Part shown: positions 1-39,798 of the stretch, piece by piece
Layout of the letters: each line of letters starts with the position of its first letter
Numbering within the stretch: the stretch's first letter is position 1
Source of the DNA: Kiritimatiellota bacterium
GTDB taxonomy: Bacteria > Verrucomicrobiota > Kiritimatiellia > CAIQIC01
Direction of reading: 5' to 3'
Assembly: GCA_026398385.1 (NCBI GenBank)
Contig: JAPLSZ010000122.1
Coordinates: 1 to 39,798 of the forward strand
DNA length: 39,798 bases
Made by a program: the position numbers and the translations under genes
The notes under the pieces: model-generated
Told to the model about the DNA's origin: nothing
Seen by the model: the letters and a program-made list of their open reading frames with translations, nothing else
The model's database searches: none

Positions 1-62
1 GCGGAGGCCAGAACCGCGCATGAAATCAGCGCCGCCTGCAATATATATTTCCTTCGGAGCAT
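1..62 (-). CDS. N-terminus of a probable secreted protein or lipoprotein (partial)
   Basis: The gene begins with ATG at 62-60 on the minus strand and runs off the left edge after about 20 codons. The visible peptide starts MLRRKYILQAALISC and goes on with AVLAS: a basic N-region followed by a hydrophobic core, as in a Sec signal peptide. L-I-S-C could be a lipobox. A strong Shine-Dalgarno run (GAGGGAGG) ends about 8 bases before the ATG, which decides the start. A TATAAT overlaps the ATG but has no -35 at a sensible distance, so it is probably chance. It follows the SPFH operon and the P-type ATPase stump on the same strand. Function cannot be given from 20 residues. Confidence 0.5.
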   Translation of the reverse strand, partial: MLRRKYILQAALISCAVLAS

Positions 63-154
63 TATAGCGCCCTCCCTCGGATGATTCTCGGAGCAATTAT
101 TTCATCGTTTTCTATTTTGATGTCGCATCGCCGCCGGCAAGCTTGCCAGAAATT

Positions 155-571
155 TTAATTCATTTTTGGGGTTTCTAGTTTGCCATGGATGAGCTTCTCG
201 ATCGCGGCATGCGCCCCCTCGGCCGAGCGGGTTTCGATCACCAGCGAGATGAGCATGAAAAACGCGACGACGCCGGCGGTGCGGAAGTCGCCTTGCGCCA
301 TGGCGGCCAGCACGGCCAGCGCCACCAGTTCGTTCATGTGGATGTGGCCGTGCAGCAGGTCCTCGATGGCCGTCTTGAGGATCGGCAGCAGCAGGAGGAC
401 CGCGCCGATGGCGGCGGAAACGTCGCCGATCAGCGGATCGTCCTTGAAAATAAACGGCGCCAGATAGCCATTGAGGACGAACGCCGTGCCCAGAAAGATC
501 CACAGCAGCAGCCGCCCGGCGGCGTGGCCGTGTTCGGCGCCCACTTCTTCGGAATGGTGGCGGGTAAGCAT
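155..571 (-). pseudogene. N-terminal fragment of a heavy-metal P1B-type ATPase
   Basis: The 138-residue frame has a His-containing N-terminus (HHSEE, HGHA) and three to four hydrophobic segments. It also has the IHMNELVALAVLAA and VVAFFMLISLVIETRSAEG stretches typical of the first membrane domain of Zn/Cd/Co/Cu-exporting P-type ATPases. The reading stops just after AAIEKL, where intact family members (usually 600-750 residues) continue into the actuator domain, the CPx membrane segment, the DKTGT phosphorylation site and the ATP-binding domain. None of these is present, and the next gene starts at 62. There is no clear ribosome binding site: the ATG sits against a degenerate repeat. Read as a truncated remnant, once last or near last in the SPFH operon. 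It cannot pump metal. Confidence 0.7.
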
Positions 572-575
572 GGAA

Positions 576-730
576 AAAGTCAGTTGTCAGTGGTCAGTGG
601 TCAGTTGTAAGAATGGAGGAATGTCATTAGTCATTGGTCATTTGTCAGTCGTCAATTACCAGTTGTCGTTTGTCCGCTGCGTTTAATCATATGCTTAACC
701 TGTTTCGCGCCTTTCGCGTGTTTCGTAGTT
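576..730. repeat. Degenerate short-word tandem repeats (TCAGTTG/TCAGTGG and TTTCGCG words)
   Basis: This spacer between the ATPase fragment and hflK is almost wholly imperfect 7-8 base words. About 576-672 is built of TCAGTTG, TCAGTGG, TCATTAG, TCATTGG and TCATTTG variants; about 696-730 is built of TTTCGCG/TTTCGTG variants. The same TCAGTTG words recur at 1758-1790. They look like slipped-strand or dispersed filler repeats rather than a CRISPR array: there are no unique spacers and no constant unit. Confidence 0.75.
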
Positions 731-733
731 GCC

Positions 734-1774
734 CTATTTCTTCTTGGCCTGCTCCGGGCTGATCTGCAGACGGACTTCCTGCTGGCCGTCGGCGCCGCGG
801 TACACCACGAATTTCTGCTCCACCTGCGCCAACGCGCGCCGCACGGCGTCCTGGCGCAAGGTGCGCAGGATCAGGTCCGGGTTCTTGGCATACTCGACCA
901 GCACCTTGTCGAAATAATCGGCATCCGCGCTGACCTGGCTGAGCAGCCGGCTTTTCTGCGTGGCGCCCTCGGCGCGCAGTTGCGCCGCCTGGCCGCGCGC
1001 CTCGTTCGTCCGGCGGGCGGCGTAGGCGCGCGCCTCGCTGATCCGGGTGCTGCGCTCGTTCTCGGCCTCGACCACGGCGTTGAAGGCGGCGGCCACCTGC
1101 CGCGGCGGCATGAGCGCCAGCACGTCCAGCCCCTGCAGGCGCAGGCCCAGGAAGAGGGCCTCGCACCGGCGGCGCAGTTCGTTCTCCACGGCCGCGCGAA
1201 AGGCCTCGACCTGTGTGCGCAGAGCCTGGTCCACGGGCAGCCCGGCCGAGGCCTGAATTACGGCATGATCCAGTTCGGCGCGGAGCACGGCCGGGATGGC
1301 GGCATGACGGAAAAGATACGTCTCCGGATCGCTGATGGTGTAGCGGATGGCCCAGCGCGAGTGCAGCAGGTTGGCGTCGCCGGTCAGCGTGTAGCCGTCC
1401 GCGCCGGGCTTGAGGGTGGGGGCGGCCGGCTCGGTATCCGGTCCGGCGGGTTGATCAAGCGCGCCGGCCTTCGGCCAGAAGGAACTGGTCTCCAGCGTTT
1501 GGACGCGCTCGGCGGGCACGCGCACCACCTCGGCGACCGGCGGCGGGAAGGTCCAGTGCAGCCCCGGCTCCTTGAGGCGGTCGGCGCCCAGTCCGGCGAC
1601 GCGGCCGAACACCAGCACCAGCGCTTTCTGGTGCTGCTGGACGATGAAGAAGCCGGAGCTCAGGTAGAGGATGAGCAACATGCCCAGCATCCATCGCAGC
1701 ACGCGAAAGCTCACCGCCAGCGCTTCGCCCAGCGCCTGTTGGCCGGAATCAAGTTTTCCCTTGTCAGTTGTCAT
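734..1774 (-). CDS. hflK: SPFH/Band 7 protein, HflK-like
   Basis: 346 residues. One transmembrane segment lies at about residues 26-45 (LRWMLGMLLILYLSSGFFIV), followed by the SPFH opening VQQHQKALVLVFGRV and a Band-7 core with GLHWTFPPP. A long Ala/Glu/Arg-rich coiled coil (about 225-290) and a C-terminal FVVYRGADG segment complete it. In other bacteria HflK pairs with HflC to form a cage around the membrane protease FtsH and modulate it; that role is taken from the family. It lies downstream of hflC on the same strand. The ATG at 1774 sits inside a TCAGTTG/TCATTGG repeat and has no good ribosome site, so translation may depend on the upstream gene or start internally. No FtsH gene is in the window. 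Confidence 0.85.
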   Translation of the reverse strand: MTTDKGKLDSGQQALGEALAVSFRVLRWMLGMLLILYLSSGFFIVQQHQKALVLVFGRVAGLGADRLKEPGLHWTFPPPVAEVVRVPAERVQTLETSSFWPKAGALDQPAGPDTEPAAPTLKPGADGYTLTGDANLLHSRWAIRYTISDPETYLFRHAAIPAVLRAELDHAVIQASAGLPVDQALRTQVEAFRAAVENELRRRCEALFLGLRLQGLDVLALMPPRQVAAAFNAVVEAENERSTRISEARAYAARRTNEARGQAAQLRAEGATQKSRLLSQVSADADYFDKVLVEYAKNPDLILRTLRQDAVRRALAQVEQKFVVYRGADGQQEVRLQISPEQAKKK

Positions 1775-1842
1775 TGGTCAGTTGTCCGTTGTTTACGAAC
1801 AGCAACCCCTCTTAATCCTAATCTTAATCGTAATCCTAATCT
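1758..1842. repeat. Short-word repeats between hflC and hflK, including five TAATCN hexamers
   Basis: At 1758-1790 the TCAGTTG/TCATTGG words seen at 576-672 recur and overlap the hflK start codon. At 1813-1842 there are five head-to-tail hexamers of the form TAATCN (N = C, T, G, C, T). The end of hflC (about 1880-1920) also contains repeat-like sequence that translates as NHRTTEGAEKK, suggesting repeat DNA has been taken into the reading frame. Confidence 0.8.
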
Positions 1843-1876
1843 CTGGCTGTTATTCGCAGTCAAACTCTCTACAGTC

Positions 1877-2791
1877 CTATTTCTTCTCCGCCCCCTCCGT
1901 AGTGCGGTGGTTGGTTTTCTTGCCCTGCAGCAGGTCGAACGGCTCGGTGTCGGCGCTCAGGACGACCGTGGCCTTCTCCTTGAGCGTCTGTTCCAGCACC
2001 TCGAGTTTGCGCAGGAACATGGCGAGCTCGGGATTTTTTTCGAAGACGCGGTAATATTCCGCCGCCGCCGCGTCGCCCTCGGCGCGCAGACGCTTGGCGT
2101 CGCCCTCGGCGCGGGCCAGGGTCTGGTCGCGGGCGCTGTCGGCCTCGGCGCGGATGCGGATGGCCTCGCCTTCGCCCTCGGAGCGGTAGCCGTCGGCAAT
2201 GGCCTTGCGTTCCTCGCGCATGCGGTCAAACACCTTGGCGGTGATGGACTCGGGCAGGCCGAGTTTGCGGATGCCGAGGTACTCGACTTCCACACCGTAG
2301 CGCGCGCGGGCGTCGGCGCGCACCGATTCCAGCATGCGCCGCTCGATTTCCGCGTAGCGCAAGTCGGCCGGGCGCACGTTGACGAGCTGGCCGAGGGTGT
2401 ATTGGCCGAGCACGGCGGTCTTGTGATTGCGCAGCAGGCCGTCGAGACTTTGCGCGGCCTGCGCCGGCGTGCCGACGCGTTCCAGGAACAGCCGGGGGTC
2501 GCTGATCCGCCAGCCGGCATAGACCGCGACCAGCAGGTTTTTGCCATCCTGGGTCAGGATTTGCTCGTAGGCCCCCTCGAGGCAGCGCAGACGCGCGTCG
2601 AACAAGTAGGCGCGCTGCACGGGCCACGGCCAGCGGGCGTACAGCCCCGGCTCCGTGATGGCGCGTTGCGGCTGGCCGAAGGTGGTCAGCACCGCCACCT
2701 CGCCCTGCCGGACGATGAACACCACCTGCAGCAGCAGGAGCAGTGCGGCCACCAGCAGGCCGATGATGGGAATCCATAGGGTTCGTTTCAT
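1877..2791 (-). CDS. hflC: SPFH/Band 7 protein, HflC-like
   Basis: 304 residues, close to the usual HflC length. A short cytoplasmic MKRT leads into one transmembrane helix (about residues 5-28), then VRQGEVAVLTTFGQP, the GLYARWPWP signature of HflC/HflK proteins, the SPFH fold, and an Ala/Glu/Arg coiled coil (about 195-250) with RIRAEADSARDQTLARAEG. The ATG at 2791 has TGAGGT a few bases upstream. Family members sit in the inner membrane facing the periplasm and regulate FtsH with HflK. The last dozen residues (NHRTTEGAEKK) look like translated intergenic repeat rather than conserved protein. It lies in one transcription direction with the larger SPFH gene upstream and hflK downstream. Confidence 0.88.
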   Translation of the reverse strand: MKRTLWIPIIGLLVAALLLLLQVVFIVRQGEVAVLTTFGQPQRAITEPGLYARWPWPVQRAYLFDARLRCLEGAYEQILTQDGKNLLVAVYAGWRISDPRLFLERVGTPAQAAQSLDGLLRNHKTAVLGQYTLGQLVNVRPADLRYAEIERRMLESVRADARARYGVEVEYLGIRKLGLPESITAKVFDRMREERKAIADGYRSEGEGEAIRIRAEADSARDQTLARAEGDAKRLRAEGDAAAAEYYRVFEKNPELAMFLRKLEVLEQTLKEKATVVLSADTEPFDLLQGKKTNHRTTEGAEKK

Positions 2792-2811
2792 GCATACCTC
2801 ATTAAAGAAGA

Positions 2812-3022
2812 AAATTCGAATATCGAAATCCGAAGTAAATTCAAAATTCTAATGGCGGAGAAATTAAGAAAACGATGCAATTTCAGCACGCGTACTCGGG
2901 TGGCCAGTAGATGATCTCCCAACGCCACTGGCCGGCCATCGTCATATTTCCTTTCGAATTTTTCTTCTTTTGTATTTCGATATTATTTCGGATTTCGAAA
3001 TTCGGATTTCGGATTTTATTCT
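2812..3022. repeat. Two AT-rich degenerate repeats in inverted orientation around a small reading frame
   Basis: 2812-2853 is made of TTCGAA/ATCGAAAT/CCGAA words. 2950-3022 is made of the same words in the opposite sense (ATTTCGATAT, ATTTCGGATTTCG, AATTCGG). The shared core ATATCGAAAT occurs on opposite strands, so the two blocks could pair. They bracket about 100 bases of ordinary composition that contain the 20-codon frame at 2883-2945. The 235-base gap between the large SPFH gene and hflC holds nothing else that I can see. Confidence 0.65.
2883..2945 (-). CDS. Candidate 20-residue Trp-rich peptide between SPFH genes
   Basis: ATG at 2945-2943, stop TGA at 2885-2883. The peptide reads MTMAGQWRWEII then YWPPEYAC: three Trp, two Tyr, two adjacent Pro and a C-terminal Cys in 20 residues. 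AAAGGAAA lies directly upstream at a distance suiting either the first ATG or the one two codons later. It is on the same strand as the SPFH genes, between the seven-membrane-segment member and hflC. I do not recognise it. The case rests on the ribosome site and the position; a chance frame of this length is common, so confidence is low. Confidence 0.35.
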   Translation of the reverse strand: MTMAGQWRWEIIYWPPEYAC

Positions 3023-3026
3023 TCTG

Positions 3027-4907
3027 CTACTTCTTCTTGGCCTTCTCCTCCGGCTTCGCGCCGAGGTCCATCCAGTCCAGGTTCGGTTTTTCCTCCAGAT
3101 TGAACGTCAGCACCTCCCGCGCGCCCGCGGTGGCGATGATGTACTTGCGGATGCCGGTCAGGGCGCCGCCCAGGGTGTCGAGATACAGGCGCGCGCGGAA
3201 GACCGCGGGCGAGCGGTCATTGGCCGCCAAGCGCTGGGTGAACTGATTCGCCTCGGCGCGGGCGATTTCCATGCGGCGCGTGCGGTAGGCCACGGATTCC
3301 ATCTGGATGCGGGCCGCCTGGGCCGCGGCGGCGGGCAGGGTCCGGTTGCGGTGGGCCTGGGCGTTGAGCAGGGACGCCTCCTTTTCCTCCACGGCGCCCA
3401 CGACGGACTCGAACGCGTCGGCGACGCCCACCGGCGGATGCACGCCCGCGAGCCCGACGAACAGCACCTGCACGCCGAGCTGATGCCGATCCGTTTCGCC
3501 CTGCAGCCGCGTCAGCAGCGCGCGGGTCGTCTGCTCCTGGCCCGCGCCGAGCACGGCGAACAGGTCGCGGCCGGCCAGCTCCAGGGTTACGGAGCGGTAA
3601 GCCAGTTGCTCGATCAGCCGGTCCGGCTCGGCGTGCCGATAGGCGTACTGGAACAGGTTGGTGATCTGGTATTCGACCGGCAGGTTCACCGACACCAGAT
3701 TGACCGGCACGGCCGCCTCGGCGACGGCGCCGGTGGCGGCGGCGGACTCCGCCTGGTTGGCGACGAGGAACGCATCCTCTTCCCGATAGTGCGGCATCGT
3801 CCAGAGGATCAGCGTGGGCGGCTGGGCCTGGGGTTCGGCCACGAAGCCCACGCTGAAGGTGTGAATGCGCCGCGCCGGGAAGCGGCGGACGGTCTCGAAC
3901 GGCCAGGGCCACTTCAGGTGCGCGCCGCTGGCGAGCTGCCAGGCATCGGGCCGGGGCCGGCCGAACCGCTCCAGAATGCCTTCCTCCTCCGGACCCAGAA
4001 AGACCACGCAAGTGCAGGCGTACAGCACCAACAGATTCAGCAGCGCCAGGGGCAGCAACGCGCGCCGCAGGAAGCGATACAGCCAGGTCTCGGACACCTG
4101 GAACCCGAACTGGTAATCCAGCGCGCTGGCCACGCTATGGGTCCAGGCGGACGGATCGGTCAGCAGGCCGGCGAGCCGGCTTTCGTAGACCGTGGCCGGC
4201 GTGCCGGGGCGTGCGCGGCGGTAGAGCGCGGCGATCGTACGGAAGAACAGTTCCACGACCAACACCAGTATCAACCCGACCAGCCCCAGCGCCACACCGC
4301 GATCCGCCGCCGTAAACTCGGCCTCCGCAGCCAGCGCGGCGGCCAGCACCGGCAGATTGGCCAGGCCGGCCAGACCGAGATAGGCGCCGATGCCGCGCAG
4401 CAGACGCGCCGGTGTTTCGCGGCTGAGGCCGATTAGAAACCGGCTCACCAGGAACAGGATGAAACTTTCACCCGCCAGGAAAGCGGCGGCGAGCAGGGGC
4501 TGGGTAGGCATGCCCGCCAGCGCGCTCAGGCGCCGCGCCAAGAGGTAAGCCCACAGGCCGAGCCCGACCGCCAGCGCGGGCGCAAACCACGGGAGCAGCC
4601 AGCGTTCGAACTCATTCCGGCTGCGCGCCTGGGTGAAGGCGCCGGCTTCGGTTTCGGCGGCAAAGAGGCCGGCATCCGGCGCCTCCCGGCGCGCCAGCGC
4701 CACGTCGCGCTGTTCCTCCCCGGCCAGCCGCAGCAACCGCAGGCGGGCGGCCACCAGCAGGGCGACGGCCAGCGCGAGGGCGTGGATGGGCAACAGCGTC
4801 GGCAGGGCCAGCAGCCCGGTGCGCGTTGCCAGCAACAGATTCAGCAACAGGCCGGCGACGGCCACCGCCGCGCCCAGCCACGCCAGCTTCTCGTTGCGTT
4901 TATCCAT
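3027..4907 (-). CDS. Polytopic membrane protein with C-terminal SPFH/Band 7 domain (HflK-like)
   Basis: About 626 residues, far longer than a usual HflK. Roughly the first 300 residues hold seven hydrophobic segments (about 9-28, 33-57, 105-126, 137-162, 170-195, 206-229, 284-306). The SPFH part then starts at PEEEGILERFGRPR and has HLKWPWPFETVRRFPARR, matching the HflK/HflC GLHW/KWPWP signature. A coiled coil follows near 520-575, then a Lys-rich tail. ATG 4907 is preferred over TTG 4910 because AAAGGG lies just upstream. It is the first of three SPFH genes in a row and follows the ABC permease by about 60 bases. Family knowledge supports a membrane scaffold or protease-modulator role; the seven-segment N-terminus is not part of classical HflK and its role is unknown. 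Confidence 0.82.
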   Translation of the reverse strand: MDKRNEKLAWLGAAVAVAGLLLNLLLATRTGLLALPTLLPIHALALAVALLVAARLRLLRLAGEEQRDVALARREAPDAGLFAAETEAGAFTQARSRNEFERWLLPWFAPALAVGLGLWAYLLARRLSALAGMPTQPLLAAAFLAGESFILFLVSRFLIGLSRETPARLLRGIGAYLGLAGLANLPVLAAALAAEAEFTAADRGVALGLVGLILVLVVELFFRTIAALYRRARPGTPATVYESRLAGLLTDPSAWTHSVASALDYQFGFQVSETWLYRFLRRALLPLALLNLLVLYACTCVVFLGPEEEGILERFGRPRPDAWQLASGAHLKWPWPFETVRRFPARRIHTFSVGFVAEPQAQPPTLILWTMPHYREEDAFLVANQAESAAATGAVAEAAVPVNLVSVNLPVEYQITNLFQYAYRHAEPDRLIEQLAYRSVTLELAGRDLFAVLGAGQEQTTRALLTRLQGETDRHQLGVQVLFVGLAGVHPPVGVADAFESVVGAVEEKEASLLNAQAHRNRTLPAAAAQAARIQMESVAYRTRRMEIARAEANQFTQRLAANDRSPAVFRARLYLDTLGGALTGIRKYIIATAGAREVLTFNLEEKPNLDWMDLGAKPEEKAKKK

Positions 4908-4970
4908 CAATCCCTTTTCATCAGCGGCCGCCCATCCGCGAAACGCGGGCTGGCCGCAACCCGCCGCGCG

Positions 4971-5945
4971 TCAGGTCTGTGATCCGACGTCCAGGCGGCG
5001 GAAGGCCAACAGGCCGAGGCCCAGCACGCCCGCCAGATAGCACCCGGCGTAAACCCCGGCCTGGCCCACGTAACGCCAGGGGATGCGGCCCTCGCCGGCG
5101 AGCGCGTCAGCAAGCCAGAAATGCTGCAGGTTGGGCACCAGGGCATAAAGTGCGGCGGCGGTTCCGCTGGCGCCGGCATGACGGCCCAACAGATAATCGG
5201 ACATCAGGCCGAACAGAAACAGCACGCTGCACAGCGCCAGCGTCGGCACGGTATCCAGCCGCGTCGCCAGGCCCACGGCCATGGCTGACAACACCATGAT
5301 GGCCATGAGGATCAGCGCGCTGGCGGGCAGAATCTTCCAGGGCAGCTCGGCGCCCCAACGCACCACCGCCCCCGGCTCATGGACGAAGCCGGCCGTACCC
5401 AGTGCCAGCAGGAGCGTCCCCAGCAGCAGCGCAAAGGCGTTGGAGACGAACGGACGCGCGGTGAAGTAATTCACCAGGCCCGCCAGGGTGTAGGCCGCCG
5501 GGATCGCCGCCAGCAGGGGCAGCCCGACCCGCCAGTCGAGTTGGAAATCGTAAACCGCCATGCGCGTGCTGAGCAGGATTGCGATGGTCGTACCGGCGGC
5601 AAACAAGGCCATGGCCAGGGCCACGCCACAAAACTTGGCGAGAAAAAACAGCACGCGCCCGACCGGCTTGCTGAGGATGGCCGCCACCGTGCCGCGCCGG
5701 ATCTCGTGTTGCAGCGAAGTACAAGCCGTGCAGCAGCCGAGCACCAGGCCGGCGACGAACATCAGCGCCAGCGCGCTGTCGCGCACCATGCGCTGGGCCT
5801 CGCCCAGCGTAAACGCCGACACCAGCGGCAGCAGCGCGATGAACGCCACCACCGCCGTCATCAGCAGCAGAAACACCGGCTGCCGGATCGCCTCCAGCAC
5901 GGTCAACCGGATGATTGCCGCCGCCTGTTTGATTTTCCAACGCAT
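4971..5945 (-). CDS. ABC-2 type transporter permease
   Basis: 324 residues from ATG 5945, where GGGGAG lies about 8 bases upstream. An ATG at 5966 (MAGELFG) is possible but coincides with the predicted transcription start. The protein opens with IKQAAAIIRLTVLEAIRQPVF, the amphipathic entry helix typical of ABC-2 permeases of the gliding/Nos family. About six hydrophobic segments follow, with the cytoplasmic-loop motif EIRRGTVAAILSKPVGR near residue 85. The ATP-binding partner is not in the window, so the substrate cannot be stated. It heads the minus-strand run that continues into the three SPFH genes and the metal ATPase stump, suggesting a shared envelope function. Confidence 0.82.
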   Translation of the reverse strand: MRWKIKQAAAIIRLTVLEAIRQPVFLLLMTAVVAFIALLPLVSAFTLGEAQRMVRDSALALMFVAGLVLGCCTACTSLQHEIRRGTVAAILSKPVGRVLFFLAKFCGVALAMALFAAGTTIAILLSTRMAVYDFQLDWRVGLPLLAAIPAAYTLAGLVNYFTARPFVSNAFALLLGTLLLALGTAGFVHEPGAVVRWGAELPWKILPASALILMAIMVLSAMAVGLATRLDTVPTLALCSVLFLFGLMSDYLLGRHAGASGTAAALYALVPNLQHFWLADALAGEGRIPWRYVGQAGVYAGCYLAGVLGLGLLAFRRLDVGSQT

Positions 5946-5972
5946 CCCGAACAACTCCCCGGCCATGCTGGG

Positions 5973-6000
5973 ATTGTAGCCGCCCGAGGGCGGCAGGCAA
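5973..6000 (-). promoter_or_regulatory. Promoter of the ABC permease-SPFH operon with a palindromic spacer
   Basis: On the minus strand TTGCCT (6000-5995) and TACAAT (5978-5973) are 16 bases apart. The whole spacer is an inverted repeat, GCCGCCC-tc-GGGCGGC, 7-bp arms with a 2-base centre. A start near 5966 fits the ATG at 5945. A repressor or activator dimer could bind between the -35 and -10, or the palindrome could be chance in GC-rich DNA. Confidence 0.5.
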
Positions 6001-6035
6001 ACAAGAAAAGATGAGGCGGAAGGGTGGGCTCCAAG

Positions 6036-6124
6036 CTGGGGGTGGGGGCGAAGATGTGGCACGGATCGAGCCGTGAGGGTTACCGGGGGTGGGGGGCGGA
6101 TGAGGTGGCGCGGATCGGGCCGCG
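6036..6124. repeat. Two direct copies of a GC-rich repeat of about 48 bases, each with a hairpin
   Basis: Copy 1 starts near 6036 and copy 2 near 6083. Their 3' parts are TGGCACGGATCGAGCCGTG (6057-6075) and TGGCGCGGATCGGGCCGCG (6106-6124). Each can fold into a 5-bp hairpin with a six-base loop. The A-T pair in copy 1 (6061/6074) is replaced by G-C in copy 2 (6110/6123), a compensatory change. No gene is supported between 6001 and 6228. A perfect 12-base palindrome GTATACGTATAC lies at 6175-6186. Confidence 0.6.
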
Positions 6125-6228
6125 CAGATCACGCGTGATACTGGCCCGTCCGCGGTGCTGTCGCGAGATGGCGCGTATACGTATACAGCGCCGCCCGCGC
6201 CTGGTTCGCCGCGTCCTCTATTCCAGAT

Positions 6229-6552
6229 TTACTCATCTATCCACCGGGTGTACTTGCGGCCATTTTTGCGCGGGGCAGAGCCATCGGTTGTCGAGAAATA
6301 GAGCAAGGTCTTCCAGTGGGAAAAGCGACCCCCGCCGTTCTGACGGATCTCTGCATGTGACGTGTGCGCCGGACGCAGCACTTTTCCATAGCACCACATG
6401 GGCCCCGCGCCATTATTGGGGTCACTCATGTCATAGACCTGATATTCTGCCTCAACAACGGGCACGGGCGGCGGCGTGGAATGAGCGCTTGGCGCGTAGA
6501 GCCTTTCCACCAGGCATACGACCAAACCCATGCGTTGTAACCTTAACGACAT
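6229..6552 (-). pseudogene. Remnant of a secreted protein gene (possibly BNR-repeat/sialidase-like)
   Basis: Reading on the minus strand from about 6552, a short hydrophobic stretch (MGLVVCLVERLYAPSA) is followed by PPPVPVVEAEYQVYDM and SDPNNGAGPMWCYG. The latter resembles the beginning of secreted BNR/Asp-box-type proteins common in PVC genomes (from memory, not checked). After MWCYG the frame loses sense. In another frame PLEDLALFLDNRWL could continue the same protein, so one or more frameshifts are likely. The frame stops at 6229 after about 100 residues. It lies downstream of the broken GH32 gene on the same strand. Not functional as it stands; the family is uncertain. Confidence 0.4.
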
Positions 6553-6573
6553 CCTGAACTTCGTCCTTTTGGC

Positions 6574-6648
6574 GAACGCCCGCGTTCTCCCGCCGAGTGC
6601 CCCGTCAGCGGGGCACGAGACAGGGAGCGACGCGTTGTTCGCTCCTGT
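6574..6648. repeat. Three adjacent perfect or near-perfect hairpins
   Basis: 6574-6587: GAACGC-cc-GCGTTC. 6597-6616: GTGCCCCG-tcag-CGGGGCAC (8-bp stem). 6620-6648: ACAGGGAGCGA paired with TCGCTCCTGT around an 8-base loop, with one bulge. They lie in the gap after the GH32 reading frame (minus strand). None is followed by a T run on either strand, so this looks like a repetitive palindromic element rather than a standard intrinsic terminator. Confidence 0.6.
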
Positions 6649-6686
6649 CATCCCTTCATACGCCCATGGTCCGGCGTTCATCCTGG

Positions 6687-8671
6687 TTACCGGGGGGCAT
6701 AGATCGATTTCATCTTCCAAGCCGAGATGTTCTTCTTCACCACGGCATCGCCGCCCTTGCTGAACAAATTGACTCCGAGATTTTCCGGAACATACCTGCC
6801 TGCGGCGACGGCGGCCTGGCGTTCGTTGGCAAACACTTCGACGAGATTCTTGTCGATAAACACCCGCAAGGTGAGGGCTTCGCCGGGCTTGAGTTCAAAC
6901 GGTGCAGGCACCTTGCCCACCTTCAAGGTCTTGCTTTCCGGCAGGTAGGCAACTCTCACGCCGTTTTCGCCAGTATTGTCGCACAGGACATCCAGGCCAA
7001 ATTCTTTCGCGGTGGATGCTTGGAAGGCCACTTCCAGTTCAAGAGTGTTACCGCTGATCTTCTTGAGCGGGTGCACCGTATCACTCTTTACCGTGATCCC
7101 TTCTTCCTGGTTCCGGTCGTAGCGAAGTGCTTCGAGTTCCTTCAACGGCTTAATCCGTAACACTCCGTCTTTCGGAAGTTCCAGTTCACGCGGCAGCGAC
7201 TGGACCCCGCACGGAGCAACGGGCAGATTAAGCAGCCAGGCCCACATCACGCGGCGCTTGTCCTTGGTCAACACGGATTCCGGAGCGAAGAAATTGTTAC
7301 CGTTCCAGCTCATCATCGCCTGGAAATCGGGGAGGTACTTCTCGTCTTTAAAGTCGCCGAGATAGTAGCGGCAGCCTAGTCCGTGGCTGATGCACAACAG
7401 CATCCATTTGTTGCCGATCTTGAACATGTTGGCGCACGAGATGTCTTCCCCCCTGGGCACGCCGAGATTCGCCGGGTAAGCGTCATGCAGCAGCGGCCCG
7501 AGGAATGTCCAGGTCTTGAGGTCCGACGACTTCATCAGGAGAGGATTCCCGCCGCCACTGAGCGCATAGTAGGTATCGCCGTTGAGCCAGCAGTCAGGGT
7601 CCCAATGACGCATCGACGGCTCCTTCCCGGCGGCATCCAGGGGGTTCAGCGGCCCCGGCTTGGTCCACTTCTCCAGCTTGTCATCCAGGGCAAAAGCCAG
7701 CTGGTTTCTGCCGGACCCCTGGCCATGATAGATGATGGCGGGCTTGCCGGGTGCCACGTCCAGTGCACCAGGTCCTTGCTGGAGACATGGGCAAAGGCGA
7801 ACCCGGTTCTATGGTTGTAGATGTAGTGCAGGTGATACAAGCCTTTCCAATAGAAGGCGCAGTTGGGATCGCCGGGCATGGCGCCGCCGGGGCCGGGATG
7901 CAGCAGATGGTAGGTCAGCCAGTCATCCGGCGGATTCGCCGGCATGGCCGGGGTTTCAAACTCGGCGGCTGCGGCTCCGGCAATCTTTTTGCCGGTAGCC
8001 ATCAGCGTGGCCCCGACGGTTTCGAGCACCAGGCGGCCGTCCTCGATTTTGGCCCCACCGTCCAGGTTGTTGACGGGAAATCGCCCCATCCGATCGGTCT
8101 CCTTGCCTTTCTCAAAAGTCCACCAGGCATACGGCTTGATCGCTGATGCCTTCTTGGGCTCCAACTTCTTGATCTCATCGGCGCTCAGCGCCTGGTCATA
8201 GATCCGGGCATCCTCAATCGCCCCCTGCAGGTGCTGGCCCGTGCCGGCCCCCTCATGCCGCAGGCCGAAGACCGCCATGTTGTCGCCGGCGCTCAGCAGA
8301 TCGATGTTGCTGGCTTCGTAAGCGGCATAGGGCTCGCCATTGCGATAGATGGAGCTCTGGTTGCCCTTGTAAACAATCGCCATCTGGATCAGCGTCTTGC
8401 GGTCAGCTTTCTCCACAGCGTTCGCGTGCTGGTCGCCTTGGGTGCGCTTGAGAAAATCGCTGCCGGCCATCCATTTGCCCGCCTCTCTTTCCCCAAAAAC
8501 GATGGCGTCGAACTGATCGCCGCGCTGTATCGTCAACGCGCTGCCGCCCTGCTGCGTAGTGTTTGCCAGGCAGACCCACGATACCAGAGTCTTGTTGGCG
8601 CCCGGCGCGCCCGCACTGCAAACCGAAAGCATGGCCAGGCCGATTACCGCATTGTTTGTAACTCTCTTCAT
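6687..8671 (-). pseudogene. LamG-GH32 glycosidase, broken by an internal deletion/frameshift near 7750
   Basis: Two overlapping minus-strand frames form one gene. The first part (from ATG 8671) has a signal peptide (MKRVTNNAVIGLAMLSVCSA) and a LamG-like domain (about 25-170, with AIEDARIYDQALSADEI). The GH32 start follows, with DPNCAFYWKGLYHLHYIYNH and SSKDLVHWTWHP. The second part, in another frame, resumes at GKPAIIYHGQGSGRNQLAFA and includes MRHWDPDCW, GEDISCANMF and a C-terminal beta-sandwich ending near NLVEVFANERQ. At the joint HWTWHP meets GKPAIIYHGQG; I estimate about 20 residues (the usual FSGT region) are missing and the frame changes. The catalytic Asp of the DPN motif is kept, but the position of the GH32 acid/base Glu before Cys reads Ser (I-S-C). 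As sequenced it would make only the N-terminal half. Confidence 0.78.
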
Positions 8672-8704
8672 CGTATACCGTCTTCTTGTTTGGCGAACAG
8701 TATT

Positions 8705-8721
8705 ATTGAACGGAATTCAAT
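8705..8721. promoter_or_regulatory. 17-base inverted repeat upstream of the broken GH32 gene
   Basis: ATTGAA-cggaa-TTCAAT, 6-bp arms with a 5-base centre, lies 34-50 bases upstream of the GH32 ATG at 8671, where a transcription regulator would bind. An overlapping minus-strand GGAATT-G-AATTCC (also symmetrical) adds to it. No adjacent regulator gene is present. Confidence 0.35.
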
Positions 8722-8891
8722 TCCACCTATGCACGGCGCAAATTGCGCCCGTTACCGGCAAACAGCATAGTACCGGCAGCTCAGGCATACAAGACGGTCT
8801 TTTTTGGGAGGGCGGTCAATATGCCTCCTTTGCTGGATTCAGGCGGCGGCATCCGGCCCCGACGCGGCGTGCGAGTTCGGCGCGTTCGTAG

Positions 8892-9019
8892 AAGCGTCCG
8901 CTGGACGCTTTTCAAAGCGACGGGACGTCGCTTCCACGGCGGCGGACACTTTGCCGCGCGGATATTCGCTCGCAGCGCGGTTGGCAAGGGCGCCAACCGC
9001 AACACGCGGGGGCGCGTGT
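8892..9019. repeat. Cluster of four perfect hairpins in 128 bases
   Basis: 8892-8910: AAGCGTCC-gct-GGACGCTT. 8915-8933: AAGCGACG-gga-CGTCGCTT. 8977-9000: GCGGTTGGC-aagggc-GCCAACCGC (9-bp stem). 9002-9019: ACACGCG-gggg-CGCGTGT. All stems are perfect. The 625-base stretch 8672-9297 has no supportable gene; this cluster and the word repeats after it account for much of it. It resembles a composite repetitive extragenic palindromic element. Confidence 0.7.
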
Positions 9020-9059
9020 GCTCCGCGGAATCCCGTAAGTCGCTATGGCCCTCCAGCCC

Positions 9060-9240
9060 CACTTCTTCCGCGTCATCCGTGTAAATCAGTGTTCATTCGC
9101 GGCAAAAAATCTTCTTTACCTCGGTGACCTCCAGCACCTCCGTGACCTCTGTGGTTGAATTCTGCCTTTGGCTTGAGTCGCGGCACGGCATGGTTATTGG
9201 TTGCGGCTATGCCGGGCTGTGTAAATCTGTGGATAAAGCT
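9060..9240. repeat. Degenerate GTGTAAATC / CCTCNGTGACC word repeats
   Basis: Variants of ATCCGTGTAAATCAGTGTTCAT (about 9077-9100), CTCGGTGACCTCC with CTCCGTGACCTCTGTGG (about 9120-9155) and CTGTGTAAATCTGTGGATAA (about 9215-9236) are interspersed. The same kind of words (AATCTGTGAAATCTGCG) recurs at 22460-22495. No gene is seen here. Confidence 0.6.
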
Positions 9241-9297
9241 CGGGCTTCTTTCCGGGCTGGGTCAAACTCCGGCATCAGCGGCCTGCGCTGTTTCCGC

Positions 9298-10518
9298 TCA
9301 GGGCTGCGGCGGCGGTTCGTGCGGCGCGGTGGGGCGGGGGGCGTCGCGGGCGGCGTCCCAGTAGGGCGAGATGCGGCGGAGGCTGGCGACGACCTCCGGA
9401 AAGACTTCGATCACCCGGTTCACCTCCGTGGCGGTGGTGTAGCGGCTGAGGCTGAAGCGCACGGAGCCATGCATGGCGGTGAAGGGCACGTGCATGGCCT
9501 TGAGCACGTGCGAGGGTTCCAGCGAGCCGGAGGTGCAGGCGGAACCGCTGGACGCGCAAATACCGTGTTCGTTGAGCTGGTAGAGGATGCTCTCGCCCTC
9601 GATGTAGTGGCAAGCCAGGTTGAGCGTGTTCGGCAGCCGCGGGGCGTCCCGGCCATTGACTTCCAGGTACGGGATCCGCTGCACCAGGGCGGCTTCCAGC
9701 TTGTTGCGCAGCCCGCGGATGCGATCCACGTCGGCCAAATGCAAAGCCGCCAAGCGGCACGCCTCGCCCAAAGCGACAATATAGGGGACATTCTCCGTGC
9801 CGGCGCGGCGGTTGTTTTCCTGATGGCCGCCGATGAGCAGCGGGCGGATCGGCGTGCCGCGCTTGCTGTACAGCGCGCCGACGCCCTTGGGCGCATGGAG
9901 CTTGTGACCCGAGAAGCTCAACAGGTCCACCTGCTCAAACTCCGCGGTGAGGTCCACCGGTATTTTGCCGATGGCTTGCGTGGCGTCGGTATGGAAGACG
10001 ATGGCCGGATTGGTTTCGTGGGCGATGCGGGCGAGTTCGGCGACGGGGAAGAGCACGCCGGTTTCGTTGTTGGCATGCATGATGGTCACCAGCAGCGTGT
10101 CGGGCCGCAGCGCCCGGATATACGCATCGCGGTCGAGCTGGCCGCTGCGGTCCACAGGCAGGAAGGTGACCTCGTAGCCCTGCCGGGCCAGGTCCTTGCA
10201 GACCTCGAGCACGGCGGGATGTTCGACCGCCGTGGTGAGAATATGGCGGCGCTGCGGCTGGGCGCGGGCCACGCCGCCGATCGCCCAGTTGTTGCTCTCC
10301 GTGGCGCAGGAGGTGAAGGTGATCTGGTCCGGGGTAACGCCGCCGAGCAGGGCAGCCACCTCGCGGCGCGCGTTGTTTAGGGCGGCGGAAATCGGGCGCG
10401 CCTGCTCGTACGCCGAGCTGGGATTGAAATACTGATCGGTCAGAAACGGCGTCAGGGCGGCCACCACTTCCGGCGCTATAGCCGTGGTGGCGTTGTTGTC
10501 CATGTAAATAGTTTTCAT
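9298..10518 (-). CDS. nifS: Cysteine desulfurase NifS
   Basis: 406 residues. PLP-dependent enzyme that takes sulfur from L-cysteine for Fe-S cluster assembly. The N-terminus MKTIYMDNNATT is the family signature. The PLP-binding Lys is in SFSGHKLHAPKG (about residue 205), the cofactor-contacting His in TTAVEHPAV, and the catalytic Cys in SSGSACTSGSLEPSHVL (about residue 330). RAGTENVPYIVALG is also typical. A Pro-rich tail of about 20 residues ends the protein. It starts 6 bases after the nifU stop, so the two are co-transcribed and probably coupled. NifS/NifU pairs of this kind serve general Fe-S assembly in many anaerobes that do not fix nitrogen; no nif structural genes are here. Confidence 0.95.
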   Translation of the reverse strand: MKTIYMDNNATTAIAPEVVAALTPFLTDQYFNPSSAYEQARPISAALNNARREVAALLGGVTPDQITFTSCATESNNWAIGGVARAQPQRRHILTTAVEHPAVLEVCKDLARQGYEVTFLPVDRSGQLDRDAYIRALRPDTLLVTIMHANNETGVLFPVAELARIAHETNPAIVFHTDATQAIGKIPVDLTAEFEQVDLLSFSGHKLHAPKGVGALYSKRGTPIRPLLIGGHQENNRRAGTENVPYIVALGEACRLAALHLADVDRIRGLRNKLEAALVQRIPYLEVNGRDAPRLPNTLNLACHYIEGESILYQLNEHGICASSGSACTSGSLEPSHVLKAMHVPFTAMHGSVRFSLSRYTTATEVNRVIEVFPEVVASLRRISPYWDAARDAPRPTAPHEPPPQP

Positions 10519-10524
10519 GGGGGG

Positions 10525-11439
10525 CTAGACCGCGATGACCCGCAAGTGTTCGTTAATTTCTTCCTTCAACGTGCGTTCGACCATCATCTTGCAGGCGCCG
10601 GTCAGCCGGCAATAGACCAGGTCGTCCTTGACGTCCACGACTTCGATGTCGCCGCCGTCGTGTTGCAGGGCGGGGCGGATGGATTGGGCGACCACCTGTT
10701 CGATGTGCTTGTATAACTGAAACGGCGACGGCTCGCCGGGGGCCGCGGCAGCCGGCAGGGCAGGGGCTGTGCCGCCGGACATGGGTTTGCGGCCCCAGGC
10801 CTCGTCGAGCAGATCCTGCAGACCGCCGGGCGCATGATGACAGGAGGCACAGGCGCCGCCCGCTTTGATGGCGTTGGTGATGTCCGGAATCGTCCGCAGG
10901 TTGAGCTCCTTGATCTTCCGGCGGATGTACGGCTCGGTGACCGAAAAACATTTGCAGACGATGCGGCCATCGTCTTCGCCCTTGGTCTGGAGTTGCACAC
11001 CGGCCTGCGCCAGATCCACGCCCCGTTTCTGCGCCCAGTTGTAGACGGCGGATTCCAGCGCCTCGGCGCCCATCACGGAACAGTGGATTTTCTGCGCCGG
11101 CAGGCCCTCCAGGAACCGGACGATGTCCTGGGTGGTGATCTTGAGAGCGTGGATCGGCGTGAACTGACCCTGTTCGATGAGCGTGCACAGCGCTTCCGAC
11201 GCCGCGATGGCCGAGGTGCAGCCGAAGGTCAGGTAACGGGCCTCGGTAATGACGTCCTGCAACGGGTCCGTGGCATGCTTCCGGACGCGGAAGGAGAAGC
11301 GCAGGGCGTCGCCGCACACGATCGAGCCGTGTTCGCCGAACCCGTCGGGTTTCTCGATCTCGCCCATGTGCGTGCCGGGCTTGCCGTGCACGGCATCCAT
11401 GAAAATCTGCCGCGTCTTTTCGCTATATTCCCAAGCCAT
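10525..11439 (-). CDS. nifU: Fe-S cluster scaffold NifU (three-domain type) with altered Nfu motif
   Basis: 304 residues from ATG 11439, preceded by ACGGAGAA. Residues 1-125 are the IscU-like scaffold with its three cysteines (SIVCGDALRF, YLTFGCTSAIA, KIHCSVMGAEAL). Residues about 155-205 are the BFD-type [2Fe-2S] domain (VCKCFSVTE ... GGACASCHH). Residues about 225-304 are the Nfu domain (IRPALQHDGGDIEVVDV). In that last domain the usual C-x-x-C is missing: the sequence reads RLTGACKMMVERTLKEE, with a single Cys and apparently a few residues deleted. The scaffold and central domains look intact. It is first in a two-gene operon with nifS and has its own promoter at 11467-11495. Confidence 0.93.
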   Translation of the reverse strand: MAWEYSEKTRQIFMDAVHGKPGTHMGEIEKPDGFGEHGSIVCGDALRFSFRVRKHATDPLQDVITEARYLTFGCTSAIAASEALCTLIEQGQFTPIHALKITTQDIVRFLEGLPAQKIHCSVMGAEALESAVYNWAQKRGVDLAQAGVQLQTKGEDDGRIVCKCFSVTEPYIRRKIKELNLRTIPDITNAIKAGGACASCHHAPGGLQDLLDEAWGRKPMSGGTAPALPAAAAPGEPSPFQLYKHIEQVVAQSIRPALQHDGGDIEVVDVKDDLVYCRLTGACKMMVERTLKEEINEHLRVIAV

Positions 11440-11466
11440 GGTGTTCTCCGTTGAATCGCTGCAGCT

Positions 11467-11495
11467 AGCATACCGCATCCGACCGCGGATTCCAA
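11467..11495 (-). promoter_or_regulatory. Promoter of nifU-nifS
   Basis: On the minus strand TTGGAA (11495-11490) and TATGCT (11472-11467) are separated by exactly 17 bases. Transcription would start near 11460, about 20 bases before the nifU ATG at 11439, leaving room for the ACGGAGAA ribosome site. The region is divergent with the CsgG-like gene. Confidence 0.6.
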
Positions 11496-11516
11496 TCGTG
11501 GAATGAGGAAGGCTAG

Positions 11517-11546
11517 TTGACAAAGTTTTTGCTGAGTGCCAGTATG
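11517..11546 (+). promoter_or_regulatory. Promoter of the CsgG/Sel1/metzincin cassette
   Basis: A consensus -35 TTGACA (11517-11522) is followed 18 bases later by AGTATG (11541-11546); TATGAA at 11543 is an alternative at 20 bases. The ATG lies at 11592 behind a strong AGGAGG. The -35 is better than the -10. Confidence 0.45.
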
Positions 11547-11591
11547 AATGTATGGTGTCTGGTACAGCCGGGGAACCGGCAGGAGGCAAGG

Positions 11592-12626
11592 ATGAAGAAA
11601 TTCAGAGCAGCGTTGGTGTGCGCCATGCTGTGCGCCGCCGCCCAAGCCCAATCCAAGGTGGTGGTGGCCTTGATGCCGTTGAGTTCGTCCGATGGCCTGG
11701 AGGCGGAACCGGCCATCGTTTCGCAGGTGCTGCAGGCCAAGCTGTCCGACTCGGCCAACGTCACCCTGGTTGAGCGCGAGCGCCTGCATCAGGCGCTGGC
11801 GGAATTGAAGCTGGGGCAGCAAGGCCTGGTGACGGCGGCATCCGCGGGGCAGCTCGGCAAGCTGGTCGGCGCGCGGTATTTCTGCAGCGGCAGCTTGAGC
11901 AAATCCGGCGACAAAATCATGGCTGTCGCCAAGGTCATTGAGGTCGAAACCACGCTGGTGAAAACGACCTATGCCTTTCTTAAGAACAAGGAAGATGCCG
12001 AGGCCGCGGGCGCCATGCTGGCCGCCCAGCTTGAGCAGGTGATCGCCCGGCTTGAAGCCGAGCGTGCGGAACGCGGAACCATGACCGGGGACGCGAAAGG
12101 GGCCGCCCAGGCTATCCCGGCGGACTGGAAGCGGCCGCGCGTGATGGTGATCATTCGCGAAATGCATGTCCAACATCCGTCCTTGATCGAAATGCATGCC
12201 CGGGCTTTGATCGACCCGGCAGGTGAAACGGAGATCATCAAACGCCTCCTGGGCGCGAACTTCCGGGTGATTGACTCCGAATATGTCCACCTGATGCAGA
12301 GCGATCAATCCGGGGCGAAGCGCTTATTTGGCAGCCTCAAGACCGCCACGCAGCATGCGGCCGCCCGGAAGGCGGACATTCTGCTTTACGGCGAAGCCCT
12401 GTCCGAGCGCGGCGCCGGCCTGGGCGATTTCGAGGGCTGCCGCGGGCGGATCGAACTCAAGGCGGTGCGCACGGACAACGATGAAATCCTGCTGTCCGAC
12501 AGCGCCGAAGGCGGCGCCACGGACCTGGTCGAGGCGGTGGCCGGCAAGAAAGCCATTCAGCAGGCGGCCAACCGTCTGGCCGATACTTTCCTGTATTCCC
12601 TGGCTGCGAAATGGAACAAAAAGTAA
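11592..12626 (+). CDS. Secreted CsgG/FlgO-like protein with two tandem CsgG-type halves
   Basis: 344 residues from ATG 11592, with CAGGAGGC upstream. The signal peptide MKKFRAALVCAMLCAAAQA has a clear A-Q-A cleavage site and no lipobox Cys. Residues about 22-165 resemble the CsgG/TolB-N fold: VVALMPLSS, then NVTLVERERLHQALAELKL, then GQLGKLVGARYFCSGSLS. The pattern NV-VERE-L-L-E--L-----A--G---GA-Y---G is a CsgG hallmark. Residues about 180-344 look like a second, more diverged copy (RVIDSEYVHLMQ ... AARKADILLYGEAL). CsgG itself is an outer-membrane lipoprotein pore for curli; without a lipobox and with two halves this is more likely a periplasmic relative. First gene of a three-gene run whose third member also carries two such domains. 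Confidence 0.72.
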   Translation: MKKFRAALVCAMLCAAAQAQSKVVVALMPLSSSDGLEAEPAIVSQVLQAKLSDSANVTLVERERLHQALAELKLGQQGLVTAASAGQLGKLVGARYFCSGSLSKSGDKIMAVAKVIEVETTLVKTTYAFLKNKEDAEAAGAMLAAQLEQVIARLEAERAERGTMTGDAKGAAQAIPADWKRPRVMVIIREMHVQHPSLIEMHARALIDPAGETEIIKRLLGANFRVIDSEYVHLMQSDQSGAKRLFGSLKTATQHAAARKADILLYGEALSERGAGLGDFEGCRGRIELKAVRTDNDEILLSDSAEGGATDLVEAVAGKKAIQQAANRLADTFLYSLAAKWNKK

Positions 12627-12631
12627 ACAGG

Positions 12632-13475
12632 ATGGAACCGACTGTGTCCGGGACAGCCGCAACCCAATGGGTGGCGGTGGTCGTGGTCGCTCTGCTTGCC
12701 TGTCGTTTCACTTTATCGGCTGGCGCGGCGGAAGAAATAGCCACCTTGCAGGCCAAGAGTGCCGCCGGCGACGCGCGGGCACAAGCCCTGCTGGCGCGTG
12801 CCTATGAGGATGGCGATGCCGGTCTGCCGCGGAATTACAAGGAAGCGGCGCGCCTGGCCCACTTGTCGGCGCAGCAGAACCACCCTTACGGCCTGTTTGC
12901 CTTGGCCCGCCTGTATCAACGGGGGAAGGGCGTTGTGGGCAATGAGGAAATAGCGAAAGGCCTTTTTATCCGTGCCCGGGAGGGGCTTAGGCCTCTGGCC
13001 GAACAGGGCGACGCGGAAGCGCAAGGCAGTCTGGGAGTGATTTATCTGTTCGGTTGGGGCGTGCAGAAAGATGCCGAACTGGCCTTCAAATGGTTACGTC
13101 AGTCGGCTCGCTCTTATGTATAGCGAAGGGGTGGGTGTGGGCAAGAATCCACGGGAAGCGCGGAAGTTGTTTTTGTTGGCGGCCGAACAGAGCGTGACTG
13201 AGGCGATGGCGGCTCTGAGCTTATCGCTCTTACATGGCGACGGCGGAAGTCCCGATCCGCAAGCTGCATTCCGCTGGGTTCACAAGGCGGCCGTGAAAGG
13301 CAATTCCCGTGCCTGCAATAATCTGGGTGTGATGTACGAGAAGGGAACAGCCGTACAGCGTGACGATGCCGAGGCCGTGAAATGGTATCGCCAGGCAGCG
13401 TTGCTGGGCGAACCAAGGGCTGTGAGCAACCTGTCGCGGATGGACGACAAGGGCCAGTTGGGTGACGGACTATGA
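12632..13475 (+). pseudogene. Sel1-repeat protein split by a frameshift/deletion near 13105
   Basis: The first frame (ATG 12632, or 12611 overlapping the preceding gene) has a signal peptide (VAVVVVALLACRFTLSAGA). Three Sel1/TPR-like repeats follow, e.g. ALLARAYEDGDAG and SLGVIYLFGWGVQKDAELAF. It hits TAG at 13121 right after KWLRQSARSYV. The next frame picks up at RLALMYSEGVGVG and gives three more repeats (ALSLSLLHGDG, NNLGVMYEKGTAV) to 13475. At the joint, the helix end KWLRQSA is followed at once by the next repeat's RLALMYSEG, so about eight residues are lost together with the frame. Restored, it would be about 285 residues. Sel1 proteins act as scaffolds for protein contacts, often in the periplasm. 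Either a recent mutation or a sequencing/assembly error. Confidence 0.72.
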
Positions 13476-13517
13476 GAAGAACAACCAGCCCATCATGGTG
13501 AACGGAGACCGCCGCCG

Positions 13518-16316
13518 ATGAAACTGGGGTTTATTATACCGGCCTGCCTGGCGCTGGTCTGCGCGGCGGCGGTCCCCGCCGCGGAACGGTCGGCCGTGCT
13601 TTCGCTTTCCGATGTGGCCGATTTTACCCCCGGAGCCAGCCGTCAAGCCGCCGCCGCCTTGCGGCCGCAGATCGTCGCCCGACTGGCCAATGAGTATGAC
13701 TGCCTCGTGCTGAGCCGGGCGAATGTCGAAAGCCTGGCGACGGAAGCCGAGATCCGGCGGCTGGCCGCCCTGGCGGCGGCGCGGCCCGCCGACGCCCAGG
13801 TGTTGGCGGCGGATTATGCCGTGCGCATCCACCTGCGGCCCGCGTCCGAAGGCACGAACATGCTCCTGTCCGTCACGTACAAAGACATCCGGGCCGATGT
13901 GGACAAAAAGACGGAGTATCTGCGGCGGAAAGTGCCCACGCCATCCGTGATGGTGGGACAGAGGAACAGCCGCGATTACCGTTTTGTCGCGGACAGCGCT
14001 GCCGATATGTTGGCGGAGGCGTTGGGCCTGCCCAAGCGCGCTTCACCGCCGGCCGCGGGGGTGGTCAATGCGGCCGCCCGGGGCGCTGTCTGGGCCGTCC
14101 TGCCCTTCGCCAGGATGGATGTCACGCTTCCGGAACCGGCAGCGGAGCAGTGTGCGAGGTTTTTTGGTTGGCGGGCACGGCAGGACGCGCTGCCGGAAGC
14201 GCTGTTTGCCGCCGTGCAACAGGAGGATAGGATTTACTATGGCAAAGAAAGAACGCTGGAGGAGATCCGGCAGGAAGCGGCCAGAAAAAAAGAAGCTAAC
14301 CAACGACAGCCAGTGCCGGCGCGAGCACCGCTTTCGACCGTAATCGACGAGGCTTTGGCGGTGGCCGTGGAGGCCGCGCTCCAGGCGCACGGGCAGGTGG
14401 GTCGGCTGGTGGATCGTGCCCTCATTAAGGCAACCTTGGCGGAGTTGAAATTGAATACGCTCATGGGCGTTAACGAATTCACGGCTGGGCCGGCCGGGCG
14501 GCTGGTGGGCGCCGACTGGTTGCTGATGGGGGCGGTGAGCAGGGAGGCCCAGGGGTGGCGGCTGAACATGCAGTTGGTGAATGCCCACTCCTCCGTCGTC
14601 ATGGATGCGCGCGAGGCCGCGTGCGCAGCAGAGACGGATCTGGCTGACTTGGCGCGCACCTCGGCCCTGCTGCTGGCTGGACGGGCCAGGAAACCGCCGG
14701 CCTTCCCGCCCAGCCCGGCTTGGCAGCGCAGGCGTGAAGCCGGATTCTTTGGCGAATTCCTCATGGACGAACATGGCGATCGCCAATGGAGGCTGGAGAT
14801 ACCGATGCTGAACCGCGTCGAGATCGTGTATCTGCTGCAAGGGGACCAGCCGGAATTGCTTGATGGGCATGTAATCGCCCCGTTGATGCAGATGTTGTAC
14901 CGCTGGGTTTGCCATTTAGATTCGCCTGAAGAAATTGATCCCACCATGGCGGGAGTTGCCACGGCGCTGCTGGACCACTTGCTGTCGTCAGTGGAATACG
15001 ATGGGCCGGTCTATGCTCCGCTGTTGACGCGCGCGCAGGCCTGGGGTTGGGCCGGTTATTATGAAAAGGCCATGGAACTGGCGCAGCGCAGCCTGCGGGA
15101 ATATCCGGGCGCGTCGCCGGGTTGGGCGAAATTCCTGTTGGCCGCCTGTCTTCTCAAATTGGACCGGCCGATGGAGGCCTTGCCGCTGGCGCGCGAGGCG
15201 GCGGATATCTTCGAGCGTGGCATGCGCGAACATTGTGAGTGGGAAGGATACGCTCAGAGGTGCATCTGGCGACTGCTGGCAAATATTGCCCAGGATGATC
15301 GGGTGCGGGATGAAAATCAGGAATTCCGCGCACTGCAACATGAGTTCAAACAACAGCTTGGACTTTGGGCATATGATGTGATGCGGTATCTCATGCTGCT
15401 GAAAAAACGGGAGGGGATGGAAAAGGTCGCGTCGTTGAACCTTACCAAGTTGCGGGAGGAAACGGGGAATGCCGGCCTCATCCCCGTGGAAGCCTTACGT
15501 GGCGACTATCTGCTTCAATGGGGCCGGACGGAAGAAGCCATCCGGGCCTACCAAGCCATTATTGTGGCGTACCCTGGTTATGACGGCATTCAAACGACAC
15601 GGAATTACGGCCGCACCCAATTGACCCGGATCGAGCAACAAACCGGGCGTAAGGGATTGGTGCCGGCGGACGTACATCCCTCCGTGGCCATAAAGGATGT
15701 GTGCCGCATACCGGACAAGTATAAGGTCTACTGTTTTCCGGTAGGCAATGCGGATACCGGTATTGTGTATTATGCTTGCCAAGTGGTGGAAGAATGGTTC
15801 GGAACCAAGGTGGTGATCAAGGATGCCACTCCCATCCCGGTAGGGGCCTTTAACGAGGCTGAAGAACGGCATTCCATGGGAGAATTCTCCCGGCAACTAT
15901 TGCAGAACACAGAGATCCCTGACGACACGTTGTTCACCTTTTACATAACCGGCGAAAAGCTAACGATAATTGGCGGGCAGTCGGCCTTTGCCCACCCTTG
16001 GGGCGGAAATCCGGTGGTTGGTTCGTATTATAATCGGGGCGGTTATCAACCGCAAACCAGCGACAAGCAGGAGCTGGGGCGTGCCTTGGGACAGGGTATT
16101 GCGGTGCAATTCAAGAAATGCATGATTTTCCCGTGCCCGACCGACTGGCTGGGGTGGGAACGTGGTGTGTATTGTAAGAACCCCTTATGCGGTGACACAA
16201 GTAATTTATGCTCGGCTTGTGCCCAAAAATACAAAGCCAATTTTGAACAGTGCCACCGGGCTCTGCAGAACTTCAAAAAGCTGCCCTTCAAAATGCTGAG
16301 CTGGCAATTCGACTAA
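13518..16316 (+). CDS. Secreted CsgG-like / TPR-like / archaemetzincin-like fusion with degenerate zinc site
   Basis: 932 residues; ATG 13518 has ACGGAGA about 10 bases upstream. Signal peptide 1-21. Residues about 25-170 and 185-390 each resemble CsgG/TolB-N domains (YDCLVLSRANVESLATEAEI; VGRLVDRALIKATLAELKL then GRLVGADWLLMGAV). Residues about 495-710 are helical and TPR-like (TRAQAWGWAGYYEKAMELA; ALRGDYLLQWGRTEEAI). Residues about 735-932 match archaemetzincin: CQVVEEWFGTKVVI, LFTFYITGEKLT, GGQSAFAHPWGG, then QELGRALGQGIA where HExxHxxGxxH is expected, KKCMIFPC, LCSACAQKY and a final helix. The Glu is kept, but all three zinc His are replaced (Gln, Arg, Ile); several Cys of the structural zinc site remain. 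Probably a non-catalytic metzincin fold. I know no described protein with this architecture. Confidence 0.7.
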   Translation: MKLGFIIPACLALVCAAAVPAAERSAVLSLSDVADFTPGASRQAAAALRPQIVARLANEYDCLVLSRANVESLATEAEIRRLAALAAARPADAQVLAADYAVRIHLRPASEGTNMLLSVTYKDIRADVDKKTEYLRRKVPTPSVMVGQRNSRDYRFVADSAADMLAEALGLPKRASPPAAGVVNAAARGAVWAVLPFARMDVTLPEPAAEQCARFFGWRARQDALPEALFAAVQQEDRIYYGKERTLEEIRQEAARKKEANQRQPVPARAPLSTVIDEALAVAVEAALQAHGQVGRLVDRALIKATLAELKLNTLMGVNEFTAGPAGRLVGADWLLMGAVSREAQGWRLNMQLVNAHSSVVMDAREAACAAETDLADLARTSALLLAGRARKPPAFPPSPAWQRRREAGFFGEFLMDEHGDRQWRLEIPMLNRVEIVYLLQGDQPELLDGHVIAPLMQMLYRWVCHLDSPEEIDPTMAGVATALLDHLLSSVEYDGPVYAPLLTRAQAWGWAGYYEKAMELAQRSLREYPGASPGWAKFLLAACLLKLDRPMEALPLAREAADIFERGMREHCEWEGYAQRCIWRLLANIAQDDRVRDENQEFRALQHEFKQQLGLWAYDVMRYLMLLKKREGMEKVASLNLTKLREETGNAGLIPVEALRGDYLLQWGRTEEAIRAYQAIIVAYPGYDGIQTTRNYGRTQLTRIEQQTGRKGLVPADVHPSVAIKDVCRIPDKYKVYCFPVGNADTGIVYYACQVVEEWFGTKVVIKDATPIPVGAFNEAEERHSMGEFSRQLLQNTEIPDDTLFTFYITGEKLTIIGGQSAFAHPWGGNPVVGSYYNRGGYQPQTSDKQELGRALGQGIAVQFKKCMIFPCPTDWLGWERGVYCKNPLCGDTSNLCSACAQKYKANFEQCHRALQNFKKLPFKMLSWQFD

Positions 16317-16446
16317 AAGCCGCGGACGCTGCGGCCTGGGCGCACCAGCAGCAGCGCCGCACTTTGTCCAATAGCGTCCCGCCACCTGTCTTGCCGATCC
16401 ACCCCGGGGCACGACCCTGCGCCCGCGCAAAAAATGCAGACCGCGC

Positions 16447-16475
16447 TTGCGCAGTTCGTGGTTTTATGCCATACA
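16447..16475 (+). promoter_or_regulatory. Possible promoter of pntAB-pntB
   Basis: TTGCGC (16447-16452) and CATACA (16470-16475) are 17 bases apart. The ATG of pntAB follows only 7 bases after the -10 with no Shine-Dalgarno sequence, so the transcript would be leaderless if this is right. Both boxes are weak. The rest of 16317-16482 shows no gene. Confidence 0.25.
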
Positions 16476-16482
16476 ACCGCGC

Positions 16483-16782
16483 ATGTCATCTGACATCCTG
16501 GTCAATTTGTATATCTTCGTGCTGGCGACCTTTCTGGGCCTGGAGGTCATCCGGCGGGTGTCGCCGCTGCTGCATACCCCCCTGATGTCGCTGACCAACG
16601 CCATTTCCGCCATCACCGTGGTCGGTTCCATGGTCATTGCCGGCAAGCAGGAAACCACGTTGAGCACGGTGCTGGGCACGGTGGCGGTGACCGCGTCCAT
16701 GATCAACATCGTCGGCGGATATCTGATCACCTACCGCATGCTGGCGATGTTCAAGAAGCGCGAACCGAAGAAAATGCCCTAA
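16483..16782 (+). CDS. pntAB: NAD(P) transhydrogenase alpha subunit, membrane part (PntAB)
   Basis: 99 residues from ATG 16483. Three hydrophobic helices: ILVNLYIFVLATFLGLEVI, LMSLTNAISAITVVGSMVIA and TVLGTVAVTASMINIVGGYL. SLTNAISAI and the SMINIVGGYLITYRML ending are diagnostic of the small membrane subunit of three-subunit proton-translocating transhydrogenases. It forms the proton channel with PntB and links to the NAD(H)-binding PntAA. Its stop overlaps the pntB start (TAATG), so the two are translationally coupled. The partner pntAA lies just beyond pntB but on the opposite strand. Confidence 0.93.
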   Translation: MSSDILVNLYIFVLATFLGLEVIRRVSPLLHTPLMSLTNAISAITVVGSMVIAGKQETTLSTVLGTVAVTASMINIVGGYLITYRMLAMFKKREPKKMP

Positions 16783-18176
16783 TGGAACACCTGATCCATC
16801 TGGTCTACCTGGCCGCCGCGATTTGCTTTATTCTCGCCCTGAAATGGCTCAGCGCCGTGCCCACGGCCCGCCGCGGCGTGATCACCGGCATCGCCGGCAT
16901 GTTGCTGGCGGTGGGGGGGACGCTGGCCCTGCTGTGGGCGGAAGTGCCGGCCGCCAGTTGGGCCACCTACCGCTGGATTCTGACGGCCTTTGTGATCGGC
17001 TCGTGTATCGGCGTACCGATGGCCCTGATGCCGATGACCGCGGTGCCGCAGCGGACGGCGCTATCGCATGCCTTTGGCGCGCTGGCGGCCGCCCTGGTGG
17101 GCACGGCGGAGTTTTACCTGCGCACGCCGCAGATCGGCACGTTCGTGATGACCGCGCTGGCCTTGGAGGTTTTGCTCGGCTATCTGACGTTCACCGCCAG
17201 TCTGATGGCCTTCGGCAAGCTGCAGGGCATCCTGCCCACGCGGCCCATGACCTACCGGGGCCAGAACGTGGTGAACCTGGGCCTGTTTGGCCTGGCCGTG
17301 CTGGTGGCCATCTGGTTGATCTTGCACCCGGGCCACCGCGCCCTGTTCCCCGTCCTGTCCGTGATGGCGCTGATCTTCGGCATCTGCCTGATTATCCCCA
17401 TCGGCGGCGCCGATATGCCCACGGTGATCTCATTGCTCAACGCTTACGCGGGCCTCTCCGCGTCCGCCATGGGCTTCGTGCTCAACAACAAGCTGCTGAT
17501 CATCGCGGGCGCGCTGGACGGTTCGTCCGGCTTGATCCTCTCGATCATCATGTGCAAGGCGATGAATCGCTCGTTCGCCAACGTGCTCTTCGGCGCCTTC
17601 GGCCAGGTGCAAATGGCCGCGGCGGCGGGCGAACAGAAACCGGCCCACAGCGCCACGCCGGAGGAGGCTGCGTCGTTGCTGGAAAACGCGCAATCTGTGA
17701 TGATTGTGCCCGGCTATGGCATGGCGGTGGCCCAGGCCCAGCATGCCGTGCGCGAACTGTTCGAAGTCCTGACCAAGCGCGGGATCAAGGTTGCCTTTGC
17801 CATTCATCCCGTGGCCGGCCGCATGCCCGGCCATATGAATGTGCTGCTGGCCGAGGCCAACATCCCCTATGACCGCCTCATCGAGATGGAGGACGCCAAC
17901 ATCGAAATGTCCCAGGTCGACGTGGCCCTGGTCATTGGCGCCAACGATGTGACCAATCCCGCCGCGCGGAACAACAAGGCCAGCCCGATCTACGGCATGC
18001 CCATTCTGGACGTGGACAAGGCGCGGACGGTGATGGTGATCAAGCGCAGCCTCAACCCCGGTTTTGCCGGCATCGACAACGAACTCTATTACCTGGACAA
18101 GACGCTGATGCTGTTCGGCGACGCAAAGGCGTTTACCCTGCAGTTGGTGAAGCAATTGGGCGCCAACGCCGCCTAG
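16782..18176 (+). CDS. pntB: NAD(P) transhydrogenase beta subunit (PntB)
   Basis: 464 residues, the usual length. About 280 residues of membrane domain are followed by the NADP(H)-binding domain III. That domain has VPGYGMAVAQAQHAV (the dinucleotide loop), HPVAGRMPGHMNVLLAEA, VIGANDVTNPAA and KRSLNPGFAGIDNELYYLD, all canonical. The enzyme uses the proton gradient to reduce NADP+ with NADH. The stop TAG (18174-18176) shares the palindrome CTAG with the stop of pntAA on the other strand, so the genes overlap tail to tail by three bases and no separate terminator fits between them. Confidence 0.95.
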   Translation: MEHLIHLVYLAAAICFILALKWLSAVPTARRGVITGIAGMLLAVGGTLALLWAEVPAASWATYRWILTAFVIGSCIGVPMALMPMTAVPQRTALSHAFGALAAALVGTAEFYLRTPQIGTFVMTALALEVLLGYLTFTASLMAFGKLQGILPTRPMTYRGQNVVNLGLFGLAVLVAIWLILHPGHRALFPVLSVMALIFGICLIIPIGGADMPTVISLLNAYAGLSASAMGFVLNNKLLIIAGALDGSSGLILSIIMCKAMNRSFANVLFGAFGQVQMAAAAGEQKPAHSATPEEAASLLENAQSVMIVPGYGMAVAQAQHAVRELFEVLTKRGIKVAFAIHPVAGRMPGHMNVLLAEANIPYDRLIEMEDANIEMSQVDVALVIGANDVTNPAARNNKASPIYGMPILDVDKARTVMVIKRSLNPGFAGIDNELYYLDKTLMLFGDAKAFTLQLVKQLGANAA

Positions 18177-19290
18177 GGTGGGGTGGGACCGGGGTGGGTC
18201 ACGCAGGCGCCCTTGATGATCTCATCCGTGAAATCCAGCTTCAGCGTGCCGTCTTTGGCGACGAGCAATTTCAGCAGTTCCTGAATATTGCGGGCGTACA
18301 TCTGGCTCGCATGCACCGGCAGGCTGGCCGGCAGATTCACCGCGCCGATGATGGTCACCCCGTGGACGACGACCTCCTGGCCGGCTGCGGTCAGGGCGCA
18401 GTTGCCGCCCGTTTCGGCGGCCAGATCCACGAATCCACGATCACGGAACCGGGGCGCATGCTGGCGACCATCTCCGGGGTGATCAGCAGCGGCGCGCGCT
18501 TGCCGGGGATCGCCGCCGTGCTGATGACGGCGTCCATGTCCTTGATGTTACGCGCCAGCAGTTCCATTTCGCGGCGGTGCGATTCTTCCGACAGCTCCTT
18601 CGCATAGCCGCCCCGGTCCTCGGTCTCCCGGTCAGCCCATTCGACTTGCAGGAATTTCGCCCCGAGGCTTTCCACCTGCTCCTTCACCGCCGGCCGCACG
18701 TCGAACGCCAGCACCACCGCGCCCAGACGCCGCGCGGTCGCGATCGCCTGCAGGCCGGCCACGCCGGCGCCGAGCACCAGCACCTTGGCCGGGCGGATCG
18801 TGCCCGCCGCGGTGGTCAGCATGGGGAAAAATTTCGGCAGCGCCGCCGCCGCCAGCAGCACGCCCTTGTAGCCGGCCACGGTGGCCTGCGAAGAGAGCGC
18901 ATCCATGCTTTGCGCGCGGCTGATGCGCGGCACGGCTTCCAGCGCCAGGGCGGTGACGTTGCGCTGGGCCAGCAGTGCCAGGGTGGACGGGCTGGTCGCC
19001 GGCTGCAGGAGCCCGATGAGCACCGCGCCGGCCCGCAACGCGGCCACTTCCTGATCGGTTGGTTTTTGAATTTTAACGACGATGTCCGCCACGCCGAACA
19101 CCGCGGCCGCGTCCGGCGCCACCTTCGCCCCGGCGCGCACATAGTCCTCGTCCAGAAAAAAAGCGCCGCGGCCCGCGCCGGCTTCCACCAGGACCTCCAG
19201 CCCGGATTTAACCAGCGCCTGGCAAACCTCCGGTGTCAGCGCCACGCGGCGCTCGGCGGACGCACTTTCCTTGGGGACTCCTATTTTCAT
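18173..19290 (-). pseudogene. pntAA: NAD(P) transhydrogenase alpha subunit, soluble part (PntAA), frameshifted
   Basis: ATG 19290 gives MKIGVPKESASAERRVALTP, the signature of the NAD(H)-binding domain I (also alanine dehydrogenase). VLVLGAGVAGLQAIATARRLGA (Rossmann loop, about 165-186) follows, then the end region up to MRPGSVIVD. There the frame breaks. The intact protein would go on as LAAETGGNCALTAAGQEVV to a TAG at 18175-18173. The cause is an exact 8-base tandem duplication, ATCCACGA twice at 18425-18440 (plus-strand sense). Without one copy the gene is 1110 bases, 369 residues, normal for PntAA. As read, the product stops shortly after the break (TAA-proximal frame at 18391) and lacks the last 75 or so residues. 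A real slippage mutation or a base-calling/assembly error are both possible. Confidence 0.85.
18425..18440. repeat. 8-bp perfect tandem duplication inside pntAA
   Basis: ATCCACGA occurs twice without a gap (18425-18432, 18433-18440). Removing one unit restores the reading frame across the conserved PGSVIVDLAAETGG motif, so it is an insertion rather than a coincidence. Confidence 0.9.
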
Positions 19291-19372
19291 GCGCTATTCA
19301 ATACGGAAAGCCGTTCGTCTTGTCAGCTCTATTCCGTGAACCGCGTCGGTCACGGAGGGCCCGCGCCGGGCG

Positions 19373-20470
19373 TCATACCGGCGGGGCTGCCACCAGTGCC
19401 GCGGCGGCGGAATTGTCCGGGGGCCGCTCCCGGGGGGCGGGGAATTTCTGCCGCAGCCGGATGTAGTGGTCGTTGAGCTCCCGGTAGGCGCGCAGGAGCT
19501 GCAGATAATCGGCTTCGATCATCAGCGCGCGCTTGCGCGCGCGGTCGGCCTCGTCGCGCTCCTGGATCACCTGCGCATCCCTTTGCTGGATGCGCTCCCC
19601 GGCCTCTTGCTCGATGCGCATCCGGGCGGCATTGAGTTCATCGAACTCGGCGGTCTTCTCAGCCAGCCGGCTCATCAGGATGTCGCAACGCTGGGCCAGT
19701 CCATCGTAGGCTTCCATCAAGGCCGCGCGCTGGATGATCAGCAGTTCGAGATCGGTTTTCCCCTGTGTGGCCAGCTGAATCTGTTCATTAAGCTGCTCCA
19801 GGTGTGCGAGCCTGTTTTGCGCATGTTCCAGCGCGATCCGAGCCGCCAATTCCTCGCGGCGTAACTTGGCGATGTGCGCCTTCAGCTCCTGCTCGCGACG
19901 CTCCGCCCGGGCTTGCGCGTCCGTGTACAGGTGCTGCCACTTCAGCGCGGCCTTTTCCCAGGTTTCCTTCTGGGCCGTGATCTCCCGCCAGGTTCCCGGC
20001 AACGGGCCGGATTCGACGGGCGGCGAAACGGGCGCCGCCGCCGGTTCGGCCACGGCGGCGGGTGGCGCATCGGCCCCTTCGGCGGCGACCTGCAACTGTT
20101 GGCGCAATTCCTCGGCGGCGCCGCCCAGTTGGGCGTTCTGTTCCAGCACGGTCAACAGCAACGCCTCGTTCAACGCGTGCTCCCGGCCGGTCTTCTGGTT
20201 GGCCACGCGGGCCGTCGGCGCCACGGCCCCGTCGCGGACCAAATCGCCCGTGGCCAGCAGGTGAATGGGCCCGTAGAAACTCCCGTCCTGCAACTCCACG
20301 TGCCAGACCATGTCCAGCTCGGGCAACTCCTCTGCCGGCTGCCATGTTTGTTGATCCGGCGAGAGCAGATCCCCTGGTGCAATCCGGCCGTCGGCGGCCC
20401 AATGCTGCAGCACGGCCAAGGTGACCGGGCCATACACGGTATTGTCGGTTTTTTTCAGAAACCAGTTCAT
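19373..20470 (-). CDS. GYF-like (DUF4339-type) domain protein with long coiled coil
   Basis: 365 residues from ATG 20470 (MNWFLKKTDNTVYGPV); an ATG five codons upstream is possible. The first about 100 residues hold two copies of the bacterial GYF_2-type fold: WFLKKTDNTVYGPVTLAVLQ with GRIAPGDLLSPD, and WHVELQDGSFYGPIHLLATG with DGAVAPTARVAN. A low-complexity Ala/Pro linker (about 120-165) leads into a coiled coil of about 170 residues rich in Glu, Arg, Gln and Ala. Bacterial GYF-like modules are thought to bind Pro-rich peptides. No signal peptide, so presumably cytoplasmic. It starts about 23 bases after the LysM lipoprotein gene and precedes pntAA on the same strand. Role unknown. Confidence 0.7.
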   Translation of the reverse strand: MNWFLKKTDNTVYGPVTLAVLQHWAADGRIAPGDLLSPDQQTWQPAEELPELDMVWHVELQDGSFYGPIHLLATGDLVRDGAVAPTARVANQKTGREHALNEALLLTVLEQNAQLGGAAEELRQQLQVAAEGADAPPAAVAEPAAAPVSPPVESGPLPGTWREITAQKETWEKAALKWQHLYTDAQARAERREQELKAHIAKLRREELAARIALEHAQNRLAHLEQLNEQIQLATQGKTDLELLIIQRAALMEAYDGLAQRCDILMSRLAEKTAEFDELNAARMRIEQEAGERIQQRDAQVIQERDEADRARKRALMIEADYLQLLRAYRELNDHYIRLRQKFPAPRERPPDNSAAAALVAAPPV

Positions 20471-20493
20471 AGGCTGGGCGTTCAACTCATCGG

Positions 20494-21138
20494 TTAGGGC
20501 CCGGGCAAGTTCAACTTCTGGCCGGCGCGCAGGCGGTTGGCATCCGTCAGGCCATTGGCCTCCAGGAGGGCGCGCAACTTCACGCCGTGCGTCGCGGCAA
20601 TGCCGGACAGGGTGTCGCCAGCTTTGGCTTCGTAGGTTTGGCCGGCGGCCGCGCCGACGCCGTTGTCCGGCCGGGCGGACGGCCCGCCGTATCCGGGTGT
20701 CTTCTTTCCGCTGCCGCCCTTGCGACCGGGTGCGGCTCCGGCGCCCCCGCCCATGATTTGTTCCATCTTGCGGCTCAGAATTTCCACCAGCTCCTGCTTG
20801 TCCTTCTCCCGCGCCGTCTCCAGCGCCCGCAGGCGCTGGTCCAGATCGCCCAGCCCGGCCCGCAGCGTGGGCAGCTCGGCGGCGGCGGCCGTCGTCCGCT
20901 GCTGCGCGGCCTTCAGGTTGTCGAGGTCCGTCCGCAACTGTTGCGCCTCCAGTTCCGCACCTTCCATCCGTCCGGAGACTTTACGAATCTGTTCCTGCAT
21001 CAGCAGAAAGTCTTCCCGCTCCTGCGTGGCCTGGCGGACCGGCGCATCCGTGAAGGTGGCGCACCCCGCGAGCGCCACGAAGACCACCGCCAGGGCGGGA
21101 GCGATCCGGCGGGCGGGCTGCCAATGCGGTTTGTTCAT
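20494..21138 (-). CDS. LysM-domain lipoprotein with coiled coil
   Basis: 214 residues from ATG 21138. The lipoprotein signal peptide (RRIAPALAVVFVALAGC) ends in a clear lipobox A-L-A-G-C-A. A Gln/Glu/Leu-rich coiled coil (about 35-120) and a Gly/Lys linker follow, and the protein ends in one LysM motif: YEAKAGDTLSGIAATHGVK, then LLEANGLTDANRLRAGQKL. LysM binds N-acetylglucosamine in peptidoglycan, so this is likely an outer- or inner-membrane-anchored wall-binding protein. The start was chosen for the signal peptide: the frame runs open further upstream, across the fba promoter. A weak TTGAGC-17-TAATCA lies just upstream on the minus strand. Downstream is the GYF-like coiled-coil gene, likely co-transcribed. 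Confidence 0.78.
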   Translation of the reverse strand: MNKPHWQPARRIAPALAVVFVALAGCATFTDAPVRQATQEREDFLLMQEQIRKVSGRMEGAELEAQQLRTDLDNLKAAQQRTTAAAAELPTLRAGLGDLDQRLRALETAREKDKQELVEILSRKMEQIMGGGAGAAPGRKGGSGKKTPGYGGPSARPDNGVGAAAGQTYEAKAGDTLSGIAATHGVKLRALLEANGLTDANRLRAGQKLNLPGP

Positions 21139-21203
21139 CCCGGAATGATTAGCCGATTGCGCACCGGTGCTCAAGCAAATATCGCCGGTCGGCGCATTGA
21201 GGC

Positions 21204-21231
21204 TTGACCCCGCGGCGGATTTTCGTAGCAT
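21204..21231 (+). promoter_or_regulatory. Promoter of fba
   Basis: TTGACC (21204-21209), 16-base spacer, TAGCAT (21226-21231). The ATG lies at 21285, giving a leader of about 47 bases with AAAGGA upstream of the start. The spacer is GC-rich in its first half and AT-rich in the second. Confidence 0.5.
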
Positions 21232-21284
21232 CGACGCGGTTGTCCGTCGCGGCGGCGGCACACGTCGAAAGGAAAAAGATCACT

Positions 21285-22238
21285 ATGATTGTTACCACGA
21301 AAGCACTGTTCAAACACGCCTACGGCCATTATGCCATCGGCGCCTATAACATCAACAACCTGGAGCAGACGATGGGCCTGTTCCAGGGCAACCTGGACAG
21401 CCAGGCGCCGTTCATTATCCAGCTTTCCAAGGGCGCGCGGGCCTATACGCACAAGAGCATGCTGGAGGCGATCATCAAGGCCGCCGACCAGGTCTTTCCG
21501 AAGGCGATTTTCGCCGTGCATCTGGATCATGGCGACGAGGCCACCTGCATGGACTGCATCCAGAGCGGCTTTTACAGCTCGGTGATGATTGACGCCAGCG
21601 CGGAGTCGCTGGAGAAGAACATCGAGATCACCAAGCGCGTGGTGCAGGCGGCGCATAAGCAGGGGCTGGTGGTCGAAGCGGAGCTGGGCAAGCTCGGCGG
21701 TGTCGAGGAGCACGTTTCGGTTTCCGAAGCCGATGCGCACCTGACCGATCCGAAACAAGCGGAAGTTTTCGTCAAGCAGAGCGGCTGCGACAGCCTGGCC
21801 TGCGCGATCGGGACCAGCCACGGCGCCTACAAGTTTGCCGGCTCGCAGGGCCTGCATTTCGATGTGCTGGCCGAGATTCAGAAGCGGCTGCCCGGTTTCC
21901 CGCTGGTCATGCACGGGTCCAGCAGCGTGCCGGAGGAGGAAGTCGCGCGTATCAACGCTGCGGGCGGCCAGCTCAGGGGCGCCAAAGGCGTGGACGCGAA
22001 CCAGTTTGCCAAGGCCGCCACGCTCGGCGTGACCAAGGTCAACATCGACACCGACGGGCGCCTGGTGTGGTGCCGCGTGCATCGCGAGGCGTTCCGTGCC
22101 GATCCCACGAACTTCGATCTCCGGCCGCCCGGCACGATCTTCATCAAGGAATACGCCAAGTTCATCGCCCACAAGAACACCAAGCTCGGCAGTGCCGGCC
22201 AGCTTGAGGCCGTCCGCGCCTTCCTCGCGAAGAAATAG
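21285..22238 (+). CDS. fba: Class II fructose-1,6-bisphosphate aldolase
   Basis: 317 residues. Cleaves fructose-1,6-bisphosphate to DHAP and glyceraldehyde-3-phosphate with a zinc ion. The metal ligands and active-site stretches are clear: FAVHLDHGDEATCMDCI, GLVVEAELGKLGGVEE, AIGTSHGAYKFAG and VMHGSSSVPEEE. TLGVTKVNIDTDGRLVW carries the phosphate-binding NIDTD. ATG 21285 (MIVTTKALFKHAYG) is chosen over upstream codons for its ribosome site and family alignment. It has its own promoter and diverges from the LysM lipoprotein gene. It could also take the DHAP made by the rhamnose pathway encoded 6 kb downstream. Confidence 0.95.
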   Translation: MIVTTKALFKHAYGHYAIGAYNINNLEQTMGLFQGNLDSQAPFIIQLSKGARAYTHKSMLEAIIKAADQVFPKAIFAVHLDHGDEATCMDCIQSGFYSSVMIDASAESLEKNIEITKRVVQAAHKQGLVVEAELGKLGGVEEHVSVSEADAHLTDPKQAEVFVKQSGCDSLACAIGTSHGAYKFAGSQGLHFDVLAEIQKRLPGFPLVMHGSSSVPEEEVARINAAGGQLRGAKGVDANQFAKAATLGVTKVNIDTDGRLVWCRVHREAFRADPTNFDLRPPGTIFIKEYAKFIAHKNTKLGSAGQLEAVRAFLAKK

Positions 22239-22361
22239 GCGGAACATGCCGTCGGCGATTCAGCGCGACGGGGGGGGCTCGGCCTCCGGCTGGACCCCGA
22301 CCTGACGCTGTCCGGCCTGGCGCGGATTTACGAACTGAATAAAGGCAAGGTTGAAGGATGA
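22239..22361 (+). other. Open stretch in frame after the fba stop; possible C-terminal gene remnant
   Basis: Directly after the fba TAG the same frame stays open for 40 codons and reads sensibly from LGLRLDPDLTLSGLARIYEL to NKGK before TGA at 22359-22361. The amphipathic, well-formed peptide looks like the C-terminus of some protein whose front part is gone. I do not recognise the family. Reading through the fba stop is possible but less likely. Confidence 0.3.
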
Positions 22362-22495
22362 ATTATGAAGGATGAAAAGCCAGTAGATTTGCGGGTGCGG
22401 ACCAAGGAGTTTGCGCTGCGCCTTATCCGAATGTTCGCAGCGTTGCCAATCATAATTCATTAATCTGTGAAATCTGCGAAATCTGTGGATAAACT
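22349..22495. repeat. Word repeats flanking the four-helix-bundle stub
   Basis: Before the stub: TTGAAGGATGAATTATGAAG carries GAAGGATGAA-type words (22351-22378). After it: AATCTGTGAAATCTGCGAAA followed by TCTGTGGATAA (about 22462-22490). Both belong to the same class of dispersed degenerate repeats seen at 576-730 and 9060-9240. Confidence 0.55.
22365..22463 (+). pseudogene. N-terminal stub of a four-helix-bundle (S23/IVP-type) protein
   Basis: ATG 22365 to TAA 22463 encodes 32 residues beginning MKDEKPVDLRVRTKEFALRL, then IRMFAALP. This is the characteristic start of the small four-helix-bundle proteins related to the 23S rRNA intervening-sequence protein, normally about 115-125 residues. 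After the A-A-L-P motif, where intact members continue with a K/TT-A-x-x-x-G-K-Q segment, the frame ends in repeat DNA (IIIH). Truncated by deletion or repeat insertion; not expected to fold. These genes are often found as scattered repeats in environmental genomes. Confidence 0.6.
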
Positions 22496-22516
22496 TCTGA
22501 ATAGACGGAGATGAAA

Positions 22517-24031
22517 ATGAAAAATCGGCAATACGTGCTCGGCGTGGACATCGGCACCAGCAGCACCAAGACGCTGCTGGTCGCCGCGGATGGCCGGATC
22601 GTGGCGGAGACGACGGCGGCGTATCCGCTCTATTCGCCCAAGCCCGGCTGGAACGAGCAGGATCCGGCGCACTGGTGGCAGGCGACGATCAAGACCGTCC
22701 GCGCCGCGCTCAAGCAGTCGGGCATCGAACCGGCCCGCATCGCGGGCCTTGGCCTCTCCGGCCAGATGCACGGCAGTGTATTTCTGGACGCGCGGGGCCG
22801 GGTCCTGCGAAACGCGCTGCTCTGGAACGATCAGCGCACCGCCCGGCAATGCGCCGACATCACGGCGGCCGCCGGCGGCACGAAGGGCCTGATTGCGCTG
22901 GTGAACAACGTCGCACTGACCGGCTTCACGGCGCCGAAAATCCTCTGGTTGCGGGATAACGAGCCGAAACTCTTCAAGCAGCTCCGGCAACTGCTGCTGC
23001 CCAAGGATTATATCCGCTATCTGCTGACCGGCGACTATGCCTCCGACGTTTCCGACGCCGCGGGCACACTGCTGCTCGACGTGCAGAACCGCCGCTGGAG
23101 CACGGCGCTGCTTCGTAAATTGGACCTCGCCCCGGAACTTTTTCCGAAGCTCTATGAATCGCCGGACGTCACCGGCACGTTGCATGCCGCGGCAGCGCGC
23201 GCGCTGGGCCTCGTCGCCGGCCTCCCGGTGGTCGGCGGCGCGGGCGACCAGCCCGCCGGCGCGGTCGGCATGGGCGTGGTGGCGGAGGGGATCGTCTCTG
23301 CGACGCTTGGGACCAGCGGCGTGGTTTTTGCGCACGCCGAAAAAATGGCGCCGAATCCCGCGGGCGTGTTGCAGAGCTTCTGTCACGCCGTGCCGGACAA
23401 GTGGTGCGTTTTCGGCTGCATGCTTTCGGCCGGCGGCTCACTCGAATGGGCCAAGGAGGCGCTGTACGCCGACACGCAACCGAAGTCCGGCAGCGTCTTC
23501 GACCGGATGGACGCCGACATCGCCGGTGTGCCCGCCGGTTGCGAGGGCTTGTTCTTCCTGCCGTATCTGGACGGCGAGCGCTGCCCGCACGCTGATCCGC
23601 TGGCGCGCGCCTGTTGGATCGGCCTCAACCGCCGCCACGGCCGCGCGGCGATGGCGCGCGCGGTGATGGAAGGCATCACTTTCGGCATGGCCGACCAGAT
23701 CGTGCTGATGCGCCAGCTCGGCGTGAAGGTCGCGGAAGTCCGCTGCGGCGGCGGCGGAGCGAGGAGCCGGTTCTGGCGGCAGCTCCAGGCCGACATCTAC
23801 GGCGCGACCACCGTCACCGTGGATTCGCCCAACGCCTCGGCCTATGGCGCGGCGCTGCTCGGCGGCGTCGGCGGCGGCGTCTGGGGCAGCGTCCCCGCAG
23901 CCTGCCGCATGACGCTCACGGTGCAGAACCGGCTCAAACCGTCCGCCCCGTCCGCCAGGTTCTACGGCGCCCGCCACACCCTCTATCGCACACTCTATCC
24001 GGCGCTCAAACCCACTTTTACAAAGCTGTGA
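22517..24031 (+). CDS. xylB: Xylulokinase-type FGGY sugar kinase
   Basis: 504 residues. ATG 22517 has GGAG six bases upstream; the ATG at 22511 abuts it and is less likely. The FGGY fold is complete: phosphate loop GVDIGTSSTKTLLV, then GLGLSGQMHGSVFLD and RNALLWNDQRT (XylB-type substrate signature), catalytic Asp in GGAGDQPAGAVGMG, and GGGGARSRFWRQLQADIYGA with NASAYGAALLG for ATP binding. The product would be D-xylulose-5-phosphate. Because the rhamnose cluster 6 kb away lacks a rhamnulokinase, another sugar substrate cannot be excluded, but the motifs favour xylulose. There is no xylose isomerase nearby. It converges with corA. Confidence 0.9.
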   Translation: MKNRQYVLGVDIGTSSTKTLLVAADGRIVAETTAAYPLYSPKPGWNEQDPAHWWQATIKTVRAALKQSGIEPARIAGLGLSGQMHGSVFLDARGRVLRNALLWNDQRTARQCADITAAAGGTKGLIALVNNVALTGFTAPKILWLRDNEPKLFKQLRQLLLPKDYIRYLLTGDYASDVSDAAGTLLLDVQNRRWSTALLRKLDLAPELFPKLYESPDVTGTLHAAAARALGLVAGLPVVGGAGDQPAGAVGMGVVAEGIVSATLGTSGVVFAHAEKMAPNPAGVLQSFCHAVPDKWCVFGCMLSAGGSLEWAKEALYADTQPKSGSVFDRMDADIAGVPAGCEGLFFLPYLDGERCPHADPLARACWIGLNRRHGRAAMARAVMEGITFGMADQIVLMRQLGVKVAEVRCGGGGARSRFWRQLQADIYGATTVTVDSPNASAYGAALLGGVGGGVWGSVPAACRMTLTVQNRLKPSAPSARFYGARHTLYRTLYPALKPTFTKL

Positions 24032-24065
24032 AGGGGGTTCCGGCCAAACCGGCAACGATCCGCGT

Positions 24066-24083
24066 GCCGCCAGGGTTGGCGGC
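24066..24083. terminator. GC hairpin between convergent xylB and corA
   Basis: GCCGCC-agggtt-GGCGGC forms a 6-bp stem in the 98-base gap between two converging genes. There is no T run on either side, so it is at best a weak or factor-dependent termination site. Confidence 0.3.
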
Positions 24084-24129
24084 GCAGGCGGATTTCATTC
24101 AAGCTGCGGCAGCGTGAAAGAAATCCGGG

Positions 24130-25110
24130 TTAGTACCAGCCTTTTTTCTTGATCCACCACCAGATCAGCGAGGTCCACAGCAGGATCATGCCGAGAATCC
24201 ACGCGTAGGCGTAGGGCCAGGGGGGCCAGTCGGTGTTGGGCATGTGCTGGATGTTCATACCGTAGTAGCTGGTCACCGCCAGGATGGGCAGGGCCAGGGT
24301 CGCCAGCACGGTCAGCACCTTGATAATCTGGTTGATCTGCATCTGCTGCAAATTGAGGTGGACTTGCAGCACGCCGGTCAGCGCCTCGCGATCGTTGTCG
24401 GCCATGTCGTTGATGTGCGCGAGACGGTCGAGCAGATCGCGGAAGTAGGGCAGCAGATGGGCGCGCACGATTTTGAATTCACCGTGGGCCACGCGCGCGA
24501 TGACTTCCCGCTGCGGCAGGACGATTTGCCGCATTTTCTGCACCACGCCTTTGAGCGTCACCACGTTGCCGATGTGGTTGGCGGCGTGCGCGGCGAGCAC
24601 ACGATGCTCCAATTGCTCGATTTCCGTCGAAAGGGCTTCCATCGCGGGTTCATATTGGTCGAGCAGCGCGTCGAGCAGATGATAGGTGAGCCGGTCCGGC
24701 GCGCGGGCGACCAGCGGCGCGTTCTTGCGGACCCGCTCGATGGTGGCCATGACGCAACGCAGGGGCTCGCAATGGCAGGTCACCAGGAAGTTCTTGCCGA
24801 TGAACAGATTCAATTCCGACGTGGTCAGTTCGTGCTTGCCGGCGACGTAGTTCATGGCGTGCACGACCAGGAAGATGTAGTTGTCGTACTCATCTGCCTT
24901 GGGCCGCTCGCTGAGGGTCACGCAGTCTTCGATGGCCAGGGGATGAAAGTTGAAGACGCCTTCCAGGACCTCCTTGTTTTCCTGGGCCGTGGGGTTTTCC
25001 ATGTCCACCCAGAGCTGGACATCGTCATCGTACAGCACCAGGCGCAGGACCTCCAGGCCGGGATCCTGGTAGATCAATTTCCCCTGGCTGAATATAAACG
25101 ATCGCAGCAT
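24130..25110 (-). CDS. corA: CorA-family magnesium/cobalt channel
   Basis: 326 residues from ATG 25110 (MLRSFIFSQGKLIYQD), with AGGA about 8 bases upstream. The open frame extends further upstream but looks like translated spacer. It has a large cytoplasmic N-terminal domain with FHPLAIEDCVTLSERPKADEY (typical of CorA), a long helix, and two C-terminal membrane segments. The first ends in the selectivity motif YGMNIQHMP (Y-G-M-N). The tail IKKKGWY is typically basic. CorA proteins are pentameric Mg2+ channels of the inner membrane. Divergent from serA. Confidence 0.93.
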   Translation of the reverse strand: MLRSFIFSQGKLIYQDPGLEVLRLVLYDDDVQLWVDMENPTAQENKEVLEGVFNFHPLAIEDCVTLSERPKADEYDNYIFLVVHAMNYVAGKHELTTSELNLFIGKNFLVTCHCEPLRCVMATIERVRKNAPLVARAPDRLTYHLLDALLDQYEPAMEALSTEIEQLEHRVLAAHAANHIGNVVTLKGVVQKMRQIVLPQREVIARVAHGEFKIVRAHLLPYFRDLLDRLAHINDMADNDREALTGVLQVHLNLQQMQINQIIKVLTVLATLALPILAVTSYYGMNIQHMPNTDWPPWPYAYAWILGMILLWTSLIWWWIKKKGWY

Positions 25111-25211
25111 ATCGGCGTCCTGGGTCTTCGCAGCACCCGGCGCAGCCTGCGCAGGCGCCCGGCCGTTTGGCAAGCATATTTTCCGGCGCGGCACGGGTCG
25201 CACAATCCGAA

Positions 25212-25243
25212 TTGCCGGACGCAGGCGGGTCATGATAACATGA
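25212..25243 (+). promoter_or_regulatory. Possible serA promoter with a TCATG/CATGA inverted repeat
   Basis: TTGCCG (25212-25217) and GATAAC (25234-25239) are 16 bases apart. The -10 lies inside TCATG-ataa-CATGA (25230-25243), a 14-base inverted repeat that could be an operator shared with the divergent corA gene. For corA, a TTGACA is present on the minus strand at 25257-25252 without a clear -10. Confidence 0.35.
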
Positions 25244-25287
25244 ATTTACGCTGTCAAACTAATCCCAGTCAAAGGAGCGCCGGCGCG

Positions 25288-26868
25288 ATGAAAAAAGTTT
25301 TGATACCGACGAAGCTGGACAAGGTGGCCAGGGAGTTGCTGGAGGCCAGTGGTCAATACACGGTGGTGCAGGAGGAGAAGGCGGAGTTGCCGGCCCTGGC
25401 CCGGCAGCATCCCGACGCCCATGCGCTCATTGTCCGCAGCGAAAAGGTCACTGCGGAGATCATCGACGCGCTGCCGAACCTGAAGGCCATCGTGCGCGCC
25501 GGCTCCGGGTTCAACACGATTGACGCGAAGTATGCCCGCCAGAAGAAGGTGGACGTGATGACCACGCCGGGCGCGAATTCCAACGCCGTGGCCGAGGAGG
25601 TCCTGGCCCTGATGCTGGCCGATGCCCGCCATCTGATCGAAGCCGATCCCTCCTGCCGCCGGGGCGAGTGGGAAAAAACTAAATTCATGGGCCGGGAGCT
25701 GACCGGCAAGACGATCGGCATTGTCGGCCTTGGCCATATCGGTTGCCTGGTGGCCAAGCGGCTGGCTGGCTTCGAGGTGCGATTGCTGGCCTACGATCCG
25801 GTGCTCTCCCAGGGGCGCGCGGCGGACATCGGGGTCGAAATGACGGATTTGCCGACTTTGTTTGCGTCCAGCGACTATGTAACGCTGCACATCCCGGAAA
25901 ATGTGGAGACCAAGGGCCTGGTTAACGCCACGCTGCTCGGCCGGATGAAGAAGGGCGCCACCCTGATCAACTGCGCACGCGCCGGCGTCATCAACGAAGC
26001 CGACCTGCGCGCGCTCAAGGCCGAGAAGGGTCTGCGGTTTCTGAACGACGTCTATCCCAAGGACGAGCCCGGTGCGAAGAGTGTGGCGGACGTGGCCGAC
26101 ATCATGCTGCCGCATCTGGGTGCCAGCACCAAGGAAGCCAACGCCATGGCCGCCAAACTGGCCGCGCAGTTTCTGATGGATTACGATACCAGGGGCATCA
26201 CCACGTACATCGTCAATCGTGATTTGCCGGCGGACCTGGATGAGGCCTATGTGGATCTGGCCTATACCATGACGCGCCTGTGCCGGGCGCTGATCGGCCG
26301 GGACAGCCATCTCAAGCTTGTCGAGACCACCTTTTACGGACGCCTCAAGCCGTTCGCCAACTGGTTGTTGGTGCCGATCGTCTCCGCACTCCGGGATCAG
26401 CGGGAGCGCACCATGGATCAAAAAGCCGCACTCCAATACTTTCAGGAGAAGGGCGTGGGGTATACCAATCGCGAAACGGACGAGCACAAAGGCTATGGCA
26501 ACTCCATCACCATCGACCTCACCGCCGGCGTGGATGCCGATCGCCTGATCCAGGTGAGCGTGCGCGGCACGGTGGCGGAGGGCAACCTGATGATTTCCCG
26601 GATCAACGATTTCCACAAACTCTACTTCGAGCCGACGGGCCATATCGCGGTCTTCACCTACCGGGATCGGCCCGGCGTGATCGGACAGATCGGCGCGGCG
26701 CTGGCCAAGGCGGGCATCAATATTGACGATACCCGCAATCCGCATGACTCCAAGGGCGAACAGTCCATCGCCATCTTCAAGGTCAATCAACTCGTGCCGG
26801 ACGCGGTGCTGAAGGATATTGCTCGGGAAATCAAGGCCCTGCTGGCGGCCCACGTCACACTCGGATGA
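25288..26868 (+). CDS. serA: D-3-phosphoglycerate dehydrogenase
   Basis: 526 residues from ATG 25288, with AAAGGAG 10 bases upstream. The frame is open about 1 kb further upstream, but that part is antisense to corA and not protein. First step of serine synthesis: oxidises 3-phosphoglycerate with NAD+. NAD-binding loop IGIVGLGHIGCLVAKRL; catalytic Arg in INCARAGVINEADL, Glu in PKDEPGAKS, His in MLPHLGASTKEA. An intervening domain (about 320-440) precedes a C-terminal ACT domain (FTYRDRPGVIGQIGAALAKA), where serine usually inhibits. The length matches the long SerA type. Confidence 0.95.
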   Translation: MKKVLIPTKLDKVARELLEASGQYTVVQEEKAELPALARQHPDAHALIVRSEKVTAEIIDALPNLKAIVRAGSGFNTIDAKYARQKKVDVMTTPGANSNAVAEEVLALMLADARHLIEADPSCRRGEWEKTKFMGRELTGKTIGIVGLGHIGCLVAKRLAGFEVRLLAYDPVLSQGRAADIGVEMTDLPTLFASSDYVTLHIPENVETKGLVNATLLGRMKKGATLINCARAGVINEADLRALKAEKGLRFLNDVYPKDEPGAKSVADVADIMLPHLGASTKEANAMAAKLAAQFLMDYDTRGITTYIVNRDLPADLDEAYVDLAYTMTRLCRALIGRDSHLKLVETTFYGRLKPFANWLLVPIVSALRDQRERTMDQKAALQYFQEKGVGYTNRETDEHKGYGNSITIDLTAGVDADRLIQVSVRGTVAEGNLMISRINDFHKLYFEPTGHIAVFTYRDRPGVIGQIGAALAKAGINIDDTRNPHDSKGEQSIAIFKVNQLVPDAVLKDIAREIKALLAAHVTLG

Positions 26869-26953
26869 CTCCGGTGGCGGCCGCCCGCGGCGATCGGCCC
26901 AGCCTGTCCGGGTTATTCAGGGAAGGTCCGTGCGCCCGGAAGCACACGGGCGG

Positions 26954-27748
26954 TCAGTCGCGGCGATAGGGCGGGGGGCTGACGGTCACGTCGTCCGGAT
27001 CCATGCGCGTCGTTTCCGGGCGGGATGCGGCCCAGGGGCCAAACGGGAACGGCGGCGGTTGCTGCGCCCTTTCCTGCATCGCCACCATGCGGTATTCCGC
27101 GCCGGCGGCGGAGTAGAGGAAGACGGCGATAACCACCAACATCAAGTTCATGGGCGGCCAGAGCCCGGCGAGGCCGAAGAGGACCGCCATGAATTTGCCG
27201 AGGCTGGCGGCGATGCGGGTGGCCAGCAGCCGGCCCAGTTTCGGCGTCAGCCACGCGCGCAGAATGCGGCCGCCATCCATGGGGAACGAGGGCAGCAGGT
27301 TGAATAGCGCCAACTGCAGATTGATGACGCCCAGCAGCGCAAGAAGTTCTTCCAGGGATTTCTGGCCGCCGGCTTGCGCCCAGGGCGCCAGCCCCCAGAA
27401 GCCGATGAGGTACAGTGCCGCGCTGACCAGCGGACCGGCGAGGGCAATCTGAAATTCATCCCGCGGCCGGTCCGGCAGGCGGGTCATCTGTGCTATCCCA
27501 CCGATCGGCAGCAGGAGGATGTCACGGACCGGACAGCCCTTGGCCTGCGAGATTACGGAATGGCCCAGTTCGTGCAAGGCTACACTCAGGAACAAGCCGA
27601 CGGCGGCCAGCAGGCCCCAGCCCAGCGCGACCCAGCCGTCGGCGGCCGTCAGTTGCATGGCGATCACCGGCAGAAAAACCACCAGCGTAACATGCACCCG
27701 GATCGGGATACCCCTGATCCTGGCAATCTGGAATGAGCCTCCGAGCAT
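26954..27748 (-). CDS. Site-2 protease family (M50) intramembrane metalloprotease
   Basis: About 264 residues from ATG 27748 (MLGGSFQIARIRGIPIRVH); an ATG five codons upstream is an alternative. The zinc site HELGHS lies in the second helix (VALHELGHSVISQAKG). The second metal/active-site motif is in FNLLPSFPMDGGRILRAWL (N-x-x-P-x-x-P-x-D-G-G). Some six membrane helices, with GGIAQM between. This matches the SpoIVFB/Rv-type group of site-2 proteases, which cleave membrane-bound regulators within the bilayer. No CBS domain follows; the C-terminus is a Pro-rich tail. It converges with serA. Target not predictable from neighbours. Confidence 0.9.
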   Translation of the reverse strand: MLGGSFQIARIRGIPIRVHVTLVVFLPVIAMQLTAADGWVALGWGLLAAVGLFLSVALHELGHSVISQAKGCPVRDILLLPIGGIAQMTRLPDRPRDEFQIALAGPLVSAALYLIGFWGLAPWAQAGGQKSLEELLALLGVINLQLALFNLLPSFPMDGGRILRAWLTPKLGRLLATRIAASLGKFMAVLFGLAGLWPPMNLMLVVIAVFLYSAAGAEYRMVAMQERAQQPPPFPFGPWAASRPETTRMDPDDVTVSPPPYRRD

Positions 27749-27844
27749 CGTCGCTTTTTCCACCGGTCAGTATGCGCGGAAGGATGCCGTGGCGCCATAT
27801 AAAAACAGGAACCACGCGTATAAGGCCTCGGCACATGGCGGACG

Positions 27845-27872
27845 GTAGGGGCGTTGCTTGCAACGCCCCTAC
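27845..27872. repeat. 28-base perfect palindromic element upstream of rhaT
   Basis: Arms GTAGGGGCGTTGC and GCAACGCCCCTAC (13 bp, perfect) around TT. No T run follows. Similar GTAGGGGCG-type palindromes are dispersed in many bacterial genomes, so this is probably a repetitive element rather than a rhamnose operator. Confidence 0.75.
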
Positions 27873-27907
27873 GCGAGTGACTCATCACCCATGCGCGGAG
27901 ATTCAGT

Positions 27908-27937
27908 TTGAAAGAAGGCAGGGGATCTTGGTAACAT
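27908..27937 (+). promoter_or_regulatory. Promoter of the rhamnose cluster
   Basis: TTGAAA (27908-27913) and TAACAT (27932-27937) with an 18-base spacer. The ATG of rhaT is at 27955 with AAGGGAG just upstream. The leader would be short, about 10 bases. Confidence 0.45.
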
Positions 27938-27954
27938 AACGTAAGGGAGAACGC

Positions 27955-29160
27955 ATGACGGCGAATCCAATCCTGGGCGTGTGCTTTCACTGGCTGGGCG
28001 GGCTGGCGTCGGGCAGCTTTTACGTGCCCTATCGCGGCGTGAAGAAATGGGCCTGGGAGGTCTACTGGCTGGTCGGCGGATCCTTCAGCTGGATCATCTG
28101 TCCGTGGCTTTTTGCCTCCCTGATGACGAAGGACCTCCTGGGCGTGCTCGCGCAGCAGAGCGTGGGCACGCTGTGGTGGACCTACTTCTTCGGCGCCATG
28201 TGGGGCTTCGGCGGCCTCACCTTCGGCCTGACCATGCGCTACCTCGGCATGTCGCTGGGCATGGGCGTGGCCCTCGGCTACTGCGCGGCCTTCGGCACCC
28301 TGCTGCCGCCCATCTTCAAGATATTCATCCCCGCCATCCCGGTGCCGGAGACCATCGCGCAAATCGCAGCCACCACCCCCGGCCAGGTCACGCTGGCCGG
28401 CGTGGCCGTCTGCTTGCTGGGCATAGGCATCGCCGCCCTGGCTGGCTTCACCAAGGAAAGGGAGATGCCCGAGGCCGAGAAGAAGAAAGCCATCCAGGAG
28501 TTCAGTTTCTCCAAGGGCATCCTGGTGGCCACCTTCTCCGGCATCATGAGTTCCTGCTTCTCCTTCGCCCTGACCGCCGGCAACCCCATCGGCACGGCCG
28601 CGGCCGCGGCCAGAAACTCCACCCTGTGGACGGGTCTGCCCAAGCTTGTGGTGGTGCTGCTCGGCGGGTTCACCACCAACTTCGTGTGGTGCGTGATCCT
28701 CAACATCCGCAACCGCACCGGCTACCAGTATTTCAGCTCCACCCTGTGCGCGACCCCGCCCACGCGCGCGAGCGAGACCATCATCGAGACGGCCCTGGAT
28801 GCCCCCGGCGTGGAAGCCGTCGAGTGCGCCCCCGGCGGACGATCCGGCCATGGCGGCGAGCGCGTGCCGGTGCTGCCGAACTATCCGTTCTCCGCCCTGG
28901 CCGGTACCACCTGGTACTTCCAGTTCTTCTTCTACACCATGGGCGAGACGCAGATGGGCAAGTTCGGCTTTGCCAGTTGGACGCTGCACATGGCCAGCAT
29001 CATCATTTTCAGCACCATGTGGGGTTGGATCTTCCACGAGTGGAAGGGGTCGAGCTCCAAGGCCCACCGCCTGATTGCCTCCGGCATCCTGGCCTTGATC
29101 CTCTCGACCATCGTCATCGGCTTCGGCACCTGGCTGAAAAGTCAGATGGGCGCGCCCTGA
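27955..29160 (+). CDS. rhaT: L-rhamnose/proton symporter RhaT
   Basis: 401 residues, ten hydrophobic segments of the drug/metabolite transporter fold. The beginning MTANPILGVCFHWLGGLASG then SFYVPYRGVKKWAWEVYWL is the RhaT signature, as are FGGLTFGLTMRYLGMSLGMG and the central SFALTAGNPIGTAA. It imports L-rhamnose with H+ across the inner membrane. It is longer than E. coli RhaT (344) through an insert of about 40 residues near 265-310 (ALDAPGVEAVECAPGG...), a polar loop. First gene of the cluster, with its own promoter. Confidence 0.93.
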   Translation: MTANPILGVCFHWLGGLASGSFYVPYRGVKKWAWEVYWLVGGSFSWIICPWLFASLMTKDLLGVLAQQSVGTLWWTYFFGAMWGFGGLTFGLTMRYLGMSLGMGVALGYCAAFGTLLPPIFKIFIPAIPVPETIAQIAATTPGQVTLAGVAVCLLGIGIAALAGFTKEREMPEAEKKKAIQEFSFSKGILVATFSGIMSSCFSFALTAGNPIGTAAAAARNSTLWTGLPKLVVVLLGGFTTNFVWCVILNIRNRTGYQYFSSTLCATPPTRASETIIETALDAPGVEAVECAPGGRSGHGGERVPVLPNYPFSALAGTTWYFQFFFYTMGETQMGKFGFASWTLHMASIIIFSTMWGWIFHEWKGSSSKAHRLIASGILALILSTIVIGFGTWLKSQMGAP

Positions 29161-29174
29161 GTGGCAACGGTGTC

Positions 29175-29348
29175 ATGAAACGGATGAATCACGTCGAGCG
29201 CTTCCGGGCGGTGATGAACTTCCAGCCGGTGGACCGGCTGCCGCGCTGGGAGTGGGCCATGTGGTGGGACCAGACCATCGCCCGCTGGCACGGCGAGGGC
29301 CTGCCGCGGGAACTGGACTTCAGCAGAGAAAAGATCGGGGGTAACCCT
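29175..29348 (+). pseudogene. N-terminal fragment of a uroporphyrinogen-decarboxylase-family gene
   Basis: ATG 29175 opens MKRMNHVERFRAVMNFQPVD then RLPRWEWAMWWDQTIARWHG, the typical opening of the URO-D/cobamide methyltransferase superfamily as seen in PVC genomes. Sense is lost about 57 codons later, near REKIGG. The frame stays open to 29432 only as overlap with the next gene in another frame. A full member would be about 350 residues. A second, complete and different URO-D-like gene starts at once (29350), so this is a deleted first copy in a former tandem. Confidence 0.7.
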
Positions 29349-29349
29349 T

Positions 29350-30519
29350 ATGTCTCGCAAAGAAACCCTCACCGCCCGCGCGCGCGTGCTCAAGGCCCTC
29401 AACCACGAGACGCCAGATCGCGTGCCGATTGACCTGGGCGGCAACCAGACCGGCATTCACAAGAACGCATACCTTAAGCTGATCAAGCATCTCGGAATCC
29501 GGGACGATCTTCAGATCATGGATTCAGTGCAGCAATTGGCCAGGCCCTGCGAGGCGGTGCTGGAGCGGTTCCACGTGGATACGCGTTACATCGCCGCCGG
29601 GGCCGCGGCCGACTGGAAAGGCGGAATCGTTCGGACGATCCGCGAAGGTCGCGCGTGGCAGAACCTGACCGACGAGTTCGGCGTCTGCTGGTCCATGCCC
29701 GAAGACCAGGCCCTCTACATGGATATCACCCTCCACCCGCTGGCCGACGCGACGGTGGCTGAGGTCAGGGATTACCCCTGGCCCAGAGGGGACGATCCCG
29801 GTCGTTTTGCTGGATTGCGCGAGCGGGCCCTGCAGCTCCGGAAGGATACGCCTTATGCCGTGGTCAGCGGCATTTCGGGGGTGGTATACGAAACCTGCTG
29901 GTACCTGCGCGGCCTCGAACAGTGGCTGTGCGACCTCCTGACCAATCCAAACTTTTGCGAAGCGGTACTGGACCAGACCTTGAAATTCTGGCTGGATTGG
30001 TTCCGCGCGTTTCTTGACGAAGTGGGCGATGTCGTGGACGTGATCATGATCGGCGATGACTTGGCGGGGCAGGAAGGGCTGCTGTTCAGTCCCGCCGTGT
30101 ACCGGAGTCTGGTCAAGCCGCGGCATAAGAAGCTGGTGCAGTACATCCGTTCCCGGACGCAGGCGAAGATCTGGTATCACACGTGCGGGTCCTGCCTGGC
30201 GGTCATTCCGGACCTGCTGGACAACGGGATGCAGATCCTTAATCCGGTCCAGACCAGCGCGCGCAACATGGATCCGGCGGCGCTGAAGAACCGCTTCGGG
30301 CGCGACCTGGTCTTCTGGGGCGGCGGCTGCGATTCCCAGCACGTGCTGCCGCGGGGCACGCCCACGGACGTGTCCGCCGACGTACGGAAGCATGTGACCG
30401 CGCTGAAGCCGGGTGGTGGCTACGTCTTCAGCAACATCCACAACATCCAGGGCGAGGTGCCGCCGGAGAATATCATTGCACTGTATGATACGGCGTACGA
30501 ATATGGATTCTACGCGTAA
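29350..30519 (+). CDS. Uroporphyrinogen decarboxylase-family protein (likely methyltransferase or unknown)
   Basis: 389 residues from ATG 29350, with GGGGGT upstream. The URO-D/MtaA TIM-barrel fold shows RVLKALNHETPDRVPIDLGG at the start, DVIMIGDDLAGQEGLLFSP, KIWYHTCGSCLAVIPDLLD (His and Cys suited to bind zinc), LNPVQTSARNMDP and FWGGGCDSQHVLPRGTP. The last segment has the Cys that completes the zinc site in MtaA/CmuA-type methyltransferases. True heme-pathway UroD would have RQAGR near the N-terminus, which is absent. The gene is embedded in the rhamnose cluster between rhaT and the aldolase, so a link to deoxysugar breakdown is likely but its reaction is unknown. No corrinoid protein is encoded nearby. 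Confidence 0.82.
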   Translation: MSRKETLTARARVLKALNHETPDRVPIDLGGNQTGIHKNAYLKLIKHLGIRDDLQIMDSVQQLARPCEAVLERFHVDTRYIAAGAAADWKGGIVRTIREGRAWQNLTDEFGVCWSMPEDQALYMDITLHPLADATVAEVRDYPWPRGDDPGRFAGLRERALQLRKDTPYAVVSGISGVVYETCWYLRGLEQWLCDLLTNPNFCEAVLDQTLKFWLDWFRAFLDEVGDVVDVIMIGDDLAGQEGLLFSPAVYRSLVKPRHKKLVQYIRSRTQAKIWYHTCGSCLAVIPDLLDNGMQILNPVQTSARNMDPAALKNRFGRDLVFWGGGCDSQHVLPRGTPTDVSADVRKHVTALKPGGGYVFSNIHNIQGEVPPENIIALYDTAYEYGFYA

Positions 30520-30555
30520 CGAAATACTGCATCGGCTGCGGAGGAATAAACCCGC

Positions 30556-31638
30556 TTGAACACTACTGAATCGGCGCTGCTGGTCGAGATCGCTGCCCTG
30601 TCCCGGGAGTTTGGAACGCCGGACTTCGTCCGGGGCGGCGGCGGTAATGCGTCGTGCAAGTCGGCCGATACCCTGTGGGTCAAGCCATCCGGCAGGACCC
30701 TGGCGGGGCTGACGCCGGCCAGCTTCGTCGCGTTGGACCGCGCCCGACTGGGCGCGCTGTACGAGCTCCCGGTGCCCGCCGCGCCGCGCGCGCGCGAGGC
30801 GCTGGTGAAGGCTGCGCTGGCGGCCGCTGCGCGGCCGGGGCCGACGGCGCGGCCGTCCGTGGAGGCGCCGTTACACGACCTGTTGGCCGGGAGGTTCGTG
30901 GTGCACGTGCATCCGGCGCTGGTGAACGGGATGACTTGCGCACAACATGGGGCGGAGGTTTGCGCGCGGCTTTTTCCCGAAGCGCTGTGGGTGCCGTACA
31001 TTGACCCGGGCTACACGCTGTGTATGGGCGTGCGCGACCAACTCCACGACTACACGCGCCGGCACGGACGGCCACCCGCGCTGATTGTCCTGGAAAGCCA
31101 CGGCGTGTTTGCCACCGGCGACACCGCCGAAGGACTGCGGGCCGTCTTCCATGGGATGATGCGGGCGATGCAGGCGGAGTACGTGAAGGCCGGGGTCTCC
31201 CTGCGGCTTCCGGTCGGCAAGCCGCCCAGCGCGCAAGCGGCCGAATCCGTGCGGCAGGCGCTGCAAGCCCTGCTCGGCGCCGAGGCCGCCTGCGTGGCCG
31301 GGAGCGGGCCGTTCCGCGTCGCGCCGGGACCCATTTCGCCGGATCACGTCGTCTACGCGAAGGCGTATCCGTATGAGGGGCCGCTGACCGGCGAGGGCCT
31401 TGAGGCCTTTCGGGCGCGGCACGGCTACGCGCCGCTGGTATACATGACGGCGGCAGGGGTGTTCACGATCGGCGCGAGCCGGAAGAAGGCGGACTACGCC
31501 CTGGATCTGGCGCTGGACGGCGCACTGGTCCTCCAACTGGCGGAGGCGTTTGGCGGCATCCAGTACATGACCGAGCGAGCGCGCCTTTTCATCGAGCAGT
31601 GGGAAGTGGAGTCCTACCGGCAGAAGCAGGTAGGCTGA
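30556..31638 (+). CDS. Class II aldolase/adducin family protein, probable rhamnulose-1-phosphate aldolase
   Basis: 360 residues, from TTG 30556 with GAGGA 10 bases upstream. The N-terminal two-thirds is the class II aldolase fold: FVRGGGGNASCKSADTLWVKPSG, then zinc His pair in RFVVHVHPALVNGMTC and third His in VLESHGVFATGDTAEGL. The C-terminal about 120 residues (from PISPDHVVYAKAYPYEG) resemble the region that follows the aldolase domain in long rhamnulose aldolase/dehydrogenase enzymes, but no dehydrogenase is attached. It would cleave L-rhamnulose-1-phosphate to DHAP and L-lactaldehyde; this is inferred from its place directly before rhaA. Not close to E. coli RhaD, so no symbol is given. 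Confidence 0.8.
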   Translation: MNTTESALLVEIAALSREFGTPDFVRGGGGNASCKSADTLWVKPSGRTLAGLTPASFVALDRARLGALYELPVPAAPRAREALVKAALAAAARPGPTARPSVEAPLHDLLAGRFVVHVHPALVNGMTCAQHGAEVCARLFPEALWVPYIDPGYTLCMGVRDQLHDYTRRHGRPPALIVLESHGVFATGDTAEGLRAVFHGMMRAMQAEYVKAGVSLRLPVGKPPSAQAAESVRQALQALLGAEAACVAGSGPFRVAPGPISPDHVVYAKAYPYEGPLTGEGLEAFRARHGYAPLVYMTAAGVFTIGASRKKADYALDLALDGALVLQLAEAFGGIQYMTERARLFIEQWEVESYRQKQVG

Positions 31639-31664
31639 ATTCGAGAACGGAGAAGGAGCATAGC

Positions 31665-32936
31665 ATGCAAGCAAAGGTCAGGAAGGCTTACGCGCTGGCG
31701 CGGGCAGAGTACGCCGCGTTGGGCGTCGATACCGAGAAGGCGATCCGGAAGGCGCTGGCGATCCCCATTTCCATGCACGGCTGGCAGGCGGACGATGTCG
31801 CCGGCTTCGAGGTGCAGGCGGCCGGCGTCGCCAGCGGCGGCATCCTGGCGACGGGCAACTACCCGGGGCGCGCGCGCACGGGCGCGGAAGCGCGGGCCGA
31901 CTATGAACAGGTGCTGAAACTGGTGCCCGGCAGGCTGCGCCTCAACCTCCACGCCATCTACGCCGAAACCGGCGGCCAGGTCGTCGAGCGCGACGAGTTG
32001 CGGCCGCGCCATTTCGTGCAATGGATGGAGTGGGGCCGCAAGCACAAGGTGTGTCTCGACTTCAATCCCACCTTCTTCGCCCACCCCAAGGCCGACAGCG
32101 GCTTCACGCTTTCCAGCACGGATCCCGCGATCCGCAAGTTTTGGGTCCGCCACGCCATCGCCTGCCGCAGGATTGCCCAGGCCATGGCGAAGAGCCAGGG
32201 GGCGCCCTGCGTCATCAACCACTGGATTCCGGACGGGGCGAAGGATTTCCCGGCGGACCGTTGGACGCATCGCGCGCTCCTGACGAAGTCCCTCGACGAG
32301 GCGGTGGCCCGCGAGACGTCCGTGAACAAGACTCTGTGCGTGGATTTCGTCGAGAGCAAGCTGTTCGGCATCGGCAGCGAGGAGTACGTGGTCGGCTCCG
32401 CGGAGTACTACAGCAGCTACGCGCTGTCGCGCGGCCTCGGCTTCTGCCTGGACATGGGGCACTGGCACCCGACCGAAACGATCCACGACAAGCTGTCGGC
32501 GTTGCTGCCGTTCCACCAGCGGCTGCTGATCCACGTCAGCCGGCCGATGCGCTGGGACAGCGATCACGTGGTGGTCTTCAACGACGACCTCCGCCACCTG
32601 TTCCTGGAAATCCAGCGCGGGAACGCATGGCCGCGCGTGGCGTTGGCGACCGACTACTTCGACGCCAGCATCAACCGCATCGCGGCGTACACGATCGGGC
32701 TGCGCGCCACGCGCAAAGCCATCCTCTACGCCTTGCTCGACCCCTCGGCCACCCTGCGGCGCCTGGAAGCCGGTGGCGACAACGCGGGGCGGCTGGCGCT
32801 GATGGACGAGATGAAGACCATGCCGTTCGGGGCCGTGTGGGCGGCGCTGTGCGGCCGGGCGGGCGCGCCCGCGGACCACGCCTGGATGCGCGACGTCCAG
32901 CGGTACGAGCGCCGGGTGCTCAGCGCCAGGCGGTGA
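31665..32936 (+). CDS. rhaA: L-rhamnose isomerase
   Basis: 423 residues from ATG 31665 (MQAKVRKAYALARAEYAALG) with AGAAGGAG upstream. Strong match to E. coli-type RhaA by eye: ISMHGWQADDVAGFE, GGILATGNYPGRAR, RLNLHAIYAE, LDFNPTFFAHP, WIPDGAKDFPADR, VDFVESKLFGIGSEEYVVGS, LDMGHWHPTE, HVSRPMRWDSDHVV and DYFDASINRIAA. These include the Mn2+-binding Glu, Asp and His residues. Converts L-rhamnose to L-rhamnulose. Last plus-strand gene of the cluster; it converges with the GH95-like remnant. A 12-base palindrome CGCCGGCCGGCG lies right after its stop (32937-32948). Confidence 0.96.
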   Translation: MQAKVRKAYALARAEYAALGVDTEKAIRKALAIPISMHGWQADDVAGFEVQAAGVASGGILATGNYPGRARTGAEARADYEQVLKLVPGRLRLNLHAIYAETGGQVVERDELRPRHFVQWMEWGRKHKVCLDFNPTFFAHPKADSGFTLSSTDPAIRKFWVRHAIACRRIAQAMAKSQGAPCVINHWIPDGAKDFPADRWTHRALLTKSLDEAVARETSVNKTLCVDFVESKLFGIGSEEYVVGSAEYYSSYALSRGLGFCLDMGHWHPTETIHDKLSALLPFHQRLLIHVSRPMRWDSDHVVVFNDDLRHLFLEIQRGNAWPRVALATDYFDASINRIAAYTIGLRATRKAILYALLDPSATLRRLEAGGDNAGRLALMDEMKTMPFGAVWAALCGRAGAPADHAWMRDVQRYERRVLSARR

Positions 32937-32944
32937 CGCCGGCC

Positions 32945-33490
32945 GGCGCGGGCTGAGGGGGCATCCGGGGTCAGATAGCAGGGTTGCATGGGGAGCATCC
33001 GGCCCCTCGGTTTCAATTCCATCCTTTCGCCGGGTTTTGTTTCGCATTCGATGAGCTTGCCAGACCACGGATCGAGCAAACGCAATGTGCCGCCGACGGT
33101 CGAGGTGATTTCCAGTTTCGTCACCTTGCCGCCCAGTTGTTCGGCGCTCACCAGGAATCCGCCCTGGGCACGCAGGTTGGTGAAGCGGGCCTGCTTGTCC
33201 TTGGGCCAGCACGGGAAGACGCGGATGGTGTCGTTCACGCTCTGCAGGAGGAACTCGGAGATCATGGCCGCGAGGCCCACGCTTTCGACCAGATAGAAAC
33301 CGCAGTCCGGCACAAAGAACAGGCCATTGGGCTGGGCCAGCGACTTGTAATAATTGCGCGCGACCGCGGCGCGGTCCAGGGCGTCAGGATAGGGGATCCC
33401 GGCCAGGGCACGCGTGGTTGGAAAAAACAAGCCGAAGGCCACCATGGACAAGCCCAGCGAGGTCATGCGGCGCATGATGGTTATATTCAT
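32945..33490 (-). pseudogene. GH95-like glycosidase remnant: signal peptide joined to the C-terminal part
   Basis: ATG 33490 starts a signal peptide (RMTSLGLSMVAFGLFFPTTRALA). After about 35 further residues it moves directly into YLVESVGLAAMISEFLLQ and SVNDTIRVFPCWPKDKQARF with LRAQGGFLVSAEQ and GGTLRLLDPWSGK. That is the C-terminal end of GH95-type (alpha-L-fucosidase/galactosidase-like) enzymes, normally 700-800 residues. The whole catalytic barrel is missing. Near 32945 the frame crosses into the antisense of rhaA and stays open to 32726 without meaning, so the true C-terminus is lost as well. It is fourth in the minus-strand operon, 19 bases after GH32. No activity expected. Confidence 0.65.
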
Positions 33491-33509
33491 ATTCGTTGTT
33501 TAACCTGCC

Positions 33510-35861
33510 TTATTCGGGCTTTGGCCAGATCGACTGCATCTGCCAGGCATCGAGCTTTTTCAGCACGGCATCCTGTCCCTGGGCACGGACAGAAACGCCG
33601 ACACTGTCTTGACGGCCCGGATAGACTCGCATGGCGAGGTATTGTCTCCCATGGGCGAAGACCTCGACGACGCTACGGTCGATAAAGACCCTCAGCTTCA
33701 ACATCTCACCGCCCCGCTCCATCTCGGCTCGCTCGGGCGGCCTGACCCACACATCGGGGAGCGTGCTGGAGCGCGCCCCATCCAAGCATACAACACCCCG
33801 CGTATCGTACCAGAAACTCAGTTTCTTGTCGTAGTTGTAGAAGGTGATGGAAGTCTGCTCTTCGGCATGGGGAGAGCGCAAGACATTCAACTGCACCCAG
33901 TGGGACATCTTGGGGTCGATCTCCACCTCCAGTTCCATCGTGTTGCCCTTGATCGCCTGCAAGACAATCTCTTCATTGGCGGGGATCACAGTTTCACCAA
34001 CATGCTGGTGGCCCCCCCGCAGGGAGGCAACGGCGGCTACCGGTTCGATTCGGAGTAGTTTGTCCGGGCCGAGGGTCAGCCGCTGCGTCAGGGACATCAT
34101 CTGGTCCCAATCATCACTGGGCTTGCCATGGTTGAAGTTGAGAATGTTGAGGACACCGCCATTGCCGTCAGCGGCTGTTCTTGGCGCATGGACTCCTCCC
34201 GGAGCGACGGTGCCGTGATTGAAGCGGCCGTGTTCATAGGGCCTGAATTTGTGGAGTGTCTTGTCGTAGTCGCCCAGAAAATACTGGCCGCCGTTGGAAT
34301 GACTGAAGAAGCTCAGGATGTACTTGTCGCCGATGGGCTGGAAATTGGGACAAGCCCCGTCGTCACGCCGGGCGGTTAGAGGCGTCTTCGGATCCTCAAT
34401 GAACCCCCCCAGACCTTGCCAGGTGACCAAATCTTTCGACGCCCACAGATTCATCTGGGGCCACCATATATTCGGGCGATAATCGACTTTCTGCCCCGTT
34501 AAACCGTAGTAGGTGTCATTCTCTTTCCAGATACAGGAATCCCCTAACTCGGTATTGACAGGCCCGCGCTTCTCCCAATTCAACAGCAGGGGATCCTTTG
34601 AAACGGCCACCATTTGGCCCGCGCCCATGCCAGGATAGAACGCGATCACCCGGGCCTTCTCGACCAACATGCCGCCTGAATAGCACGCGCTCTCGATGCC
34701 CGGATTGATTGCGTAGGGCAGGTCTTGCCAGTGGACCAGGTCGTCGCTGACCGCGTGTCCAATGGATGTCCGAAGCCAGCGTTTCAAAACATCCGCCGGA
34801 TTGGGGAACTCGTCGGGCGGCATGGCAATGAAGAAAAGATGCCATCGTCCCTGCCAGAAGACGAGGGCGTTGGGATCGTTCATCGAGCTTTCCGGGCTAA
34901 CGTAGTGATAGGCCGGCCGATAGCGGTCGACGGCCAGCTTCTTGCGCGACTCGGCGAAGCGGAGCATCAGGGCGTTGGTCTTTAGCTCCTTCTCCTGCTC
35001 CGCCAGGGTTTCGGAGAACACTTGGCGCGGCACAGGGGACGGAAACCTTTCCGGCACGGGTATGCTGGGCATGGGCGTGACATTCAGCATGGCGTCCAGG
35101 CTGGGCACGGAGTCGATGGCGACGGAGTAAGTGCCGGCGTCGGATATCTTCGCGTCGCTGATGCGGTAGCTGGCGTCCGTCGCCCCGGCAATGGGCTGGC
35201 CATCTTTGCGCCATTGGAATGTTCTCGCGGCCGTCGTCGGGACGCTGAAGGTGAAATCACTTCCTGCCGCAATGGTGCCGCCGGCAGGCCGGGCGGCCAT
35301 CGCGCCTGCCACGACCACTGGCCGACCCTTAACCGTAATATCCGCACCCTGCCCGGTGCCGCGTCCCAAGGAATAATGGACGTTGATCACCATGTTGCCG
35401 GGTGCCGTCCAGCCCACGACCAACCCGGATGGAGGGGCCCCGTCTTTGGGGTGGAACAGCACTTCGCCCGGCGCCCACTTGGTGCCGTTTCTGGTCGAAT
35501 ACAGCTCTCTGCCAGTGAGGTTCCTGCCAATTCCCCAGTAGCCCGCGGCGTCGCTCCACATCAGCGGCGGAGCGGGGAAATCCGAACCCCACAGCGCGTT
35601 CGCATCCCGCTTGGCCGAGGGCAGCAGGGGAAAGGCATGAGGGCTATTGGTAAAGTCGTCCAGCCGGTAGGACCAGGTGCTGTTGGTGCGGTTGTCAGTA
35701 TAGGAGAAATCTCCGGCCAGCGAGTAGGTCATCACCGGGGCGGTCTGCTGCCGCTCGGCGGGCGGGCGCGTGTGGCCGTTTTCGGCGGCGTGCAGCGCGG
35801 CCGAGCCCAGAGCGATCGCGGCGCCCAGCAGCGCCGCCTTGAGAAAAAGCGTTCTTTTCAT
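33510..35861 (-). CDS. Secreted GH32-like glycosidase with N-terminal beta-sandwich and Ig-like domains
   Basis: 783 residues from ATG 35861 (CAGGAA just upstream); the frame is open further upstream but this start gives the signal peptide MKRTLFLKAALLGAAIALGS. Residues about 45-190 are a beta-sandwich with LMWSDAAGYWGIGRN and VVGWTAPGNMVINVHY. About 195-262 is Ig-like (FQWRKDGQPIAGATDASYRI, DAGTYSVAI). GH32 follows: SSMNDPNALVFWQGRWHLFF (nucleophile Asp kept), LGDSCIWKENDTYYGLTG at the place of R-D-P, RRDDGACPNFQPIGDKYIL at the place of E-C-P, and the C-terminal sandwich with VFIDRSVVEVFAHGRQ. The acid/base Glu before Cys reads Ala. A divergent GH32 whose substrate is unclear; fructan is not assured. 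Third gene of the operon. Confidence 0.85.
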   Translation of the reverse strand: MKRTLFLKAALLGAAIALGSAALHAAENGHTRPPAERQQTAPVMTYSLAGDFSYTDNRTNSTWSYRLDDFTNSPHAFPLLPSAKRDANALWGSDFPAPPLMWSDAAGYWGIGRNLTGRELYSTRNGTKWAPGEVLFHPKDGAPPSGLVVGWTAPGNMVINVHYSLGRGTGQGADITVKGRPVVVAGAMAARPAGGTIAAGSDFTFSVPTTAARTFQWRKDGQPIAGATDASYRISDAKISDAGTYSVAIDSVPSLDAMLNVTPMPSIPVPERFPSPVPRQVFSETLAEQEKELKTNALMLRFAESRKKLAVDRYRPAYHYVSPESSMNDPNALVFWQGRWHLFFIAMPPDEFPNPADVLKRWLRTSIGHAVSDDLVHWQDLPYAINPGIESACYSGGMLVEKARVIAFYPGMGAGQMVAVSKDPLLLNWEKRGPVNTELGDSCIWKENDTYYGLTGQKVDYRPNIWWPQMNLWASKDLVTWQGLGGFIEDPKTPLTARRDDGACPNFQPIGDKYILSFFSHSNGGQYFLGDYDKTLHKFRPYEHGRFNHGTVAPGGVHAPRTAADGNGGVLNILNFNHGKPSDDWDQMMSLTQRLTLGPDKLLRIEPVAAVASLRGGHQHVGETVIPANEEIVLQAIKGNTMELEVEIDPKMSHWVQLNVLRSPHAEEQTSITFYNYDKKLSFWYDTRGVVCLDGARSSTLPDVWVRPPERAEMERGGEMLKLRVFIDRSVVEVFAHGRQYLAMRVYPGRQDSVGVSVRAQGQDAVLKKLDAWQMQSIWPKPE

Positions 35862-35949
35862 AATTCCTGTCTTTTCTTCTAACAAACACTCCATCATGGA
35901 CGCGCCCAAAAATAGCTGGCACTGCCTCGGGAGAAGATACCCTTCTCCG

Positions 35950-38900
35950 TCAACGATGCAGGCCTCCATAGTTCAACAGATTGCGCAGCAGCCGTTCGGC
36001 TGCCGGATGGGAGCCGAGGGTTTCGCGGATCAGCAGGGTGTTCAGGATGAACCGCCCGCTACCCGATTTGTATACCGCCAGCATCAAGCCGGACGAGTAG
36101 TCCTGCGAGGCTTTGATGGCACCGGCCACAGCCTCGGCGGGCGGATCCTGACCTGCCAACACCAGGCCGGGAATGATCTCGCGATAGAATGTATAGTCCA
36201 TCAAGCCGCCGCTGGGCAGGCCGTCGAAGATCGGATGGCGCTTGGCCCACTCGTCCTTCAAATAAAGCCCGCCCCACATATCCAAGTAGGAACTCGATCC
36301 CTTGTTCGCCAGCGGCAACCAACCGAACGGATGATCGCCCTTTTTGAGAACCTCCGGCGCCAGGAAGATGGCCGTCGCTCCGCGCTGAACCCGCCGCCAC
36401 AGTTCCTCGAGCGCCGGCGTCGCAGGCGGCGTCTTGGAAACGAGGATCACCTCGCGCGGCGTCGCCTCGCCGGCGGCTGTTAGCGTCCGGCAACGAATGC
36501 CGTGCTCGCCGAGCCACTTCGCCAACCCGGCGTCATCGCCGGCCAGCACGACCTCGGTCTTGACCGCCGGCATGTCGGCCGGATCGGTCACGTAGAACCC
36601 GGTCTCGCCGCCCGTCGCGGCGGCACCGTGTTCGAAGGAGGCGAGAAAACGGTAGCGTCCGGACGGGCCATTCACGACCACGTCTTCCGCGAAGATGGGC
36701 AACGCCAAGGGCGCTTCTTTCTCTGCAATGGTCACGCTCACGATCTTCTCGAAGATGCGCTGGTTTTGCGGTCCGACCACCAGCAGTTTGACCGGATAGT
36801 CGCCGGGTGCCAGCGCGTCTTCGTTGGCCAGCACCGCCTCGAAGCGGATGCGTGCGCCCCGATAGACATTGACCGGTTCGGCGAACAGGCACAGCCGCAA
36901 CGGCGCGAGGCCCTCGAACATCGCGTCCACCGTGCCGGGCTTCAGTTCGCGGAACGTCGTGGTTAGCCCTTCGCCGCAACTGACGTGGTCGTTCATGCCG
37001 GTCAGGCTGTAACCGACGATGTTCGGGTTGGCGCGAATCGCATTGAGGCCGAGCGTGCGCTGGCCGGCCATCTTGCGCAGGCTTTCGGCGAAGAAATCCT
37101 CCGGGCGCGCATATAACTCGTCGAGCTTCCACTGTTTCCAGTCTGCTAGATAGCGGTCCAGCTTGTTCCGATAGAACCGCGCGTCCTCGCCCTCGGTCTT
37201 GCCGAGTCGCTCGAAGTGGCGGGTCGTGCGCCAGAGGTCCACCGCGCTGCCGATCCCGTATTCTGACAGGAATGTGCACGGGCGCTTGGAGTACACCGTC
37301 TCGCCTGCGGTGCCCGGCAACAGCATCGTGCCTCCGCCTGCACTGCGCAAGGCCTGAACCGTGCCCGCCGTGTGCGGCACGCGCGGGTAGCGGTGCTCGT
37401 CGGCCACGGGATCCGCCCATTCGACCGACCCCGGATTGGCCAGGGTGCCCGAACGTCGCTGTCTGACTTTCAATTGCACGTAGCGGGTGAAGGTGGCCGT
37501 GTTGGGCTTTTCGCCCGGCACGAGCCAACCGCTCGACCATGGCCCGGCGGGATTCTGCCCGTGGGGGAACTCCGCAGCCAAGTCGAACACGCGGCCTGCG
37601 GCGGATTTGATGGTCGCCGTCAGCGCCGTGCTGTCGCTGCCGTAGTACCCGTCTCCCCGGCCAACCACGAAATCAATGGTGTCATCCTTCGCCAAGGCCA
37701 ATTCGCCCGTGTGTGTGGCCGTGTTAGGCTTGCCACCGATGTTGAGTTCCGCGTCAAACCGCGGCCGGCTGTTGTGGAGGATATGCACGTCGGTGGTGGC
37801 CTTCGCCAAGCCGTCGAACCTGGCGGCGAATTGATAGCGACCCTCGGCCGGTGCCGTCCAGCGGACGACGCTGTATTGGCCATGAGGTCCCGGATGCAAC
37901 GCCACCTGCCGCGGTGGCCAGGTGAAATTAAACGGCGTGGGGACCGGTTGGTCGGAAGGGTTGCGTGCAGCCCACGGTTCGCGATCGGCCGGGCTGCGCC
38001 AAACGTCGAGTTTCGAGAATACTTCGTCGCCCGCATCTCCCCCGCCCGTCTCATCATAGCGACCGCTGTTGAGAAACACCATGCGTGTCGGGTCGAGCTT
38101 GCGGACCAGCGGTAGCGAGTTCGCCGCGAGCCAGAAATGCGGCGTGGCCTTGACCTCGTTGAGGAGACCCCAGATCACCACGCTCGGATGATTGCGGTCG
38201 CGGCGGATCAACTCGGAGATCGAGCGTTCCCAACGCTCGGCCAGTTGCGGCGAGTCCTGTATCGGCCACGACGCGAACGATTCTTCATAGACCATCAGCC
38301 CGATCTCGTCGCACAGGTCGAGCTGATACCGCTCCGCACCGCCCCAGATGAAGCGGATCATGTTGAAGCCCATCACCTTGAGGTCTAACAAATCGCGCCG
38401 GGCCATGTCGGGATCGGGCGGCAGCTTCAGGCCGACCGGGAAATGATTGCAGGTGTGCGTCGAACGCAGGAAAACGCGCCGGCCATTGAGGCGGAAATAG
38501 CCATTCTCGAAGCGGAAGTCACGGAAGCCGCAACGCACCGATTGTTCATCATCGCCCAAACGGGCAGTGACGCGATAGAGAAACGGATCGTTCAGCTCCC
38601 ACAGCCGCGGCTGGTCGAGATTCACCTCGGCCTCAACCCGCGTGTCGCCCGGCGGCAGTTCCCGCTCGATGGCCACCTCGCGCAGCGTTTCGCCGCTGGC
38701 CGCAGGCGCAACGGTGAACTCCAGGCGGCCGCGCGAATTCTTGATAGACGCGTTGCGCACGTTGGCTTGAATCCTGATCGTGCCGGTCTTCGGGTCGGCT
38801 TGCGCGAAGAGATCCTCCACCCGCACCGCCGGTGTGGCTAACAACTCCACCGATCCGGTGATTCCGCCGTGGTTGTATGCCGCGCCCGCGTTATAAGGAA

Positions 38901-39414
38901 TCACGCGGGCCTGCTTCGGCGTTTCATTCAGCACGATGCCATCAATCCGCTCGTGGCTCGGGTTGAGCACGCGCACCGCCAGCAGGTTTTTCGCGCCGGC
39001 GCGGATGGAGTCGGTAACATCTATCACAAATGGCGTTTCGCCACCCTCGTGCCCGCCGACGCGCATGCCATTGAGCCAGACTTCCGCCAGATAATCCACC
39101 GCCCAGAACCGCAGCAGATGCCGCCCGCCCGCATGCGGATTGGTCGGCGCTTCGAACTCGCGCCAGTACCACGCCACGCCGTGGTAGCCGGGGAACGCGT
39201 CCTGGATGATCCACGGCACTTTCGTCGGCTTCGCCCCGGGAACCGGCACGCCGGGCCACTTTTGCTCGCGCCCCTCGTTTTTCGGGTCGGTGGCCAACCG
39301 CCAAGCGTCGCCGTCGAGCGTGAGCATGGAACCCGCCACGTCGGCCATCACGGCATGCGCCAGCAGCATCATTCCGAACGTCAGCATCCCTAACAGTTTC
39401 TTGTTTGTCTTCAT
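35950..39414 (-). CDS. Secreted GH2 glycosidase with inserted beta-sandwich and C-terminal amidotransferase-like domain
   Basis: 1154 residues; ATG 39414 has AAGGAAG just upstream. Signal peptide 1-24. Sugar-binding jelly roll about 30-195 (AEVWLNGMRVGGHEGGETPF), Ig-like GH2 domain about 195-300, barrel from about 300. Acid/base Glu420 is in NHPSVVIWGLLNE. Nucleophile Glu718 is in TFLSEYGIGSAVD. Between them (about 495-645) lies an extra module with VALHPGPHGQYSVVRWTAPA, LNIGGKPNTATHTGELALA and DGYYGSDSTALTATI. The last about 170 residues (REVILVSKTPPATPALEELW ... RFILNTLLIRETLGSHPAAE) resemble the glutamine-amidotransferase-like domain seen at the end of other GH2 relatives. Activity could be beta-galactosidase, beta-glucuronidase or similar. 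A paralogue lies directly upstream. Confidence 0.88.
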   Translation of the reverse strand: MKTNKKLLGMLTFGMMLLAHAVMADVAGSMLTLDGDAWRLATDPKNEGREQKWPGVPVPGAKPTKVPWIIQDAFPGYHGVAWYWREFEAPTNPHAGGRHLLRFWAVDYLAEVWLNGMRVGGHEGGETPFVIDVTDSIRAGAKNLLAVRVLNPSHERIDGIVLNETPKQARVIPYNAGAAYNHGGITGSVELLATPAVRVEDLFAQADPKTGTIRIQANVRNASIKNSRGRLEFTVAPAASGETLREVAIERELPPGDTRVEAEVNLDQPRLWELNDPFLYRVTARLGDDEQSVRCGFRDFRFENGYFRLNGRRVFLRSTHTCNHFPVGLKLPPDPDMARRDLLDLKVMGFNMIRFIWGGAERYQLDLCDEIGLMVYEESFASWPIQDSPQLAERWERSISELIRRDRNHPSVVIWGLLNEVKATPHFWLAANSLPLVRKLDPTRMVFLNSGRYDETGGGDAGDEVFSKLDVWRSPADREPWAARNPSDQPVPTPFNFTWPPRQVALHPGPHGQYSVVRWTAPAEGRYQFAARFDGLAKATTDVHILHNSRPRFDAELNIGGKPNTATHTGELALAKDDTIDFVVGRGDGYYGSDSTALTATIKSAAGRVFDLAAEFPHGQNPAGPWSSGWLVPGEKPNTATFTRYVQLKVRQRRSGTLANPGSVEWADPVADEHRYPRVPHTAGTVQALRSAGGGTMLLPGTAGETVYSKRPCTFLSEYGIGSAVDLWRTTRHFERLGKTEGEDARFYRNKLDRYLADWKQWKLDELYARPEDFFAESLRKMAGQRTLGLNAIRANPNIVGYSLTGMNDHVSCGEGLTTTFRELKPGTVDAMFEGLAPLRLCLFAEPVNVYRGARIRFEAVLANEDALAPGDYPVKLLVVGPQNQRIFEKIVSVTIAEKEAPLALPIFAEDVVVNGPSGRYRFLASFEHGAAATGGETGFYVTDPADMPAVKTEVVLAGDDAGLAKWLGEHGIRCRTLTAAGEATPREVILVSKTPPATPALEELWRRVQRGATAIFLAPEVLKKGDHPFGWLPLANKGSSSYLDMWGGLYLKDEWAKRHPIFDGLPSGGLMDYTFYREIIPGLVLAGQDPPAEAVAGAIKASQDYSSGLMLAVYKSGSGRFILNTLLIRETLGSHPAAERLLRNLLNYGGLHR

Positions 39415-39438
39415 GTTCTTCCTTGGATCGGGTCTCTC

Positions 39439-39798
39439 CTAATTGGTTTGGAAACCCATGGCTTTTAGTTGCTCATCAGAATTGACCGGCAGTTCGGCCA
39501 GGGGCTGATCCGTGCCTTGCGCGGCATAGTTGAGCATATTGCGCAGCAGCCGATCGGCGACAGGAAGGCTGCCCAGGCAGTCGCGAATTCGGAAGCCATT
39601 GAGGATGAAGCGTCCTGCTCCCAGACGGTCGATCGAGATCGCGGCACCGGCCCTGCTGGAACCATCTCCTCCAGTAGCCATGATGGCACCGCAGACGGCT
39701 TCATCAGGCGGCTGCTTACGGGAGGAGAAAACCATGCAGAAAATCCCCCGATAGAAGCGGTCGTCCATGATCCCGCCACACGGCAGACCATCGAAAAT
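39439..39798 (-). CDS. C-terminal part of a second GH2-type protein (partial)
   Basis: The frame is open to the right edge and ends at 39439. Its last about 118 residues align by eye with the C-terminus of the next gene: IFDGLPCGGIMDDRFYRGIF against PIFDGLPSGGLMDYTFYREI, and GAGRFILNGFRIRDCLGSLP against GSGRFILNTLLIRETLGSHP. Both end in a RLLRN-x-LNY motif, so this is the amidotransferase-like end domain of a paralogue. Here a longer tail follows (LAELPVNSDEQLKAMGFQTN). The stop is 24 bases before the GH2 ATG, so the two are in one operon and look like a tandem duplication. The catalytic domain is outside the window. Confidence 0.8.
   Translation of the reverse strand: MFDGLPCGGIMDDRFYRGIFCMVFSSRKQPPDEAVCGAIMATGGDGSSRAGAAISIDRLGAGRFILNGFRIRDCLGSLPVADRLLRNMLNYAAQGTDQPLAELPVNSDEQLKAMGFQTN

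Follow-up and report, generated by a model that had tools for sequence, protein, structure and literature searches.

A secreted CsgG/LpoB-TPR fusion protein of Kiritimatiellota ending in a remote archaemetzincin domain without zinc histidines

Architecture of the fusion and descent of its C-terminal domain

The window, a 39,798-nucleotide stretch of Kiritimatiellota DNA, encodes a secreted protein of 932 residues (13518..16316; this and all window features below lie on the + strand unless marked otherwise), delimited by its open reading frame and its full-length homologues, whose last part raises the question of what a protease-like domain lacking its zinc histidines descends from and what it might do. 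From N- to C-terminus, the fusion comprises a signal peptide, two CsgG/LpoB-like domains, a TPR array and a pseudo-archaemetzincin domain. The signal-peptide-like N-terminus (residues 1-22; 13518..13583) is recognised from the sequence and coincides with a helix at residues 6-18 of the AF2 model; by eye, no clear lipobox is present in the fusion or in the product of its partner gene (see below). The first CsgG/LpoB-like domain (about residues 24-175; 13587..14042) was identified by hhalign, matching the second domain with a probability of 86% (E 4.8e-6) and the partner domain with 63%. The second (about residues 190-392; 14085..14693), which holds an insertion specific to the window copy at about residues 205-275, matches the partner at 96.9% (E 1.7e-10) and Pfam CsgG below the cut-off (E 0.0045; 16.8 bits against 20.8), while one fusion homologue, L067, exceeds the Pfam LpoB cut-off (25.4 against 22.3). 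The TPR-like helical array (about residues 400-710; 14715..15647) is supported by Pfam TPR_12 (E 5.7e-5), by TPR structures that an 11-row full-length profile matched in the PDB and by helices spanning residues 401-709 of the AF2 model. Signal-peptide-like start, hhalign and Pfam thus agree with the earlier note in describing a secreted protein with two CsgG-type domains and a TPR region. With a pLDDT of 56.6 and a pTM of 0.38, the full-length AF2 model did not reach the quality that a fold search needs.

The C-terminal domain, about residues 733-932 (15714..16316), is a remote archaemetzincin (MEROPS M54) by descent, as the earlier note had suggested for the last 200 or so residues. Specifically, a four-row profile of the archaemetzincin part matched AfAmzA (4axq) in the PDB at E 1e-5, and the 11-row full-length profile matched AfAmzA at E 1.3e-9 and 2x7m at E 1.9e-6. 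In profile-profile comparison by hhalign, the fusion domains aligned with 20 intact archaemetzincins over 172 columns at 98.8% (E 7.7e-17), whereas a negative control of the archaemetzincin against the CsgG parts stayed below 1%. L071 (HETSHMLTMRHC), a secreted archaemetzincin with its active site intact, was likewise picked up by the four-row profile (E 1.6e-9), and this protein passes PF07998. In line with these matches, an AF2 model of the domain of moderate confidence (pLDDT 66.6, pTM 0.69), built from eight sequences, returned archaemetzincins as its five best Foldseek matches in the PDB, with E-values between 1.2e-4 and 9.4e-4 and TM-scores, normalised by query length, of 0.31-0.46, so the structural match to M54 on which the earlier suggestion depended is present. 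Less sensitive searches were silent: the window protein did not match PF07998 in Pfam or any NCBIfam model, NF033824 included (a model that intact L071 matches below its cut-off), and a single-sequence PDB search with the C-terminal domain found nothing.

Lost histidines and a retained cysteine site

In the window domain, no histidine stands at any position aligned with HExxHxxGxxH, whichever register is taken. The multiple alignment places HExxH over V863-Q864...C868, and the HMMER alignment of AfAmzA with the four-row profile places it over about Q859-G860-I861; the two registers lie some 4 residues apart, and both lack histidine. The loss of all three zinc histidines, claimed from the sequence at the outset, is therefore borne out. 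The earlier note had further equated QELGRALGQGIA with HExxHxxGxxH and concluded that the glutamate and glycine stay. The homologues disagree with that register: QELGR (residues 851-855) precedes the HExxH position by 8-12 residues. The degenerate active-site helix (residues 850-870, QELGRALGQGIAVQFKKCMIF; 16065..16127), defined by the alignments and an AF2 helix, begins at residues 847-850 in the AF2 models, which makes QELGR its first turn, and in metzincins HExxH sits further along the helix than that. Retention of Glu and Gly is thus unsupported.

A Cys4 site is retained (C886-x4-C891...C898-x2-C901; 16173..16220), its four cysteines being invariant in an alignment of 11 homologues. Of the two cysteine motifs proposed earlier, C-x-x-C (898-901) stands, while KKC-M falls because C868 belongs to a variable insertion, and CKNPLC (886-891) supplies the conserved C-x4-C instead. 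Only the homologue in genome G120 lacks the Cys4 site, so zinc would not be essential everywhere. The Met-turn methionine (C-x-M) is absent from the window copy, which reads C891-G-D there, and is kept in G153 (CIM) and G184 (CMM). Additionally, the window insertion carries an extra cysteine pair, C868/C873, and cysteine also occurs there in G315c2 and G437c2. This pair would speak for a different enzyme, in which other residues (for example C868/C873 and C886/C891) bind metal in a new active site; such an enzyme is very unlikely, as most homologues lack the extra cysteines and the four invariant ones correspond to the structural site of M54 (PMC3427221).

Recurrence of the fusion, its neighbours and its relatives

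Searches with the window domain alone of Pfam, the PDB, contigs from GTDB and from viruses, phages and plasmids had no hit, and they brought up no kin in the closest 145 genomes. A phylum-wide search, however, found three tandem homologues in G315 (E 3.4e-10 to 2.3e-7), which are full-length kin with identical domain order (blastp E 5e-39 to 6e-26), and searches from these copies added G437 (three copies), G436, G153, G184, G248, G318 and G256. Within the window's own class, G120 has the fusion and G033 an N-terminal piece of one. In total, 14 pseudo-archaemetzincin domains from at least ten genomes have a common architecture of signal peptide, two CsgG/LpoB-like domains, TPR and pseudo-archaemetzincin, with PA14 in one G315 copy and CBM9 in two. 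The fusion, an architecture unfamiliar to the earlier note, therefore recurs, and since HExxH is absent from 14/14 of these domains (10 genomes), the window copy is not merely a mutated member of an intact family.

The fusion also has a recurrent neighbour. The partner gene (11592..12626) encodes a secreted protein with tandem CsgG/LpoB-like domains that exceeds the Pfam cut-offs for both CsgG (35.3 bits) and LpoB (25.3 bits). Its identity with the corresponding gene ahead of the homologous fusions is 53% for G315 and 56% for G436. Partner and fusion adjoin in eight genomes (the window's, G315, G436, G184, G248, G318, G256 and G120), a count that leaves out G437, whose contigs are too short; the partner is also present in G033, where the contig end cuts the fusion, whereas G153 has none within 15 kb of its fusion. 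Between the two lies a Sel1-repeat gene in the window (12611..13475; assigned from open reading frames, Pfam and its place, which is that of the TPR gene of homologous modules) and a TPR-like protein in G184, G248 and G256, so that a TPR or Sel1 protein occupies this interval in at least four genomes. The Sel1 gene spans two overlapping frames, 12611-13123 and 13071-13475, with a break near 13100 due to a frameshift, a small deletion or an assembly error. Elsewhere in the window, a class V aminotransferase gene adjoins a NifU-like gene with a BFD-like [2Fe-2S] domain (9301-11589, - strand) as a NifS/NifU-like pair, and genes of glycoside hydrolase families 32 and 2 adjoin each other (33513-39414, - strand).

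The pairing of adjacent genes that both carry CsgG/LpoB-type domains would speak for a secretion or outer-membrane channel, with the CsgG-like partner as pore and the fusion as periplasmic cap or cargo adaptor. We regard such a channel as distinctly unlikely: LpoB scores better than CsgG for the partners of G315 and G184, the G315 and window partners match the LpoB model TIGR02722 weakly, and no clear lipobox is seen. Small CsgG-like lipoprotein genes form clusters in L113 (4327-9119), L115 (3358-5853) and L116 (5043-9046), each flanked by a gene for a CsgG-like protein rich in fibronectin-III-like repeats; one of these clusters belongs to the window's own genome. Considered as cousins of the module, they were rejected, archaemetzincin being absent from them.

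In the phylogeny, the fusion domains (13 in the tree) form one clade (support 99/93; 99/91 without the active-site columns) that adjoins the intact secreted archaemetzincins (96/81), apart from two other groups lacking the histidines, one short and secreted (n = 15) and one TPR-fused (n = 6). The active site may have been lost once for all three groups or several times, a single loss not being rejected (AU p 0.34). The window copy sits on a long branch (1.9), its domain is 18-26% identical to the other members, and the first HMMs built from the short and TPR-fused groups had no significant match to the window. The low identity, together with the G120 copy that lacks even the Cys4 site, would speak for a decaying, functionless remnant. 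Against decay, G184 and G248, the one pair measurable with enough synonymous change, show a dN/dS of 0.09 for the archaemetzincin part, against 0.089 for the remainder of the protein; in addition, the order of domains and the neighbouring genes are conserved, and G315 keeps three tandem paralogues. A remnant is thus scarcely credible, and the domain appears, from this one pair, to be under purifying selection. Taken together, the recurrence of domain, scaffold and partner and the purifying selection make it probable that the dead archaemetzincin domain has been reused as a module for binding and is not simply an enzyme that broke.

Other archaemetzincins of the phylum were also surveyed. Intact ones of about 300-420 aa are common elsewhere in the phylum (L129, L133 and L117-L128, with a signal-peptide-like N-terminus in L129 and L133). 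Among the sampled relatives, HExxH is absent in 13/15 proteins above the PF07998 cut-off, for which an automatic protease annotation would be wrong. The short secreted group (about 200-300 aa; L007, L009-L017, L019, L020, L023, L024 and L031) occurs in numerous genomes belonging to the window's class; C-P-N-P-x-C-x-M...C-P-P-C is well conserved in it, and most members pass PF07998. The TPR-fused proteins (L004, L005, L114, L134, L136 and L018) are mostly 400-435 aa, although the open frame of L018 runs to 900 aa. In L134 and L136 the second active-site histidine alone survives, so that the two resemble intermediates. The phylum also offers a natural series from intact through partly lost (L134, L136) to fully lost sites, in which non-proteolytic roles of the fold can be studied.

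Putative role and comparison with known systems

Few metzincins are as poorly understood as the archaemetzincins. For the secreted, non-catalytic form described here, we lean towards a protein or peptide docking module that ends a CsgG/LpoB-TPR scaffold and works with the partner protein, a proposal built on sequence comparison. In particular, the Cys4 site may still hold a structural zinc that stabilises the fold, the empty groove or the surface of the domain would bind a partner, and the fusion and its neighbours would assemble as a periplasmic or outer-membrane complex, which the PA14 or CBM9 copies would link to cell-surface or matrix glycans. The earlier note had offered a scaffold and a peptide-binding sensor side by side. 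In a sensor, the former substrate cleft would bind unfolded or secreted peptides and signal through the TPR/CsgG part, and the fold it would need is kept, by Foldseek and profile-profile comparison; TPRs, moreover, often bind peptides. However, the loops bordering the former cleft vary more than any other part of the domain and are modelled with the lowest confidence (pLDDT under 50 for domain residues 104-133 and 159-175), and a recognisable output domain is absent. A sensor is therefore rather unlikely, and a scaffold fits the anatomy better. More speculatively, and again rather unlikely, secreted archaemetzincins would have given rise in this phylum to three separate families without histidines (short secreted, TPR-fused and CsgG-TPR-fused) that supply the binding subunits for an envelope complex not yet described, perhaps as pseudo-protease partners of the intact secreted archaemetzincins.

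The fusion domain shares with AfAmzA and MkAmzA (M54, PF07998, NF033823) the fold, the order of strands and helices and the C-x4-C...C-x2-C site, and the fusion homologues share an N-[FY]-V-[FY]-G-like stretch. Unlike these proteins, the window domain has neither HExxHxxGxxH nor the Met-turn methionine, is secreted and belongs to a family of 800-1290-aa fusions in which it is C-terminal. The intact secreted archaemetzincins (L129 and L133 type, about 300-420 aa), sister clade of the fusions, likewise have a secreted M54 domain, yet they carry a complete HExxHxxxxxH and Cys4 and have no CsgG or TPR part. With CsgG/LpoB (PF03783, PF13036, TIGR02722), fusion and partner have tandem domains of the same type in common, whereas the window fusion stays under the Pfam cut-off and has no clear lipobox.

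The earlier statement that known archaemetzincins are stand-alone proteases is not supported: the phylum has many intact, apparently secreted ones, the NCBIfam model NF033824 is titled 'non-proteolytic archaemetzincin-like protein', and CarG of Myxococcus xanthus is a proteolytically inactive archaemetzincin acting in transcription (PMC3427221). CarG, reported to carry Gln in place of the active-site Glu (PMC3427221), works through binding CarD and cannot do without its four cysteines (PMC3427221, PMC4374960), which provides a precedent for a dead domain serving as a docking surface. A 2024 review of inactive metallopeptidases does not mention M54 or archaemetzincin on a text search (PMC11266112), and we found no published description of the secreted module formed by the conserved fusion and its partner gene. 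Like CarG (NF033824), which uses the fold for protein-protein interaction, the fusion domain is an inactive archaemetzincin that keeps Cys4; CarG, however, is a 170-residue transcription factor partner, while the fusion domain of the window has lost His, Glu and Met and is secreted and fused. Because pseudo-archaemetzincins are already known from CarG, what is new here is a conserved, secreted form.

Follow-up and report, generated by a model that had tools for sequence, protein, structure and literature searches.

The window, by which we mean the whole 39,798-nucleotide stretch of Kiritimatiellota DNA analysed here, carries on its forward strand a gene for a 401-residue permease of the L-rhamnose/H+ symporter family, RhaT (27955-29160), the 58-codon stump of a URO-D-superfamily gene, UroB (29175-29348), a complete gene for a 389-residue URO-D/MtaA-superfamily protein, which we call UroA (29350-30519), a 360-residue class II aldolase resembling RhaE/RhaD (30556-31638) and an L-rhamnose isomerase, RhaA (31665-32936). 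RhaT exceeds its NCBIfam equivalog cut-off (NF010024, 499 bits versus 468), and its match to PF06379 is split into two stretches by an insertion of about 55 residues. RhaA, also recognised by PF06134, exceeds the equivalog cut-off of NF002203 (591 versus 572) and falls below that of TIGR01748 (541 versus 585), as does its orthologue in the genome G252; its start at 31665 was chosen over 31599 by the codon model. The aldolase passes Aldolase_II (PF00596, 62.6 bits, cut-off 22.2). It matches the aldolase portion of the bifunctional rhamnulose-1-phosphate aldolase/dehydrogenases (TIGR02632/PRK08324) only in part, with scores that all lie far under cut-off, and the dehydrogenase half of those enzymes is absent from it; homologues are found within the G252 rha operon and, in G302, between the genes for RhaT and RhaA. 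These profile scores agree with the initial annotation, which had recognised the permease, aldolase and isomerase, and together the genes make up a conventional set of permease, isomerase and aldolase for L-rhamnose. Compared with the L-rhamnose catabolic operon (rhaT, rhaA, rhaB, rhaD/E, rhaM), it retains RhaT, RhaA and the aldolase, has its RhaM-family gene elsewhere in the genome and its kinase on another contig, and adds a complete gene of the URO-D superfamily plus the remnant of a second.

The complete URO-D protein and the remnant of a second had likewise been claimed from the sequence, and both are borne out. UroA passes PF01208 (URO-D; 69.6 bits, cut-off 23.9), and the stump shares 85% identity, over 48 residues, with the N-terminal end of UroB from a relative (G003, L067:7597-8640), where this protein is intact, has 347 residues and carries no HxC motif. 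The stump corresponds to the first ~50 codons of UroB, and its frame continues into the start of UroA. Such an open frame might suggest a working fused or truncated gene, which we consider improbable: only some 50 of the 347 residues are kept, and in G003 the intact UroB is followed by two genes and then by UroA, an arrangement that fits a deletion. An assembly error may also be the source of the stump.

The initial annotation had further reported that rhamnulokinase was missing. This holds for the window, where a search of the whole genome with the rhamnulokinase model matched only XylB, and weakly (51 bits), but not for the genome, in which the same search located RhaB on another contig (C172:18376-19751). 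The gene is frameshifted in this assembly: its residues 38-453 score 436 bits with TIGR02627 (cut-off 528), and a further N-terminal piece is read in a different frame; the whole RhaB copies of relatives score 477-486, also below the cut-off, yet far above the next families. RhaB is present in all six family genomes searched, each time on a contig other than that of rhaA (some of these contigs are short), so that the separation of the two genes appears usual in the family. The rhamnulokinase is thus, with near certainty, encoded elsewhere in the genome, an alternative that the annotation had itself raised. Its weak candidate, the gene xylB (22511-24031, forward strand), lies outside the system. 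XylB is an FGGY kinase encoded 4 kb upstream of RhaT, but it stands well above the xylulokinase equivalog cut-off (TIGR01312, 539 versus 380), and reaches 59.5 of the 528 bits set for rhamnulokinase (TIGR02627). The sister genome G001, which also has RhaB, encodes a counterpart with 89% identity to it. We therefore rejected it, and regard the chance that it is the rhamnulokinase of the cluster as negligible. The proposal that the URO-D protein stands in place of the kinase fares no better. A cluster that itself lacks a kinase, in a genome whose own rhaB is frameshifted in the assembly, could be read as a kinase-free rhamnose route or as UroA taking over this step; however, G252 has a single operon RhaT-UroA-isomerase-like-aldolase-RhaA-RhaB with a full-length RhaB, and UroA is thus no replacement for the kinase. 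With RhaB in every family genome searched, and with decarboxylases and methyltransferases, and no kinase, among the fold matches listed for UroA, we find this reading extremely unlikely.

We compared the surroundings of UroA and its close relatives at 82 loci. RhaT lies directly upstream on the same strand in 20 of them, across several phyla, and any of RhaT, RhaA, RhaB, RhaM or GH106 occurs in the flanks of 31; at 51 loci, that of G001 included, no tested rha gene is nearby, and in two further genomes from the window's family, G003 and G004, UroA has no RhaT adjoining it. When Pfam families were assigned to called genes, RhaT was the commonest family upstream of UroA (18/79) and GH106 the commonest downstream (5/73). 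Placed on the tree, the RhaT label (20 rows) implies a minimum of 10 changes, 5 of them forced by well-supported branches. Adjacent or not, RhaT is encoded in 56 of the 57 UroA genomes tested, and in a sample of the window's phylum it is found in 42 of 288 genomes: 7/7 of those with UroA versus 35/281 of the others (Fisher 9e-7).

The link extends beyond UroA, since two other URO-D lineages, ~25% identical, also adjoin RhaT paralogues. The genome of the window (3.7 Mb) has 13 URO-D matches, with up to 22 in its family; among the eight loci of this genome examined, RhaT is found at two, the window and C57, the latter representing one of the two other lineages and showing the order URO-D-RhaT-GH29-rhaM (GH29 being alpha-L-fucosidase). 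Starting from the permease, we find a URO-D gene next to RhaT at six of the 30 loci that the phylum sample gave for RhaT (five of a second lineage, one UroA); 20 stretches around other RhaT genes contain RhaA in 13 cases and UroA in only one, 11.7 kb off. As a control, 23 other URO-D relatives (L044-L066) with flanks of ~1.5 kb showed RhaM in three cases, with RhaT too in one of these; at 1.5 kb, such a gene is found at 25/82 UroA loci. Seven of the controls reappear as L073-L079 (37-41% identical), whose longer stretches contain none of RhaT, RhaA, RhaB, RhaM, GH106 or the aldolase. The check that the annotation had called for thus returned a recurring link between URO-D and rha genes, which supports a role of URO-D proteins in handling such sugars. 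Its suggestion of an altered route survives in this form: the protein would supplement the standard route and substitute for no part of it.

A neighbourhood due to chance was rejected on the adjacency to RhaT and on the 56/57 and 7/7 versus 35/281 counts. More broadly, UroA could be the uroporphyrinogen decarboxylase of the haem pathway, or an unrelated gene here by accident, as its PF01208 match, the fold common to UROD and the 51 loci with no tested rha gene nearby would allow. We consider this very unlikely, given the position beside RhaT in several phyla, repeated by other URO-D lineages, and the near-constant presence of the permease in UroA genomes. Moreover, the best PDB profile match of UroA is MtaA (4ay7, E 9e-9), not UROD, and stronger URO-D matches than UroA are encoded elsewhere in the genome, the best on C310. 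UroA truly belongs, as an added member, to operons for 6-deoxyhexoses (rhamnose/fucose), a coupling that is well supported, and we put the probability that it works in 6-deoxyhexose use at roughly 85%. No link of URO-D to rhamnose or fucose genes appears in the titles or opening lines of abstracts listed by searches of the open-licence PMC literature.

As modelled by AlphaFold (pLDDT 94.5), the fold of UroA is that of the haem decarboxylases and of the zinc methyltransferase MtaA. Structure searches gave Z scores of 26-28 to UROD and MtaA structures; the decarboxylases reached up to 27.8 and MtaA 26.9, so that fold searches leave decarboxylase versus methyltransferase undecided, and the first Foldseek row was MtaA. 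In MtaA, zinc is bound by His-x-Cys and a distant Cys. The profile match aligns HTCG of UroA with HICG of MtaA, and the third, Cys ligand of MtaA with an invariant His in UroA, as in haem UROD. H277, C279 and H364 are invariant in the 82/82 loci aligned, whereas Cys327 is found in only 28/82. We propose a metal site made up of His277, Cys279 and probably His364, with zinc as the presumed metal. The HxC motif and the later His occur also in URO-D paralogues of the same genome that do not adjoin RhaT. With HemE/UROD, UroA has in common the fold and the conserved C-terminal His; its HxC has no counterpart in the aligned UROD row, its alignments to UROD cover the profile from roughly residue 118-135 onward, and its context is sugar, not haem. 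With MtaA (methylcobalamin:coenzyme M methyltransferase; PDB 4ay7, 4ay8) it has in common, by alignment, the HxC portion of the site that binds zinc there, and it carries His where the third ligand, Cys, would align; structural alignments to MtaA, the member compared, give 18-20% identity, below the >25% identity to a characterised member that is described as the membership criterion for the coenzyme M methyltransferases (SCMT/Mlp; PMC10418091), and the mtaA_cmuA model gives 51 bits against a cut-off of 235.

Also in the URO-D superfamily are the corrinoid O-demethylases and dehalogenases OdmB, VdmB, MtvB, MtoB and CdmB, among which CdmB alone was compared with UroA by sequence (PDB profile search, 9rui, E 0.0026). 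These are described as acting on methoxylated aromatics or haloalkanes, in systems of MTI, a corrinoid protein and MTII (PMC13222342), whereas the context of UroA is sugar. Like the O-demethylases among them, UroA would cleave a methyl ether. RhaT would import an O-methylated rhamnose or related O-methyl 6-deoxyhexose, and UroA, as a methyltransferase with a metal site, would remove the methyl group and hand it over to cob(I)alamin in a corrinoid protein whose gene lies elsewhere, while a RACo-type activator would hold that protein in the reduced state. The freed sugar would then enter the path of RhaA, RhaB and the aldolase, the kinase step being carried out by the RhaB from the other contig. 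Corrinoid-linked O-demethylation of methylated 6-deoxyhexoses by UroA is the reading we prefer, at somewhat less than even odds; we infer the zinc, the corrinoid partnership, the methyl chemistry and the substrate alike.

The corrinoid activator RACo is encoded in 76 of 78 UroA genomes (27/28 and 49/50) versus 105 of 288 background genomes, the background being drawn from the window's phylum only and the UroA genomes from several phyla; it is found as well in 49/53 genomes in which a URO-D relative reaches E<=1e-40. RACo may serve enzymes other than UroA, methionine synthase being another possible user. The corrinoid domain PF02607 is present in 26/28 UroA genomes and also in 9/14 control genomes, and thus says little alone. 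In the genome of the window, both a corrinoid protein and a reductive activator are encoded on C172, where a 207-residue MtgC/MtbC-like protein (under the cut-offs of those models) lies beside RACo. Searched against the UroA loci (tblastn, E<=1e-5), these two gave no match, and the neighbourhood of UroA thereby yielded no corrinoid gene, whereas described methyltransferase clusters carry such genes nearby (PMC10418091).

This absence, and a third metal ligand unlike that of MtaA, would suit a function of UroA in 6-deoxyhexose catabolism that involves no methyl chemistry. UroA would then be a TIM-barrel enzyme that depends on a metal and readies an unusual deoxy sugar, or what the aldolase makes from it, by isomerisation, epimerisation, dehydration or some other reaction. 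The adjacency to and co-occurrence with RhaT serve this explanation equally, and among the neighbours the isomerase-like, mutarotase, Gfo/Idh and TIM-barrel proteins are enzymes that convert sugars. Against it, the zinc-containing enzymes of the URO-D superfamily named in PMC10418091 and PMC13222342 are methyltransferases, although CdmB is reported to work without zinc (PMC13222342), and RACo is nearly always present in UroA genomes. We hold such a sugar-converting role to be a serious possibility with the odds against it. Extending the O-demethylation proposal, several URO-D lineages of Verrucomicrobia, Planctomycetes and neighbouring phyla might each have been joined to permeases of the RhaT family and serve as O-demethylases that act on methylated 6-deoxyhexoses with the help of a corrinoid, the permease and its demethylase travelling as a pair; we advance this only tentatively, as about a one-in-three prospect.

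These bacteria carry numerous genes of the URO-D superfamily, whose Pfam name points to haem; the link of several lineages to rhamnose/fucose permeases provides a testable role for part of the group. We found no report of the demethylation of methylated rhamnose in the open-licence PMC literature. If UroA does act in this way, O-methylated deoxy sugars could be consumed without oxygen-dependent enzymes, and the O-methyl groups of sugars would provide C1 units to bacteria that are not known to be methylotrophic. Tetrahydromethanopterin C1 genes have been reported in Planctomycetes (PMC5020050), and demethylation would perhaps supply their methyl groups, a connection that is our own.

The rhamnose genes of the window lie on the plus strand in the order RhaT (27955-29160), a stump matching the start of the intact UroB of the related genome G003 (29175-29348), the 389-aa URO-D-superfamily protein UroA (29350-30519), a 360-aa class II aldolase (30556-31638) and RhaA (31665-32936). 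RhaT and RhaA pass NCBIfam equivalog cut-offs; for the aldolase, the models of bifunctional rhamnulose-1-phosphate aldolase/dehydrogenases give partial matches that score far below their cut-offs. The initial annotation had taken rhamnulokinase to be missing from this cluster, and had proposed either that the kinase lies elsewhere, with XylB as a weak candidate, or that the sugar is used by an altered route involving the URO-D-like protein. We located RhaB in the same genome (3.66 Mb, 376 contigs, 87.7% complete), on contig C172 at 18376-19751 (L022:9377-10752), where it scores 436 bits against TIGR02627 over residues 38-453, with an N-terminal piece in another frame. In this assembly a frameshift near codon 39, either real or an assembly error, breaks the reading frame of this rhaB; the rhaB of five family relatives gives a single-frame match. 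RhaB was found in 6/6 family genomes searched, always on another contig than RhaA; the RhaA contigs of G002 and of the sister genome G001 span only ~6 kb. XylB (22511) scores above the cut-off for xylulokinase, and its 89% identical counterpart in G001 occurs alongside a separate RhaB, which argues against it as the rhamnulokinase. Taken together, these results show that the kinase is not missing: the window holds ordinary rhamnose genes, with the kinase encoded elsewhere.

Some further features of these regions were observed. The window RhaT carries an insertion of ~55 residues, and the resulting two-part match is common to many RhaT of UroA genomes, including RhaT away from UroA. The FBA, XylB, SerA-like and M50 genes at window positions 21204-27763 have syntenic counterparts, 72-89% identical, in a stretch of G001 (L213, contig C420) in which no rha cluster was detected. 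By eye, a minus-strand ORF at 39439-39768 looks like the C-terminus of the GH2-like protein encoded at 35950-39414, and is perhaps a second copy cut off at the contig end. A second RhaA in G005 (L031, contig C22), 59% identical to that of the window, shares its stretch with two zinc alcohol dehydrogenases, a LacI regulator and a ribokinase, and possibly serves another sugar.

UroA and the kinase coexist in the closest intact operon, that of the relative G252 (L071, minus strand), where RhaT, UroA, an isomerase-like protein, the aldolase, RhaA and RhaB are followed by a gene resembling an AraC-type regulator; the idea of a URO-D protein replacing the kinase thus fails. The G252 RhaB scores 482 bits against TIGR02627, RhaT passes NF010024 and RhaA passes NF002203. 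A 3.3-kb contig of G302 carries RhaT, aldolase and RhaA without UroA between them. The isomerase-like protein of G252, which matches models of L-arabinose and L-fucose isomerase weakly and below their cut-offs, is found repeatedly together with RhaT, RhaA or UroA (L071:8184-9671, L134, L195, L196, L203). The stump of the window matches the first ~48 residues (85%) of UroB, a 347-aa URO-D protein of G003 from which the HxC motif is absent, and in G003 the genes after UroB encode a xylose-isomerase-like TIM barrel, a Gfo/Idh oxidoreductase, UroA and RhaM. Judging from this match and gene order, the window looks like the product of a deletion that would have taken most of UroB and the genes after it, assembly error being the other possibility.

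We found UroA in 7/288 genomes of the phylum sample, at 70-100% identity, the next relatives reaching only 41%. Screening contigs of public genomes with six UroA queries confirmed 191 relatives, the best 80 of which, together with the loci of the G-numbered genomes and less 5 duplicates, make up a set of 82 loci. RhaT lies directly upstream on the same strand in 20/82, counting L148 and L149, which have identical UroA and a RhaT match of just 175 residues, and the window, where the stump intervenes. The flanks searched reach up to 10 kb, many being shorter and those of the window longer. At least one of RhaT, RhaA, RhaB, RhaM and GH106 occurs in them at 31/82 loci; the flanks of the remaining 51, among them that of G001, contain none of these genes, and UroA of G003 and G004, from the family of the window's genome, has no RhaT beside it. 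With genes called by our own codon model, and among the 25 commonest Pfam families, RhaT accounts for 18/79 upstream neighbours, and GH106 for 5/73 and RhaA for 3/73 downstream neighbours. On the UroA tree the RhaT label (20 rows) turns up across the main branches; a minimum of 10 changes is required to explain it, and well-supported branches force 5 of these. The relatives include MAGs labelled Planctomycetes, Phycisphaerae, Aminicenantes, Hydrogenedentota, Armatimonadetes and Nitrospiraceae. At one locus (L072) UroA is surrounded by RhaM, an RbsD/FucU protein, GH106 and GH95. Twenty stretches around other RhaT genes, mostly from UroA genomes in which the two stand apart, contain RhaA in 13 cases and UroA in one, at 11.7 kb. 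RhaT is encoded in 56/57 UroA genomes tested versus 42/288 phylum genomes, and within the phylum sample in 7/7 UroA genomes versus 35/281 others (Fisher 9e-7), figures that serve as a guide, since related genomes do not count as independent and the remaining UroA genomes are drawn from several phyla.

Other URO-D lineages also adjoin RhaT. A second one, ~25% identical to UroA, directly precedes RhaT paralogues in G004, G104, G199, G211, G319 and G325, and in the window's own genome, where contig C57 (L206:6994-11476) carries URO-D, RhaT, an alpha-L-fucosidase (GH29) and a RhaM-family mutarotase. A third adjoins RhaT in G302 and in G001, where a further URO-D gene and a class II aldolase gene accompany it. 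Among the best 30 RhaT loci from UroA genomes, 13 have a URO-D gene next to RhaT, one match being weak; in the phylum sample 6 out of 30 RhaT loci do (5 second lineage, 1 UroA). Further URO-D relatives, 39% identical to part of UroA, have RhaM nearby (L057, L060, L062), and one also RhaT. The HxC motif and a later His are kept in the RhaT-linked lineages, and also in some own-genome paralogues away from RhaT, so the motif is no mark of the link.

UroA H277, C279 and H364 are invariant in 82/82 sequences, and Cys327 occurs in 28/82; conservation of the HTC motif is partly selected, as it lies inside one of the two search patterns. The best PDB profile match is the methyltransferase MtaA (4ay7, E 9e-9), whose HICG aligns with HTCG of UroA and the Cys of whose PGCGI aligns with H364. 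In MtaA the HxC residues of HICG and this Cys are the zinc ligands. AlphaFold models UroA with confidence (mean pLDDT 94.5), and MtaA is the model's first Foldseek row; Z scores are level, at up to 27.8 for decarboxylases and 26.9 for MtaA. The superfamily is described as holding O-, S- and halogen-demethylases (PMC10418091), and its member CdmB as working without zinc (PMC13222342).

RACo_C_ter, of the reductive activator of corrinoid proteins, occurs in 27/28 and 49/50 UroA genomes (78/82 examined), compared with 105/288 in the phylum sample and 1/14 controls; PF02607 is present in 26/28, but also in 9/14 controls. Contig C172 encodes a 207-aa MtgC/MtbC-like corrinoid protein (166 bits, below the models' cut-offs), RACo and DUF1638, separated from rhaB by other genes. 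RACo accompanies URO-D relatives generally (49/53 genomes versus 56/235), and neither the corrinoid protein nor the RACo of the window's genome had a match at a UroA locus; the RACo-UroA link is therefore indirect. The same absence speaks against corrinoid-dependent demethylation, and catalysis of another sugar reaction by UroA is a close contender. Our best guess, at a probability of roughly 40%, is that UroA demethylates methylated 6-deoxyhexoses. The recurring link with rhamnose genes is borne out by the UroA loci and by the further lineages adjoining RhaT: the coupling of URO-D-superfamily proteins to 6-deoxyhexose permeases is real and, as far as the literature searched shows, undescribed.
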